This document shows, one piece after another, positions 1-64,000 of a stretch of 64,000 bases of DNA. Source of the DNA: Owenia fusiformis (taxonomy: Eukaryota; Annelida; Polychaeta; Sabellida; Oweniidae); contig CAIIXF020000004.1 of the NCBI GenBank assembly GCA_903813345.2, forward strand, positions 23,251,985 to 23,315,984. The letters run 5' to 3'. The translations under genes and the position numbers were made by a program. Each line of letters begins with the position of its first letter. Positions within the stretch are counted from its first letter, which is position 1. The notes below the pieces were generated by a model, which ran no database searches, was not told the origin of the DNA, and saw only the letters and a list, made by a program, of their open reading frames with translations.

Positions 1-327
1 GATGGACTTAAGGCTAGGTTTGGGCAAAAAGTAATTCAAGGATCCGTTTGTTTACAAGAGATTGATTGTCTTCTGAAAAACGATGAACATATCATACTGA
101 TATGCATTCAAATGGGATCAATAGTAGAACAAGTGTCTGAATCAATAAATAAACAATTACACCATTAATGTTTACGCACTTATTTATTCATATTGTACTT
201 TAGTGTAACTATAGCTTCTCTAACTAAGTCATCAGTACATTATCATGTGCTACGTTACTATGGTGCTTCATTTTACCTTACTAGACTACCTAATGACTTT
301 TCTGTATTATTGTCTCATATAACCTTC
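1..327. other. Non-coding leader, no feature seen
   Basis: AT-rich sequence with no open frame, splice-flanked exon or repeat that I recognise. It runs directly into the 111-bp tandem array. Confidence 0.5.
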
Positions 328-1740
328 TCTAAAATACCATTTGATAACATTAGTTGAAAGTTGTAAATTATATAGATCACACTTTGAAAGTAGATGATAT
401 GATATAAGAATTTGTGTCACTGACTTATATTACGTTGTTCTAAAATACCATTTGATAACATTAGTTGAAAGTTGTAAATTATATAGATCACACTTTGAAA
501 GTAGATGATATGATATAAGAATTTGTGTCACTGACTTATATTACGTTGTTCTAAAATACCATTTGATAACATTAGTTGAAAGTTGTAAATTATATAGATC
601 ACACTTTGAAAGTAGATGATATGATATAAGAATTTGTGTCACTGACTTATATTACGTTGTTCTAAAATACCATTTGATAACATTAGTTGAAAGTTGTAAA
701 TTATATAGATCACACTTTGAAAGTAGATGATATGATATAAGAATTTGTGTCACTGACTTATATTACGTTGTTCTAAAATACCATTTGATAACATTAGTTG
801 AAAGTTGTAAATTATATAGATCACACTTTGAAAGTAGATGATATGATATAAGAATTTGTGCCACTCGCTTATATTACTTTGTTCTAAAATACCATTTGAT
901 AACATTAGTTGAAAGTTGTAAATTATATAGATCACACTTTGAAAGTAGATGATATGATATAAGAATTTGTGTCACTGTCTTATAATACTTTGTTCTAAAA
1001 TATCATTTGATACCAATTAGGTGGAAGTTACAATGAAACTATAGTTCTTTCATCCTTTCACCTTTGCAAACAGGTGATATGGTATTGGCGACATTGTGTA
1101 CCTGTCTTATATTACTTTGTTCTAAAATATCATTTGATACCAATTAGGTGGAAGTTACAATGAAACTATAGTTCTTTCATCCTTTTACCTTTGCAAATAG
1201 GTGATATGGTATTGGCGACATTGTGTACCTGTCTTATATTACTTTGTTCTAAAATATCATTTGATACCAATTAGGTGGAAGTTACAATGAAACTATAGTT
1301 CTTTCATCCTTTTACCTTTGCAAATAGGTGATATGGTATCGGACGCATATTGTACCTGTCTTATATTAATTTATTTAAAATACCATTTGAAAAGAAAGTA
1401 ACAACTTCAACATAATTTGTTGAGGTTGAAAACTTTCTTTCACCTAATTAGAAACCCCTGTGATGATAAAATATTGGAGACACTGTAGACATGCCTTAAA
1501 ATTCTGTCTCGAGTCATATCATTTGATACATTAGTTGAAAGTTGAAAACTATGTTTCTTTCACTCAAATGGATCACACTTTGAAAATAGGTGATATATTA
1601 TTGGAGACATTGTATCTAGTCTTATACTACTTTCTTCTAAATAATATTTGATGACATTAGTTGAAAGCTGTAAACTAATATTTCTTGAACCTAAATAGAT
1701 CGCCCATAATGTCCCTGTCTCATATTATCTTCTTCTAAAA
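328..1740. repeat. Minisatellite, 111-bp then 127-bp units
   Basis: Units starting 'tctaaaatacc' occur at 328, 439, 550, 661, 772 and 883, an exact 111-bp period with very few differences. From 994 a related but different unit takes over at 994, 1121 and 1248 (127-bp period), then increasingly decayed copies run to about 1740. The 111-bp unit is divisible by three, which explains the short repetitive open frame on the minus strand; it is not a gene. Identity is highest in the first block, which suggests it expanded most recently. Confidence 0.95.
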
Positions 1741-2532
1741 TACTAGCTTACGATATTAATCTGACAACTCGTATACTACATTCCTTCCCCTAAGAAGACA
1801 ACGTTTTTGGCAACTGATTACCTACTACTAGTGACCTAAACAGAACCCAATTGAAGTAGTGCAATTTAACAGCACGACTGTCTCGTATTTTAGTGTTTTA
1901 CTAATGGAGGGTATTCGTCACGCCGGGTAACTCCATTCGAATTCTCAAGTTATCAACATACCAATTTGCTAAAACATGCCAACCGTGCTAGTTCGATTAC
2001 CGGAAGCTCACACACTAAGCGTGCAATTGATTATCGTACATAATTAACTGTGAGATAGACGCCATTTTGAAAATTAATACTATGCATATATCTCCAGGAG
2101 TATCCTATCACGAAGAAGGTCTCTTTGTAAGATATACATCGGATTAAAAAGGTAGACACGTTGTCGAGGACGAATACGAAACCCCCACTTATAATAACCC
2201 AGTTCTTAACCGTTTATTGATATAACTCTGATGTGCACCATTTTCAGTCATTCCATTTGATCTAGGGAGTTAGCTGGTTGCGTACCGATATTTCATGCAA
2301 TCAACTCCTAATGGCACACCTCGGTTATGCGAGGAAGGCGTATTTAAGATACGTGAACAAAATTATGATTTATTTGTGGCATCGCCAGTTGGTATGCATT
2401 GAAGCTTCAGAACGCCTTGATCATATAACAGTATGATAGCTACCTTGCATGTTATGTCAATCCCATACCTTAGATATATCGATAAAGAAGCACAAATGAG
2501 AAGCACAGAAGTATACAACTAATTAACTATAT
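1741..2532. other. Intergenic, nothing recognised
   Basis: About 800 bases of mixed-composition sequence without open frames, repeats or splice-flanked exons that I can support. Confidence 0.4.
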
Positions 2533-3358
2533 TGTTACAGTATTATATTCTATTATATTCACATTAAGTTTAGTTTATCAATATGCATATACTGTAACTG
2601 ATCTTCATTAGAGATCTTAGGTCAAGGTCACAATGACATTATATCTTGTAAACATAACTGAACTGAATGACTCATTAACTCTTGGCCTTCTAGAAAGTAC
2701 TGGAACTTTAATCATTTAAACAAGATTGAATCATGTGACTTAAGATGTCCAATCAGTGTTATTTTCTAGAAATCGTAACTTCTTGAAACATCTGGACTTT
2801 GCCTTTGAACTATATAATGAGAGAGCTGATTTGGGCTGTTAGCAGAATTTCAAAGTTGATCAAAGGACATCTTCTTAGCGGAATATTACAGACACCTACT
2901 GTGGGAACATTTATAACACTACAAACACACAACCTGAGGACTTTATATGGACATATATTACAACATACACTATATACGGATTATCATATACATTCGTGGA
3001 TTATCATAAACATTTGTGGATTATCATCAAACATTATTGGATACAAACATTATAGGATTACAACAAATATTATTGGATTATTACAAACGTTGGAGAACTA
3101 TTAACGATTATTGAAACATTTCGTGATCTGGAACATTCTCAAGGATCGTCAACGACATCTATCAACATCAAGAATAAGCCGTATCATTGATTGGACATCA
3201 CTTAAGTATTAAACCTCCTTTATATTATTGTTATATTATTTAGTTTTCAAAATATAAATATATTGTTATCATATTTTAATTGCTGTTTTTACTGTTTAAA
3301 TATACAAGTTTTGGATTTTGAATTTTAAAATATTTGTATTCTAGCTTGTTGTAGTTGT

Positions 3359-3376
3359 CTCCCGGACGAGCCCCCA
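3359..3376 (-). other. tRNA primer-binding site of the LTR element
   Basis: The minus strand reads TGGGGGCTCGTCCGGGAG. It starts with TGG, the complement of a tRNA CCA end, and lies 5 nt inside the LTR, exactly where reverse transcription would be primed. The sequence closely resembles the tRNA-Pro-type primer site known from gamma-retroviruses; the tRNA assignment is inferred from that resemblance. Confidence 0.75.
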
Positions 3377-3381
3377 ATTTC

Positions 3382-4165
3382 TGTTACGTTCGAAAATAAC
3401 AGAAAGTAAAAACAGCAATTAAAATATGATAACAATATATTTATATTTTGAAAACTAAATAATATAACAATAATATAAAGGAGGTTTAATACTTAAGTGA
3501 TGTCCAATCAATGATACGGCTTATTCTTGATGTTGATAGATGTCGTTGACGATCCTTGAGAATGTTCCAGATCACGAAATGTTTCAATAATCGTTAATAG
3601 TTCTCCAACGTTTGTAATAATCCAATAATATTTGTTGTAATCCTATAATGTTTGTATCCAATAATGTTTGATGATAATCCACAAATGTTTATGATAATCC
3701 ACGAATGTATATGATAATCCGTATATAGTGTATGTTGTAATATATGTCCATATAAAGTCCTCAGGTTGTGTGTTTGTAGTGTTATAAATGTTCCCACAGT
3801 AGGTGTCTGTAATATTCCGCTAAGAAGATGTCCTTTGATCAACTTTGAAATTCTGCTAACAGCCCAAATCAGCTCTCTCATTATATAGTTCAAAGGCAAA
3901 GTCCAGATGTTTCAAGAAGTTACGATTTCTAGAAAATAACACTGATTGGACATCTTAAGTCACATGATTCAATCTTGTTTAAATGATTAAAGTTCCAGTA
4001 CTTTCTAGAAGGCCAAGAGTTAATGAGTCATTCAGTTCAGTTATGTTTACAAGATATAATGTCATTGTGACCTTGACCTAAGATCTCTAATGAAGATCAG
4101 TTACAGTATATGCATATTGATAAACTAAACTTAATGTGAATATAATAGAATATAATACTGTAACA
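3382..4165 (-). repeat. Complete LTR, minus orientation
   Basis: It is 784 bp with terminal TGTTAC/GTAACA ends. On the minus strand its 3' end is followed after five bases by a primer-binding-site sequence, which fixes it as a 5' LTR. The plus-strand copy at 2533-3294 lacks about the last 30 bases. Confidence 0.8.
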
Positions 4166-4371
4166 ATATAACCATTCATGCTTTGGATTCATTAAGACCA
4201 TCCTTGATGAATAAATCCCTAAGATCATATTAAGCCATCGAGGTCTTCTAGATTTTCTGATCTCATGTATGATGTTCATTAGTCATCCATTTTTCTTCTA
4301 TACTACCTTTCCATTATATGTCTGATTTCAACATGAGTACAGGGATCTCTTAACATAAAATTTGTACTCAC

Positions 4372-4436
4372 CTTTTCTTTTTCTTAACAACCTTGGGTTT
4401 TACGGACTTTCTAGCGGCTGTTAGAAGGACAGACAT
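4372..4436 (-). CDS. Candidate first coding exon, MSVLLTAARK... (gene not identified)
   Basis: On the minus strand an ATG preceded by 'gaaacgag' opens 21 codons beginning MSVLLTAARK and ending in a lysine-rich run (VVKKKK). A consensus donor GTGAGT follows in phase 2. A second exon at 11799-11857 has the same layout, a related start (MSVMLSACRK), a lysine-rich end and the same phase-2 donor. The pair therefore looks like duplicated alternative first exons, or the starts of two paralogues, whose downstream exons would lie beyond base 1 on this strand. I do not recognise the family. Confidence 0.4.
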
Positions 4437-7204
4437 CTCGTTTCAGATCAAATGCTCATGAATCACTCAACGGAACTAAGGCTGTTATGTGAATTAAACA
4501 TTATTCTGTTGCGATGCGGGGTGTATTAATTGAGAATTGTATTGATCTTATGTCGTGGAATGGAGAATATTATGTATACCATAACCTGCATATAGATATT
4601 GATTCCATATAAACAAAATGCTAATTGATTATGAGTACCACTAGTTTCAACTACCCTCTTTATATCGGAGCGATAAATATTTGTTTGACACAAGTACTGT
4701 ACATAAAATGGATCTAGCAACTCAAAACAGGAGAGGCATTTTAGAAATCAACATGGCTGCCTTTCCGTTTCATGTTATGACCAATGTCATCAGCTTACAC
4801 AAAAAGCATTCAAAATGACTTAAAATATACCACGTGACGATCAATGTCATTAACCTGAATACCTGAAAACGACTCAACATCTACAACGTGACGATCAATG
4901 TCATCAACCTGCCCAAACATATTCAAAATGTCGTTTCAACATGTACCACGTTACCATGGAAACCGTAAATGCTAAAACAAAGAGTTCATCTGAGGTGAAT
5001 CCCAATGTTTACAGAACATTATTCTGATTTACTTAGGTCACTCTTTATCTCGCGCTTGCAAAAGCATTTTGTTTTATCATAAAACATTTCGTTTTATTGG
5101 TCAGACTGTACATTATCGGAGTAATCCAATTGTTTAGGAATACATAAGCAAAAGTGCCAAAGGTAGATGACCTAAAACTGTAGAGACCTAGCGAGGGTTT
5201 TAGGGACCTAGCGAGGAAAGCAAACTCTAAATCTAAACCTGTCATAAGAAAAGTATGCCCTATACATGTCTCAAAATAATGATCTAAAGTGAAAGGAAAT
5301 AATGGTTAACACCCCTCTCCCCCCCCCACAATCGAGAGCCAATATCACAATCCAGCACCAGAAACTCAAGAGACATTCCATTCAGGAGCAATTTGGACAC
5401 AGTGAGGCAAAATATATAAACATCCTGCTGGAAAAACATTTTGAAACGTCAGACCCTTAATAAAAGGTTTTACCATATGACGAATCTTACTTTACTATTA
5501 TATTCGCAAAATATAATAATATATATATAATTTATGGTGTTTCAAAATTTGGCCTTAAAAGGCCTAGGAATGCCCTAAAGCCCCACTCACTAGGGCATTG
5601 AGGCATTTTCTGGGCCCACCCAAGAGGGAGGGGGGCGGGGGGCGGATCCCACCCCCCCCCCCACGATCCGCCAGTGGGTCTATAGACAGAAATATTGAAT
5701 AAATAGCGCTGTACAGAGAAGTCTGCCATGTCGAACTGTATACCTAGACGATGTTATTTTCTTAAGCTGTTAATGGGCGCTTCATTATATTATTTAGACA
5801 CAAATGGTTTGTTTTCATATTCCTTAATGGCAAATGGTATTAATAGTACAAGTGGCAAAATTGGTGACTATTTTATAAAAGTCCATGATTAAATGATAGG
5901 AGTTAAGTGATTGTATTTAAGCTAGACTTAGTTGCTATTGTAAATTGTTATGCATGGACGCCATATCATTTTGTATTTCGTTTTATTAATTGTCCACTCA
6001 CTTGATTTATCGAGATGTCCAGAATTCGATTCAAGAGCCAATCGACTACTAGTAAATAAAAAAGTTAGTAGATATTATTACATTCTCTGTTAAGAGATTG
6101 CGTACTAGATAATACTTCCAGACAACCATGACCTACCACAAATATCCGATGAAAGGGATGAATATATTCTATATCTCCCGGTAGAGCCAGGGAGAGAGTA
6201 AATGTCATATACTCTATTTCGGTTGTAATTTTGCTCATTGTGAAAAAAAGAAAAACATTGTTATCAAAAACCTTGTACATATAAAAATACATTGTTATTT
6301 TCAGCAAGAGTCCGTGTATTATTAGAGTTCATTGCAAATAGAAGTATCAATTGATTATAAAGTTCAATCGCTTGGCTAAAGAACGTCGCGGAAATAGGCT
6401 AACCGTATCATCACTGTTAAATGGACACGTTGATCGATCACGAAATAGTCACGAATGACCTCAAAGAAAATTATCATAATGGAATTTCAGTGAAGAGCTC
6501 TACGTAATAACATTTTCTTATTATAAATAATCGGAATGAAATAACACAGAAAACATGGAATTGTTTGAAATAACCACTGTTGTTGCATTTATTAATTTTT
6601 TTCAAAGCAATTTAAATGTCAGTTATTTATAAACAAGGTTAGTAGTGAATAGTCTTAAAGATCCGTGTATGATTTACAACACGGTTCTCTCTTGAAATCA
6701 TTTAACACGATAATTCATATCATATTTTTCCGCCACCCCCATCCTTTGTATAAACACACAAATCAACAATCGAAAAGACAAACCAAACAAATCATCAACC
6801 ATTCGAGACAAACATATCAACAATCAAAAAATAAGTAAACAACAACAACAACATAATACCATTTGAAAAATAGTGTCCAATGACAAACGTGGAAAATATT
6901 TGAAAAATGTAAACATAAAACACGACTAATTCTCAACTTGCCAGTGCCAGTGTCGTCAAATCATTAATTGTGAGAGAGTCAATAATTACATGCATCAATA
7001 ATTCAAAATCATTACTATGGGTAAGAGCTTTGACTCCGGTTAACATAACCCACAGTTAACCACATTATAGTGCTTGACAATAACCCATTGTCCTACACGT
7101 TATGGAAAATCTAAACATCCGTAGCTACACAATAACATTGTTTCAGAACAGAAGTTCGTGCAGAGGGAAAAATCACTATTATTCAGGTAATTACATCAAG
7201 GTCA
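4437..7204. other. Intergenic, low-complexity patches only
   Basis: No gene is supported. A GC-rich patch at 5560-5680 contains long G and C runs, including a C11 run, inside an otherwise AT-rich context. A short open frame over it (5532-5729, minus) owes its length to that composition. Confidence 0.5.
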
Positions 7205-7670
7205 TTCTTAAATGGGGGGTTACTATTGTTACCAAATTCATTCTCAAAAAGCTAGTTATTTCCATGGGAGCAGAGTCGTAGTTACTAGTTACTGAACACT
7301 ACCATTGTAGTCTGACTTCTAAATTCATTCTCAAATTGTCCGTTATTTCCATGGGAGCATAGTCGTAGTGACTAGTTTCTGAACACTACCATTGTAGTCT
7401 GACTTCTAAATTCAATCTCAAATTGTCCATTGTTTCCATGGGAGCATAGTCGTAGTGAATAGTTTCTGAACACTACCATTGTAGTCTGACTTCTAAATTC
7501 ATTCTCAAATTGTCCATTGTTTCCATGGGAGCATAGTCGTAGTGAATAGTTTCTGAACACTACCATTGTAGTCTGACTTCTAAATTCATTCTCAAATTGT
7601 CCATTGTTTCCATGGGAGCATAGTCGTAGTGAATAGTTACTGAACACTACTGTTGTAGTCTGCCTAATTC
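7205..7670. repeat. 87-bp tandem repeat, about 5 copies
   Basis: 'ctgaacactac' recurs at 7292, 7379, 7466, 7553 and 7640, an exact 87-bp spacing. Each unit contains 'ccatgggagcatagtcgtag'. As 87 is divisible by three, the minus strand stays open for 91 codons with a 29-residue period. I read that as a by-product, not a protein. Confidence 0.95.
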
Positions 7671-8344
7671 ATTATCCGTTCTTGCAATATCTTGCATGGA
7701 ATAGAGATGGCTGTATCTTCGTTAGTCTTTTGAGGAAATAAAATATATGATTATAAAATGTTATTATATATATATTGATACGAGGGTCGTAGTGAATAGC
7801 TAGTAAACATGCCTATTGTTTTTATCCAACCACTGGATAAAAAACAAAAGTTATTTCATGCTGTGGGAATACACTTGATTTGATTGCAATGTTAATGAAA
7901 CAGGGGAGGTCATCTTTTATTCCCAATGTCATAAAACATTAATAACATTAAAGTATACTACACTTGTGAGCTCCACTTTCGAGATCGGGTTTAACTATGA
8001 AAAGTGCAACTAAACCATGGGATACACTTTCCCATTTACGAAGTACTATTTGACTGGTGAGGAACTTAGAGAAAGCTGACACCAACCCCGTAGCAAGGTG
8101 GGAATCCCCATGGCCAAGAATTTATTTTGAATAGCTAGAATATGGGTTCTTGAACGGGACATTAATGCTTTACTAAGGCATTTTTGAAAATGTTAATTAG
8201 CTCCATATATGTGCTTTCCGTTATTGGCCCTCAATAAATCATCATTCTCTATATCTTGATTGTTTGAAGATCTACTCTCCCGGTTTGCTGGTCTAATAAA
8301 ATTTGATACGATTGTTTTGTTCATGTATAATCAATAAATACATT

Positions 8345-8700
8345 GCATGATGGGTAATATATCCCTCACAGCAAATAGCCCTTACAACAAAGTTTACAAA
8401 TAATCAATAAGTGCATGATGGGTAATATATCCCTCACAGCAAATAGCCCTTACAACAAAGTTTACAAATAATCAATAAGTGCATGATGGGTAATATACCC
8501 CTCACAGCAAAGAGCCCTTACATCACAGTTTACAAATAATTAATAAGTGCATGATGGGTAATATACCCCTTACAGAAAAGAGCCCTTACATCACAGTTTA
8601 CAAATAATTAACAAGTGCATGATGGGTAATATATCCCTCACAGCAAAGAGCCCTTACAATACAGTTTACAAAAAATCAATAAATGCATGATGGGAACTTA
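8345..8700. repeat. 68-bp tandem repeat, 6 copies
   Basis: 'gcatgatggg' occurs at 8345, 8413, 8481, 8549, 8617 and 8685. Units contain 'cagcaaatagcccttaca' and differ by a few substitutions. Confidence 0.95.
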
Positions 8701-9137
8701 TTGTTACTATTGTTGATATAACAGATATGTGGAATAATATGTTTAATCTCAAATGAGCTGAACGCAATATTCATATCTTTTTTATTTATAGATGATTAAT
8801 AATTTACATCTCTAAAGTACATCGGGCTGCGATTTGAGAAATTCTAATTTGAACTTTGTCAATTTAACATGCATCTCAATGGTTTTTCAGTCTTAAATTA
8901 AGTATTACAAAATACGATGACCCCAGGGGTCAGAAGAACCATATAGCTCAAAAAGGCTGGAGGGATTGGAGTGAAAGTTTGGAAATCACTTCAGAAAACC
9001 CCAAACATTCAAGGAAACATTGGATATTCAGTCAACCATGACCCTTTATGTTGGCTCTGTGTGTGATTCCTATTTCTGCTTTATATTAGTATAACTAATG
9101 CCTTAAATAGGGGGTATACTATATATGCATTAAGAAG

Positions 9138-9307
9138 CCAGGCCCGTAGCCAGGATTTGCCAAGGGGGGTTCAGTTTTAAGAATTTTTCAGGGGGGTTCA
9201 CATTTGACAATTTTGGCCCAAATATGGCTAAAATCACTTGAGAAGTGCGCAAAATGGTGAAAACTGCATGATTTTGAGTGAACCCCTCCCCCTGGCTACG
9301 GGCCTGG
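9138..9307. mobile_element. MITE, 'CCAGGCCCGTAGCC' family
   Basis: Perfect terminal inverted repeats CCAGGCCCGTAGCCAGG / CCTGGCTACGGGCCTGG bound a 170-bp element with an internal inverted 'ggggttca' core. AAG flanks both ends. A related copy lies at 61550-61764, with partial copies near 35164-35362, 38760-38806, 43046-43520 and 55229-55400. Confidence 0.8.
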
Positions 9308-11798
9308 AAGCTGAATAAAACCCGTACTTTGTTACATCATGTAGCTATGCTATTATGAATAAAACATCAATATATAATAAATTTATTGGAATTATTCCAT
9401 AGAGAACATTATTTTAGTTTTACTTAGTATTCAATTGCATTCCTATTATTTCTATGGAACTTCAATGTAATGAGTTTTATATGGATTAATAATAGAATTC
9501 TGTTAAGAGTTTAATAAAATGCGAATAAATGGTCTAGTAGCCTGGGTATATTTAAATGCTCACTTTTCTTTTATGTAACTTTTTAGATTTATCATTCCCA
9601 CAAACCAATTTTGTATACATATTTGGATGATAGAGTAAATTTCTGACATACAAAATAGATATCTAAAATAACTCAAATTTTTTATTTTATTTCTGTTCAA
9701 AGTAAAAATGATGTAAACAAAAAATGATTCTACTGTATGTCTTAAAAGAAATGATTCGAGAAAATATGACTATTTAAGAATCCGGACTATGTTAGGCAAA
9801 ACTAGGCCCTGTCGCCTTAACCATTGGGTTGTAGGTTCAAGACGCGTGAGATGTAAAAACAAAACATCAAATTTGTCCGAAGCAGGGGTAACGCTCAATT
9901 AGACCGATTCAATGAAATACAAGTCTGGGTTAGGAGAAAGAAGTTCATCAATGTACTGCGCTAATAATTTCGTTATAAAAAATCTTGAAATATCACCCAA
10001 ATTAAATTATGACTATTCAAAAGAAGACATTCAAATCTACATTTTGTAAAAAAATCAAATTTATCCGAAGAACGTTCAATTAGGGTGATGAACTTCGTTC
10101 TCCAAACCGTCCTTTATTGAGAAGCAACCTGTCCGGGGTACTAATATGTAATCTAATTAGTGTCTCCAAACCACAAGAGAGTATTGCGTGCAGACTAAAA
10201 TAACGATCATAGTAAAAGCTGAGATATGAAAATATTTATTTTACATGTCGAGTCAGCGAGGCTTTGTTTGACATCAAAACGAATCGTTATTTACTTTTAT
10301 TTTTCTACTTTAGGTGAAAGCCCTACCATTGATGAGTTCACATTCAGTTCTCATGTGCGAGTACTGGGATTAACGATAATCTGTATTGTGTTGGGGAGGT
10401 CTTAGTAAAGCCATATAGAACAAATGTACTGGGAATTATCATTGTCAAGAATACTATCTTACCTTGATACTAACTCAATATTACTAAAGGATATCGGTGA
10501 TTTCTCATTTTGAAGCGCATACATCTATTCATATAATTTACCATCCACAATTTAGGATTGTGCACTGACCTGGATGACATCATCAAAAAGTGCGTAGAAT
10601 CATTCGCTGTTTTTACATTGAGAGGTCAAAGCCTCATTTTGAATACAAATTCTAAATTTTAGAAATCAGAGCAAATCTCTTTATTTGCAGTCCAGTGGAA
10701 GTCTAAGTAATTTATTGCTCACCAAAAGGATTGGTATCGATATGGTGAACTTTTTGAACACACGTTTCTCTCAAACCAGTCATCAAAAAATTCTGAAAAT
10801 TTTACACATCGTCAATGTAATGGTCATCTTTTGGATGATAACAATATAATTTGAGAAAAATACATATGTATTTCTCTATATTGTTTTAGAAAATACATCA
10901 GACACTTCTTTTGTTTATTTTTCTGATATTTTTTTTTTATTATTTATTATATTATTATAGTTTGGAAAATGTAGTTGTCTTAAATTTTAAAAATAAATCA
11001 TACTTTTTGAATGAGTGAAGATTTTACAACTTTTTTTATTTATTTTTGATTACGTTTTTTCACACTGATACACTAATTAAAGTATCAAGTGTTAGATAAT
11101 AAATATTTAAGAAAATAGTTTAATTCTAAAGTAGCAAAACTCTCTCTTGAGAAGTTAAGCGAATACAAAAGGCAATTATTTAAATATAATCATTAATGTC
11201 GTTAACATCTTGGCCACATGAGCATTTTGCTGCTTTTTGGCATTAGCTTGAATATTGTATAATATGAGAAGTTAAATTTGGTAAAATTAGACCAATTGCT
11301 CTCAATGCAAAGCTTTTTTTGTGAAGATGGATAGATATCACCAAAGTTAAAGCCATTTTGGAAAGATATTATGCGACTGGTATAATAGTCGCCCTGAGAA
11401 GTCAAGGGGTTAGAAAAATGATAAGATTACTAGTATCTAGAATATAAAAAAAATTAAAAATGCAACAATATGAAGTTGATGGACTAAATTTATATTTTGA
11501 TAATTCCACATAATTTCATTTCCGAGATGAACCAAACATAGTCTCAAACATTAATTTTGATTTGTTTTTGATATTTTTATATGGAACATTATGTGCAATG
11601 AGTCTCGTTGAGTTAATTTATATTGTACTCACCATTTATCAAATAGAACAGTAAATAATAATTCTATTATGTTTCGAAACCTTACTACTTTGAATATTTG
11701 GCCTGGCACCAACTCTTAATCTTTTAATAATAATTAATACTTAATTTAATAATACACGTTAAAATGTTACTTTAACAACAACACAAAATAATGCTTAC
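9308..11798. other. AT-rich intergenic DNA
   Basis: Poly-T and poly-A rich, with no exon I can support. Around 9810-9850 a short stretch with a 'ggttcaag' box-B-like motif may be a decayed tRNA-derived repeat. Confidence 0.4.
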
Positions 11799-11857
11799 TT
11801 CTTTTTCTTCTTCTTCGGTGCATCCTTCTTTCTACAAGCACTTAACATAACCGACAT
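11799..11857 (-). CDS. Candidate first coding exon, MSVMLSACRK... (gene not identified)
   Basis: The minus-strand ATG has the context 'gtcaagATG'. It opens 19 codons beginning MSVMLSACRKKDAPKKKKK and ends at a GTAAGC donor in phase 2. A TATA-like 'attataagggg' lies roughly 75-80 bases upstream. It resembles the exon at 4372-4436 in its first ten residues, lysine tail and intron phase. The product is unknown; a basic N-terminal extension is all that can be seen. Confidence 0.4.
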
Positions 11858-13030
11858 CTTGACTGCTTTTTATTTGCGTCGTTTCTATGTCCGATTGCGT
11901 ATTAATGTGAGGCCGTTACACTTCTCCCCTTATAATCAATGTGTTGTCCTCGCAAGTCACTTGGTTTACCAGTTGATAAACATTCAACAACGCAAACCAG
12001 AGATGACTATGGTTCACTTCAGAATTCCCCGATAATCCATACGTCCCTTCCTTAAACAAGTTCTAATTTCACTGTTGTAATAAGTCGATTGAACTGTTAC
12101 CTGACTAAATACAAAATCGCATATTTCCTTTTGATCAAACCGAGAATTATGCTTAAACTGAGTGGTCTATCGACGAGAAAACTACACAGAAATTATGTCC
12201 ATGACCTGGTTTTTATGAAAGTGTAGAATATTTTAATACTTCATTCAAAATTTACGGAGAAAATAACGAAAATGCTCTATAAGCAGACGACTTTTCTAAC
12301 GGGTGTCAATTGCTAGCTGCCGTTGTGCTAGGAGGTTCAATGCTATTCAACCATTGTAACGATCATGTATTGCATTAAATTACGTGAATGGTGTCGTACG
12401 TCTTATAAAAACCAGGATTTCCTCTCCTGGATATACGCAAAGGAATATCCAGAGTTAGCTGAAGTATTGCTCTCGTAAAAAGTAATCTCCAGTATAAAAG
12501 AGATTACTCATTGTTCATTATTGTTATATACGTTGAACGAAGGGATTTCTTAAATTCTTGTAGAAAATGAAACAATACATACAAGAAACGATACAGTTTA
12601 AATATCTAAAAATATGTGATTGGAGGTTAAACAATAGAGTGTAATATTGATAACCCCGAGTATTCCCTTCTAAGATACAATTACTCCAAGCATAATACTA
12701 TAATCCATGTCGTGTTTTATGTTTATCCACACATACCACAATGCAAGGCTTTTTTCTCAAGGGAGTAATGAGTCGATATTCCTATTTTCATGGTTTTCCC
12801 AGCATTGGTATTATTGCAAGTATTTTTCTGCCGCCATTTTAAAATTATATTTTGGAAATGGTATGATTTTTATCTATATTTCAAGTCACTACGGAGTTCA
12901 AACATTATGAGGCTTTTCTGATATTCCAAAAGGGGGGTTAGAATTGCAAAACTTTTGGAGGAGGGTAAATAACTTGATTTTTCTTCGACAAAAACAACAG
13001 TAGAGTCATATCTTAACTCGAGCCTTAAAT
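11858..13030. other. Intergenic, nothing recognised
   Basis: No coding exon or repeat that I can support, apart from the promoter-like bases just upstream of the exon ending at 11857. Confidence 0.35.
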
Positions 13031-13049
13031 CTTCAGAAGTGGGCTTGTA

Positions 13050-13290
13050 TGACGTATTTATGACTTTTGGCTTGCAACCGAAGATACCTCAAGAAAAGTC
13101 GGAGATTGCCGAAGATTTTCTTTGCAAACGAAGTTGGCCGAGGGTACCACGAATGTGAAGAGGACGTCTCTAATTGGTCAAAAAGAGAGGCTCGGCATTC
13201 TCCGTCAGATTGAATCGGCAAAATTCGGTTGTATGGCTTACATTCGGCTGCATGGCCCAACCTTGATTGAATAGAAAAGATGCTGTCCCA
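13050..13290 (+). repeat. Dispersed repeat, copy 1 (inverted copy at 21.4 kb)
   Basis: About 215 bases, from 'ttggcttgcaaccga' to 'agatgctgtccca', match 21405-21640 in reverse orientation with scattered substitutions. The repeat contains no convincing protein; its open frames differ between the copies. Confidence 0.8.
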
Positions 13291-15138
13291 CTCTTTATAA
13301 CACATGACCCTTATCTCATTTTCCCACAAATGACATGCACGAGATATTATTAAGAGATAAGTAAATGCATTAAGTGTTTGATTGATTATTGCTAATCCCT
13401 TGGAAAAGGTTCTCCCTTCATCGCCCTGTTTGTGACAAAAGACGTCCATTTATGCGTGATTATAACAATACCATTCAGAGGAAAGATGAGATTTAGACAG
13501 ATGACTTTAGACATCAATTCTCATGCCCCACTTAATATATAAAATTTATTATTTGCCATTAAAATTGATTTTAGAACACCGATGCACAGCAGCCGATAAT
13601 GGCCAAGGGGGATTGGATCCCAGAATGCAATCTCGATATTCTGCCATATATAGCTCGATACAAAAATCCAAGATAGAGTCCCATTTTTAACTTCAGAATT
13701 TGAATCGCAAATTTTGGTCTTATTACCTAACAAAAAATAAAAGATCGGGAAGGGATCAAGATATCAGGTCAGATTTTTTGATTGTTTATTGTGGATTTAT
13801 AGCTAGATAAATGTCAGACAATTGTTGGGAAATACCGAGTTGGAATCTTGGGGTACAATTCTCCTTGCGAAGATGACCGAGCAAAAACTGATCTTTCTGG
13901 TAAGCGGTTAATGCGTCAGTCACATTTGATCTACGGCGACCGCACGTCGACAGTAGTTCCCTGAGATAAATAAATTTAAATTATGTTACAAAATAAACGA
14001 GCCAACTGGTGGTGAAACTGGTAACTACCTCCTCGCATCTGAGTTATCGAGTGTCGTCCCAGAAATGTGAAAAGGCATGCGCAGTTCAAATTGTGTTTTC
14101 TGAGCGTCTGTTCTTATTCACTATTGAGTATAAATCAAACATACCACGCGCTTAAAGTCCGAGAAGATATATTAAGTATTGATTAAAGATAAAAAGTGGA
14201 TATCATCGCTTGGCTAGAAAGTGATCCTATGTCAATTTTTAGTTCAAAAATTGAACAAAAACTCTGGTAGGCAAGGGTTAAGCAAATGTAAATATTGAAC
14301 AATCAGACATATATGCACTTAGATATTTTATTACAGAACGATACTCCAATCGTGTGTTGAACATTTGGAAAACAATAGAGAATAAATATATTTACGTACA
14401 ACTTAATACGTAGACACTACTCTTATCATTATAACAGGACATCGTGGAATTGATTTATTCATGTTTTCAAATTATCAATAACACTCTATCACACCAAAGT
14501 AGTTCTCAATCGTTCTTGTGTCACACAAAAAATCTTAAAATGGGCTAAATCTGGCTCTGGTCGGGAAATATGTATAACATAATTAGCTACTTCGTTCATA
14601 AACAGTCTTCAATACGTCCATCTCGTCAATTACTATCATGAATTTAAAAATATTGGTATCAATTATTAAAAAGAGAATCAGATATAGCGAGTATACTAGG
14701 CTAAACAAAAAATTGTTTCAATTTTAGAATATTTCTGGCTCATGTCATTCCTTGTCATGTCTATTTTCTAAAAATCACAAAAGTACATACTTTATTCCGG
14801 GAAAACAAAAGATTTTTACAATAATGTATTATTTTTCTGTAAGAATGGTTACCATTGTTATTATTTGGGGGAATTTAAACATTTTTCACCCATTTTTGCA
14901 CTTTGAATCATTAATAACTTCATCAATTTTATATTGTGAATCTTTTGGGAAATATTGTATTTGATATTGTAAGGAATAGATTGGTAGGTCGATTATACAT
15001 GTAGCTTGTAATTTTGTCACCCCCTGTAGATCAGATTCTGCCTTTAAGGAGAAACATTACAGCTATTGGCATTTTAAACTAGACTAGCTAAGCCTTCTCG
15101 ATCTCTTGATTTTGAAATTCCATTGCAACTGATTCAAA
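13291..15138. other. Intergenic with diverged repeat remnants
   Basis: 13600-13830 is a diverged direct-orientation relative of 21675-21900, sharing 'ggattgg', 'cgatattctg' and 'acaaaaaat' blocks. No gene is seen. Confidence 0.4.
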
Positions 15139-15222
15139 TGTTAATAAGATTTTATTTATTTATTTATTTATTCATTTATTTATTTATTCATTCATTTATT
15201 CGTTTATTTATTTTTTTATCTA
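15139..15222. repeat. (TTTA)n / (TTCA)n microsatellite
   Basis: A run of TTTA tetramers interrupted by TTCA and TTCG units. Confidence 0.9.
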
Positions 15223-15689
15223 GTTACAGTAACTCATGTACAACATCCATCATAATTCACAATGGTAACCCATAAAATAGCAAAATGTGTCACATTTCAA
15301 GCGTGAGGAAAAATATGAATAAATAATCTAAAATTAGAGGAGTATATATGTGATAGAATATAACATTGAAACATGTTTTATATGAAAAGGAATATCCAAA
15401 GTTTAACGATTTTCTCTTGAACATATGAATGGACTACCAGATATCGATAAACCTTGGTATCTCTTTCCAAGTGAAGAGAATTGCACGACAGAAGCGTTGA
15501 AAGATTGCTCGCCAGGCCTAGATGAACCAATAGTAGTAAAACATACAAGAAATAACTACCCGGCTCCCAGAGTCTAGTTATAAACTACCCTCTGCCTATT
15601 GTAGACTATATTACAGTTTAGCAGCCCCGCCCCGAAGAATGGTGCCTGTGACAGCCCGGGTAATAAATAATTTCAAATCTACCACGCCG

Positions 15690-15842
15690 ATCCTTTCTCA
15701 ACCAATCAGCAAAGTTGAAGGAACACGCGCTCAATACTTGTTCATATGCGGGGATGTGAGAGCAAATGAGCATGTAGAAAGTCGACCGTATTTCGACGAC
15801 GAACTCTGATTGAAGAAGTGAAGTCGAACGAATTCAAAGGGT
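15690..15842 (+). promoter_or_regulatory. Possible promoter and non-coding first exon
   Basis: A CCAAT box ('aaccaatcagc', about 15698-15708) precedes less AT-rich sequence that ends in a donor-like AAAGG|GTAAGAA near 15841. A reverse-transcriptase remnant begins immediately downstream, so this may be a 5' UTR exon or the 5' end of that element. The evidence is weak. Confidence 0.2.
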
Positions 15843-15889
15843 AAGAAATACTTTACCTTTACCATTTTTTCATATAGCAAACTTATCTA

Positions 15890-16575
15890 TCCAAACAGGG
15901 GTTTTTCCAACTAAGTTGAAAGTAGCCGTAATTATCCCACTATTTAAAAGAGGGAACACTTCAAATTTTTGAAACTATAAACCTATATCTCTACTTAATG
16001 TTTTTTCTAAACTCTTAGAACAGATCATGAAAAATAGAGTAATAACATTTATTTAAACACACAAACTTTTATTCAAAAATAAGTTTGGTTTAGAAAACAT
16101 TATCAACTTACAGGTATATGGCAATCCTCTCCTTATTGGAAGAAGTGAGTATATCTCTAGATAAAATCTCAACTCATGCTATTGGAATATTTTAAGATTT
16201 ATCGAAATCTTTCGATACAGTTAATCATGAAATCCTTCTAAAAAACTTGAAAATATTGGAATTCGTGGTGTTGTAAAAAATGGTCTCAAAAGCTATTTAT
16301 CTGAAAGAAAAATCATAACCTCTTTTAACAATACTCTATCTGAAGAAAACTCGGGGTGTACCTCAATGGTCTGTTTTAGGCCCCATCTTATTCATTCTCT
16401 ATATAGATGATTTACATAAGGTTTCACATATTCTTAAATTTACTATTTTCGCGGATGATACAAATATCTTATGTTCAATCAAAAATCTTCATGATTTATA
16501 TAAAAATGTAAATTTAGAAATGGAAAAGACATTAGAATGGTTCAAATCAAACAAACGTTTAATCAGTTTTAATCC
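15890..16575 (+). pseudogene. Decayed LINE reverse transcriptase fragment
   Basis: Plus-strand translation gives successive reverse-transcriptase blocks. They are an IIPLFK...NYKPISLLNVFSK stretch near 15930-16010, DLSKSFDTVNHEILL near 16196-16240, GVPQWSVLGPILF...DDL near 16353-16415 and FADDT near 16448. FADDT is the catalytic Y/F-A-D-D box. In-frame stops and frame changes show it is dead. The motif spacing fits a CR1/Jockey-like non-LTR element. Endonuclease and 3' tail were not found, so it is a truncated copy. Confidence 0.85.
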
Positions 16576-16999
16576 AAAATTTGCCGAATATAACTAATAA
16601 TGGGGTCCATTTCTTCGTAAACAGGATTTAGTAGACAACCCAGTGAAGACCCAGAGGTACCATACTTCTGGAGGGGGTGTACCTTGTTTGATGCTTTACG
16701 ATCGTGTTCACTTTGTGTATCGTATTCTTTGAAACCTTTTATCTCTTCCCTTCATTTTTAAAATGACAACACCTGCACTATACTTTTCTTAATAATCTTC
16801 ATACTTGGTTATTAATTAGGCGAAGCACAGTGCGAAGAATATATTTTCTTGAGTTTCTTCACACTTGCTTAAGCGAATAATCGTAAGTCAGCGTCTTATT
16901 TATCGATTTGCTCATAACGGTATTCATTCGCAATGTTGGCCGACTATACCATATCAGTGGCATGTACACACCTCAATGCTAAGTTAATTACAATTTGCG

Positions 17000-17380
17000 A
17001 CTATAAATAACGACTCATGACAGTCGTATCCATCAATAATTCACTAGGAAACTATTTTCGGCAAGGTGAAATGTGTATTTCATTGGATTCACTGAAGAAT
17101 GGTCGTATCAAATACGTATTTTTCATTGAAATCAGTGTTTCATTGAACTTATACAGAAAAGTCGTATTAGAGACACATTTTTCATGGGAATTAATGTTTC
17201 ATTTAACACATTTTAAAATAATCGTCTTAAACTTGATATTGGTGTGCTATTGAACTGATTTTGAATTAGTCGTTCTAAAGATGCATTTTCATTGAATTTT
17301 GTGGTATAATTTACTGACCCTATTTTAATGATAGTCGAACAAACCAATTTTTCTATCTTGTGAAGGAAGACACATTTTTC
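17000..17380. repeat. Diverged tandem repeat, ~75-bp period
   Basis: Phrases such as 'agtcgtat', 'acatttttcat' and 'cattgaa' recur about every 75 bases with heavy divergence. It looks like an old array. Confidence 0.5.
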
Positions 17381-18419
17381 TAAGGGAGGAATTGTTCGCC
17401 TTTACAAGCTTTTGGTGTCGCCTTGGTTCTCTTTTGGGTTACCTTGTGGACCTGGACATAATTGAAATGTATGAGAGATCCTTTGCGTGATAGAAGAACT
17501 GACTAATAACATCATGGAAACAATAATCACACCACGGATTTTTTTTAGAAAACTATGAGCTTTTTCGAGATTTCCCGAGAAAAAACACGTGAATCGAGAA
17601 TTTTGCTCCTTAACATCCGGGCAATTCGCGAGACTGCCCCTATTGTCCAATCAGGTACTTCAGTTTTAAAGGTTTAAGTTAACATGATTCTGCACTTTCG
17701 CAACATGTTTTTATGTACATCAGTGATTAGGCACTTCCTCAATCAGGCGATTATATGTTTTGAATCAAATCCCAAATATATTTCACGCTTTAAGAATTAA
17801 TTCATGTTGAAACGTAAATTACTCTCTCATCGATTAATAATATATTATACATTGTACTTGTAGGAATGTAGGAAATAATACTGGCATGGCTATAAATTAC
17901 AATCTGTAGACGTCTTTGTTCTGAAAAATTCTAATTCTTGTTCTATAAAACTCTCTCGATATATTTCGTGAAGGTCTGTCGGAGAGTTAAACAAGATACA
18001 TTGTTTTTGATTTGCATAGCATGTTTATACAATTTTAAAATTGACAACACATTTGTTTATTTCAAGTTTAATTTCTGATGATTTTATTTACGCTTTAAAA
18101 TGTAAAGTGAAATTTATTTCAAGAGTAAGAGGTCGGTAATTACGCAGAAGTTTAACATCAATATACGGTTACCATTCATTGCAATAATATTCGCTTTAAA
18201 CGAAGTAGTGGAACGCGATATAAAGCATATCGCTTTTCAATTAAACATTCTGTCCATTCAGCTAAACATGTCCATCAAAAACATATTTATACAAGCGGGA
18301 TTTATTCCACGAATACGGCAATTCCGATCCCTGGGAAGTACAATTAACATTGAATTGGTTTTTATGAATTCCATTGGAGCTTATTCCAGAAAAAATGACA
18401 TATTCAAATTGGATCTTAG
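17381..18419. other. Intergenic, nothing recognised
   Basis: Only short uninformative frames. Confidence 0.35.
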
Positions 18420-18690
18420 TTAAGTGTTTATCAAATATTTTGTCGACTTTATATTGACCTTCTTTGGAACCCACATCCCTTCACTCCCGTTAAATAACCA
18501 ACATTAACAATGTCATGTATTCATAACAATAGCACAACAAAAATGTGGGGGTTCTAGTCCTAAATATACCAGTACCAAACTAGACATTTTTACATCAACA
18601 AGATTTGTTTTGTTTTTTCAATTCAAAAACCCATATCTTTTCAAATTTTGCCACGCGATCTACTTTCATGGTAACGCAGTGGAATTAGAT
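18420..18690 (+). repeat. Diverged duplicated segment, copy 1
   Basis: Matches 20690-20985 in the same orientation through blocks such as 'gtgtttatcaaatatt', 'tttatattgacc', 'ccttcact' and 'tcaattcaaaaac'. This is a local duplication or a repeat family with internal indels. Confidence 0.6.
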
Positions 18691-19748
18691 AAGACATGTA
18701 CGATTTACTGTCGTGATTGTTTGAATTGAATATGGTTTACTCGGGCTTTCCCGACAATTACGATCCAACTGGAGTTTCAGTTTAGTTAACTCTCGTTTGA
18801 AGAGCTCTCATGTACGGTACAACATCGTCTACATCCGGGTTCTTTCCCATTGGATTACACAGGGGTGCTATTTTCAATGCCGCACTGCGACTTTATTAAA
18901 CAGTTATGTAGAGTTGCATTTGCAGAAATGAGAGGTATGTATGTATTTATGATATATAACCAGGCTTTTTGAACTATAATCCCCAAATCCGAAGAAATCT
19001 GTAGTTGAAAATGCCGTCCAATTTCAGTGACGTCACTGATTTCCCAAATTGCTCAGACTTCATCGAAGATCGAAAAAATATCAATAATGTTACTTCGAAT
19101 CTCCGATTATCTATCTGATTATTCAATAGACTGGATCATATAACTATGCTTGAGGGCTGATGGAAGATCAGAAGCTGAGAAACGTTCAGAGTATAGACTC
19201 GTTCGGCGGGCCAATGAAAATTTTCCCTTCCAAAGCGATGCATCATGGGAGATATTTATGTAAATTACCACCTGAACCCTTATCGCGAATAGGAGTATTC
19301 GAACATGACTGTATTCATGCCTTCTATAAACTGTGAACAAAGTCAATGCTTCAGCTGGGTTAATTCCCCGGCTCTGTACTAAGTGTTTCGTTCAGTACAC
19401 TCACTCATTGGTCAGTTTAGGCCGTTCCGTTCTTTTCGCACCCCCCTCTCGTCTGTAAAATTCAAAATGGCAGGGAGAGATTGTCCGGAAATTTCTGTCG
19501 GAGCATTTGTAAACTGTAATCTCAATAATTTCAATAATTATCAATGTAGTAGATATGCGTGAAACCAATAAAATAGGCCGAAATGTCAATAACAAACTTA
19601 AGTCGGGGTCAGCGGGTAAGTAAACAAATTGGAACAGCCAAACGCTCAACCGGAAGTAGAAATGAAAAAAGTAGAAATGAACATCGAAATTGACTATTTT
19701 GCAATATTCTGGTGAGTTTTCATATTCGAATCGTAACATAGACCTCAC

Positions 19749-19865
19749 AGCAGGGCTACTAGTTTCGAATACACCCCTTGGGTCTAGGCACAAAAGCTTT
19801 CGAACAGAAAAGACCTAGACCTAAGGGGTGTACATGTACATGTATTTGAAACTAGTAGCCCTGCT
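19749..19865. repeat. Foldback element, ~117 bp
   Basis: The left arm 'agcagggctactagtttcga...' is mirrored by the right arm ending '...tttgaaactagtagccctgct'. The arms are about 40 bases, with a 5-kb-distant context that shows no related gene. Confidence 0.75.
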
Positions 19866-20184
19866 CTTCTGTCTATATTTCTTAATTAATGGTTGATTGT
19901 TATATTTACATTTTGGAGTTAATGTATATTCATGTTTTATTATTTCTAATTGATTGTTTTGTTGTTAGACATAAATTCAATAAAATAGTTGCACGGTGTG
20001 AGTACTGTTCAGTGATTCATACGGCCATTCAGATCTCTGGGCTTCTTCGACTTCCAAGGTGTCATAAGACACATTGGATGCAAATGCTGATTTTTCTGTC
20101 CCGGGGCGCCCCAGGAGAATGACTAACTAACGAGCATAGTGTAACAAGCCAGATAAATAAATTGAAAGAAAGTGTGCTAAATCC

Positions 20185-20256
20185 AATGCCCAGTGTGGGA
20201 ATCGAACCCTTGGATCCAAAGTCTGATGCTCTTCTGACTGAGCTATAAAGGCTTAA
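20185..20256 (-). repeat. tRNA-derived SINE / tRNA-like relic
   Basis: On the minus strand a box A (TAGCTCAGTCAG, 20234-20245) and a box B (GGTTCGATTCC, within 20196-20209) are spaced as in a tRNA. The anticodon stem does not pair, several bases are missing there and the acceptor stem is poor. It is therefore a pol III promoter relic or SINE head rather than a working tRNA. It resembles tRNA-Lys up to the anticodon arm. Confidence 0.6.
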
Positions 20257-20689
20257 GCCACTACAGCTGGACCGTAGTAGCAACTTGCTATCAAGGGTCG
20301 CTACACTATGGTGTGTCATCCATAAATATCTTCACGGATCCAATCAAAGTGTCCAAATATATATGTTTCACCAGCAGTCATACTTATAAATGATCATTGT
20401 ATTGCCCTTTATGAGTTTCTATTGAAAAAATCAATTAAATTGATATTTGCCCTGTGTAACCATAGGGTTCAGTGTCTTTGCTCTGAGAGTATCATAAGCA
20501 TTTTGTTTTGTTTACTAGAGAGTCAATGTACTGGATTCATTCTATCAAGTTGAAGTTGGGGCAAGTGAAACATTGTGAATCAAAATGACCCCTTGGGTAA
20601 CACATGTCAATTAACAGTTGATATTTTTGAATTCTATATATTGAACCTCAAGTCAGAAGAAATGCCATGTTCATATCGGATGTTATGTG

Positions 20690-20985
20690 TTTATTAAATA
20701 TTTCCTTTGTCGATTTTATATTGACCCTCTTTTGAATATAATCCATTATATTCCTTCACTTCCGTTGACAGCCTTCGTGTAAATACATTCCTATAACAAT
20801 ACAACAAGAATGTCGTCCTAATCACGTTAATTTTATTGTATTTCTCGGGAAAGGTTCAACGTTTACTTATTTTGTGCACACTGGACATTATTCGTATCAT
20901 CAACAAGGATTTCTTGTTGTTTTTTTAATTCAAAAACTATATATATCTTTTCAAAATATGCAACGAAATCCAGGTCACGCGATAG
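20690..20985 (+). repeat. Diverged duplicated segment, copy 2
   Basis: Partner of 18420-18690 in direct orientation, about 2.3 kb away. Indels relative to the first copy suggest an old event. Confidence 0.6.
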
Positions 20986-21404
20986 AATTTTTATGGGCTC
21001 GCAGACTTTTACTCTGCAGTTTCAACGAGGTTCTTTTAATTGACGAAAAGCTTTATTTTCAATAAAAAAAGTTGCATGCTGTGAGTAGTTAGATGTCGTG
21101 TTCGAATTAAGCGATCAATCAATGTTTTTTGTCGTCACCTTGAATAATTTTCCCATGCCAGTTTATCGATTACTTCGCGTACATTGACTTGTCTTCATCT
21201 GGATTTCGAATCAAATTGCACAACACTTAACGTCACGGTTACATATTGTATCGATCATTGAGCTGTAAGAAGAATCATTCCATGGTCATATTTCCTCTCA
21301 TATCGTTTGGCTTATTTTATTCTGTAAATATCACTAATTAAAACGAGTTTTTTCTAATTTAGGTTTATTCGTGAAATCATGTACACTATTGAAAAATGAG
21401 TCTT

Positions 21405-21640
21405 TATTTACGGGACAGCATCTTTTCCATTCAATCGAGGTTGGGCCATGCAGCCGAAGGTAAGCCATACAACCGAATTTTGCCGATTCAATCTGACGAA
21501 AAATACCGAGACTCTCTTTTTGACCAATTAGAGACGTCCTCTTTACATTCGTGATACCCTCGGCCAACTTCGTTTGAAAGAAAATCTTCGGCAGTCTCCG
21601 ACTTTTCTTTGAGGTACCCTCGGTTGCAAGCCAAAGGTCG
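21405..21640 (-). repeat. Dispersed repeat, copy 2 (inverted copy at 13.1 kb)
   Basis: Reverse-complement relative of 13050-13290. The downstream segment 21675-21900 is related to 13600-13830 in the same orientation, so the larger unit has been rearranged. Confidence 0.8.
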
Positions 21641-22040
21641 ACACCCCTTAATTTATATGGATTTATATAATTTCAAGGAGGATTGGCCCCCAGAGTTCCA
21701 ACTCAGTATTCTGCGATATACAGAGATGTCGTGATTGCAAATTTGAATTCAAACAGCTGCCATTTTGTCCATTTCTGTATTTGAAAAGCGAGTTTTTGTC
21801 TTATTTCCAAACAAAAAATCCAAGACATACAAGATGTGATCGAGATATTGATTCGAATATGTTGGACTGTCTATTATGATTCCATAGCCAGTTTCGTAAG
21901 CATAGCAAAATGTTCGACAAAATCGCGATACATAAAATTGAAAATTTGAATTGTTTCTTGAAGTAATAGTAAAAAAAGCGACCGATCAACCAATCAAATA
22001 GTACAGACATGATTTGAAGACGGAATCCAAAATGGCCGCC

Positions 22041-22460
22041 TTAAGGCCAGGGTGCATGTTCGGAATTTTGCTGCATTACTCAATTGAGTCACATGTTATT
22101 TTTCAAACAGGAATCACTCCTTCTCCATATTGTCTAGACTACATCTTCCAGTTTTGCACAAAGAGTGCATGTATGTGCCTAGAAAAGACTGGTGGGAAGT
22201 GTTTTTTTTTAAATGTATAAAAAGAGAAAATTCGGTTAAAAAAATTCTGAAATTTTCTGAATTTTCACTGAATTTTCTTGTTTTCTATACATTTTATCAA
22301 AATATTCTTCTTCACATTCTTTTCTAGGTACATTAGTATACTAATTGTGCAAAAGTGAGAGATTTAGACATTGTAGGGAAGGAGTAATTCAAATTTGAAA
22401 AATAACATGCGACTCAATTGAGGGTTGCAGCAAAATTCCGAACATGCACCCTGACCTTAA
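22041..22460. mobile_element. MITE with TTAA ends (piggyBac-like)
   Basis: The 420-bp element begins TTAAGGCCAGGGTGCATG and ends CATGCACCCTGACCTTAA. Arms of about 80 bases are inverted and nearly identical; the central ~250 bases are unique. TTAA at both ends is the hallmark target duplication of piggyBac-type transposition. No transposase is present, so it would need one in trans. Confidence 0.75.
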
Positions 22461-22554
22461 AACGAATTTTTCAAAAATGAAATCCAAATAGCTCCATTTA
22501 ACCCCAGTATGCCCTAAATCCAATTCTACTCAAGTGCATCGATTCGTTTAATGC

Positions 22555-22600
22555 CTTGATCACATTTGCGCCGGGTGCTGGCTGATCAGACCAAAGCATA
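22555..22600. repeat. Half copy of the 'TGCCT..GTCACATTTG' MITE
   Basis: 'atgccttgatcacatttgcg' and a following 'ccgg.tgctggctgat' resemble the 88-bp MITE at 46935-47022. The other terminal repeat is missing. Confidence 0.45.
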
Positions 22601-23479
22601 ACAGGACGTAACCTTCGTGTACTTGCAGTTGAATGCCACCCTTGCCCGCAAGGTCATTGCTATTTTGAAAATGTGTGATGTAAATATTTTATACAAATAT
22701 GACGTAAGTTATACTAATTGAACTGCATATCTGCTTGAAGATATTTTCTTTCGAGGTGATCTGACATTTTCATTTATTTTAATCATTTTCAAAATTGAAG
22801 AAACCAATATATCGACTTGTACTTTTGCTTTAATTCCAAGTACTAAGTGTACTTCAACAGAAGCGGGATGGTCGCCCGCCGAATGTTGAGCGCCCAAGTC
22901 TCGGTGTGGTATCACGAGAGGAGAACAATCTCAAAATAGATTAGGTGTTTTGAACGTAATTCCGCGTACATATACAGGTCTTTATACAAAATGACATGAC
23001 TCTAGACGGATATACATATATTGGCATCGAATTATTTTACCGGCACTCAACATCCGAACCATTTTTCCCCATGGTCATGTTTGCCGGAATCCCCTTCTCC
23101 GATTACGGGAATACGTCATTTAACGCACGTGGCTAACGCATGATTCTGTACTGGAACAAAGACAAAGGTCAATATCCGGGAAGTTCGCCGGGTAGTCGCG
23201 TTTCGTTCAGTGGCTATTTCATTGTATGCTAAGTTAACAGGGGAGTCGAGGTTGATGGGGGATTACTGTGTTAGGGTTATCTTTATGGAGGGGAGTGTAC
23301 ATTGTAAAATAAAACTGGATTTATTTTATCCAGGTAGAGGCGGTGGTACAATAAATAATCACGATTTAATTTCCTCACTTGATCTCATTTCATCCAGCGG
23401 AAATCTAGCTCATAAACTATCGCTCTTTTGTTAAATTGGCTGAGCTCTGTGTCTGTTAAAAACAGAATCAGATCTATAG

Positions 23480-25095
23480 GGGTGACAAAATTGCAAGCGA
23501 TATCTATAATTGACTTGAAACCCGATTAAAACCGTTTTTCAAAATGGCCGCCTACTACCCAAAGTGTCATTAGACAATGAGTATTCTTATATCAAATATG
23601 AACAAAATCGCTCCACTACTTTTCGAGTTATTGTAAAAACGTAAAATAACACATGTAAGAATGGCAGCTATTTTTCAAAATGGCCGCCTTCTACCAAAAC
23701 TGCCATTAAACAGTGTTTATGCGTATTGTATTCACATATCAAATATGAACAAAATCCCTCCACTACTTGTGGAGTTACAGCAACATCGTAAAAATAGCGT
23801 GTAAAGGCCGTCATTTTTCAAGATGGCCGCCACGTGCTTCTTAAATATCTACATTTCTACCTTTCTTAATGTCCTATTTAATTTTTCATATTTAAAGTAT
23901 ATTGACGTGTCGCAAAAAGGTGGCGCATTTGTTTTTTAAGGATATCGCGTGAATGTAACTTTGATTCCCCAGATTATAAGATAATATTCTAATTAAAGTT
24001 ATATATCATTTTAAAACTGTTTCGATGAAGTTTTTAGATCAACTACACTCCGTTCACAATTCTTGCGCGTTCTTTTTTAAAAAAGAGTTTTTTACCAAAA
24101 CATCTGGCAAATATCTCCTGTTGACACGTTACATTTTGATTTATGTTTCGTCTTTAAACGATCATAACTCAAACAATATATGACTATTATACTTATTTTT
24201 CGTCTTGATAAAGGTAGATAGAAATTTTATTTTAAAGGATGAATTTTAGTAAGCGTCCCATATTGTGACGTCATAGAGTTTGAAAAATAGAATCTGTTGA
24301 CAGCGACCTTTTTGCTCATTTTTTGTTACCTTCAACTTTTCAGGTGTACATTAAACAAAAAATACGAGATCAATTTTTAATAAATCATACATGATTATTT
24401 TGCTCCTAAACTCTAGTTTATTAATAAATAGTTGATTTTATTCGCAAAAGTATGTGTTTTCTGTTGTATGTGGAAAAGTGGAGGACGAAAGGTTTTCAAA
24501 ATTCATTAAAATAGGGCTAATTTATGCCATTCGCCTATTTTCAAGCACAGCAACACGTATATTTATTTCACCTCAAATATCAATTGATTCATGTTTTATG
24601 ATGCCCCTAGCCCATTAACAATATATATATATGATATCAGAGTTATTCGTCTAAAATGTTATGAGATATAGAGGTAAATGTGGAGGACGAAAGGATTTTC
24701 ATGTGTGTACATTTTTCTCAAAAACGTCACATTCTATCTGTTAAAAGCGAGGATCCTCTGGATTACGCCACAAAATGTGTAACAATGCGTGCGCGACCTT
24801 TTTGCGACACGTCATTGCTATTACAGTTTTATATATTGTACCTAAGTTACTCTAAATCGGCACTAAAATGGCAGCCAATTTTAAACGAGCGGCCATTTTG
24901 AAAATTTGGTTTCGACCAGAACTTCTACCCCCATAGGGCATATGTGTACAAAATATGAACAAAATCAGGCAAACGGTATTTGAGTTATCGTCCGGACAGA
25001 CGGACTGACGGAAATACGTACGTACGTGCGTTCGTACGGACTGACGGACGGACGGAGGCGTTCCCTATATCCCTACGAACTTTGTTCGATGGGAT
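23480..25095. repeat. Composite interspersed repeat with AATGGCCGCC modules
   Basis: The module 'caaaatggccgcc...tatcaaatatgaacaaaatc.ctccactac' recurs near 23540, 23670 and 23815. A relative at 24870-24975 keeps 'atatgaacaaaatc'. The block ends in a GGAC/GACG-rich tail (about 24995-25060) followed by 'tatccctacgaactttgttcg'. That ending is typical of a dispersed invertebrate repeat. No gene is seen in it. Confidence 0.6.
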
Positions 25096-26049
25096 AATCA
25101 ATAAATACACCAAAGAGTGACTGCATTGGGTCAAATACACAAATATCGAAATAACTCAATCGTTCGTATAACAACGACAAATGTGTGCTTATAACGATCT
25201 TATTTCATTTACTAGTATGTCGAAAGAATCTTGCGAGTTCAACCCCCGGGGGTTCAACCATTTTGTTAAGCAATGGACCATCGTCACGATCGTGTAGCCG
25301 GTTCACAAAATCAATCACACCTTTTAAAGGAAGGCTACAAGGGACAGAGACTAGTGGAAGCTTTCGAAAATGTTGCAATTATACAATATACTTTAGTCGA
25401 ATTTTCAACGCTTCCAATTTTTACACCCCCTGTGTCTCTGATAAACTATAGATAATGTGTTATACAATAGACTAGAAGCGAGTAGAAATAATCCTGATTC
25501 ACGTCATTAAATATTCAAAATTCAGTCAAAGTGATGTCATATTTGAAATCTGCATGTAAAAGTACATCTAGAGATATGGTTTCGAAAATATTGTCTATCA
25601 ACTTTGAAAATTTAATTTTTTTTGAAAATGTGACTTCTTGTTCGGGTTGATTCCCCATAGACCCCCATGTTACAAAATCACAAAAAGTTAATTATCTTAT
25701 CTTGTATTGAACAAATAACATTTTATTTTACTGGACATATTTTAATTCGCATAACTATTAGATGCATAAGGGTTATATGAAAATTGAACCACGCAAATAG
25801 ATGTAATTAAAGATAAGTCAATCCGATTAATCATTGTTTCCCCTATTAACGCCTTTTCACCGGCCACTATCGAAATCATACCCTGGGTGAAGAGTACAGT
25901 TATAATCTCTTCTAGAAGCGATTGTCAAACGAATGCAAAGGGTATCAAAATCGCAAAACAGTGAATTTGAAATCATTATCAAGCTAAAGAAACCATTTTG
26001 AGGTTAGATGTACAAGGGAAAGGTAATAGTACAATAAGGTCATTTCGAA

Positions 26050-26118
26050 GGGCAGTATAGTGAAATATTGGACCGAGGGCCGGGCCGATTGAAGGCCCAA
26101 TATTTCACTATATTGCCC
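26050..26118. repeat. Short palindromic element
   Basis: The arms 'gggcagtatagtgaaatattgg' (with one mismatch) and its reverse complement enclose about 25 bases. It would form a strong hairpin; probably a minimal MITE. Confidence 0.7.
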
Positions 26119-26759
26119 GCAGAATTGACGTTATTAGTATTATTACCACCGTTAATGACCAGGACTGAAACAGCAAGAAAATCTTACGCACTGAACGATA
26201 TCTAATTTCCCGGGGAAAATTGCATTCTCGACCGGCAGTATTGACCGCCGACGTCATATATTGCTCAGGTCGATATAGCAAAATGAATGCCTTCCAAACT
26301 AAAACCCATAGAACAAGCCCGACAAGGTGGTAATAATATGTAGGTAATATCATTAAGATTTATACTAAGCGCTTTCTACAGTAGGATCTCCCTTAATTAA
26401 TCTTGTCATCGCGTATTTGTTAGAAACACATTTTCAGTTCACACACTGAACATCCATAGTAATTTTCTGTTTTAATCATAACATTCATTTTATAGACTTA
26501 TAATGCAGATTGTAAAATAAATAAAACGTTTTGGCATTGAAGACCACACCAAAAATACCGTGTTTTGAGCATTTAAACGGTCAGTAATGTCGTTCAATGT
26601 TTATTTCGGTAATGATTTTAATGCTTTCGCACAATATATAATATTCGAAAAACATCCTGTTTGAAATTTTCTTTTTTCTGAAATTCTACAATTGACAATG
26701 TAAAATACTTTCGGAGAGCGATAAAATATGGCACTCTGCGTTGATCTTTCCATAGTCGA

Positions 26760-26935
26760 AGCTAGCAATCGCGAATTCAACTACACCGGCTGTCGTTTGA
26801 CGACTTGATTACTGTTTTTTGGCGGACTCATTTCAACATGAATAGTACCCGCTACTATTCAAATTTAAATGAGTTTGTCATGGGCTGGCCGCAAGGTCGT
26901 CAGCTGACAGTTGAATTCGAGAATGCTAGCTCAGT
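26760..26935. repeat. Imperfect inverted repeat, ~175 bp
   Basis: 'gctagcaatcgcgaattcaact' on the left is answered on the right by 'agttgaattcgagaatgctagc'. The inner 'gtcgt' / 'acgac' motifs are also mirrored. Probably a decayed foldback element. Confidence 0.6.
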
Positions 26936-27232
26936 TTAGGGCAATAAAAATAATATTCATAAATAGATGGCAGTGCAGTCAATATGCTATATATACTAAT
27001 CTAGTGTCTTTGCATAACATACAAATTACACACCCGCCATCTTTCCAAGGCCTAAAAACCTCTGATACGTCTGAACCCTTAAACGGTTAGGGGGCAGATC
27101 TGCCCCCCCCAAGGAATTTTTTGATAACTTTTTTCGTACATGTAGTTCATCTGTTGACCTAAAACTTTCAGGCTTTTCTTAAAACTGAAATAGGCATGTT
27201 TTAGCGAATAAATAGTGACTCTAACCCCCTAG

Positions 27233-28070
27233 GAGCACAGGCTGGTATCGAAAGATTTGTCCGCTGTGACGGAGCATGCTATTTTTCGTAAAAACACTAA
27301 GAATGCTTCACACTTTATTTTTTAACTCATATGTTTCGTTACATCAAGGAAAATAACTTGCTCCATGCAATGGGTATATCATTTGCGGGTAACCTTCACT
27401 TCTGTTTGAAGTCAAATAACGCTAGGAGTAAAAGCTATTGAAAACGGCGCCAGAGTATCAAACTCTAAAATGTACCATTTCTTTTTAAACTTTTTAATGG
27501 CATGATATAGTGACACGATAATATTAAAATATGTTTTCAGCATAACTCTAAATGTATTAATGAGATATTAACGCATTTCGTCTTTTTAATTTTTTTATAA
27601 AAAATAATACGAATATTTTTTGTCCGCTGTGACAGAGCATTTTCACAGTTTACATTTGCAACTGCTCCGTCACAGCGGACAAAAAAATTAAACACTATTT
27701 TTTATAAAAGAATTAAAAAGACCAAATACATCAACATCACATTTTTACCTTCGTAGTAATGCTGAAACCATGTGTAAATATTATAGTGTCGCTATATCGT
27801 GCCATTAGAAAGTTACACAAGAAATGGTACATTTTGAAGTATGATACTTCGGCGCCATTTTCAATAGCTTTTCATCCCAGCGTAATTGGACTTCAAACAG
27901 AAGTGAAAGTTACCAGCAAATGATATGTCCATTGCATGGAGTAAGTAATTTTCTTTGGTACAATGAAACATATAAGTTAAAAAATAAATCGTGAAGTATT
28001 CTTAGTGTTTTTATGAGAAATAGCATGCTCCGTCACAGCGGACAAATATTTCGATACCAGCCTGTGAGGA
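27233..28070. mobile_element. Long foldback element with four copies of a TIR-like motif
   Basis: Two arms of about 400 bases are inverted relative to one another. The outer ends carry 'ggctggtatcgaaa' and its complement 'tttcgataccagcc'. 'TTTGTCCGCTGTGAC.GAGCA' occurs at both outer ends and twice, inverted, at the centre (about 27620 and 27665). The arms have diverged by perhaps a fifth. The layout suggests two copies of one element joined tail to tail, or a true long-TIR foldback transposon. Confidence 0.75.
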
Positions 28071-28400
28071 GGTAAGTTAGAGCTGTTCAAAGTTAGTAAA
28101 ATACCCAAATTGTCAGTTTTTTCGACTTGAAACGGTATATAGTTCAAAACATTGACTGCACATGTACATGTACTTCTTGCTTGATAGCAATATTTTGGCA
28201 CTTACATGTATATATAAATATATATCTCCACCTCTCCTATCACTTTTATACGTTTCCATAACTAGAGTGTCAAGTAAGATCGAGGGAGTGTCTGTGTTTG
28301 TGTGGGGAGAGAGGAGGGGTGTGAGACGCTTAGCATATCACATTACTGCATTTTTCAAATCAAATCCTCGTCTTATCAAACACAGTTTTTACTGTTACAT

Positions 28401-28535
28401 TTAAGTCCTACAATGGCAAAATTTTCTTAACTCTGGAAATAGTTCATGTGTACATTTTCCCTGGTCGCCATGGTGATCAAGTCGGCTTATGTCTCCCTTA
28501 ATTTTGTAACCTGCACTCAGAAAACCACTGGTGAC
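28401..28535 (-). CDS. DUF229 gene, terminal coding exon
   Basis: Acceptor TTGTTTCAG; 44 codons and TAA. Encodes GDISRLDHHGDQGKC...LRKFCHCRT. The xISRLxxxGDQ...C...LRKFCxC ending is the family's conserved C-terminus, which confirms the gene is complete at its 3' end. Confidence 0.85.
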   Translation of the reverse strand, partial: VTSGFLSAGYKIKGDISRLDHHGDQGKCTHELFPELRKFCHCRT

Positions 28536-31500
28536 CTGAAACAAAAAATCATTATCCAAGTTTTATTATTTCATTATCCAAATTTTACTATCCAATTTTT
28601 TATCAAACATTTAAGCAATTTGTTATTTATTTTCAGAACTCGACATGTTCTTTGGTTTAAATCCAAAGAATTATTTTTCTTTGTCTCTTGAAAGCCCATG
28701 GGTGTAATACCAAATAATCTGCATTATCATTTCACAAAAATTTCAATCACAGGATTTCATTCATTTTTTCATTTCATTCATTTTTTTCATTTCATTTCAT
28801 CTTTTTCATTTCATTCATTGTTTTCATTATTTTCATTACAGTACTGTAAAATGGTAAAACCAGTTCAAACAGTAGAAACAGTTGCATTAATAAACAAGGC
28901 ATCAACATGTTACAAACACTAAAACACAGGACGCCAACCATCAACACAAAAATGGAGGCCATAACAATATGTCACCACTTTTGGGGGTGATATGTGGTGA
29001 AAGAATGGTTCATTTAACTGATTTAATATAGCTCTTTTTATAAAACAGACCCTTACCTCCAAAGTTGCTTCATAGATGGCACTGCTAGGTTGGGCCTGTA
29101 CTGTGACCTGGTAGGTCTTGGGTTCAAGGTCAAGCTGGTTGCTAAAGTTTGCCACTCTTTGGTAAGGATCTAAGGTTGACCATTCTTTTAACAACTGAAA
29201 CATAAAAAATGCGATATGAGAGCAATTCATAAATGAAATGTCTGATTTTCTAGCATTTCTATACAATTTAGAGTGTTAACAACATGGCCCTTTACTTAAT
29301 TCCATGCTAATTCCACTCATTTCTCTCTAAATTGTCTGATTTTCTGCCGTTTATATACTATTTAATGTCATACCAACATGGCCGTTTACCACTCTTCGTA
29401 AAACCCGATACCTTGTCTGATTTCTTGGTATCCCTACACAATTCAGAGTGTTAACTAAATGTCTCGCTTAATTTCTTACTAATTCCACTCTACATTACAA
29501 TGTATTTGATTTCTATATAATTCAGAATGTCTACTGTATGTCTATTCCTTGCTAATTTCACTTCTTTTCACTCCTTTTCCATTAAAAACATGTCAACTTT
29601 ATTCATCCTCTTGGATACATACCAGTTCTGTTGTGACGACAAGCTGGGCATCCAGAGTTTTGTAAAGTTTTTGTTCAGAGCAGACATCACGGTGATCCCT
29701 TGAGAGGAGATTTACTTTCTTAATAATTTCTAGGGATGCTTCTTCCACTGTTGGATCATCAACAGCAACTTCTTCGTACATAAGACATGAGCACCAATGG
29801 AGGTCAATACCTATAATATATCTGAATTATTAAAGGACCATGTAGGGTTTAAGGCATACATAAGACATGAGCACCAATGGAGGTCAATTCCTGTAATATA
29901 TCTGAATTATTAAAGGACCATGTAGGGTTTAAGACATACATAAGACATGAGCACCAATGGAGGTCAATTCCTGTAATATATCTGAATTATTAAAGGACCA
30001 TGTAGGGTTTAAGACATACATCAGACATGAGCACCAATGGAGGTCAATTCCTGTAATATATCTGAATTATTAAAGGACCATGTAGGGTTTAAGACATACA
30101 TCAGACATGAGCACCAATGGGGGTCAATTCCTGTAATATATCTGAATTATTAAAGGACCATGTAGGGTTTAAGACATAAATCAGACATGAGCACCAATGG
30201 AGGTCAATTCCTGTAATATATCTGAATTATTAAAGGACCATGTAGGGTTTAAGACATAAATCAGACATGAGCACCAATGGAGGTCAATTCCTGTAATATA
30301 TCTGAATTATTAAAGGACCATGTAGGGTTTAAGACATACATCAGACAAGAGCACCATTGAATACCAAGTGGCAATACCATACCAGTCCGATCCCTTTAAG
30401 AATTTTTATTAAAGGCCCTATGTAAAGTTTAAACCACTTTGGCTTATATTGTAGTCTTACCCAATGTTATCAAAGTGTGATATGTGAAACTTTTTTTTTT
30501 ATTTCAAAAAGTGGTTTTTGATGGACTTTTTGTTCCAAAATTTGTGAATTTATTTAAAACCAACTTTTAGAGGTCACTCATATCTTCTAATTAGCCACAA
30601 TTCATACCAAATGCCGAAAAAATTAAGAAAATCAGTTAATAAACAAGCGAGAAATGAAATTATCAGTGCATGAAAATGGTTCTGAGAAAAATGCATTTCA
30701 AAATTTTAGTTCTCATAGAAACCAATGGTACAATGATATCTAAAACATAATTTATTCTTCCTTTTAACCTGGTTAGATAATCAACATTGGTTTTTTATGA
30801 AAGTCTAGCATATTTAGAAAAGATTGACATCGAAAAAAAAAATTCAATTTTTTTCAAAAAGTTTTTGTTACCTTAGTGACATCACTAATGTTTCAAAATA
30901 TTTTTGTTAAGCTAAAACATTGAAGTGGCCCATTAAATATGACATTTTATTATTGAAATAGTGTGTCTTTTGTTCAATCTTTGCATTGGTGTTAAAAATA
31001 TAATCTTTTTTGAAATGCATTAAGAAATATTTGATGATTAAAAATTTCAACTTTTTTTGAAAAATGGCGGGAAATTTGAATATTTGAGAAATAAAATGCT
31101 CACAACTTTTTTTTCAAAAATTTTTTTCTCTAAAATCACTTTTTAAGTCCTGACAAATAGTAAATGAATGATGAAAAAATATTTTCAAACTTTAGACGGG
31201 GACTTTAATTATGTGAAATATTTGATGTTTTTGATATCAGGCATGCTGCCAGTTTTCAAACTTTTCTGAATATTTTTAGGAAGCCAAAACTCAACTTTAT
31301 TAATCGACAAATATCCTTTTTGGACATTAAATCTAAAAATTGCAAAAAATCAAGTTACTACATATATATATACAACTATACCTGCAGATGCACAAGTCCT
31401 GTTGAATGGTATATGTTTGAAAAGACTTATTCCACGGTCTTTATAGGTTGGTTTCTTTCGCCATCTTGATGTATCTATGACATCATAGAGTGTCTCGAAT

Positions 31501-34415
31501 ATGTCATATGGCGTTGTTAACCCTTCGCTGTTCTGTTTTAACATATTCATCTGGTTCGGGTAGGCTTTCCTAAAACATTTAGAGTGTCTCATATAGTACT
31601 GAACAAATTTTTTTAAAAGGCTTTAGTTAAGCTTTAATGTCCAGTTTAGAACCCCTATTCCAGAATCCATTTTCTAAAGTTAGAATAGTAGTTCTGAAAC
31701 AGGACATTGCGCTTGCTTTTCGGAACTTTTTGTTGGTAGTAATACAGTTGAAGCATTTAAATATGCAATATGTCTTCACATGTCATTTGTGACAGACGCC
31801 GAACATAAACCGCCGAACACCAACCACCGACCAAAACCACAAAAAATGTTTGGTGTTGACATAATACACTATGTAAGATGTTAAAAGATGGGGATATAGA
31901 TGGCAGTAATTAGTTCTGGTTGGGCTAGAATGCCATTACATAATATGTAGAAGTCTGACAATAGTTACTCTAAAGGACTAGAAGAGTGATCCACTTTTTC
32001 CACAATTAATTTGGACATTTCTGAATCTTTGATAGCTTTGATATTACATAAAATATCTCAAGTGTAAATGTTTATTTATGTGTAAAAAACATTGGCAAGG
32101 TTTTTGGAATGATTGCTTCTAAAATTTTACAAACTTGCTCTTTATAAAATATGTCGTATTAGATATAAAACCCCATTATGGAGTCAGCCCGTCTACCCCT
32201 CCCCCAACCTTGCCAACCAATGACTAGTTACACTGTCCTACCTGAACCATTTAGGTAAAGATATTGTCATCATTGGGAGCCTCTCTTCCAAACGACCTTG
32301 AATTGTGTCCTTTGCGTCATTAAACCTGGCACCATGGTCACTCATCAATATCAACATTGTATTATTAAGATGGTTGTTCTCGAGTAAATATCGTAATATT
32401 TCGGCAAAATCTTGGTCCATGTGACTTGCTGGATCATTGTGTTTTTGGGTCAGATCACGATGGAACCCAAATCCAAATTTCGGGTGTTCTTTATACGTGT
32501 CAAAAAATTGAGTAATGTACTCCAAAGTATACATATGTTTGGATTTATGTCCGAGGCAAAATTCCTCACTTGTTTTCTGCAAATCCGATTCCTCCGTAGC
32601 TAACCAAAATGGCCGCATGTAATGCATTGTGGGTTGAGTATCAAAGCCATTGAATTCAAGGTTAAAAGCACCACGATGGGGATTGTCCTCGGCAAACAGA
32701 GTTGCGTAACCTTTCGTTTCATATTTATTCCAAATAAATTCAAAGTTGTCAACATATGATGTTCCAAGTTTGTTCTTCCGAGTTTCTGGTACCTTTGGAT
32801 CTGTTAGGGCTTTACCTAGAAAAAAATCAACAAGTCTTTAACCAGAAATGTTCCGAACATTAGGCATTACCCCCAGATATGTAAGAGCATTACCTATTGA
32901 TACAACCAAAAAAGTGTTTCACCTCCAAATAAGACCAAGAGTTTTTGCCCTTACCACGAAATAATACCAACAAGGGCTTTACAAAGATATAAGACCAACA
33001 AGGGCTCTACTTTGAAATAAGACCAACAAGGGCTTTATTTAGAAAAATTGACAGGGGCTTTAATTAGAACTAAGACAAACAGTGACTTTACCAAAAATAA
33101 GACAATTGCTATTACATGTAGCAGCTGTAATCAAGTTTTGGTCTAAGAATGTTTTTTTAATTGAAAATTAGTCTTCACATTTTCATTTCTTATATTAACA
33201 TATTTTATTACATAATTTTATTGTACAATATATAAAATTACCTGTTAATAATGGAACTAGAGAACCTGCTGTTCCATCTCCGACCATATTATATCCATTC
33301 AACATAACGCTATCGAGTCGATCCTTCATGAATCGATATGTAAGCGGTAGTTTGCGCTGGAAGCTCAGCTGAGACATAGAGTCAATGGCGAAAATTAACA
33401 CGTTCATATCCAGCGACTCTTTGGTTCTTAAATCCGATTCAGACTTTATTTCATGTAATTGTTCCAAATGTTTTTGTTCAATGTTAACCTGGGTCAGGAA
33501 TTGGGTAATGACTCCAGACGATTTTGAGGGATTATTTTTCGATTGTAATTTCCTTGTTGAAACTGCTTCTTTTTGTGTGTTTATTGGACTTTGTTTGGCT
33601 TGTTTAACTTTTGGTTGTTTGTGTTTTGTTATCACTTGATTGTCGTGTTTAAGAGCTCCCTTTTGGATTGTTTTTGCTTGCTTTTTGGCATGTCTCCCGA
33701 TATTATGCTTGTTTGGTGAATGGAATTCACCCACTTTTTGCCCTTCATTATGATTGGTATTTATCTTATTCAATTTTTGCTTGACATCGGGAACAAGAAG
33801 ATTCGGCATTGAGATATGGTCAAGTTGTTTTAATTCCCGAGTTTTATGCACATCATTCTGGTACTGATCGTCACTCTCGCCATGTTCATAGCAGTCAATT
33901 CTGACGAAATCATCCAAAATTTTAACTGGACTTTTGAGATTAGTTATTGTGACAGGAGTCTTGTATTCAAAATGGTCTGTGTTTTCTTTCATTTCTATAC
34001 CTCTTATAACACATTTTGATACTTGTTTAGATATTGTTTTGCTGAGCGCAATATGCTTATCTTTAAATCTAGCGATTTCAACTCCATTGCATTGTAATTG
34101 TGGGAGCTCATTAAACGCTCCTTTGTTTGCGTCATGATGAAGGTCTAATTTAGGAGCCTTACACATTGGGCCGGAATCATCGTCAAAGATTTGTGTAGGC
34201 TTACTTTTCACATGTGTTTTTTTATGTCTATGATGGGTTCGATGTCTGTGTCCCATTAGATGTCGATTATGCAAATCCTCTTCTGTGATGTCATCATGTT
34301 TGACAAATGAAACCCCAGCGTAATAATTCAGAGCAAATAGTCCGAGTCCAATGACAAGAATGATCATAAATGTTTGCCCGATCTTTGATCTGCACCATCG
34401 CCCCCTTGTGGCCAT
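28401..34415 (-). CDS. DUF229 family protein, sulfatase/alkaline-phosphatase-like, six coding exons, 798 aa
   Basis: The exons are 34415-33242, 32815-32242, 31569-31382, 29810-29623, 29194-29057 and 28535-28401. Phases join exactly and total 2397 nt. Residues ~14-33 form a membrane segment after a short basic N-terminus: a type II protein facing lumen or exterior. A long basic, His/Lys-rich linker follows. The catalytic-fold domain starts at NVLIFAIDSMS (338-348, Asp345), then GDGTAGSLVPLLTG (379-392). MSDHGA (549-554; Asp551, His552) is the second metal-site motif of this superfamily. FGFHRDLT (~506) and a Cys-rich C-terminus (LRKFCHC) also match DUF229. The substrate is unknown for the family. 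Intron 3 holds an 80-bp array that duplicates the exon-4 acceptor. Confidence 0.9.
28741..28830. repeat. TTCAT-rich microsatellite
   Basis: Irregular repeats of 'ttcatttca' and 'ttcattca' in the 3' intron region of the DUF229 gene. Confidence 0.8.
28902..29012. repeat. Dispersed 'aacaaggcat..aacatg...gtcaccac' repeat
   Basis: One of about five related copies in the window: here, near 31773-31880, 34495-34570, 41725-41810, 44660-44800 and 54580-54860. They share 'acaaggcattaacatg', 'tgttacagacgcc', 'accaaccaccga' and 'ataacaatatgtcaccac'. All are short, non-coding and found within introns or gene flanks. Confidence 0.65.
29057..29194 (-). CDS. DUF229 gene, coding exon 5
   Basis: 138 nt, phase 0 to 0, acceptor TTTCAG, donor GAG|GTAAGG. 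Encodes LLKEWSTLDPYQRVANF...SSAIYEATLE, the beta-rich region before the C-terminus. Confidence 0.85.
29623..29810 (-). CDS. DUF229 gene, coding exon 4 (next to duplicated acceptors)
   Basis: 188 nt, phase 1 to 0, beginning GIDLHWCSCLMYEEVAVDD. The acceptor reads ATTATAG. At least six upstream tandem copies carry the better-looking ATTACAG followed by the same exon start. This nearest acceptor is the only one that keeps the frame: any upstream choice meets an in-frame stop. Confidence 0.85.
29783..30362. repeat. 80-bp tandem array spanning the exon-4 acceptor of the DUF229 gene
   Basis: 'agacatgagcaccaatgg' occurs at 29783, 29863, 29943, 30023, 30103, 30183 and 30263, with a broken eighth copy at 30343. 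Each unit, read on the gene's strand, carries intron tail, splice AG and about 28 nt of exon 4. The intron part resembles the 'attaaagg.cc.tatgta..gttta' repeat that also occurs at 30403-30432. Copies differ by only a few bases, so expansion is recent. Confidence 0.95.
30403..31340. other. Intron 3 of the DUF229 gene, T/A-rich
   Basis: Long A and T runs and 'tttcaaaa' motifs, probably a decayed dispersed repeat. No exon is seen. Confidence 0.4.
31382..31569 (-). CDS. DUF229 gene, coding exon 3
   Basis: Acceptor TTTTAG, donor CAG|GTATAG, 188 nt. Encodes the AYPNQMNMLKQN...TTPYDIFETLYDV segment typical of the domain's second half. Confidence 0.9.
32242..32815 (-). CDS. DUF229 gene, coding exon 2
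   Basis: Acceptor TTTTTTCTAG, donor AG|GTAGGA. Encodes residues 392-583, including VDNFEFIWNKY, LFAEDNPHRGAFN, the FWLATEE/C stretch and MSDHGA. The codon for Gly392 is split with exon 1. Confidence 0.9.
33242..34415 (-). CDS. DUF229 gene, coding exon 1
   Basis: Starts at ATG in 'aaaatggcc' and ends ...PLLT plus one base before a GTAATT donor (phase 1). It holds the membrane anchor, the basic linker and the first catalytic-fold motif. Upstream, 34416-34461 is 5' UTR preceded by a TTTCAG acceptor, so there is at least one intron in the leader. Confidence 0.9.
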
Positions 34416-34589
34416 TTTTAAAGTCTTTAGTGTTGACTTTACTTGTCCTGATGTTAATTTTCTGAAATCAAAAACAATGTAGAAGTTATATTGAACAAGG
34501 CATTAACATGCAAAATGTCACCACCTGCCATTTGTTACAGACACTGACCGCTAGAACTCCGAACACTGCGTCAAATGTGAAATTCCAAG

Positions 34590-34710
34590 CAATTTCTAGA
34601 CGTGCAAAGATAGTCTAGGAACTCCGCGTATCTAGAGATTCCAAGACGTGTCAAGAGGTGCAAAGACCTCGCGTGTAAAGAGCGTGTCAAGAGTTTTGAT
34701 ATCTCTTTGC
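34590..34710. repeat. Dispersed repeat with 'cgtgtcaagaggtg' motif
   Basis: 'gtgtcaagaggtgcaaagac', 'gcgtgtaaagagcgtgtcaaga' and 'tctagacgtg' elements are shared with 41585-41710 and, in shorter form, 36268-36330. The motif is repeated inside each copy. Nothing suggests coding. Confidence 0.6.
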
Positions 34711-35163
34711 ACAGCCTTATCAAAACAAACAGTATAATTAGACTGGCCACATGTTGTTATGCCCTATAGTCGCGCTTAATTATACTTTACTAGGATTGGA
34801 ATATAACAATCATTTTAATTTCGTGTTTATAATAATTTGTGTTTTTTAAATCATTATCAAAATAAAAGTAATTTAAAAGTATGCGTGTGCGTGTAAGTAT
34901 AGGCAATAGCTTAGTCGGAATGAGTAGATGTGTGCAGATGGAGATCGCCTATGTATTTTGCTGAATCTGACATTTTTACAGGATCATGTTAAAGATCAAA
35001 TGAAAACACGAAATGTGTTTTTCTTAGGTTTATCTACCCTGATTTCGAGTGATTTTAACTTGGACGCATATTCCTAGATATTAAAACAGTTTGAATAATT
35101 AACAAAGTCCACTTTGAACCGTGTCAATCAAATTATCAATTGTCAAATATGTAGATAGCACAT

Positions 35164-35362
35164 GCAGGCCCGAATACAGGGGAGATAGATTGGTTCTAGC
35201 GACCCCCCCCCCCCTCCGTGACCAAAATTGCATTTTTTACCCCATACTGAGCACCTTTTAAATTATTTTGCTCATTTTTGAACTAACATTGCCAAAAGTA
35301 AACTCCCCCTGGAATTTCTTAAAAAAGTAACCCACCCCTTGGCAAATCCTGGCTATGGGTCT
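35164..35362. mobile_element. Decayed MITE of the 'GGCCCGTAGCC' family
   Basis: Begins 'caggcccgaatacagg' and ends 'ggcaaatcctggctatgggtctg'; the body has 'aactccccctggaattt' as in the copy at 61550-61764. It includes a long C run. Confidence 0.65.
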
Positions 35363-36429
35363 GAAACGCCTGAAACATGCTCTGATATAATGAGGCATAT
35401 TCTGTGATCTGAGCATATCAGATGGGAAGAGTTATGAATGTCAATAAGTGTGATTGTTATCATGTAATCATCTACCTTAATGTCAATACATTACATAATG
35501 TAGTAAGGCATTGTACATGTATTTAACAACAGGCACATCCTTCTTCAAAGGACTTCATTTATACTTGTAAAATACCCTTCCAGCGAGGATGCAACAGGCA
35601 CAGTTACACAAGTTTTATGACCCCAATTAGATGAAATATGAGCTGGGATGAAAGATCTCAAAAATCAAGGGCTGGGAAGATTTGAGATGTCATGGTTTAC
35701 TATCATGACGCTGAAACATGTGTCACTTATTGTCACCTGTATTGATCATGATGGGGCGACGGCAGTGCCCCGAGTCTTTTTGATCTGTTTAATCTTATTA
35801 GTAACTATTTAAAATTGAATAATTTAGGACCCCGGAAGCAAAACAACTCTTTGTTATGATAGGAATACACCACCTACATGGACAGAACCCCTCATGTAAA
35901 CCATCTATAAATACCTTTGAAATCAATTTGATTTTCGATCTACATCTGAATCTCAGATGGAGAGTACTCTTTGACAAGATCAACATTTAAAAGTGTAGGA
36001 AAGTTTTGATAAAGATGTTTAATAGCTAATTATTCAGACATATTGTTCTTTCATGTTGACGATCATCGAACATAATTGCAATCAACTTCCATGATATTTG
36101 CAATTTTGAATTTTGAATTATTTTGAATGCAAATGTACTCAAGTACTATATCCTGAGTTCTGCCCGGATCCCCGAACACGTTTAAAATCAAACTCGATTA
36201 TTTAGCTAGACTTCAAAATAAGGCATTCAATAGAAACATGAAATCCATATCACTGTATAAATTGTGGAATTTCTAGTAATTTTTAGACGTGCTTAGCCGG
36301 TCTAGAAACTCTGCGTATCTAGAGATATTGACCAGGGCCTACACCAATATTCTTAACACCACTTATTAAAGGATGCATGCATCAAGGGGTAGACATCATT
36401 CAAAAGACATAAACCAGGCCCGTAAGACA
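35363..36429. other. Intergenic, nothing recognised except a short dispersed repeat
   Basis: 36268-36330 is a fragment of the 'tagacgtg..tctagaaactc.gcgtatctagaga' family. No exon is seen. Confidence 0.35.
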
Positions 36430-38600
36430 CTTTTCTCCAAGGGGGGTGCGGTTTTTAGCTTACTAAAGAGAATATAAAACTGTCAATTTTTTTGCCGCGT
36501 AAATCAAATCGCGTAAGACAGAGGGGGGGGGGGGGTCAGTTACTCCCTATATTGGTTTGGAATTAACAAATGCAACTTCCAAACGTTCCAATTGTTTTGT
36601 GAGGGGTGTGAGGAGTGGTCCACTCCCCCTAGAAAATTTTATAGTTTTGAGATGCTATTTGGTGCTTTCTGGGCATTTTCAAAGTGTAAGTTTCTAAGTA
36701 GTACGCCACCACCACAAAGAATAAGAGTTAAGTGAATAAAAAACCGAACATTGAGGGGGGTCTGGGGGTTCTCCCCCAGGAAAATTTTGAAATTTGCTTG
36801 TATTTGGAGCGAATTTGCAACCATCTGGTACGCCTGTGCGTTATGAGTCAATAAGAAAAATGTGAATTTTTTTTCAAATTCTTTTGGAGGTGTCAAATAG
36901 GATGAGAGGTTGAAGTGGGGTGGGGTGCCAGTAGGGGAGCAAGGGGTTGTCCCCCAGAAACATTGACCATATCAAGGTGCTATTTGATGATGTCTGGGCA
37001 CTTCAAAAATGTCTGAGACAATACATGAAATTCAGAATATTTATTTTGTTTTGCAGGGCTGTCAACTTGGGACCACCTAATATGAGTGACTTACAAATGT
37101 TGGACACCGAAGTCCAAATCTGAACACTTTTGTCCAAATTTTGAACACCTTTGGCCAACTTTTAAACACCTTTGGCCAAAGTTTGAGCACCTTTGCTAAA
37201 CTTTTATCACCTCAAATTTTCGCGCTCGCTACGCTCGCGAATTCGTCAACGGGGGGGGGGGGGGGGGGGGTAGGTACGAAAATTTCCAATGAACATGCGT
37301 GACATATACGGGATTCGCGTGACAAATCCGAACAAATTGCATTCGTTTTTTTCCGACGTTCGTATTTTTACCGTATCATAAACATATTTTGAAAAAAATT
37401 TTACAGAAACATATTTGCGTGACAATTACCAGGTAAAATGCGTATTTGCGTGACATTTTCTGTCACGCAAAAAAAACTGGCGTGACTTCAAATTCTTCAG
37501 CAAATGCGTGACAAATACGCAAATTGCGGGACAGTTGACAGGCCTGGTTTTGTGGGGGATGTGAGGGGTGGCTAACTTTCCTAGAAAATTTTACAATTTA
37601 AAGATGATATTTGGTGCTTCTGGGCACTTTTAAAGGTATTAGTCAATAAAAACATTGAAAAACAATCACAATTTTTTTTCACATTTTGGGGGTGTCAAAG
37701 GGGGAGGGGTGCCAGAGGGGGAGGTGGGGCTGGGGTGCCAGAGGGGGAGCAAGTGCTTGTCCCCTATATCAAAATTTACAATATCTAGGTGCTATTTGAT
37801 GAAGTTTGGGCACTTTAAAAGTGTCTGTGCCCTAAAGCGCAGATTTCCCAAGAAAATTTTACGATTTTATGATGCTATTTGGTGCTTTCTGGGCATCTTT
37901 CAAAATGTATGAGTCAATAAAAAAATTTGAAAAATCTCAGGCTGCCAGAGGTGGAGTGGGGATGCCAGAGGGCGAGTAAGTGTTATAGTCTCCCAGAATC
38001 ATTAACTTTATCAAGGAGCTATTTGATGATGTCTGGGCAATTTAAAAGTGTCTGAGACAATACATAAAACAAATTCAGAACTTTTCCATTGTTTTGTTTG
38101 GGGTGTGAGGGGTGGCCCACTCCCCCTAGAAAAATTTTAAATTTTACAATTTAACGACGCCATTTGGTGCTTTCTGGGCATTTTCAAATTGTATAAGTCA
38201 ATTAAAGAATTTGAGAAAATCACAATTTTTTTTTTTTTGGGGGGGGGGGTCAAGGGGGCGCCAGAGGGGGGAGGGGGGGGGGTTATGCAAGTGCAAGATG
38301 CAAGATGGGGAGCAAGTCCCCCAGAAACACTTACTATATCAAGAGCTATTTGATGATGTCTGGGCACTTTAAAAGTGTCTGAGACAAAACACTAAAATAA
38401 ATTTAGAACTTTTCCATTGTTTGGGTGTGAGGGGTGGCCAATACCCCTAGAAAATTTTACAATTTTAAGATGCTATTTGGTGCTTTCTGGGTACTTTCAA
38501 AGTGTATGAGTCAATGAAAAAAAATTACAAAAAAAGTTGAAAATTTTTTTTCAATTTTATTTTGGGGGGTAACAAAGGGGGGTAAACATGACCGGGTCGG
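36430..38600. repeat. Diverged ~270-315-bp tandem array rich in G runs
   Basis: 'gatgctatttggtgctttctgggca' variants recur near 36651, 37601, 37872, 38154 and 38469. The companion phrase 'tatttgatgatgtctgggcac' recurs near 36983, 37795, 38013 and 38347. Units include 'ggtgccagaggggga' and 'cactccccctagaaaattt'. An insertion at about 37050-37550 contains repeated 'gcgtgaca' and a G20 run (37251-37270). Short open frames across it are composition artefacts. Confidence 0.8.
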
Positions 38601-41600
38601 TCAGGGGAAGGTTTGCATACGATGCAATTTGTACATGCAAGCTCATTTTTCACATATAAATTAATAAAGTCGATTCCTTGGGAAAATTCAAAACAAATAT
38701 TTTTTGCCTCATTTATGTCACGATCGCACCCCCCGACTGAAAACCTAAAATATTTTGGTGATTGCATCACCCCTCCCCCCGACTGAAAGCTGGCTACGGC
38801 CCTGGGGTTTTATCGAAAACTATATCGTCAACATTTTATCATTATGCGGAAAGTCCAATATGAAATCTTAAATGGTAAATATGTTGCATTTATGGAGGGA
38901 ATTCCACTGTAAACTATAATGTGAATGTTTGATATGAATACTTCCATACAACCATCAATATCCATTCTTTTGAAATAAGATGTTACAACAAAGGGAATAT
39001 TGAAAACTACAGTGGTAAGAGCATCTTTCTGACTGCTAATTATGTGTATCAACATTTTGATTGCACCTCAGCTGGAGATTAAATCTTATAATAATTTGAT
39101 AAAAGGGATTGTAATTTTCCCCAATTCGCTTATCTATGTTACAATCTGTATCTTGTTATATTGTGAGCGGTATGTGTTGATAAACCAAAAAGATATGTTT
39201 TTTGGATATCAACATTTAGAAAAAAGTGTAAGATACCATTCTATATATTTTCTTAGTGTTTAGCATAGGTAAGAATGGGGGATGGGCTGGCGGGGGTCCG
39301 TCTTTGAATAATTCCAAGGGGTTCATATATTATCACAATTTTGCTACAAAATCACTTGGAAAGTGCATGATTTGAAAGATTATTTGGCCAAGGCGTCCGC
39401 TATTAACATGAGTATGAATTTTATAAAAAAAATTACTTGAATCAAAATCGAAGAATTCATTGCCCCGTGTGTTCACCATTCACCCCGGGGGTTCACACTC
39501 GGCTCAGGTGGGGTAACTTTTTTACATTTGGTATGTCAAGCCAATGGACCCACATTTTAAGACAGATTTTTCCATTTTCTGGTATAAGAGTCGGTGTGGA
39601 AAATATGTTACCCCTTAATTGTGGTACGGCATTGGTCCCGGGGCATTGGTCTAGTTGTTACACATATCCTTCATTTGAGGTTGTTTATGATCATTTTACT
39701 CAAAGATCTGCCTTCTTCTCGGGGCATTCGATATTTCGAATGGCCTTGGTCTTATATTCTGGATATTTGGTACCCAGGGGTATGGCATTGGTTCTATATT
39801 TGGATGTTTGACATGGCATTGGTCTTGTGTTTGGACATTTGATATGGCTTTTTGGGGTTTATTTTAGTTTGTATGAGAACACATTTAATGCCACCCCCAA
39901 ATTACAAATCTACATCTATTCTCTCTATCCCAAAGGTGGATCGGAAGCATGAAAAACAGATGCAGACTCGGGACAGTTGCGAGGGGGGCTATAATGGAGA
40001 AATTCGTTTTGATTTTGAGTCTAACTGAAATATTTTGTCACAAATATTAATTAAATACGCAAATAGCCTGTTTTATTAAATGAGACTAGGGCAAAAAATC
40101 TATTCATTAAATCTAAAGCCTAGACGATATCTTCTGTAATCAAGGTGGTTTTGGTACACTTCCGCAATTATAAAAACAAAAACATAGACTTAGTTATTAA
40201 TCTTTTGTTATCATATCAGATTAAGTCAGTTTTGTCTCCGATTGTTATGCAGGTGTGTGTATCGACTCCAGTGAACAACATTAAGTGAATCAATCCTTGA
40301 AATTCCCAAATTCATTCCAAATTCTGGCCGTTAACTCCCCCCCCCTCCCCCATGTCTCTTAATTACATTTATTTTGCAAATGATATATAAATTATAGATT
40401 AAAATATTTCATTTTCGAATTGCACAAAGGGCAACATGTGAAGATAAAACCGCGATCCTAAAGCTACTTGCGAAACAAAGTGGTTTATGGTCCCCAATAT
40501 CATTATTATATTAATACCAATACAATGTACCTCTATGAATATCATAAATTCACTCCTTTTTAATATCAATAGTCAAACAAATTAAGTAGTATGCTACAGT
40601 TGGTTATCAATCGGAGTTCACGACCTATTGATTACTCTTTAATACAAAATTTAACCATTTTAGAATGGGTAACTCACACACCCCCCCCCCCCCGTCCATG
40701 TCCATGAAGTGCGTAGACTGACATAATAGTGCCATTTATTAATTAAACATCACTGATTTATGTTGAGACATTCAGTGCGATTATTTCATTTCTTTGTTCA
40801 AAAAGTTAAAGCACCAATTAAATACATATTTTTATCACACAAAAGGGGCAGAATACTTGACCTTGTATCAATTCATATCCCGATAATTCTTTACAAGGGA
40901 ATGTTTCTTATTAAAACATAAGCAGCGCCTAGGCGTCGATTGGGGGGGGGGGGTCAATCCGGTGTTCTCAGGCTATGTACATCCAAGTATCCTGTTTATG
41001 TAAAAACCTTACGTTCCCGAATCACAATCAGACAATTAATTAGTATATTTGCTGTGTCTAGCAATTGATCATAGAATTAGATGTTGCGAAAACTATGGGA
41101 ACTTGTACCTGTCTGTTTATGGATAGGCTGGGAAAGAACAGCAGAGAGAATGGTACATTCGATTGAATATGCTTGTTTTGCCCAATTGTGTATTAAAATG
41201 CCCCTCATTTATCATATGTATGGTCACAAGTTAAGTCGGCGATAATTTGTATTGACTTAACTTGAAACAAATTACTCCGAAATCCAAATACTCATCGAAA
41301 AGTAAGTTTATCTCAATGCGTCGATTAGCATTGCCTGTAACTGATTTATATTTTCAAAAGGCGGCATGAAATTGCCAAAATGTTTAAATAAGTCAATGCG
41401 TACATACAAAATAGTCTGTTTAATATTTGCTACATGTACTTGTTCCAAACAGTCTGCGAAAGAATGATTAAAAAATATATCAATTAAAAGTATCAGAGAA
41501 AATACTTGCAATCGTTAAAATACTGTATGTATTGCTATTGGTAATAAGGTTAGTTGTTTACACATAATTATGTTGTTCAGTGTGCCAAGAGCGTGTCAAG

Positions 41601-42311
41601 AGGTGTAAAGAGTTGAATTCATCGCGTGTCAAGAGGTGTAAATAATTGGCACGTCTAGAAACCCGGCGTGTAAAGACCAGTTTCTAGACGTGTCAAGAGT
41701 TGGAATCCCATATTTCACGCAGTGGAATGCCAACTGCCGAACACCATCCACAAAAAAACTGGAGACTAATAGTAACAATGTGTCACTACTTGTGCTGGTG
41801 ACATAAAAACATTAGAAACTGAATTTCTAAATTGATCTAATAAACTTCAAATGATACAATGAATTCGAAGAGTATACATGCAGTTGGACTGTTCAAAAAG
41901 TCCAATGGTTTAGTTCCTAAAGTGTTTAGATAAAACATACTTTTAATGATGCATTTTGTGTACACTTAACCCAACAATGGATATATGTATACGTATATAG
42001 TCATTAAATCCCACAATTTTCAATAAATGACTTTAACCTGCTGTGATAAGAAGTTCAATGGGTCCAAAAATATGATCCCCTAGATAATATGAAGTGTATT
42101 GAACTAATTAACTGAGAAAGTGACACCACTAAATAAAATGGCAAGTTGCGAGTCTCATTTGGGAGATAATGGGATACTACTTAGGATGAAGCTTCTCAAT
42201 TATTGCATCATGTGCCCCATGAATTTTCATTATACTAATTATTTAATGATTTTCATGCACTTTTATACAAATTACCCTTTTGTAAACAGGAGTCAAGTTA
42301 GGATTCAAATT
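38601..42311. other. Intergenic, repeat debris and homopolymers
   Basis: Long C runs occur at about 40336-40345 and 40680-40694 and a G run at 40944-40954. 39620-39850 carries weak repeats of 'tggcattggt' and 'tggatatttg'. 41585-41710 is a copy of the 'cgtgtcaagaggtg' repeat. No coding exon could be supported. Confidence 0.45.
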
Positions 42312-42960
42312 AGGCGAGGCAAATTGAAATTGGTGAGGCAAATTGAAATCGGTGAGGCAAATTGAAATAAGTGAGGCAAATTGAAATAGGTGAGGCGAAT
42401 TGAAATAAGTGAGGCAAATTGAAATAAGTCAGGCAAATTGAAATAGGTAAGGCAAATTGAAATAAGTGAGGCAAATTGAAATAAGTGAGGCAAATTGAAA
42501 TGGATGAGGTGAATTGAAATAAGTGAGGCAAATTGAAATAAATGAGGCAAACTGAAATGGATGAGGCGAATTAAAATGGGTGAGGCAAACTGAAATAGGG
42601 GAGGCAAATTGAAAAAGGTGAGGCAAATTGAAATAAGTGAGGCAAATTGAAATAAGTGAGGCAAATTGAAATGGATGAGGTGAATTGAAATAAGTGAGGC
42701 AAATTGAAATAAGTGAGGCAAACTGAAATGGATGAGGCAAATTGAAAAAGGTGAGGCAAATTGAAATAAGTGAGGCAAATTGAAATAAGTGACACAAATT
42801 GAAATAAGTGAGGCAAATTGAAATAGGTGAGGCGAATTGAAATAAGTGAGGCGAATTGAAATAAGTGAGGCAAATTGAAATGGATGAGGCGAATTAAAAT
42901 GGGTGAGGCAAATTGAAATAGGTGAGGCAAATTGAAATAGGTGAGGCAAATTTAAATGAT
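42312..42960. repeat. 19-bp satellite, about 34 units
   Basis: Unit 'tgaggcaaattgaaataag' with variants (ataggtgagg, tggatgagg, aaaaggtgagg). The unit has no stop on the minus strand in any phase. As 19 is not a multiple of three, all three minus frames stay open for 100-226 codons with a 19-residue period (HLFQFASLISICLTYFNLP). I take these frames as artefacts of the repeat. Confidence 0.97.
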
Positions 42961-43045
42961 GCATGTGATGCATATTGAAGTTCATGTAGTTTTTCTAAGC
43001 ACTTTTTAAAGTGTTTTTGGCCATTTTGGGGTCAAAGTTGTCAGA

Positions 43046-43520
43046 AGTGAACCCCCCTGGAATTTTACTCATTTATTCAGTGTCCAAACTGTAGCAGAAT
43101 TATAAGCAGAATGTTTGGCAGAATTGAACTTAGACACAGCATGAGACAATAAAGTACATGCAAACTGAAGCATAGAAAACACCATGCATACTGACAAGTC
43201 CTGATAAATGATAACCTAAGATTATGCTGAAGTCCATGCAAATTGTACCTACAGTATACTCTTACAGTGTATAACCCAGTTGTTTAGTAATTAGTGTCTA
43301 CATTTTACATTTATGTCTACTCAGACCCCTAACCACCATTTTCGCTTAAATTCTCAAAGTTCACCCATTTCTACATTTTTGGGGAAGTTGAAATTGGCAT
43401 AAATCTGTTCAAAATTGCCTGGCATATCAAAATCAAATTTTAACTCCATTGCACAAGCCCCCTCCCCTCCGAGAAAATTGGATGAAACCAGGCTATGGGC
43501 CCGGCTATGGGCCTGTTTCA
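43046..43520. repeat. Fragments of the 'ggctacgggcc' MITE family
   Basis: 'agtgaacccccctggaatttt' near 43046 and 'ggctatgggcccggctatgggcctg' near 43491-43515 match the body and end of the MITE family, separated by unrelated sequence. Confidence 0.45.
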
Positions 43521-43836
43521 GATCTGTAATCTTAGATCCACATTGAAATTAGTTTGACTAATAAACCAGCATAAACCCATAACTTTCAGTACCCCCCCCC
43601 CCCCTATAAATACTTTTATAGAGTGCAATAGCACTGGTGTCAGGTGAGGTCACGGTGTCCTTAACATCCTAGTTCTAAAAGGCATATATGAACTCAAGTA
43701 ACAACAAAACAAAGACAGAATGAACCTTGTACATTTCTCAACTATAACAGCACTAACCTTATTTGATACTCAGCATCAACTAGCCCTCTACTGTAGTGTA
43801 AACTGTAAAAAAAACTTTTAAATGAATTTCACTTAC

Positions 43837-43990
43837 CATTTACCAACACTGCGATTCACTCATGATGAGTCTACTATCGTAACCTTTGATTTCATCCAGT
43901 ACACGTAGATTTCTTTTTCTTATTGTCCTGCGTAGTTATCAGATAATCAGCATTAGTCTTAATTCTAAATAAACAGCTGGCACTTTTAGA
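43837..43990 (-). other. Possible 5' UTR exon, head-to-head with BRCC3
   Basis: On the minus strand a GGTAAATG|GTAAGTG donor at 43836 ends a stretch with only a short upstream frame (ATG AGT GAA ... TAA). The DUF229 coding exon 1 has a UTR acceptor at 34462, so this could be its distant leader exon. The end at 43990 is a guess. Confidence 0.25.
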
Positions 43991-44063
43991 CTTTTGGACT
44001 TTGGCGCTGGTTCAACTTGGAGCTCTTCAAAATCTTCAAAATTGGAGGAGATAATTTAATTGA

Positions 44064-44071
44064 ACTTCCGG
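44064..44071. promoter_or_regulatory. ETS-type site in the BRCC3 promoter
   Basis: ACTTCCGG (ETS/GABP core, CCGGAAGT on the other strand) lies 53 bases upstream of the BRCC3 start codon, with no TATA box. This is common in housekeeping and bidirectional promoters. Confidence 0.35.
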
Positions 44072-44123
44072 TTGAAAAATAGAGAAAATAATTTTCGTAA
44101 TTATTATTGTTTATTTCAATACA

Positions 44124-44228
44124 ATGGCTGTTTCGAGCGTCCATTTACAGTCTGATGCATATTTAGTATGCCTTACACACGCTTTGTCAACGGAAAGGGA
44201 AGAAATAATGGGGCTACTTATTGGAGAG
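44124..44228 (+). CDS. BRCC3: BRCC3 exon 1
   Basis: 35 codons, ATG in 'acaATGG', donor GAG|GTTAGT, phase 0. Contains the catalytic Glu27 and the VHLQSDAYLVCLTHALSTE N-terminus typical of BRCC36. Confidence 0.92.
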
Positions 44229-47200
44229 GTTAGTTTTATAATTCTTTTCAGTTTTTTTTTAGGATTCCTGCATCAGTTCTATTCCCATGGCACAAGCACA
44301 GGCCAAAAACTTCCCGGTAAAATAGTGTATTAAAATTGTATTTATTCTCTCCCTGGAGAAAGAGCAGACCAAAAACCACTATCCCAATAAAAGTCAGAAA
44401 TTTTTTTTTTATTTATCCTTGCCCTTCCACCTTCAGCTGTCATATTCTTTTCATTTGTTCATTTGCTAATGGTTAAAAATGCATGAAATCTAAGTCTATC
44501 AATAAATTATTATATGTAGATAGCTGAAATGGGTCATTTGTTTGTGCGACACTAAAAATTCATTGCTCACCTTCCGTTAGTATATTGTTTCAAATAGATA
44601 AATAAATATGTTTTGAGCAAAGATAAAGAGAGAAAGATAAAGACTGACAGCAAGGAGAAACAAGGCATTAACATGCAAAATGTCACTACCTGCCATTTTT
44701 TACAGACACCGACCATTGAACCCTGACTTCTGAACTCTGTCCAAAAAAATTGGAGACTATAATAATATGTCACCACTTCTGGTCACCTGTTGGTGAAATA
44801 ATGACTCACCATTATCAAACTCTAATATGTTTGGACATAGCTTTTGGGTCTGTTTTTTCTGGAGATAATGGTCAGGCCACAGGCTGCCACTGTTCTTCCA
44901 CCCAGATGGGCCACTGTAGATGTCCACTGTTGAGATACGTTCCTTTGTTTCCTCCCCTTCAGTATTATTGAATATTGAATCGTAACATGATTCATTGGTT
45001 TTGAAATAGACTCTATTTATTTGCATATTGTTATTTTGGGGGGAGCGAATGTTGAATTTTTTTCCGTTTTCTAAAAAATTCCTGGTTAGAACCCTGTTTC
45101 TATATATCTGTAATGATAGCAATTCACTCTCAAGTAACTAAAGGTAGTTTCATATGTTTATTGTTCAAACATTTTAATGGCTCCCTAGTCTGCTAGTAAG
45201 AGTGCCATCTTATTTTCAGGTACACAGAAACTCATTCAAATATATAAATTATACTTAGATTGTTTGTTGAAAGTTCAAAATATTCTACAATGTTTTAAAG
45301 TTATGAAAATTCAGTGACACTGACCTATTTTAAAAGTACAAAAATGTTGTCACTTTATTTTCTTTTTAATATCTAAAATATTTCTTAATTTAGATAAATG
45401 AAATGTAACATTATTTCTTGCTATAGCCCTTACAAAGTTGTGATATTACATGTATATGTAAAACATATTATATATAATGCAAAATAAAATAGTTTAAACC
45501 TTTTAAAATATTTTATAATCAGTTAAAATTAAGTCTAATTTGAAAATTAAGATTTTAGTTAAAATTAAAATATTAAAGTATTTTAATATTATTTTTAGAT
45601 TGATGAAAATAGGGTGTCTCACGTGTCAGCCGTAGTGGTGTTACGTCGATCAGATAAACAGCCGGACAGAGTTGAGATCTCACCTGAACAACTCTCAGCT
45701 GCAGCAAGTCAAGCAGAGGTGAAAATTCATATAGAAAAAAATCATGGTCTATAATATTCATAATTTCTAAGATAAATGTATTAAACTTGCATTTATTTAT
45801 TTATGTGGATATTATTTCTAATTGGATACTTTATATTTTACATTCATTAGAGATATCAATATCTTTCTCTAATAGAATATGTGATCCCTATCTAATGTTT
45901 GATTGTCAGATCTCTAGCCACTATCCAACGCTTAAATGTAAGAGCTTGTTCCAATGCTTATAAAATGCATCTCTAGCCAATGTCAAAGTGTTACATCTCT
46001 AGCTAAGGTACGGTGTAATATCAGATATTTAGCTAATGTTAATATGTCAAGGAACAAAATGTGTAAATGAAGTCTCACTTTTGATCTTCATAGTATTTTT
46101 GATAGGATTTTCAACCATACGCCATCTTTTAATCAAAGAGTTATTTAAAACATACACTTTGTGAAAAGTGGTAATTCACTTCTTTTGATCTCTGAATTCA
46201 AAATGCTGTTTTCTATGCAAGATATGTTTTTTACTTCAGTATTGACCCAATTAAAATTAAAGTTTTTATCATACTTGATTGAGTGTGTAACATGTCTCAA
46301 ATAATATTTTGTCCTTTTTCCTTCAAAAATAGGCCCATTGTCTGTTTAAATATTTCATCTCTAACCCAATTCTTACTGTTTGATCTTAGATGTAATATCT
46401 TTAGCTAAGACTGAATGAAATAGGATTCAAATATATTTTGCTATAATTACAGATGTTGGGGCAGGAATTGAAACGACCAATGAGAGTCCTCGGATGGTAC
46501 CACTCCCATCCTCACATTACAGTATGGCCTTCACATGTTGGTATGTAGTTCAGATGCACGATGTGCTTAAAATACACTTTATTTAAGATATAAAAAATCC
46601 TGTATCATTCTTTATTTGAAATTTAAAAGCAGCTACCCGCACACACAATGCACGAAGGCAGAGCCATATTACATTATCATAGTGGGTCAGTTCATGCAAT
46701 CATGCATGCATGCTTTTAAATCCAATGAAGAATGATACAGGGTCTTTCATTACAATCACTCCTTTATAAAAAATGGCATCGTTTATTTTATGATACCACA
46801 ATGCACTGGGATGACATCACAATTTTACCAAATATGGCATTGCTCAGCATCTTGATTCATCCAAGGTACATCAGACATATACGCTTACTTTACTAAGATA
46901 TGATTTATTTTTGTATATACGCTTACTTTACTAATGCCTCGGTCACATTTGCTCCGATTTTCACTACGGCGCCCGGCCGATCGGGCGCCGGCTGATGGAT
47001 CGGAGCAAATGTGACCCAGGCATAAGACATAATTTATTTTTGTATATACATGTATGCCAAAACTTATACAGTAAAGTGATCTGACAATTTTTAGCAAAAT
47101 GCGTGTTTCTCACAACAGTCATTCATTTGCATTATTCACATTTTCAAACTTATATACTCCAATAGTTCCATGAACTTCAAATTGAAAACAAAATTTATAA

Positions 47201-50200
47201 TTCCAGTGACCAACATCATATGAGTAAAATATTTGGTAGGTAAACCAAACTTTTTTAGTAAAAAATGTCAAATTGAAACCAAAATTGAAACCATCTCATT
47301 TTTGGCTCTTTTTTCCTCTCAATGTTTTACATTTAGACTAAAATGTATGCTAAAACATGTTTACGTATTATTTGTAGATTGTAGGACACAAGCAATGTAC
47401 CAGATGTTGGACGAAGGCTTCATAGGGCTTATCTTCAGTGTGTTCAATGATGATAAAAATTCAAAAGTAAGTGGGATAATTTTAGTCATATAGTCTTGCT
47501 CAAAGACTGTATCCACCCCCCCTCCCGTCACATTCACTCTCTTTACCTGGCAATATACCTGGAGAGAAGGATAAAGGGGGTGGGAGTACAGGGTCTTTTA
47601 AGCAAGACTATTAGTCATATGATTTTTATGTAGTGAGGATTTTGTAAAAGAATTGCAACATTTTTGGATTTAAGTCATGTATGTCATCCAAAATATCCAT
47701 GTTTTATCAAATTGCTCTTGAATCAACTCTGCTTGGAGTGAATTTGCTGTTTTATGGCCAACTCAATGAAGCATGAATACTTAAAGGAGTTATGAATTGG
47801 CCATGAAAAAGCAATCAAATTGTCAGTTGTCATAGTTGAATTCACAAATACTACCTTGGAGTGTGATTTTATTTTACACTTTTTTGAGTTAGATATAATT
47901 CGTAAATCTTGCTTTATCCAATCAGAATGCAGTCAATCAAAGGCATCTGCCCAATGAATATTAACAGTCACTGAATTTCCTGTTTTCATAAGAACCTGGC
48001 ATTTATTTCATATTGAAACTCTCATTTAAATGCCATGACAGCTACTTTTGTGCTCTTACCCAAGTGGTAAATGCACATTATACATGTAAAAGATTCTGTC
48101 AGAATTTCTTTATGAGGCGAAAATTCATTTTTACAGAGTGTTATGTACACTCTCCTGCATAAGTTTGACAACCAAATTTTTTCATTAGACAGCATAGCAA
48201 ATTTTTTCCTGGTTAAAACAGTATATGGAAATGTATGACTTTGATGAATTTTTTTAATTCCTAAATATAAACATGCTTGATAAGTGATTAAAAATGAGAC
48301 TTCCAGTTGTCAACATTATGGAGGGGGGCCAGGGGGGGTGTATCAGGTGAAACTTTCTGAAACGAAAACTTTATTTTTGTGTGTTGATATAATTAAGAAT
48401 TTTGTTTTTATTTTAGAAATCCACGTGTCAGGTCACATGTTTCCAGTCAACCAATCAGAGTCCAGAAGGAGAACCTCCGCAGTAAGTCCTATTTTACCCA
48501 AGAGGGGGAATACCCCAGAATTCATTGCTGAAACCATTTCCATATAAATATGAACCCTCTTTACTGGTAGACAGGTTCAACTATGAATTCTGGGAAATTA
48601 TCTTTGAAGTTTTCATAAAAGCTAATAAAACTACATACATTAAAGAAACAATTAATTATGTCAATCTCTAAATCTCTGGGGCTTTCCTCCTCTTAAATTA
48701 GAAGTAGAAATACAGCTCCTCAGACTCTTTCACTTCTTCCTCTTCCATTGTATTAAACATCACTTGTTGTCTGTTTCACTTAAAGCTGAAAAGTAAAATT
48801 GATTCGATATATATTTGAGAAATAGTTATTTTTGGGAGCTCTATTTTTATGGGGGGGGGAGTTACTCGATATATAAAGGAGATTATTTGGGACAGAAAAA
48901 GAAATTGTCATTAAATATCCTTAATTTATTTTCTTGATTTGTCAATTTTTCATATGAAGATGAAAAATTTATTGATAACAATTTATTTATCAACTTACCC
49001 ATCTTGATTTGAATTTGCTACTATTTAGACTTTACCCACGATATGCTTACATATTGACTTTACATAGTTAACAAAATAAACTTGTGAGAATGTCTCAAAA
49101 GTAACTACTTTGTGCCAATTTTTAGTATTTTTTGACCAATGTATTACTGTTACTTACTTGAACATTACTACCAATTCATCTCAAACTCTAATGTTGTTTC
49201 AGTTTCATCCTGGTGCTTCCATTGTAACTTGATGATTTCAGGTTCTCCTGTTTCTCTATATCTTTTCCATGTAGCATTTACATGCTCCATATCCACACTC
49301 CTCACATCAATTACTAAAGAGTGTGGTAATTCAGTCTCAGTAACATTGCAAATGCATGTTGGATCTAATAGTTTCTCCCACCAGCTACAATCACTGGTAT
49401 GTCTCACATGTTGTATCATCCAGAGTAACATTACATGTGTGGGCAGTGAGTATTCATAATATAGTACAATCTTCCTATGTGGATAGATTATGTCTGGTAT
49501 TTTCATAAGAATAAGTCCTTTTATCCTAAATGTATTCTGATGATAATCAATTGCATCAGTGTCCATATACATGTACTTGACAGCCTCAATGAAACATTCC
49601 CCTACTTGAGTAGACTGGCATTGCTGCTGGTGTTGCAACAGTAATGTTCTCAGAGCATAAGATGAAGGAAGCCAGTATTTATTTATATCCATATTATCAA
49701 GTAGATGAGCTGCATACTTGAATAGTAACAATAGTTGCTGATGGGGAGGTGTAAGTTGGTGGATGTTGTCATCAGGAGGATCTACCACAGACTCCATCCA
49801 ATGACTCACTGGGCAATCATCACCTTTATAGTCCTTAATAACCAGGACACTTCTCCCTAGCCTGTGTGACTTCTGCTTTATACAAAAGCAAAGGTCAATA
49901 TCTACAGTACATACTGGTCCACCAACACGTAGCCAAATACTTGGTCCGTGTAAGTATCCAAAGCCCCCCCTATGTAGACTTATGTCACCATGGTTGTATT
50001 CAGCATTGGTATCTCTTTTATGATCTCTAATTCCAATAAACTTGACATCATCCATGTTCTGAAGAGTGTTCACTACAGTGTCCAAGAGCAGAGGTTTAAT
50101 CAGATCGTATTCAATGTAGCTTTCACCTTCATGCTCCTTTATGCAGTTATCAGGTAGGGAATGCTTTAAAGACTCGCGCTTGACTTTAATGTGATAGACC

Positions 50201-53200
50201 CCCTGTCTGGTGAGCTTACACGCACTCACGTCCTTCAGCTCAATCATTTTACTATCAAACAAAGCTAGAATCGCAAGGAAATCATACTCATTGGGCTTCC
50301 ATATCTTGGTTCCATCATAGTAGCTTCCTCTACGAATGATCTCTTCCACTATCAAGGCTGGATTCTTGATACCAACTTTTCTGCAGATGGACTGAACCAG
50401 TTTTTCAACATAAGATGTCTGGAGTTCAAGTTCTGTAGGAGTATATCTATTCCTAATGTCAACATGGTATGAGACATATTTAACAAAGTTTGTTAGTCTC
50501 GATGTTTCATCTGTTGAATTGCTTGGTGTTGGAATGTCTGTGATTTCAATGATTCTCTTAGCTGCCTCTGTTATGTTTTTGAATGACAATGGAATATCTC
50601 TGACTGCTTCATTTATGTCTTTAGTTGCTTGAAGAATGTCCTGTTTTGACTTAGAATGAATTGTAGATGTACTGTGCTTGCCCAATGGATATGGTCCAGT
50701 AAACACAGGTTTTGAACTAGTGTTTTCCATTTTTCTATCGGATAAAATCACCTAACGAATCTCAGTCTTAAAGGGTATTGTCAAGTGAATACTGGTAGTT
50801 TTCCTGTATCCCTAGTCGCATATACCATTTTATTTTCCTCAACACTGAACAAATACTGTACTCCCGGTTAATTTTGCAAGTTTTAATTTCATGAATTTTG
50901 AGAAAACACGATTTGTACACCTCATGTACAGTAAGTACACCTACCTAATGTCATATTTGGATAAGATTTACAATTACTACTAGATATTGGCAGAGGCGTA
51001 GCTAGCCCATTTTGCGAGTGTACGCCCGTATGATTTTCCGGTTTTATCAAAATTATCAAAACGATGGTTCCATAAGATAGGAAGATCCTGGGTGTTCAGA
51101 AGATAGGGGACACACTAAACACTCTTAATTCAATGAAGGAAATATGTATTGTTTGATCATTTTGACATAGCTTTTTAAAGGGATTGAATTAACTGTATTA
51201 ACATAATATTCGGGAAACAAAATAGACAGATTCTATATAATCATGCCATCGGCGATCGAAGCCGTCTATCAAGGCGATTTTATTTTTTAAGCTACCTAAA
51301 ACTGTATGTATGAGGCTCATTGTTTTAAGCTTTTGTGGTCATTCCCCATAGAATATTATTACTTTTTCTGTGTTTGTTTTTATCTAGCTCACAAGATGAT
51401 TAACAATACACGACCGTCTCAACTCCATTTCGGATCTTAACAATCTGTACGTGATTCTATAGAATAAATTCTATCTTTCTGTTTTTTGCATTTGCGAACA
51501 TGTCAATAACAGTATCAATGTTTATATCCTGTTCCCTATGGATATGTATCATGGCCAAGGAAGAAAGTCTTTCCTCGTTCATTGTGGAACGCAAGTATGA
51601 CTTAACAGCTTAATGCGTTTCAAACTGCTAAAGCTTCGTTCAGCCACGCAAGTGGATACTGGCAATGTTAGCAGCTGGACCAAACACGTGTAGACATCGG
51701 GGTAAAGAGGCTGGGGGGGTCTGTTGAATAGTTAATCAGGTAAATTTTATTTTTCCTTAAAATTTGAGAGTATGCCTGGGCGTACTTGGCGTACACGTAG
51801 CTACGCCACTGATTGGTCAATGGTACGATGCACCTTAACCTCTATTACATCGTAATTTGTCGTGATTTTACCACAATCACAAAGGTGCAAAACTAAATCG
51901 CACATGAAAACTACTGGGAGTACAGTATACCTCTCGAACCTAAACGTTAAAATAGTGCTGTTTGACTAAAGATCATATATTATTACAAAATTAAGTTTTA
52001 ATTCGATGTTTTAGGAAGTATGTTAAAGTGATTTTCAGTTTCAGTTTCAGTTAATAATTAAACTTGTCTCGAAGGCCTGTAAAGAAAATGACATATTTTA
52101 GAATGTAAAATAGAATGGAAGAGAGGAAGTAAACAAGATAATGAACGGACACAATTTCAAAATTTAGATGATACATATACATTGACTAATCCTCTTATGC
52201 AAATTAACCTTTCTTTATTCATATAGTGATAAAAACGTAAAAAGTCTTTGTTTGCGCGTGCTATATATTATTTTGTTTTAATCATGATTAATTGCCTGAT
52301 ACTTTGCCTTGCTTTCTATTTTGAAATACTTTATCTATATACATTACATTTAGCTATCTTTAAAACCACCTTACAACAAATAATACATTTTTATGATCAA
52401 TATTACTGATGATTACAGATGATTTGATTGTACAGTTCTGATACTGAAACGATCTAAATGATCTCAATGTAGATTACATGGTCTTTTATGAGAGTCTGAA
52501 TGTGAAATGAATACAAATATGTTAGGTATGTTCGGTCAATATCATATTTCTTGAGGCCAATATAATATTTCCCAAGGTCAGTATCATATTCCCTTGAATG
52601 AAAATTAACATTGAAAGCCATACATGGAATAACCTATAAATAATTGAAGAGAGACTAGGCTGATACATATTCTTACTGGTCAGTATCAAGCGAAGGTAAC
52701 CGTTGTAACCTTCGCATCTAAGATGGCAGACAGTAATTGTCGATTTTGATACTAGATGCGAAGGTTATGGTTGTAAGTTGTTACCTTCGCTTGATACTGA
52801 CCAGTGATTATGTACATCGTTATGGTTTCAGATATACTAGGATAGAAGTTCCACTACACATTGTACCAAGATACTCCATAGAAACACCTTGTCTCAACTC
52901 TCTTATACAACTACCCCAGATCCTATGTACATTACATCATCTGTTCTGGTTTCAGATATACTAGGATAGAAGTTCCACTACACATTGTACCAAGATATTC
53001 TATAGAAACACCTTGCCTCAACTCTCTTATACAACTACCCCAGATCCTATGTACATTACATCAACTGTTTTTGTTTCAGATATACTAGGATAGAAGTTCC
53101 ACTACACATTGTACCAAGATATTCCATAGAAACACCTTGTCTCCATTCTCTTATACAACTACCCCAGATCCTATGTACATTGCAGCAACTGTTATGGTTT

Positions 53201-55162
53201 CAGATATACTAGGATAGAAGTACCACTACACATTGTACCAAGATATTCCATAGAAACACCTTGCCTCAACTCTCTTATACAGCTACCTCAGATCCTATGT
53301 ACATTGCAGCCACTGTTCTGGTTTCAGATATACTAGGATAGAAGTTCCACTACACATTGTACCAAGATATTCCATAGAAACACCTTGTCTCAACTCTCTT
53401 ATACAACTACCCCAGATCCTATGTACATTACATCAACTGTTTTTGTTTCAGATATACTAGGATAGAAGTTCCACTACACATTGTACCAAGATATTCCATA
53501 GAAACACCTTGTCTCAACTCTCTTATACAACTACCCCAGATCCTATGTACATTACATCAACTGTTTTTGTTTCAGATATACTAGGATAGAAGTACCACTA
53601 CACATTGTACCAAGATATTCCATAGAAACACCTTGTCTCAACTCTCTTATACAACTTCCCCAGATCCTATGTACATTACATCAACTGTTCTGGTTTCAGA
53701 TATACTAGGATAGAAGTACCACTACACATTGTACCAAGATATTCTATAGAAACACCTTGTCTCAACTCTCTTATACAACTTCCCCAGATCCTATGTACAT
53801 TACATCAACTGTTCTGGTTTCAGATATACTAGGATAGAAGTACCACTACACATTGTACCAAGATATTCTATAGAAACACCTTGTCTCAACTCTCTTATAC
53901 AACTACCCCAGATCCTATGTACATTACATCAACTGTTTTTGTTTCAGATATACTAGGATAGAAGTTCCACTACACATTGTACCAAGATATTCCATAGAAA
54001 CACCTTGCCTTAACTCTCTTATACAACTACCCCAGATCCTATGTACATTACATCAACTGTTCTGGTTTCAGATATACTAGGATAGAAGTTCCACTACACA
54101 TTGTACCAAGATATTCCATAGAAACACCTTGTCTCAACTCTCTTATACAACTACCCCAGATCCTATGTACATTACATCAACTGTTCTGGTTTCAGATATA
54201 CTAGGATAGAAGTTCCACTACACATTGTACTAAGATATTCCATAGAAACACCTTGTCTCAACTCTCTTATACAACTACCCCAGATCCTATGTACATTACA
54301 TCAACTGTTCTGGTTTCAGATATACTAGGATAGAAGTTCCACTACACATTGTACCAAGATATTCCATAGAAACACCTTGCCTTAACTCTCTTATACAACT
54401 ACCCCAGATCCTTTGCCAAGAAGAACAAGAAGCATACGAAAAGACTCTCTCACATGACTTAGATCTGTTAACAAGATTACATAATGGGGCAGGTGAGTGA
54501 TAATTGTATTACATTAGGTTTGTATAAGTAACCCCTTTTCCTCATCATATGTGATTTTTACATGAGATATATGAGACTTGTATGTCACCACCAGAACTGG
54601 GCAGTGGTTGATGTTCGGCGTTTATAACAGGGGTCTGTATCAAGTGGCATCTGTAACAGGTATCTGTAACAAATGGCATGTTAATGCCTTGTTTTTCATT
54701 TGTTATCACAAATGTTTTTCCCTATCATAGGCTTATTTGGCACCACCAAAAGGTGGTGACATATTGTTATGGTCTCTGTTTTTTTTGTGACAGTGGTTGG
54801 GGGTTAGCGATCAGCAATTGGCGATCTGTGGTTGGTGAACGGTGGTTGGCGTCTGTAACAAATTCTAAAACTTCCAATAACTAAACAAATACTGTTTAGA
54901 CTGACCATGAATACAAATCATACTTCCATGACAACAAAGATGTATTGAAATATAAAAAGCTCAATAAAACTATTATTTTCCAGTATACAGTAAATCACTT
55001 TGTGGAATCCTAGAAGTCATGGGCGCACCTACAATGCAAGCTTTAGAATCACGGCAACAGAGAAATAAGCAAAAGATACAACAGTTGCAGCAAGAGAAAG
55101 AAAAATTATTGAGACTTTTGAAACCAAAAGTGAGGACTCCAACAAAAACTACAAGGATATGA
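44124..55162 (+). CDS. BRCC3: BRCC36 (BRCC3) K63-specific JAMM deubiquitinase, seven coding exons, 272 aa
   Basis: The exons are 44124-44228, 45599-45718, 46453-46540, 47378-47466, 48417-48481, 54320-54492 and 54984-55162. Phases join exactly into 272 codons. BRCC36 is a zinc metalloprotease that trims K63-linked ubiquitin in the BRISC and BRCA1-A complexes. All JAMM residues are present: Glu27 (EREEIMG), His92 and His94 (GWYHSHPHITVWPSHV) and Asp105. Diagnostic blocks include VVVLRRSDKQPDRVEISPEQL, YQMLDEGFIGLIFSVF, YTRIEVPLHIVP and a C-terminal coiled coil (QQRNKQKIQQLQQEKEKLL). It is shorter than human BRCC36 (316 aa), mainly after exon 1 and in exon 5. Intron 5 contains a gene on the other strand and the array of duplicated acceptors. 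Confidence 0.93.
44810..45070 (-). CDS. Unassigned internal exon in BRCC3 intron 1, opposite strand
   Basis: A 261-nt stretch opens with acceptor ATTTTTTAG and closes with donor AATG|GTGAGT, phase 1 to 1. It is open in the implied frame for 86 codons, such as RVYFKTNESCYDSIFNNTE and VDIYSGPSGWKNSGSLWPDH. Two N-glycosylation sequons and two cysteines suggest an extracellular or lumenal protein. I do not recognise the family and found no partner exons, so it may be a nested gene piece or an exon relic. Confidence 0.4.
45599..45718 (+). CDS. BRCC3: BRCC3 exon 2
   Basis: 40 codons, acceptor ATTTTTAG, donor GAG|GTGAAA, phase 0 to 0. Encodes the LRRSDKQPDRVEISPEQLSAA block. Confidence 0.92.
46453..46540 (+). 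CDS. BRCC3: BRCC3 exon 3 (HxH zinc ligands)
   Basis: 88 nt, acceptor TTACAG, donor TTG|GTATGT. Encodes GWYHSHPHITVWPSHV. The last base is the first of the Asp105 codon. Confidence 0.92.
46935..47022. mobile_element. 88-bp MITE with TAA target duplication
   Basis: Terminal inverted repeats TGCCTCGGTCACATTTG / CAAATGTGACCCAGGCA match at 23 of 24 positions when extended to the ATCGGAGC core. TAA flanks both sides (46932-46934, 47023-47025). The adjoining direct repeat at 46881-46918 preserves the site without the insertion. The 3-bp TAA duplication suits the PIF/Harbinger group. Confidence 0.85.
47378..47466 (+). CDS. BRCC3: BRCC3 exon 4
   Basis: 89 nt, acceptor TTTGTAG, donor AAA|GTAAGT. Its first two bases complete Asp105, the third zinc ligand. 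Encodes RTQAMYQMLDEGFIGLIF. Confidence 0.92.
48417..48481 (+). CDS. BRCC3: BRCC3 exon 5
   Basis: 65 nt, acceptor TTTTATTTTAG, donor GCA|GTAAGT (phase 2). Encodes CQVTCFQSTNQSPEGEPP, matching the family's 'TCFQS' strand. Confidence 0.88.
49168..50730 (-). CDS. cGAS-like / Mab-21 nucleotidyltransferase-fold protein, 520 aa, single exon
   Basis: One uninterrupted frame from ATG (context AAAATGG) to stop. After ~100 helical residues the fold opens with RRGSYYDGTKIWKPNEYDFLA: the Gly-Ser pair is 135-136 and the acidic pair Glu148/Asp150, as in cGAS-like receptors and Mab-21 proteins. VCTVDIDLCF supplies the third acidic residue (Asp277 or Asp279). The C-terminal helical half has LTPPHQQLLLLFKYAAHLL and SSYALRTLLLQH, typical of Mab-21 domains. 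All three metal-binding acids seem present, so it may be an active cyclic-dinucleotide synthase; many relatives are not. No cGAS-type zinc thumb is obvious. It lies antisense inside BRCC3 intron 5. An AATAAA lies about 180 bases past the stop. Confidence 0.85.
   Translation of the reverse strand: MENTSSKPVFTGPYPLGKHSTSTIHSKSKQDILQATKDINEAVRDIPLSFKNITEAAKRIIEITDIPTPSNSTDETSRLTNFVKYVSYHVDIRNRYTPTELELQTSYVEKLVQSICRKVGIKNPALIVEEIIRRGSYYDGTKIWKPNEYDFLAILALFDSKMIELKDVSACKLTRQGVYHIKVKRESLKHSLPDNCIKEHEGESYIEYDLIKPLLLDTVVNTLQNMDDVKFIGIRDHKRDTNAEYNHGDISLHRGGFGYLHGPSIWLRVGGPVCTVDIDLCFCIKQKSHRLGRSVLVIKDYKGDDCPVSHWMESVVDPPDDNIHQLTPPHQQLLLLFKYAAHLLDNMDINKYWLPSSYALRTLLLQHQQQCQSTQVGECFIEAVKYMYMDTDAIDYHQNTFRIKGLILMKIPDIIYPHRKIVLYYEYSLPTHVMLLWMIQHVRHTSDCSWWEKLLDPTCICNVTETELPHSLVIDVRSVDMEHVNATWKRYRETGEPEIIKLQWKHQDETETTLEFEMNW
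50991..51811 (-). mobile_element. hAT transposon remnant
   Basis: Ends CAGAGGCGTAGCTA / TAGCTACGCCACTG are hAT-type terminal repeats (CAGnGGCG). ATTGG flanks both sides (50986-50990, 51812-51816). On the minus strand 51480-51690 translates as a hAT dimerisation domain (CVAERSFSSLKRIK, then after a frame break MNEERLSSLAMIHIH). The rest of the transposase is missing, so it is an inactive internal deletion. It sits between the cGAS-like gene and the 124-bp array in BRCC3 intron 5. Confidence 0.8.
51817..52674. other. BRCC3 intron 5, nothing recognised
   Basis: AT-rich intronic sequence without an exon or repeat that I can name. Confidence 0.4.
52675..52805. mobile_element. 131-bp hairpin MITE
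   Basis: The left arm 'actggtcagtatcaagcgaa' and its exact complement on the right extend for 26 bases; inner 'ccttcgcatct' / 'agatgcgaagg' arms also pair. It abuts the start of the 124-bp array by four bases. Confidence 0.8.
52809..54412 (+). repeat. 124-bp array: acceptor plus 5' part of BRCC3 exon 6, 13 copies
   Basis: The exon-6 start ('ATATACTAGGATAGAAG') occurs at 52832, 52956, 53080, 53204, 53328, 53452, 53576, 53700, 53824, 53948, 54072, 54196 and 54320: exactly 124 bp apart each time. Each copy has 'gtt.tggtttcag' or 'gtttttgtttcag' before it and ~92 nt of coding sequence after it, then 'atgtacatta..tcaact'. Copies 1-12 lack a donor. An upstream acceptor would add 42 codons and then read ATA TAC TAG, a stop. 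Copies differ by 0-5 bases. Confidence 0.97.
54320..54492 (+). CDS. BRCC3: BRCC3 exon 6 (last of 13 acceptor copies)
   Basis: 173 nt, acceptor GGTTTCAG, donor GCAG|GTGAGT. The first base completes Gln156 from exon 5. Encodes YTRIEVPLHIVP...LPQIL and CQEEQEAYEKTLSHDLDLL. Only this copy of the repeat continues past 'cagatcct' into real exon and a donor. Confidence 0.9.
54580..54860. repeat. Dispersed 'gtcaccacc...caaggcattaacatg' repeat, inverted pair
   Basis: Two halves in BRCC3 intron 6 share 'tgttacagacgcc'-type and 'gtggtgacat' motifs with copies at 28.9, 31.8, 34.5, 41.7 and 44.7 kb. Confidence 0.6.
54984..55162 (+). CDS. BRCC3: BRCC3 exon 7 (terminal)
   Basis: Acceptor TTTTCCAG; 58 codons and TGA. 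Encodes VYSKSLCGILEVMGAP and a glutamine/lysine-rich coiled coil, matching the end of BRCC36 that contacts the Abraxas-type scaffold. Confidence 0.9.
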
Positions 55163-57608
55163 TACATCAAACAGGGGACTCATAGAAAGCGTGACCCGAA
55201 ATCCTTCCCATGGACTAGTCAGAGTAACCCAGGCCTGTAGCCAGGGGTAGCGGATGCTTTCTTCGCTCCCCCTCCCCTAGTCAAAAATTCCTTCAAAATC
55301 ATGCAGTTTTCACCATTGTGAGCTCTTTTTGCATGATTTTTTGGGCAAAACTGTCGAAAAGCCCCGTCCCCCTTGGCAAACCTGTAACCTCTGGGTGTAC
55401 CACTACAGATTGCAATGAATTATATTGTAGTCTGGTTGATGGCCTTTTATTGGGGTTTAAATGAGAAATGAATAACATTACAAGGACTCACAGAAAGCCT
55501 CACAGAGTTATTTGGAATGTTAGACTATCTTAAGGGAATGTGAGGCTATCCTCTGGAAATATCAAACTGACCTAGGGGAATGTGGACTACCCACAGGAAT
55601 TGATGGACAATCCTTAGAGAATGTCAATTCATTCTTGAGGAATGTTGGATTTTTACAAACAATTTTCTTCAGCTGAGAAGGACAAATACTAAACTAAATT
55701 TTCGGCATATTATTTTTGAAATAACATAAAAGAATGTCCTTATATGTGTACTATATTTCAAAATTATTGCTTGATTGTAACCTTTTACCACAGATATTTG
55801 AAATTAACATGTAATATAATTCACACTACAATGCATTACATATTTAAAATCAAATGTTATAAGATTCACAGTACATTGCATTAGATATAAGGCATGCAGG
55901 ATCTGTTTATAACAGTTTGGTCAGTACACTAGCACATGTTTGAATAAGCTAGCAAAGTGACTTTTTCCTATTCTAAAATTAAACCCTGTAAAACCATATT
56001 AAATCAAAATTGGAAATAAACAAACATGTTTAATTGATTTATATAACATTCTTTTAATATAGCAGGATCTGATCTTAACTTTTTGGTCAGTACAAAATAT
56101 TTGCGACATAAACAAAATGCTCTATTCAGATAGCAATTGATTAGCTAGCAAAGTTTGTTTATTGCCAAGCTAAAATCAAAATTGGCCCCAATGAGTTGTG
56201 TTCATCAAACACAAATTCATTCTGTATTTAAATGCAATTTAAACAGGAATGATGTTTATAATCCAACTATTAACTACTGTTACCATATTAATATACAAAA
56301 AAATCAACTGAGACATAAACGTCCTACTTATGACTGAAAATACACATTTTGTGCAAGATCGTACATGTACATGATTCTTTCACATTTTAACAATGAAAAA
56401 TAAGGCTTGTAGGGCCTTTTCATTAGGAAAAGTGAAATTGTAAAAAATTAATTTTGGTGAGAATTCTTGAGCAACAAAATATTGATTCCTGATTACGTGA
56501 ACACATTCATATTTTCTGTGCAGACTACTACAGTCATAAGGCAGGTATGAAATAGACGAGGCTTTTCAAAAAGCTATAAGAAAAATATTCAATGCACCAA
56601 CACAATTTTTCCATGGAAATTTAATCTAATTTTTTTTTATTATTCACAGGCTAATTGATTTCTCCTAAGAGTCTATTTTACATTTATATATTGCAAAATG
56701 GCTTGGCCAATGAATTAATAATTGACTTTAGAATACCTTGCTTATTTCAAAACCTTGACTATGACAGTAAATACATGAATACTGTACTTCTTCATATACC
56801 AATCATTCTTAATACTTATATATAATGGCTGCTTCTCTAGAAAAGGATTCTTACCACATACTCAGTAAATAAAATCTGTAGCAGGAGTAAAGTCAGAATA
56901 CCTGATACAAACAAAAAGTTCAATGAAATTTTGAAGTAACACTTTGGAAATCAATTAAAAATCACTGTTTCCATCCATATTTTAAAGTTATTTTGAGGTT
57001 TGTAAACTGGTAAATGGAATATAAAACTGAAACATAATGTGATATGATCCCTTTTCTTGTGAGCAGACTCGTAAGATATGTTTCTAATGTGTTTATATAA
57101 AACTCTAATATTGATTGGAGTGTTAAGAGCTGGAAAGCCACTATGGTCATGTTTCTTACACACCCATTCAAATTCTGAACAAAATGACAAATTGTTATGA
57201 CCTGTATTCCTACAGACGTGCCAAATTCATAAAATTTCTACAGAAATGCCAAATTTTAATACTATATAGTATCTCATATCCTACATAAATGCCAGATTTC
57301 ATTCACATTTCTACAAAAATGACAAATTCCTATGTTTAATATTTCTACAGTTATGCAAGATTTTATCACATTATATAGAAAGGCAAAACATTCATTCATA
57401 TCTACAGGAATGTTTAGATTTAGGTACTATTTGGTATATGACTTTGTTTGATGTTGTGCCCCGAATTTTCACATTATTACAGAATTTGCGTGGAATGTTC
57501 CCCTCAATAACAAATATTCACTCTTAAACCCTAAAAGATGGCACTGTTGTGTAGTCCAAGTTTCTATTCTCCCAATAGGTGAACCGCACTGCCATCTTTA
57601 AATGCACA
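55163..57608. other. BRCC3 3' flank and intergenic
   Basis: 55229-55400 is a decayed 'ggcccgtagcc' MITE. 57190-57420 has irregular repeats of 'tctacagaaatgcc'. The remainder is AT-rich with no supported exon. BRCC3 and USP genes converge here. Confidence 0.5.
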
Positions 57609-57614
57609 TTTATT
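57609..57614 (-). terminator. Polyadenylation signal of the USP gene
   Basis: AATAAA on the minus strand, 58 bases beyond the USP stop codon. Confidence 0.6.
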
Positions 57615-57672
57615 TAATTTCTATCACCCAAAGACCATGACCATGGCATTTCCTGGAGCATTTTGATATACA

Positions 57673-57860
57673 CTAATGTCCAGATGAGGACGTGGACCTC
57701 TCTCGTTTCTTTGGGATGACGAGCACTGGGATATGAGCGTGATGTAGGACGTAATCCGAGACGGAACCGAGGAAAGTACGCCTCACTGCTCCCATACCAC
57801 GTGATCCCATAACAACCATGGTTCCCTTGAGTTCTTCGGCATAGTGCACGATAGCAGTAC
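57673..57860 (-). CDS. USP gene, terminal exon
   Basis: 188 nt, acceptor TTTCTGTAG, phase 1. Encodes GTAIVHYAEELKGTMVV, the ATP-binding loop, the IPVLVIPKK strand and a short Ser-rich tail before TAG. Confidence 0.92.
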
Positions 57861-60800
57861 CTACAGAAAGAAGATATGAGTATTATTTTGTCCAGTTGTT
57901 GAATTGAATGGAACTTTAGTCGGTATGTTGTCGGTATGTTTTTGGCGATTGTATGCTTAATATTATTGATATATTTATCCATATTTAGATAGGATAGCAA
58001 TACTGTTAGAGGTCTACAATTGTATAATATATCATCTGACCATAGCTTAATTTGCATTACTCGTCACACGAATGAAATGTTGGCATTAAAATTGGGCATT
58101 TACAACTTCTAATTGAGCAAATAATATAATACATGTAATTCCTTTTCTTATTGAAGTGATCGAATGCAAAATAGTATTTGACCCCTTTGGATGATAGAAC
58201 TAATTACATTCATATCAGTGCCATGGCCCTATTTTACATACTAGTACTGGCAAATGCATTGAAGAGATACAACTTAGGCATTCCACTCTTAAACCTTTTT
58301 ACCATACAAAGAAAGAATTATGTACTAGTATAATTTATAGAGTTTCACGGTGTACTAACATAACGCACCTCCATAAACGTGGCCCAACCCTATTCTATAT
58401 TTCCCTTTAGAAAAAGTTATTTAAAAAACTACAAAATGTTCGTATTGTATACGACTAATAATACGAGGAAATGCAGGCCCAAATTGTGTACTGTTATTAG
58501 CCAATTAGGTCACATTATGGATGTATAGCAACCCGGACAACAAACACCAAGGTAATAATGGCTTCTATACTTTTGCTATAGTGATTAGGCTATTGCCCCA
58601 CTATTTATTTTCCGAGTTCCAGTTAAAACACAACGTGATCTGTTTCAACTTCACACTAGGACAAAATTTGCAGGGATCTATTCCAGTTTTCTCTTCTACC
58701 CACTGACATGGCTGACCCGGGGCCACCAATTTAATTAATTTGCAATATATTGAAGTTTGAGAAATAAATGAAATCAAGCAAATCGTTACTCCTTCAACTC
58801 TGCAAGTGCAAGGTCTTGGTCGATACTCGGCAACAATTTCGAAAATATATACAATTTTATAATAAATCAAATGTTTGCTAATAAAAAATACAAAGTATAT
58901 AATGCATTTTAGATGAGATTATTACATGAAGTTCATTAGTTACCCCACTCATACTCTTGAGAAATAAATAAAATAGATAAAACAAATATATAAGCTATCT
59001 CACCTGGATTGTTGTTAACCTGGTGATGTGTCTTGCCTTTCATCTACAACATAAGCAAATATTCATTTGAGATTATTATATGAATCTAGTACTAATACTG
59101 ATATCATTAAAGTGACAACAGAGAATCTTTGCAATTTTACTATTATAAGTTGGGATTTGTTTTATTTTATGGATGAAATATATTCAAATATATTTAATAT
59201 TTTTACGATATATAATCGTCAATCTAAAATGAATACAGAGTGGTCCAGAAACGCACATATACAGTTTTTTATTTGTCAATAATTTTGATAATGCTTAGAT
59301 TTCAGAAACAACGGTTGATGGAGATACGTTATTCATAAACAATTGTTGCTGAAATAGAATTAATGAATCTCTATGGCTATATGGCTATATGAATAAGTGA
59401 ATAATAATATTCTAAGTCATAAAGAAGTTTTTGGGCCACCCTGTAGTCATGTCTACTACTTGTGTAGTACTATGAGGCAGATAAATGAATAAATAAAAAT
59501 ACAAATTTTGCAGATATCAAGCATTGGCTAATGTGCATCGTTTGTGCTTATTCCTTAAAATATCTACGTAAAATAAAATATAATTGTAGTGTCGTTAAAT
59601 GAAAATGTCAAGTATAAAAACAAATTACAATAAACTATGAATCTAAATAATACGGAGAACACCGCATTAACCAAAACATAAAAACAAATATGAAGATAGA
59701 GGCTGTAAATTGCAATGTATTGCAAGAATATGAATCTATTATGCAAGAGACAGTAAGAATCAATAGTAAATGAAGCAGCTTGTGTTTGCAATAAGAAACA
59801 TAAAGAGAGAAAGCATTTCCGAAGATGTTTAGCACTACATCAGAACTGTGTTGTCTGTGAACAATAATCATGATTCAAAACCATTGTTCTCTAGTACTGT
59901 GATTTTAGCGAATACATTTTAGAGATTTGTATAATTTGACATTGTAATCATTCAATTTAGAGTTGTTGTATTTTGCAAGCTGCAGATATAAATGGGTTCA
60001 GAAAGACCTGTGTAACTGGTAAACAACACCATGGAGAAATGTGTAATTAATTGAACATATTGATCCGCATGTGACCTTTCAAATGGAATAAATGCCCGTA
60101 TTAAGGATCAATTATTCTTGCTTTGAAATACAATCTACAATTCTACCTCAATTCATCATCGTACATAATATTCGTTTGAATTCCATTGGGTTTCATCAAA
60201 CTGAGAAAGTACGAGGGTTGATCATAAAGTTATCATAAATCTCTCTATTTTTATGAAATATCTTTATGACATTTTCACAGAATATGTAGCATAGAATGAC
60301 ATATTAATCCAGCAAAAATATGTTGCCATAGCAACCAAAACTCAGACACTCATTTGAAGATATAAAATATTGAACATTTTATTGCACAAACTATTTCTGT
60401 TAATGTTTGCAATGCTAACTTCGTTTCTTAATCGTCAATTATCAGTTGAATATGACAATGTCTGTTGAAATAAAGCAGAAAACAATAAAGCCACATCTGG
60501 AACATGGAATTCCGCATGAAAATAAATGTCTGTAGAGGTCAAGGGAGAAAAGATCAGCATAAATGACGCTAAGAAACTATAAAATGTAAATGAATTCTAT
60601 TTCTAATAACAACATTTTCAATGCACGAGCCATGCAAATATCTTACATTCCTATCTTTGAGTTTCCCTTCATATTTTTTCATCAGATTATCAACAATTTG
60701 CCGGTCATCCTGCACCATTGCTTGAAAGACTTCCGCTAGAACACAACATCGAGAAATTAGCTTCTTTAATTCAACAGCCAAGAAAATGGTTGAAGCATGA

Positions 60801-63432
60801 GCGATTAGGGGGTAAGTCTACTTATATCAACAGCCAGGAAAATGGCCATAGCATGGGATCCCCCCCAGGATTTTCATCAAAGGAAAGATTTAAACAAAGG
60901 TTAGTACTGGTACTTGTGTTAAAAGCCAAAACAGAGGATTAAATGGACCTTTTCTATAAACCCTGCCACCTTTTGTGACATCAAATTTACAGTAGGCCTA
61001 GAGTTTGGTAGTGATGTTGACAAGAAATATATTAAAAGAAGTTTTCAAATTAGCAATACATTGCATTAGTTCTATTTTCGCTACATACATTTTACATGTA
61101 TGTACCATCAACAAGGCCAATATTTCCAAGCAATTATTTGATGGAGCAACAGGTGACAGGCCTTACAAGTCTAAAAATCAACAGAATCGTTACCTAAAGG
61201 AATATGGACATTGGGCTAGTTTAAAGCATTTTAGTTTCAGAATTCCGAGATAGAATATGTAAATCATTGTTGTAATCATTTACAACTCAAATATAGGTCA
61301 AGCAAGCTGGTATACAGATTAATCAGGTCTGGTAATCAAAAGTGGTAAATATCACAAGTCCTTGAGGTGAAATTGGACTAAATGGGAATAAGTGTACCCT
61401 CTTTTTGCACTGAGTGTTCGTTTTAGCAAGCACATTTGCAAGGCACTCATTTGTAAAGAGGACGGGAATATATAAAGCACGTTCAGCACATCAAGCTTGT
61501 AATACCAAATGGACCCACGGCGTGACAACTGCATTTAGCATTGGGGGAACAGGCCCGTAGCCAGGGGGGGGGTTCGATGGGTGCGAGCAACCACCCCCCC
61601 CCCCCCCGCCAAAAAATTCTTTCAAAATCATGCAGTTTAGCACCATTCTGAGTACATTTTAAGTGATTTTGGCCATTTTTGGACCAAGATTTGTCAAAAG
61701 TGAACCCCCCCTGGAATTTTCCAAAAAGTGAACCTCCCTTGGCAAATCCTGGCTACGGGCCTGGGAAAGCACGTCTTACCATATTGTATATGCTCTAAAC
61801 AGTCTTATACTAATTATAAGTGATTAAGCACCCATTGTTCAATTAAAATGTTATCAATTAGATGCTTAGCACACTCTAAATCATGGACCTCTATCTGGAT
61901 AGAAATCTATGATTAAATCATATATAATTTATATTAGTTTTAAAAGAATTAAATGAAACGAAAAAAACAAACTTCTAAAAATCCCAAACTTTCCCTGCAG
62001 CCCGGCCTCCCATGCTCAAACTTCTGCCTGCTCATTTCGATTTCACACAATTTCTTCATAATTATAGAACGAACATCTGTATCTGCTTTTCAGTTACCTG
62101 TCTATACAATTTGCTCTTCTGCTGTTCCTATACATTTTTGATTCAAAGATGCATGTTCAGTTACTTTTTTAAATACCAAATTGTGTGAAACAAAATGACG
62201 TAATGAAAAATGACATCTTATTCTCTTTTAATCTTACATTCCTCTCTTTCAGGAAATTGTCATAGACAGCCAAAAGTTTGTCAACTTTTTTCTTGTCCTC
62301 AAGAAGAAATGCTTCGTAAGCACTCGCTGAAAAGTTACAGAAATATTTAATCATGTCACGAGACAATGCAACAACTCTCCGCTGTCGAGCTCTCCAAAGA
62401 GTTCATTTGACCCAGTCTGGGCCCTGATACATCAGTTGATGTTCCTTCCTTGTATAATGATAACTGATCCGCTGTACATCAAAAAGCCAAAGAGGCGATG
62501 AACAGAACCACATGCTTGGTTTGTTCACAAAATGCTGGAAGCCGATATAGTAAAGAGAGCAAGGTGAGAAGATGAATGGTGTGAAGACGTCCACACGTCG
62601 GAAATGTCTAAACGTATTCAAGTGTTTGAGACTTGTTCTAGTGTAGCAATGTTTGCTTCACAAATATTTTAAAAAAATATCAACACACTCATTGTGAGTG
62701 CTGTCTAGGGTCAACAGAAATAGAAATTTTGCTGAAACATTAATCAAATGCATATGTTTTTTATTGTTCTAATACTTGGTACAAGAAGTTACCTAAATAT
62801 TTAAACATTCCTAGGCTATTTTCAAAAGATCCAATACACGCATTTAGATAGTTTTGAAACTTGGTATATACAGTAATACACGGTACTACATGATGGTCTT
62901 ATTGCTATTTTACTAGATGCTAGTTGTCACCATTGCCCTTGTTTTTGTATTCTGGTAATTCATGAATAAAATAAATTGTGGTTGCTAAGGATTAACCAAT
63001 CCATTGACCAATAATAGAATACATGATGTCAATCAATCTGCGGTTGTTTGTTCCTAATGCTTCACCAAACTAGACAAATGAAGAGAAAACATCCTGGACA
63101 AACCTCAAGTAATGTTTTAACTTAGTTAAGATAATTGTAACCCAGATAGAATAGCAATCTAATGGTTTTGTTGTATATGAGGTCTATATTACTTTATTAA
63201 CCTAAGTATAGTGCGAGCATTTTCAAACTAGAAAGCATTCTTACATTATGCGTTCAAGCAAGCAGTTGATTTAAACATGCATATATTTAAACTACAAGTG
63301 AAGTACTAATATGTGTTCTGCTTTAATGGCCATGTAGTCTTACGTTTAATTGGATCATTTTTTCCTCATATTTTTTGAGGACTGTTTGTACATTTGCCTT
63401 ATCCTCTTGTAGCATAGCCTCCCACATATCGC
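57673..63432 (-). CDS. Universal stress protein (UspA-like), 3' part of gene with three alternative exons
   Basis: The visible exons on the minus strand are 63432-63344, 62326-62238 or 60735-60647 (one chosen), then 59043-59004 and 57860-57673. With one variant exon the frame is continuous and gives about 105 C-terminal residues. The last exon has VVMGSRGMGAVRRTFLGSVSDYV, matching the G-2x-G-9x-G-S ATP-binding motif of the Usp fold, then HHAHIPVLVIP. The N-terminal strand and helix exons should lie past base 64000. Animal USPs of this type are small cytosolic single-domain proteins; their role is little known. Confidence 0.88.
59004..59043 (-). CDS. USP gene, 40-nt exon
   Basis: Acceptor ATGTTGTAG, donor CCAG|GTGAGA. 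Encodes MKGKTHHQVNNNPG, joining without gap to GTAIVHYAEE in the next exon. It starts in phase 0, matching the phase-0 end of all three variant exons. Confidence 0.85.
59283..60600. other. USP intron, nothing recognised
   Basis: AT-rich. 60210-60330 starts 'tacgagggttgatcataaag', which resembles the outer end of mariner elements, but no partner end or transposase was found. Confidence 0.4.
60647..60735 (-). CDS. USP variant exon A
   Basis: 89 nt, acceptor TGTTCTAG, donor AAT|GTAAGA, phase 1 to 0. Encodes AEVFQAMVQDDRQIVDNLMK...KLKDRN, an amphipathic helix region between the Usp core strands. Confidence 0.82.
61550..61764. mobile_element. MITE of the 'CAGGCCCGTAGCC' family
   Basis: Ends 'caggcccgtagccagg' / 'cctggctacgggcctg'. 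The body has 'agtgaacccccc', a C14-C15 run and 'cttggcaaatcc'. It lies in a USP intron between variant exons A and B. Confidence 0.8.
62238..62326 (-). CDS. USP variant exon B
   Basis: 89 nt, acceptor CTTTTCAG, donor AAT|GTAAGA, phase 1 to 0. Encodes ASAYEAFLLEDKKKVDKLL...LKERN. It aligns without gaps to exons A and C. Confidence 0.82.
63344..63432 (-). CDS. USP variant exon C
   Basis: 89 nt, acceptor TTTAAACAG, donor AAC|GTAAGA, phase 1 to 0. Encodes GDMWEAMLQEDKANVQTVL...MIQLN, the most 5' of the three visible variants. Confidence 0.82.
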
Positions 63433-63439
63433 CTGTTTA

Positions 63440-63690
63440 AACAAGTATATGCAATGCATAAATTTGTGTATGCAATGTTCAACGAAGTATATGCAATGTT
63501 TAAAGAAGTAAGGTAATACGTAAACAATGTATACAATGTTTAAAAAAGTACATACAATAGGTAAACGCTATTCACTGTTGTAAACAAGTACATGTAATGT
63601 TTAAACAAGTAAATGCATTAAGTAAACAATGTACACAGTGTTTAAACAAGTAAAGGCAATAAACACTGTATGCAATGTTAAATCAATGTG
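63440..63690. repeat. Diverged short tandem repeat upstream of USP exon C
   Basis: Irregular repeats of 'gtttaaacaagta.atgcaat' and 'aagtaaacaatgta', roughly 18-40 bases apart. Confidence 0.6.
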
Positions 63691-63814
63691 TATAGGACAA
63701 GCCAATAGATATGTTGCCATCTAAGCTGAATCCTAGATTACAGAAGAACTTATATATATATGATACCAAATTGGAAAGATTTTGAACTTTGAAATATAAT
63801 CAACCATTCAGACT

Positions 63815-64000
63815 TGCCAACCTCCCGTTTTTTACGGGAATCTCCCGTAATTATAATCTGACGCGCATGCGTCATAACAATTTCAACCAATTAAATCGCT
63901 GGATTTAATGCTCATAAATCTACCGTAAAAACTCCCGTTTTTCAAAATCTAAAGTAAAAACTCTCGCTTTTTCAGAAATCTACCGTAAAAACTCACGTTT
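63815..64000. repeat. Dispersed repeat with 'ctcccgtttttta' motif, cut by the window end
   Basis: 'aacctcccgttttttacgggaatctcccg' and three later 'taccgtaaaaactc.cg' phrases suggest a dispersed element with internal repeats. It is incomplete here. Confidence 0.5.

Follow-up and report, generated by a model that had tools for sequence, protein, structure and literature searches.

The BRCC3 gene of the annelid Owenia fusiformis carries a tandem array of 124-bp units lying across the boundary between intron 5 and exon 6, and twelve near-identical copies of the splice acceptor stand upstream of the working exon. The array is probably a boundary-spanning minisatellite of the kind called mirage in amphioxus, sitting in an intact gene, in which the thirteenth acceptor is used and the twelve decoy copies exchange sequence with the working exon. 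The gene was read in a window of 64,000 nucleotides, the whole stretch of DNA analysed here.

BRCC3 lies completely within the window, on the plus strand, and is composed of seven coding exons separated by six introns, all of which are bounded by GT and AG. The joined exons form an 819-nt coding sequence for 272 amino acids and are arranged as follows, the slash marking the splice site.

44124 to 44228, plus strand: exon 1, coding part, with the ATG.
45599 to 45718, plus strand: exon 2.
46453 to 46540, plus strand: exon 3, carrying the HSHP portion of the JAMM motif.
47378 to 47466, plus strand: exon 4.
48417 to 48481, plus strand: exon 5, donor GCA/GTAAGT.
54320 to 54492, plus strand: working exon 6 (copy 13 plus the remainder of the exon), donor GCAG/GTGAGT, identical in the recorded protein.
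54984 to 55162, plus strand: exon 7, coding part, ending in the stop codon TGA of the 819-nt coding sequence.

The best matches of the encoded protein are structures of BRCC36 (5cw6_A, DrBRCC36, E 8.7e-101), and both the JAB (PF01398) and the BRCC36_C (PF18110) domains are found above the Pfam cut-offs, the latter spanning residues 176–255. The protein retains HSHPHITVWPSHVD, with the JAMM motif HSHP...D at residue 92. Furthermore, the Owenia fusiformis protein P0001, the first of 1965 protein-database matches (120 of them listed), is identical over 272 amino acids to the reading through copy 13. The structure match, the domains and the identical protein thus confirm the gene as BRCC3/BRCC36, as the sequence-only reading of this DNA had named it, and the gene in this window is intact.

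Several other features lie in and around BRCC3. A 527-amino-acid open frame (49168–50751, minus strand) is nested antisense in intron 5 and contains a Mab-21 domain (PF03281, E 2.8e-07); we take it to belong to the cGAS-like family. In intron 4, a G+C-rich inverted repeat (46936–47024) was seen by eye in A+T-rich surroundings. BRCC3 is flanked on one side by a DUF229/sulfatase-like gene (28919–34502, minus strand; the domain scan left out 28919–29275) and on the other by a piece of a universal stress protein (57676–57882, minus strand). Two 105-amino-acid open frames on opposite strands (2787–3104, plus; 3594–3911, minus) have identical translations and therefore mark a long, near-perfect inverted repeat. 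Judging from their motifs, the open frame at 16319–16597 (plus strand) presumably resembles a piece of a reverse transcriptase, and that at 51579–51731 (minus strand) a piece of a hAT transposase.

The array and the element directly before it occupy the following positions.

52662 to 52818, no strand assigned: inverted-repeat element with arms of 39 nt, 85% complementary, and inner arms of 15 nt.
52819 to 54412, plus strand: 124-bp minisatellite, 12.9 copies by Tandem Repeats Finder (TRF), across the boundary of intron 5 and exon 6.
52832 to 54319, plus strand: twelve decoy copies, each with its own acceptor, 93 nt of exon-6 sequence and then intron-derived sequence.

TRF reported a period of 124 with 96% matches, 0% indels and a score of 2929. 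The unit joins 31 nt from the end of intron 5 to the initial 93 nt of exon 6. An exact search recovered the acceptor string TTTCAG/ATATACTAGGATAG in all 13 copies, in steps of exactly 124 nt, and the acceptor with its exon start, TTTCAG/ATATACTAG, is likewise intact in every copy. The first exonic bases fall at 52832 + 124k, the last at 54320. The intron part of copy 1 is shortened by our reading, to 22 instead of 31 nt. Only copy 13 is joined to the remainder of exon 6 and its donor, at the exon end 54492. The boundary location, the thirteen copies, the twelve near-identical acceptors ahead of the working one and the confinement of the donor and the remainder of the exon to the thirteenth copy had all been proposed from the letters of the DNA, and TRF and the exact search agree with each of them; the exonic part, put there at about 92 nt per copy, is corrected to 93 nt.

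The unit has no match elsewhere within the window (blastn, E ≤ 1). The arms of the inverted-repeat element lie at 52662–52700 and 52780–52818, the second ending where copy 1 begins, and no further match to an arm was found within the window. It is only a guess that the element is a small inverted-repeat transposon that perhaps helped to start the amplification. Six other TRF rows in the window, two of them overlapping, have scores of at least 590 and units of 19–127 bp (328–1390, 7234–7662, 8344–8694, 29777–30356 and 42311–42957; units 111, 127, 87, 68, 80 and 19 bp). Tandem arrays are therefore common in this window.

When the exon 5 donor (48481) is joined to any of acceptors 1–12, the reading ends at codon 200, a stop located in the following copy (12 of 12), 124 being 1 modulo 3. 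In all twelve cases the stop precedes a later junction, and its distance to the last one ranges from 164 to 1528 nt, depending on the decoy acceptor. A premature stop in such a position is what typically exposes a transcript to nonsense-mediated decay. The product of a decoy acceptor would lose most of the BRCC36_C domain. Skipping of exon 6 leads to an early stop as well. These results bear out the earlier expectation that any upstream acceptor brings a premature stop, and of the mechanism built on it, the forced choice among thirteen acceptors and the penalty for a wrong choice stand, while regulation by copy number is still hypothetical.

We considered what could direct splicing to acceptor 13. 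Between positions −20 and −4, copies 1–12 have 9 to 12 pyrimidines out of 17 (12 in copies 2, 3, 6, 7 and 10), copy 13 has 11 and the five other introns of BRCC3 have 10 to 12. By pyrimidine count, the decoys are thus not weakened relative to copy 13, and the selector must be something other than this measure of strength. An extra AG 20 nt ahead of the acceptor occurs in copies 4 and 5 only (upstream of 53204 and 53328). From the coordinates, the distance to the upstream donor differs little between acceptors, from 4.35 to 5.84 kb. The distance to the next donor differs most among the copies, being 173 nt for copy 13 and 297 nt for copy 12, and rising to 1661 nt for copy 1. Under exon definition, the longer exons of the decoys should be recognised less readily than one of 173 nt, and exon definition is therefore the likeliest selector of acceptor 13. 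Within the decoy units, the best GT matches 5 of the 9 donor positions of CAG/GTAAGT, as compared to 8 of 9 for the exon-6 donor, although these counts are crude, as one real BRCC3 donor also scores only 5 of 9.

The use of acceptor 13 itself is read from the recorded protein, whose source annotation drew on ab initio prediction as well as on RNA-seq. The excerpted account of the published annotation describes RNA-seq junctions combined with ab initio prediction, and states RNA-seq support for 99.29% of the annotated transcripts (PMC9977687). Querying the protein database with a decoy tail returned P0001 only and no protein ending in that tail, and the 68-amino-acid frame of one decoy returned no candidate there; both are weak negatives.

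Taken together, these observations suggest the following course of events. A minisatellite would have happened to span the intron-exon boundary, placing twelve copies upstream of the working exon. Acceptor 13 would be chosen because no other acceptor is paired with a strong donor at the distance of a normal-sized exon, 173 nt; with the earlier ones, the exons would measure 297 to 1661 nt. The decoys would leave with the spliced-out intron. Leakage, most likely to acceptors 11 and 12, would end at the codon-200 stop and probably in nonsense-mediated decay. Meanwhile, the copies and the working exon may exchange sequence by unequal crossing-over or conversion, as the codon-phase pattern described below suggests.

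The same anatomy could instead be a dosage device, as the sequence-only reading had it: acceptors 1–12 would compete with the last one, a share of the transcripts depending on copy number would be degraded, and the length of the array would set the level of BRCC36. The acceptor string is indeed kept in every decoy, with pyrimidine counts that bracket the 11 of copy 13 (9 to 12 of 17), and every decoy leads to a stop 164–1528 nt upstream of the last junction. However, the rule of exon definition makes exons of 297–1661 nt less favourable than one of 173 nt, no protein with a decoy tail was found in the database, and splicing is reportedly undisturbed in the amphioxus cases (PMC3087553, PMC3902484). 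By analogy, these cases of the same anatomy would argue against a strong effect of the decoys on splicing. We regard the dosage device as unlikely.

The differences among the copies carry a further signal, which fits a boundary minisatellite that exchanges with its working exon. Eleven different changes from the consensus are present among the 13 exonic copies, and nine of them are silent in the BRCC3 frame, as compared to 3.4 expected when the same changes are placed at random matching bases (permutation P 0.0008). This excess rests on 11 changes and was spotted by eye first and tested afterwards. It persisted without the last codon (P 0.0016), with the two-change codon of copy 3 counted once (8 of 10 silent, P 0.002), with the two changes of copy 13 set aside (7 of 9, P 0.005) and under the assumption that all changes are transitions (P 0.011 for at least 8 of 11). 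In each of the other two frames, only one of the 11 changes is silent. Changes common to at least two copies are all silent (5 of 5, P 0.002), and so are four of the six confined to a single copy (P 0.09); the two missense changes are in copies 3 and 12. When the same frame is continued through the intron-derived part, two of seven changes are silent (one-sided Fisher P 0.04 against 9 of 11), these seven being drawn from copies 2–13, as copy 1 was excluded for its shortened part.

The twelve decoys thus seem to be untranslated and yet look shaped by protein selection. Neither the intron-derived part, which lacks the silent bias, nor the poor donors support translation of the decoys themselves. 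The copies more probably used to be working exons themselves or derive from such exons. The 93 exonic nucleotides of copy 13 are identical to those of copy 10 and differ from those of copies 11 and 12 by two and three changes. Given that copy 13 matches copy 10 rather than its neighbours, we infer exchange by unequal crossing-over or conversion. Variants are also shared among copies 7–9, among copies 3, 6, 7 and 10, and between copies 10 and 13, a distribution within one haploid sequence that concerted evolution would fit. If the copies exchange with the working exon, the changes spreading in the array would be those tolerated by the protein.

In a simulation, neutral decoys were allowed to exchange sequence with a last copy under selection. 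Without selection, the silent fraction of the decoys was 0.22–0.26; exchange with the selected last copy raised it to 0.45–0.52, and to 0.37–0.46 among shared changes. The observed 9 of 11 was never reached in simulated samples with 9–13 variable sites (0 of 30, 0 of 360 and 0 of 1018, the samples being correlated). A smaller first simulation gave silent fractions of 0.22–0.54, and none of its 23 samples with 9–13 variable sites reached 0.8, while a simulation with exchange near the 3′ end was far too diverse to be informative (mean 131–266 variable sites). The simple simulation therefore fell short of the pattern that suggested that the copies and the working exon exchange sequence. Either the exchange is more one-sided than simulated, or several alleles of the working exon were captured as the array grew, or the pattern is partly luck.

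A more far-reaching version would treat the working exon and its twelve copies as one exchanging pool through which protein selection reaches untranslated DNA; the exchanges would also swap the number and strength of acceptors, and alleles would differ in their loss to nonsense-mediated decay. We hold this version to be possible but doubtful.

It is very improbable that the array, or its length, is an artefact of assembly. The copies match at 96%, and polishing with short reads can mix such copies; in amphioxus, the authors called the draft assembly of the BflGb6 array aberrant, according to the excerpt of PMC3087553. On the other side, the excerpted description of the published Owenia fusiformis assembly gives PacBio reads from the sperm of one male with an N50 of 25.75–30.75 kb, polishing by Arrow and, with Illumina data, by Racon, and subsequent purging of second haplotypes (PMC9977687). 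If the window comes from this assembly, as the identical protein suggests, such reads far exceed the 1.6-kb array, and the copies differ in an ordered way, the neighbours 7–9 for instance sharing changes. Reads that cross the whole array and ordered differences make an artefact unlikely, while polishing could affect the exact copy number and single-base differences.

Even less credible is that the decoys serve as cassette exons that stay in frame, 111 or 117 nt long and adding 37–39 residues each, a use that would account for the codon-phase pattern. Including a single 111-nt pseudo-exon, whichever of the 12 decoys supplies it, does keep the frame to the normal stop, and the exonic changes are mostly silent. 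However, the required donors ACT/GTTCTG and CTG/GTTTCA match only 2 and 4 of the 9 positions, the 117-nt version gives a stop in some decoys, the intron-derived part of the same frame is silent in only two of its seven changes, and the recorded protein is free of any such insert. Single pseudo-exons ending at the GTs at 16, 31, 59 and 95 nt run into a stop in all 12 decoys. Finally, that this BRCC3 is a silent copy with the working gene elsewhere is hardly tenable, given the complete frame, GT-AG at all splice sites, the retained HSHP...D, the recorded protein identical to this reading and the lack of any further protein labelled Owenia in the 120 listed matches (of 1965), many of them without a name.

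A boundary minisatellite exchanging with its working exon would make BRCC3 a natural experiment with thirteen near-identical acceptors at growing distance from the next donor, among which the spliceosome has to choose. The test bed is a conserved DNA-repair gene, in a species whose RNA-seq data (project PRJEB38497) and long reads are publicly available according to PMC9977687. The codon-phase pattern in seemingly untranslated copies appears to be new here and was unexpected, and it offers a way to gauge the extent to which selection on the protein, through exchange with a working exon, can shape adjacent DNA beyond the reading frame. As far as we searched, annelids are a phylum new to boundary minisatellites: the literature matches listed held no annelid case of a boundary minisatellite or of duplicated splice sites, and a search for Owenia with minisatellite found nothing.

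Among known systems, a human minisatellite with multiple splice donors reportedly likewise multiplies a splice signal, but it is said to have a short unit carrying a donor and to give alternative products, whereas the BRCC3 array multiplies acceptors, all but the last of which lead to stops. Test genes of the 1980s with duplicated splice sites reportedly also placed competing identical sites in one transcript; they are said to have been made by hand with two or few sites, whereas the BRCC3 array is natural and has thirteen. In the RdRp gene of potato, a tandem duplication spanning an intron-exon boundary gave rise to an additional intron, and the duplicated segment, as excerpted, holds a putative branch site, a pyrimidine tract, an acceptor and an exon start (PMC4974935), which resembles the BRCC3 unit. 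In potato, however, the copies number just two, and activation of a cryptic donor, GTAAG, created the new intron (PMC4974935), while the best GT of the BRCC3 unit matches 5 of 9 positions.

The closest likeness is to the mirage minisatellites of amphioxus, described in Adh3, the globins BflGb6 and BflGb9, TnC and PGBD5 in the excerpts of PMC3087553 and PMC3902484, the latter covering the Adh, TnC and PGBD5 cases. The BflGb6 units of 150–160 bp comprise the 3′ end of an intron and the 5′ part of exon 2, number 6 and 3 in two haplotypes and evolve in concert, and RT-PCR suggests that regular splicing is not interfered with (PMC3087553, excerpt). The BRCC3 unit likewise spans an intron-exon boundary; its splice signals are kept in 13 of 13 copies, as they are in many amphioxus units (PMC3087553, as excerpted). 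The recorded protein matches acceptor 13, so far as a protein record can speak to regular splicing. Three differences emerge from the same excerpts. The host here is an annelid and the gene another one, with 13 copies as compared to 6 and 3 in BflGb6. Array length differs between BflGb6 haplotypes, whereas the BRCC3 array is known from one haploid sequence. The boundary of the BflGb6 cluster is said to escape homogenisation, whereas the working boundary copy of BRCC3 matches copy 10 at all 93 exonic nt. The kind is thus already known from amphioxus, and the BRCC3 array is a further case of it, which extends boundary minisatellites beyond lancelets to an annelid.
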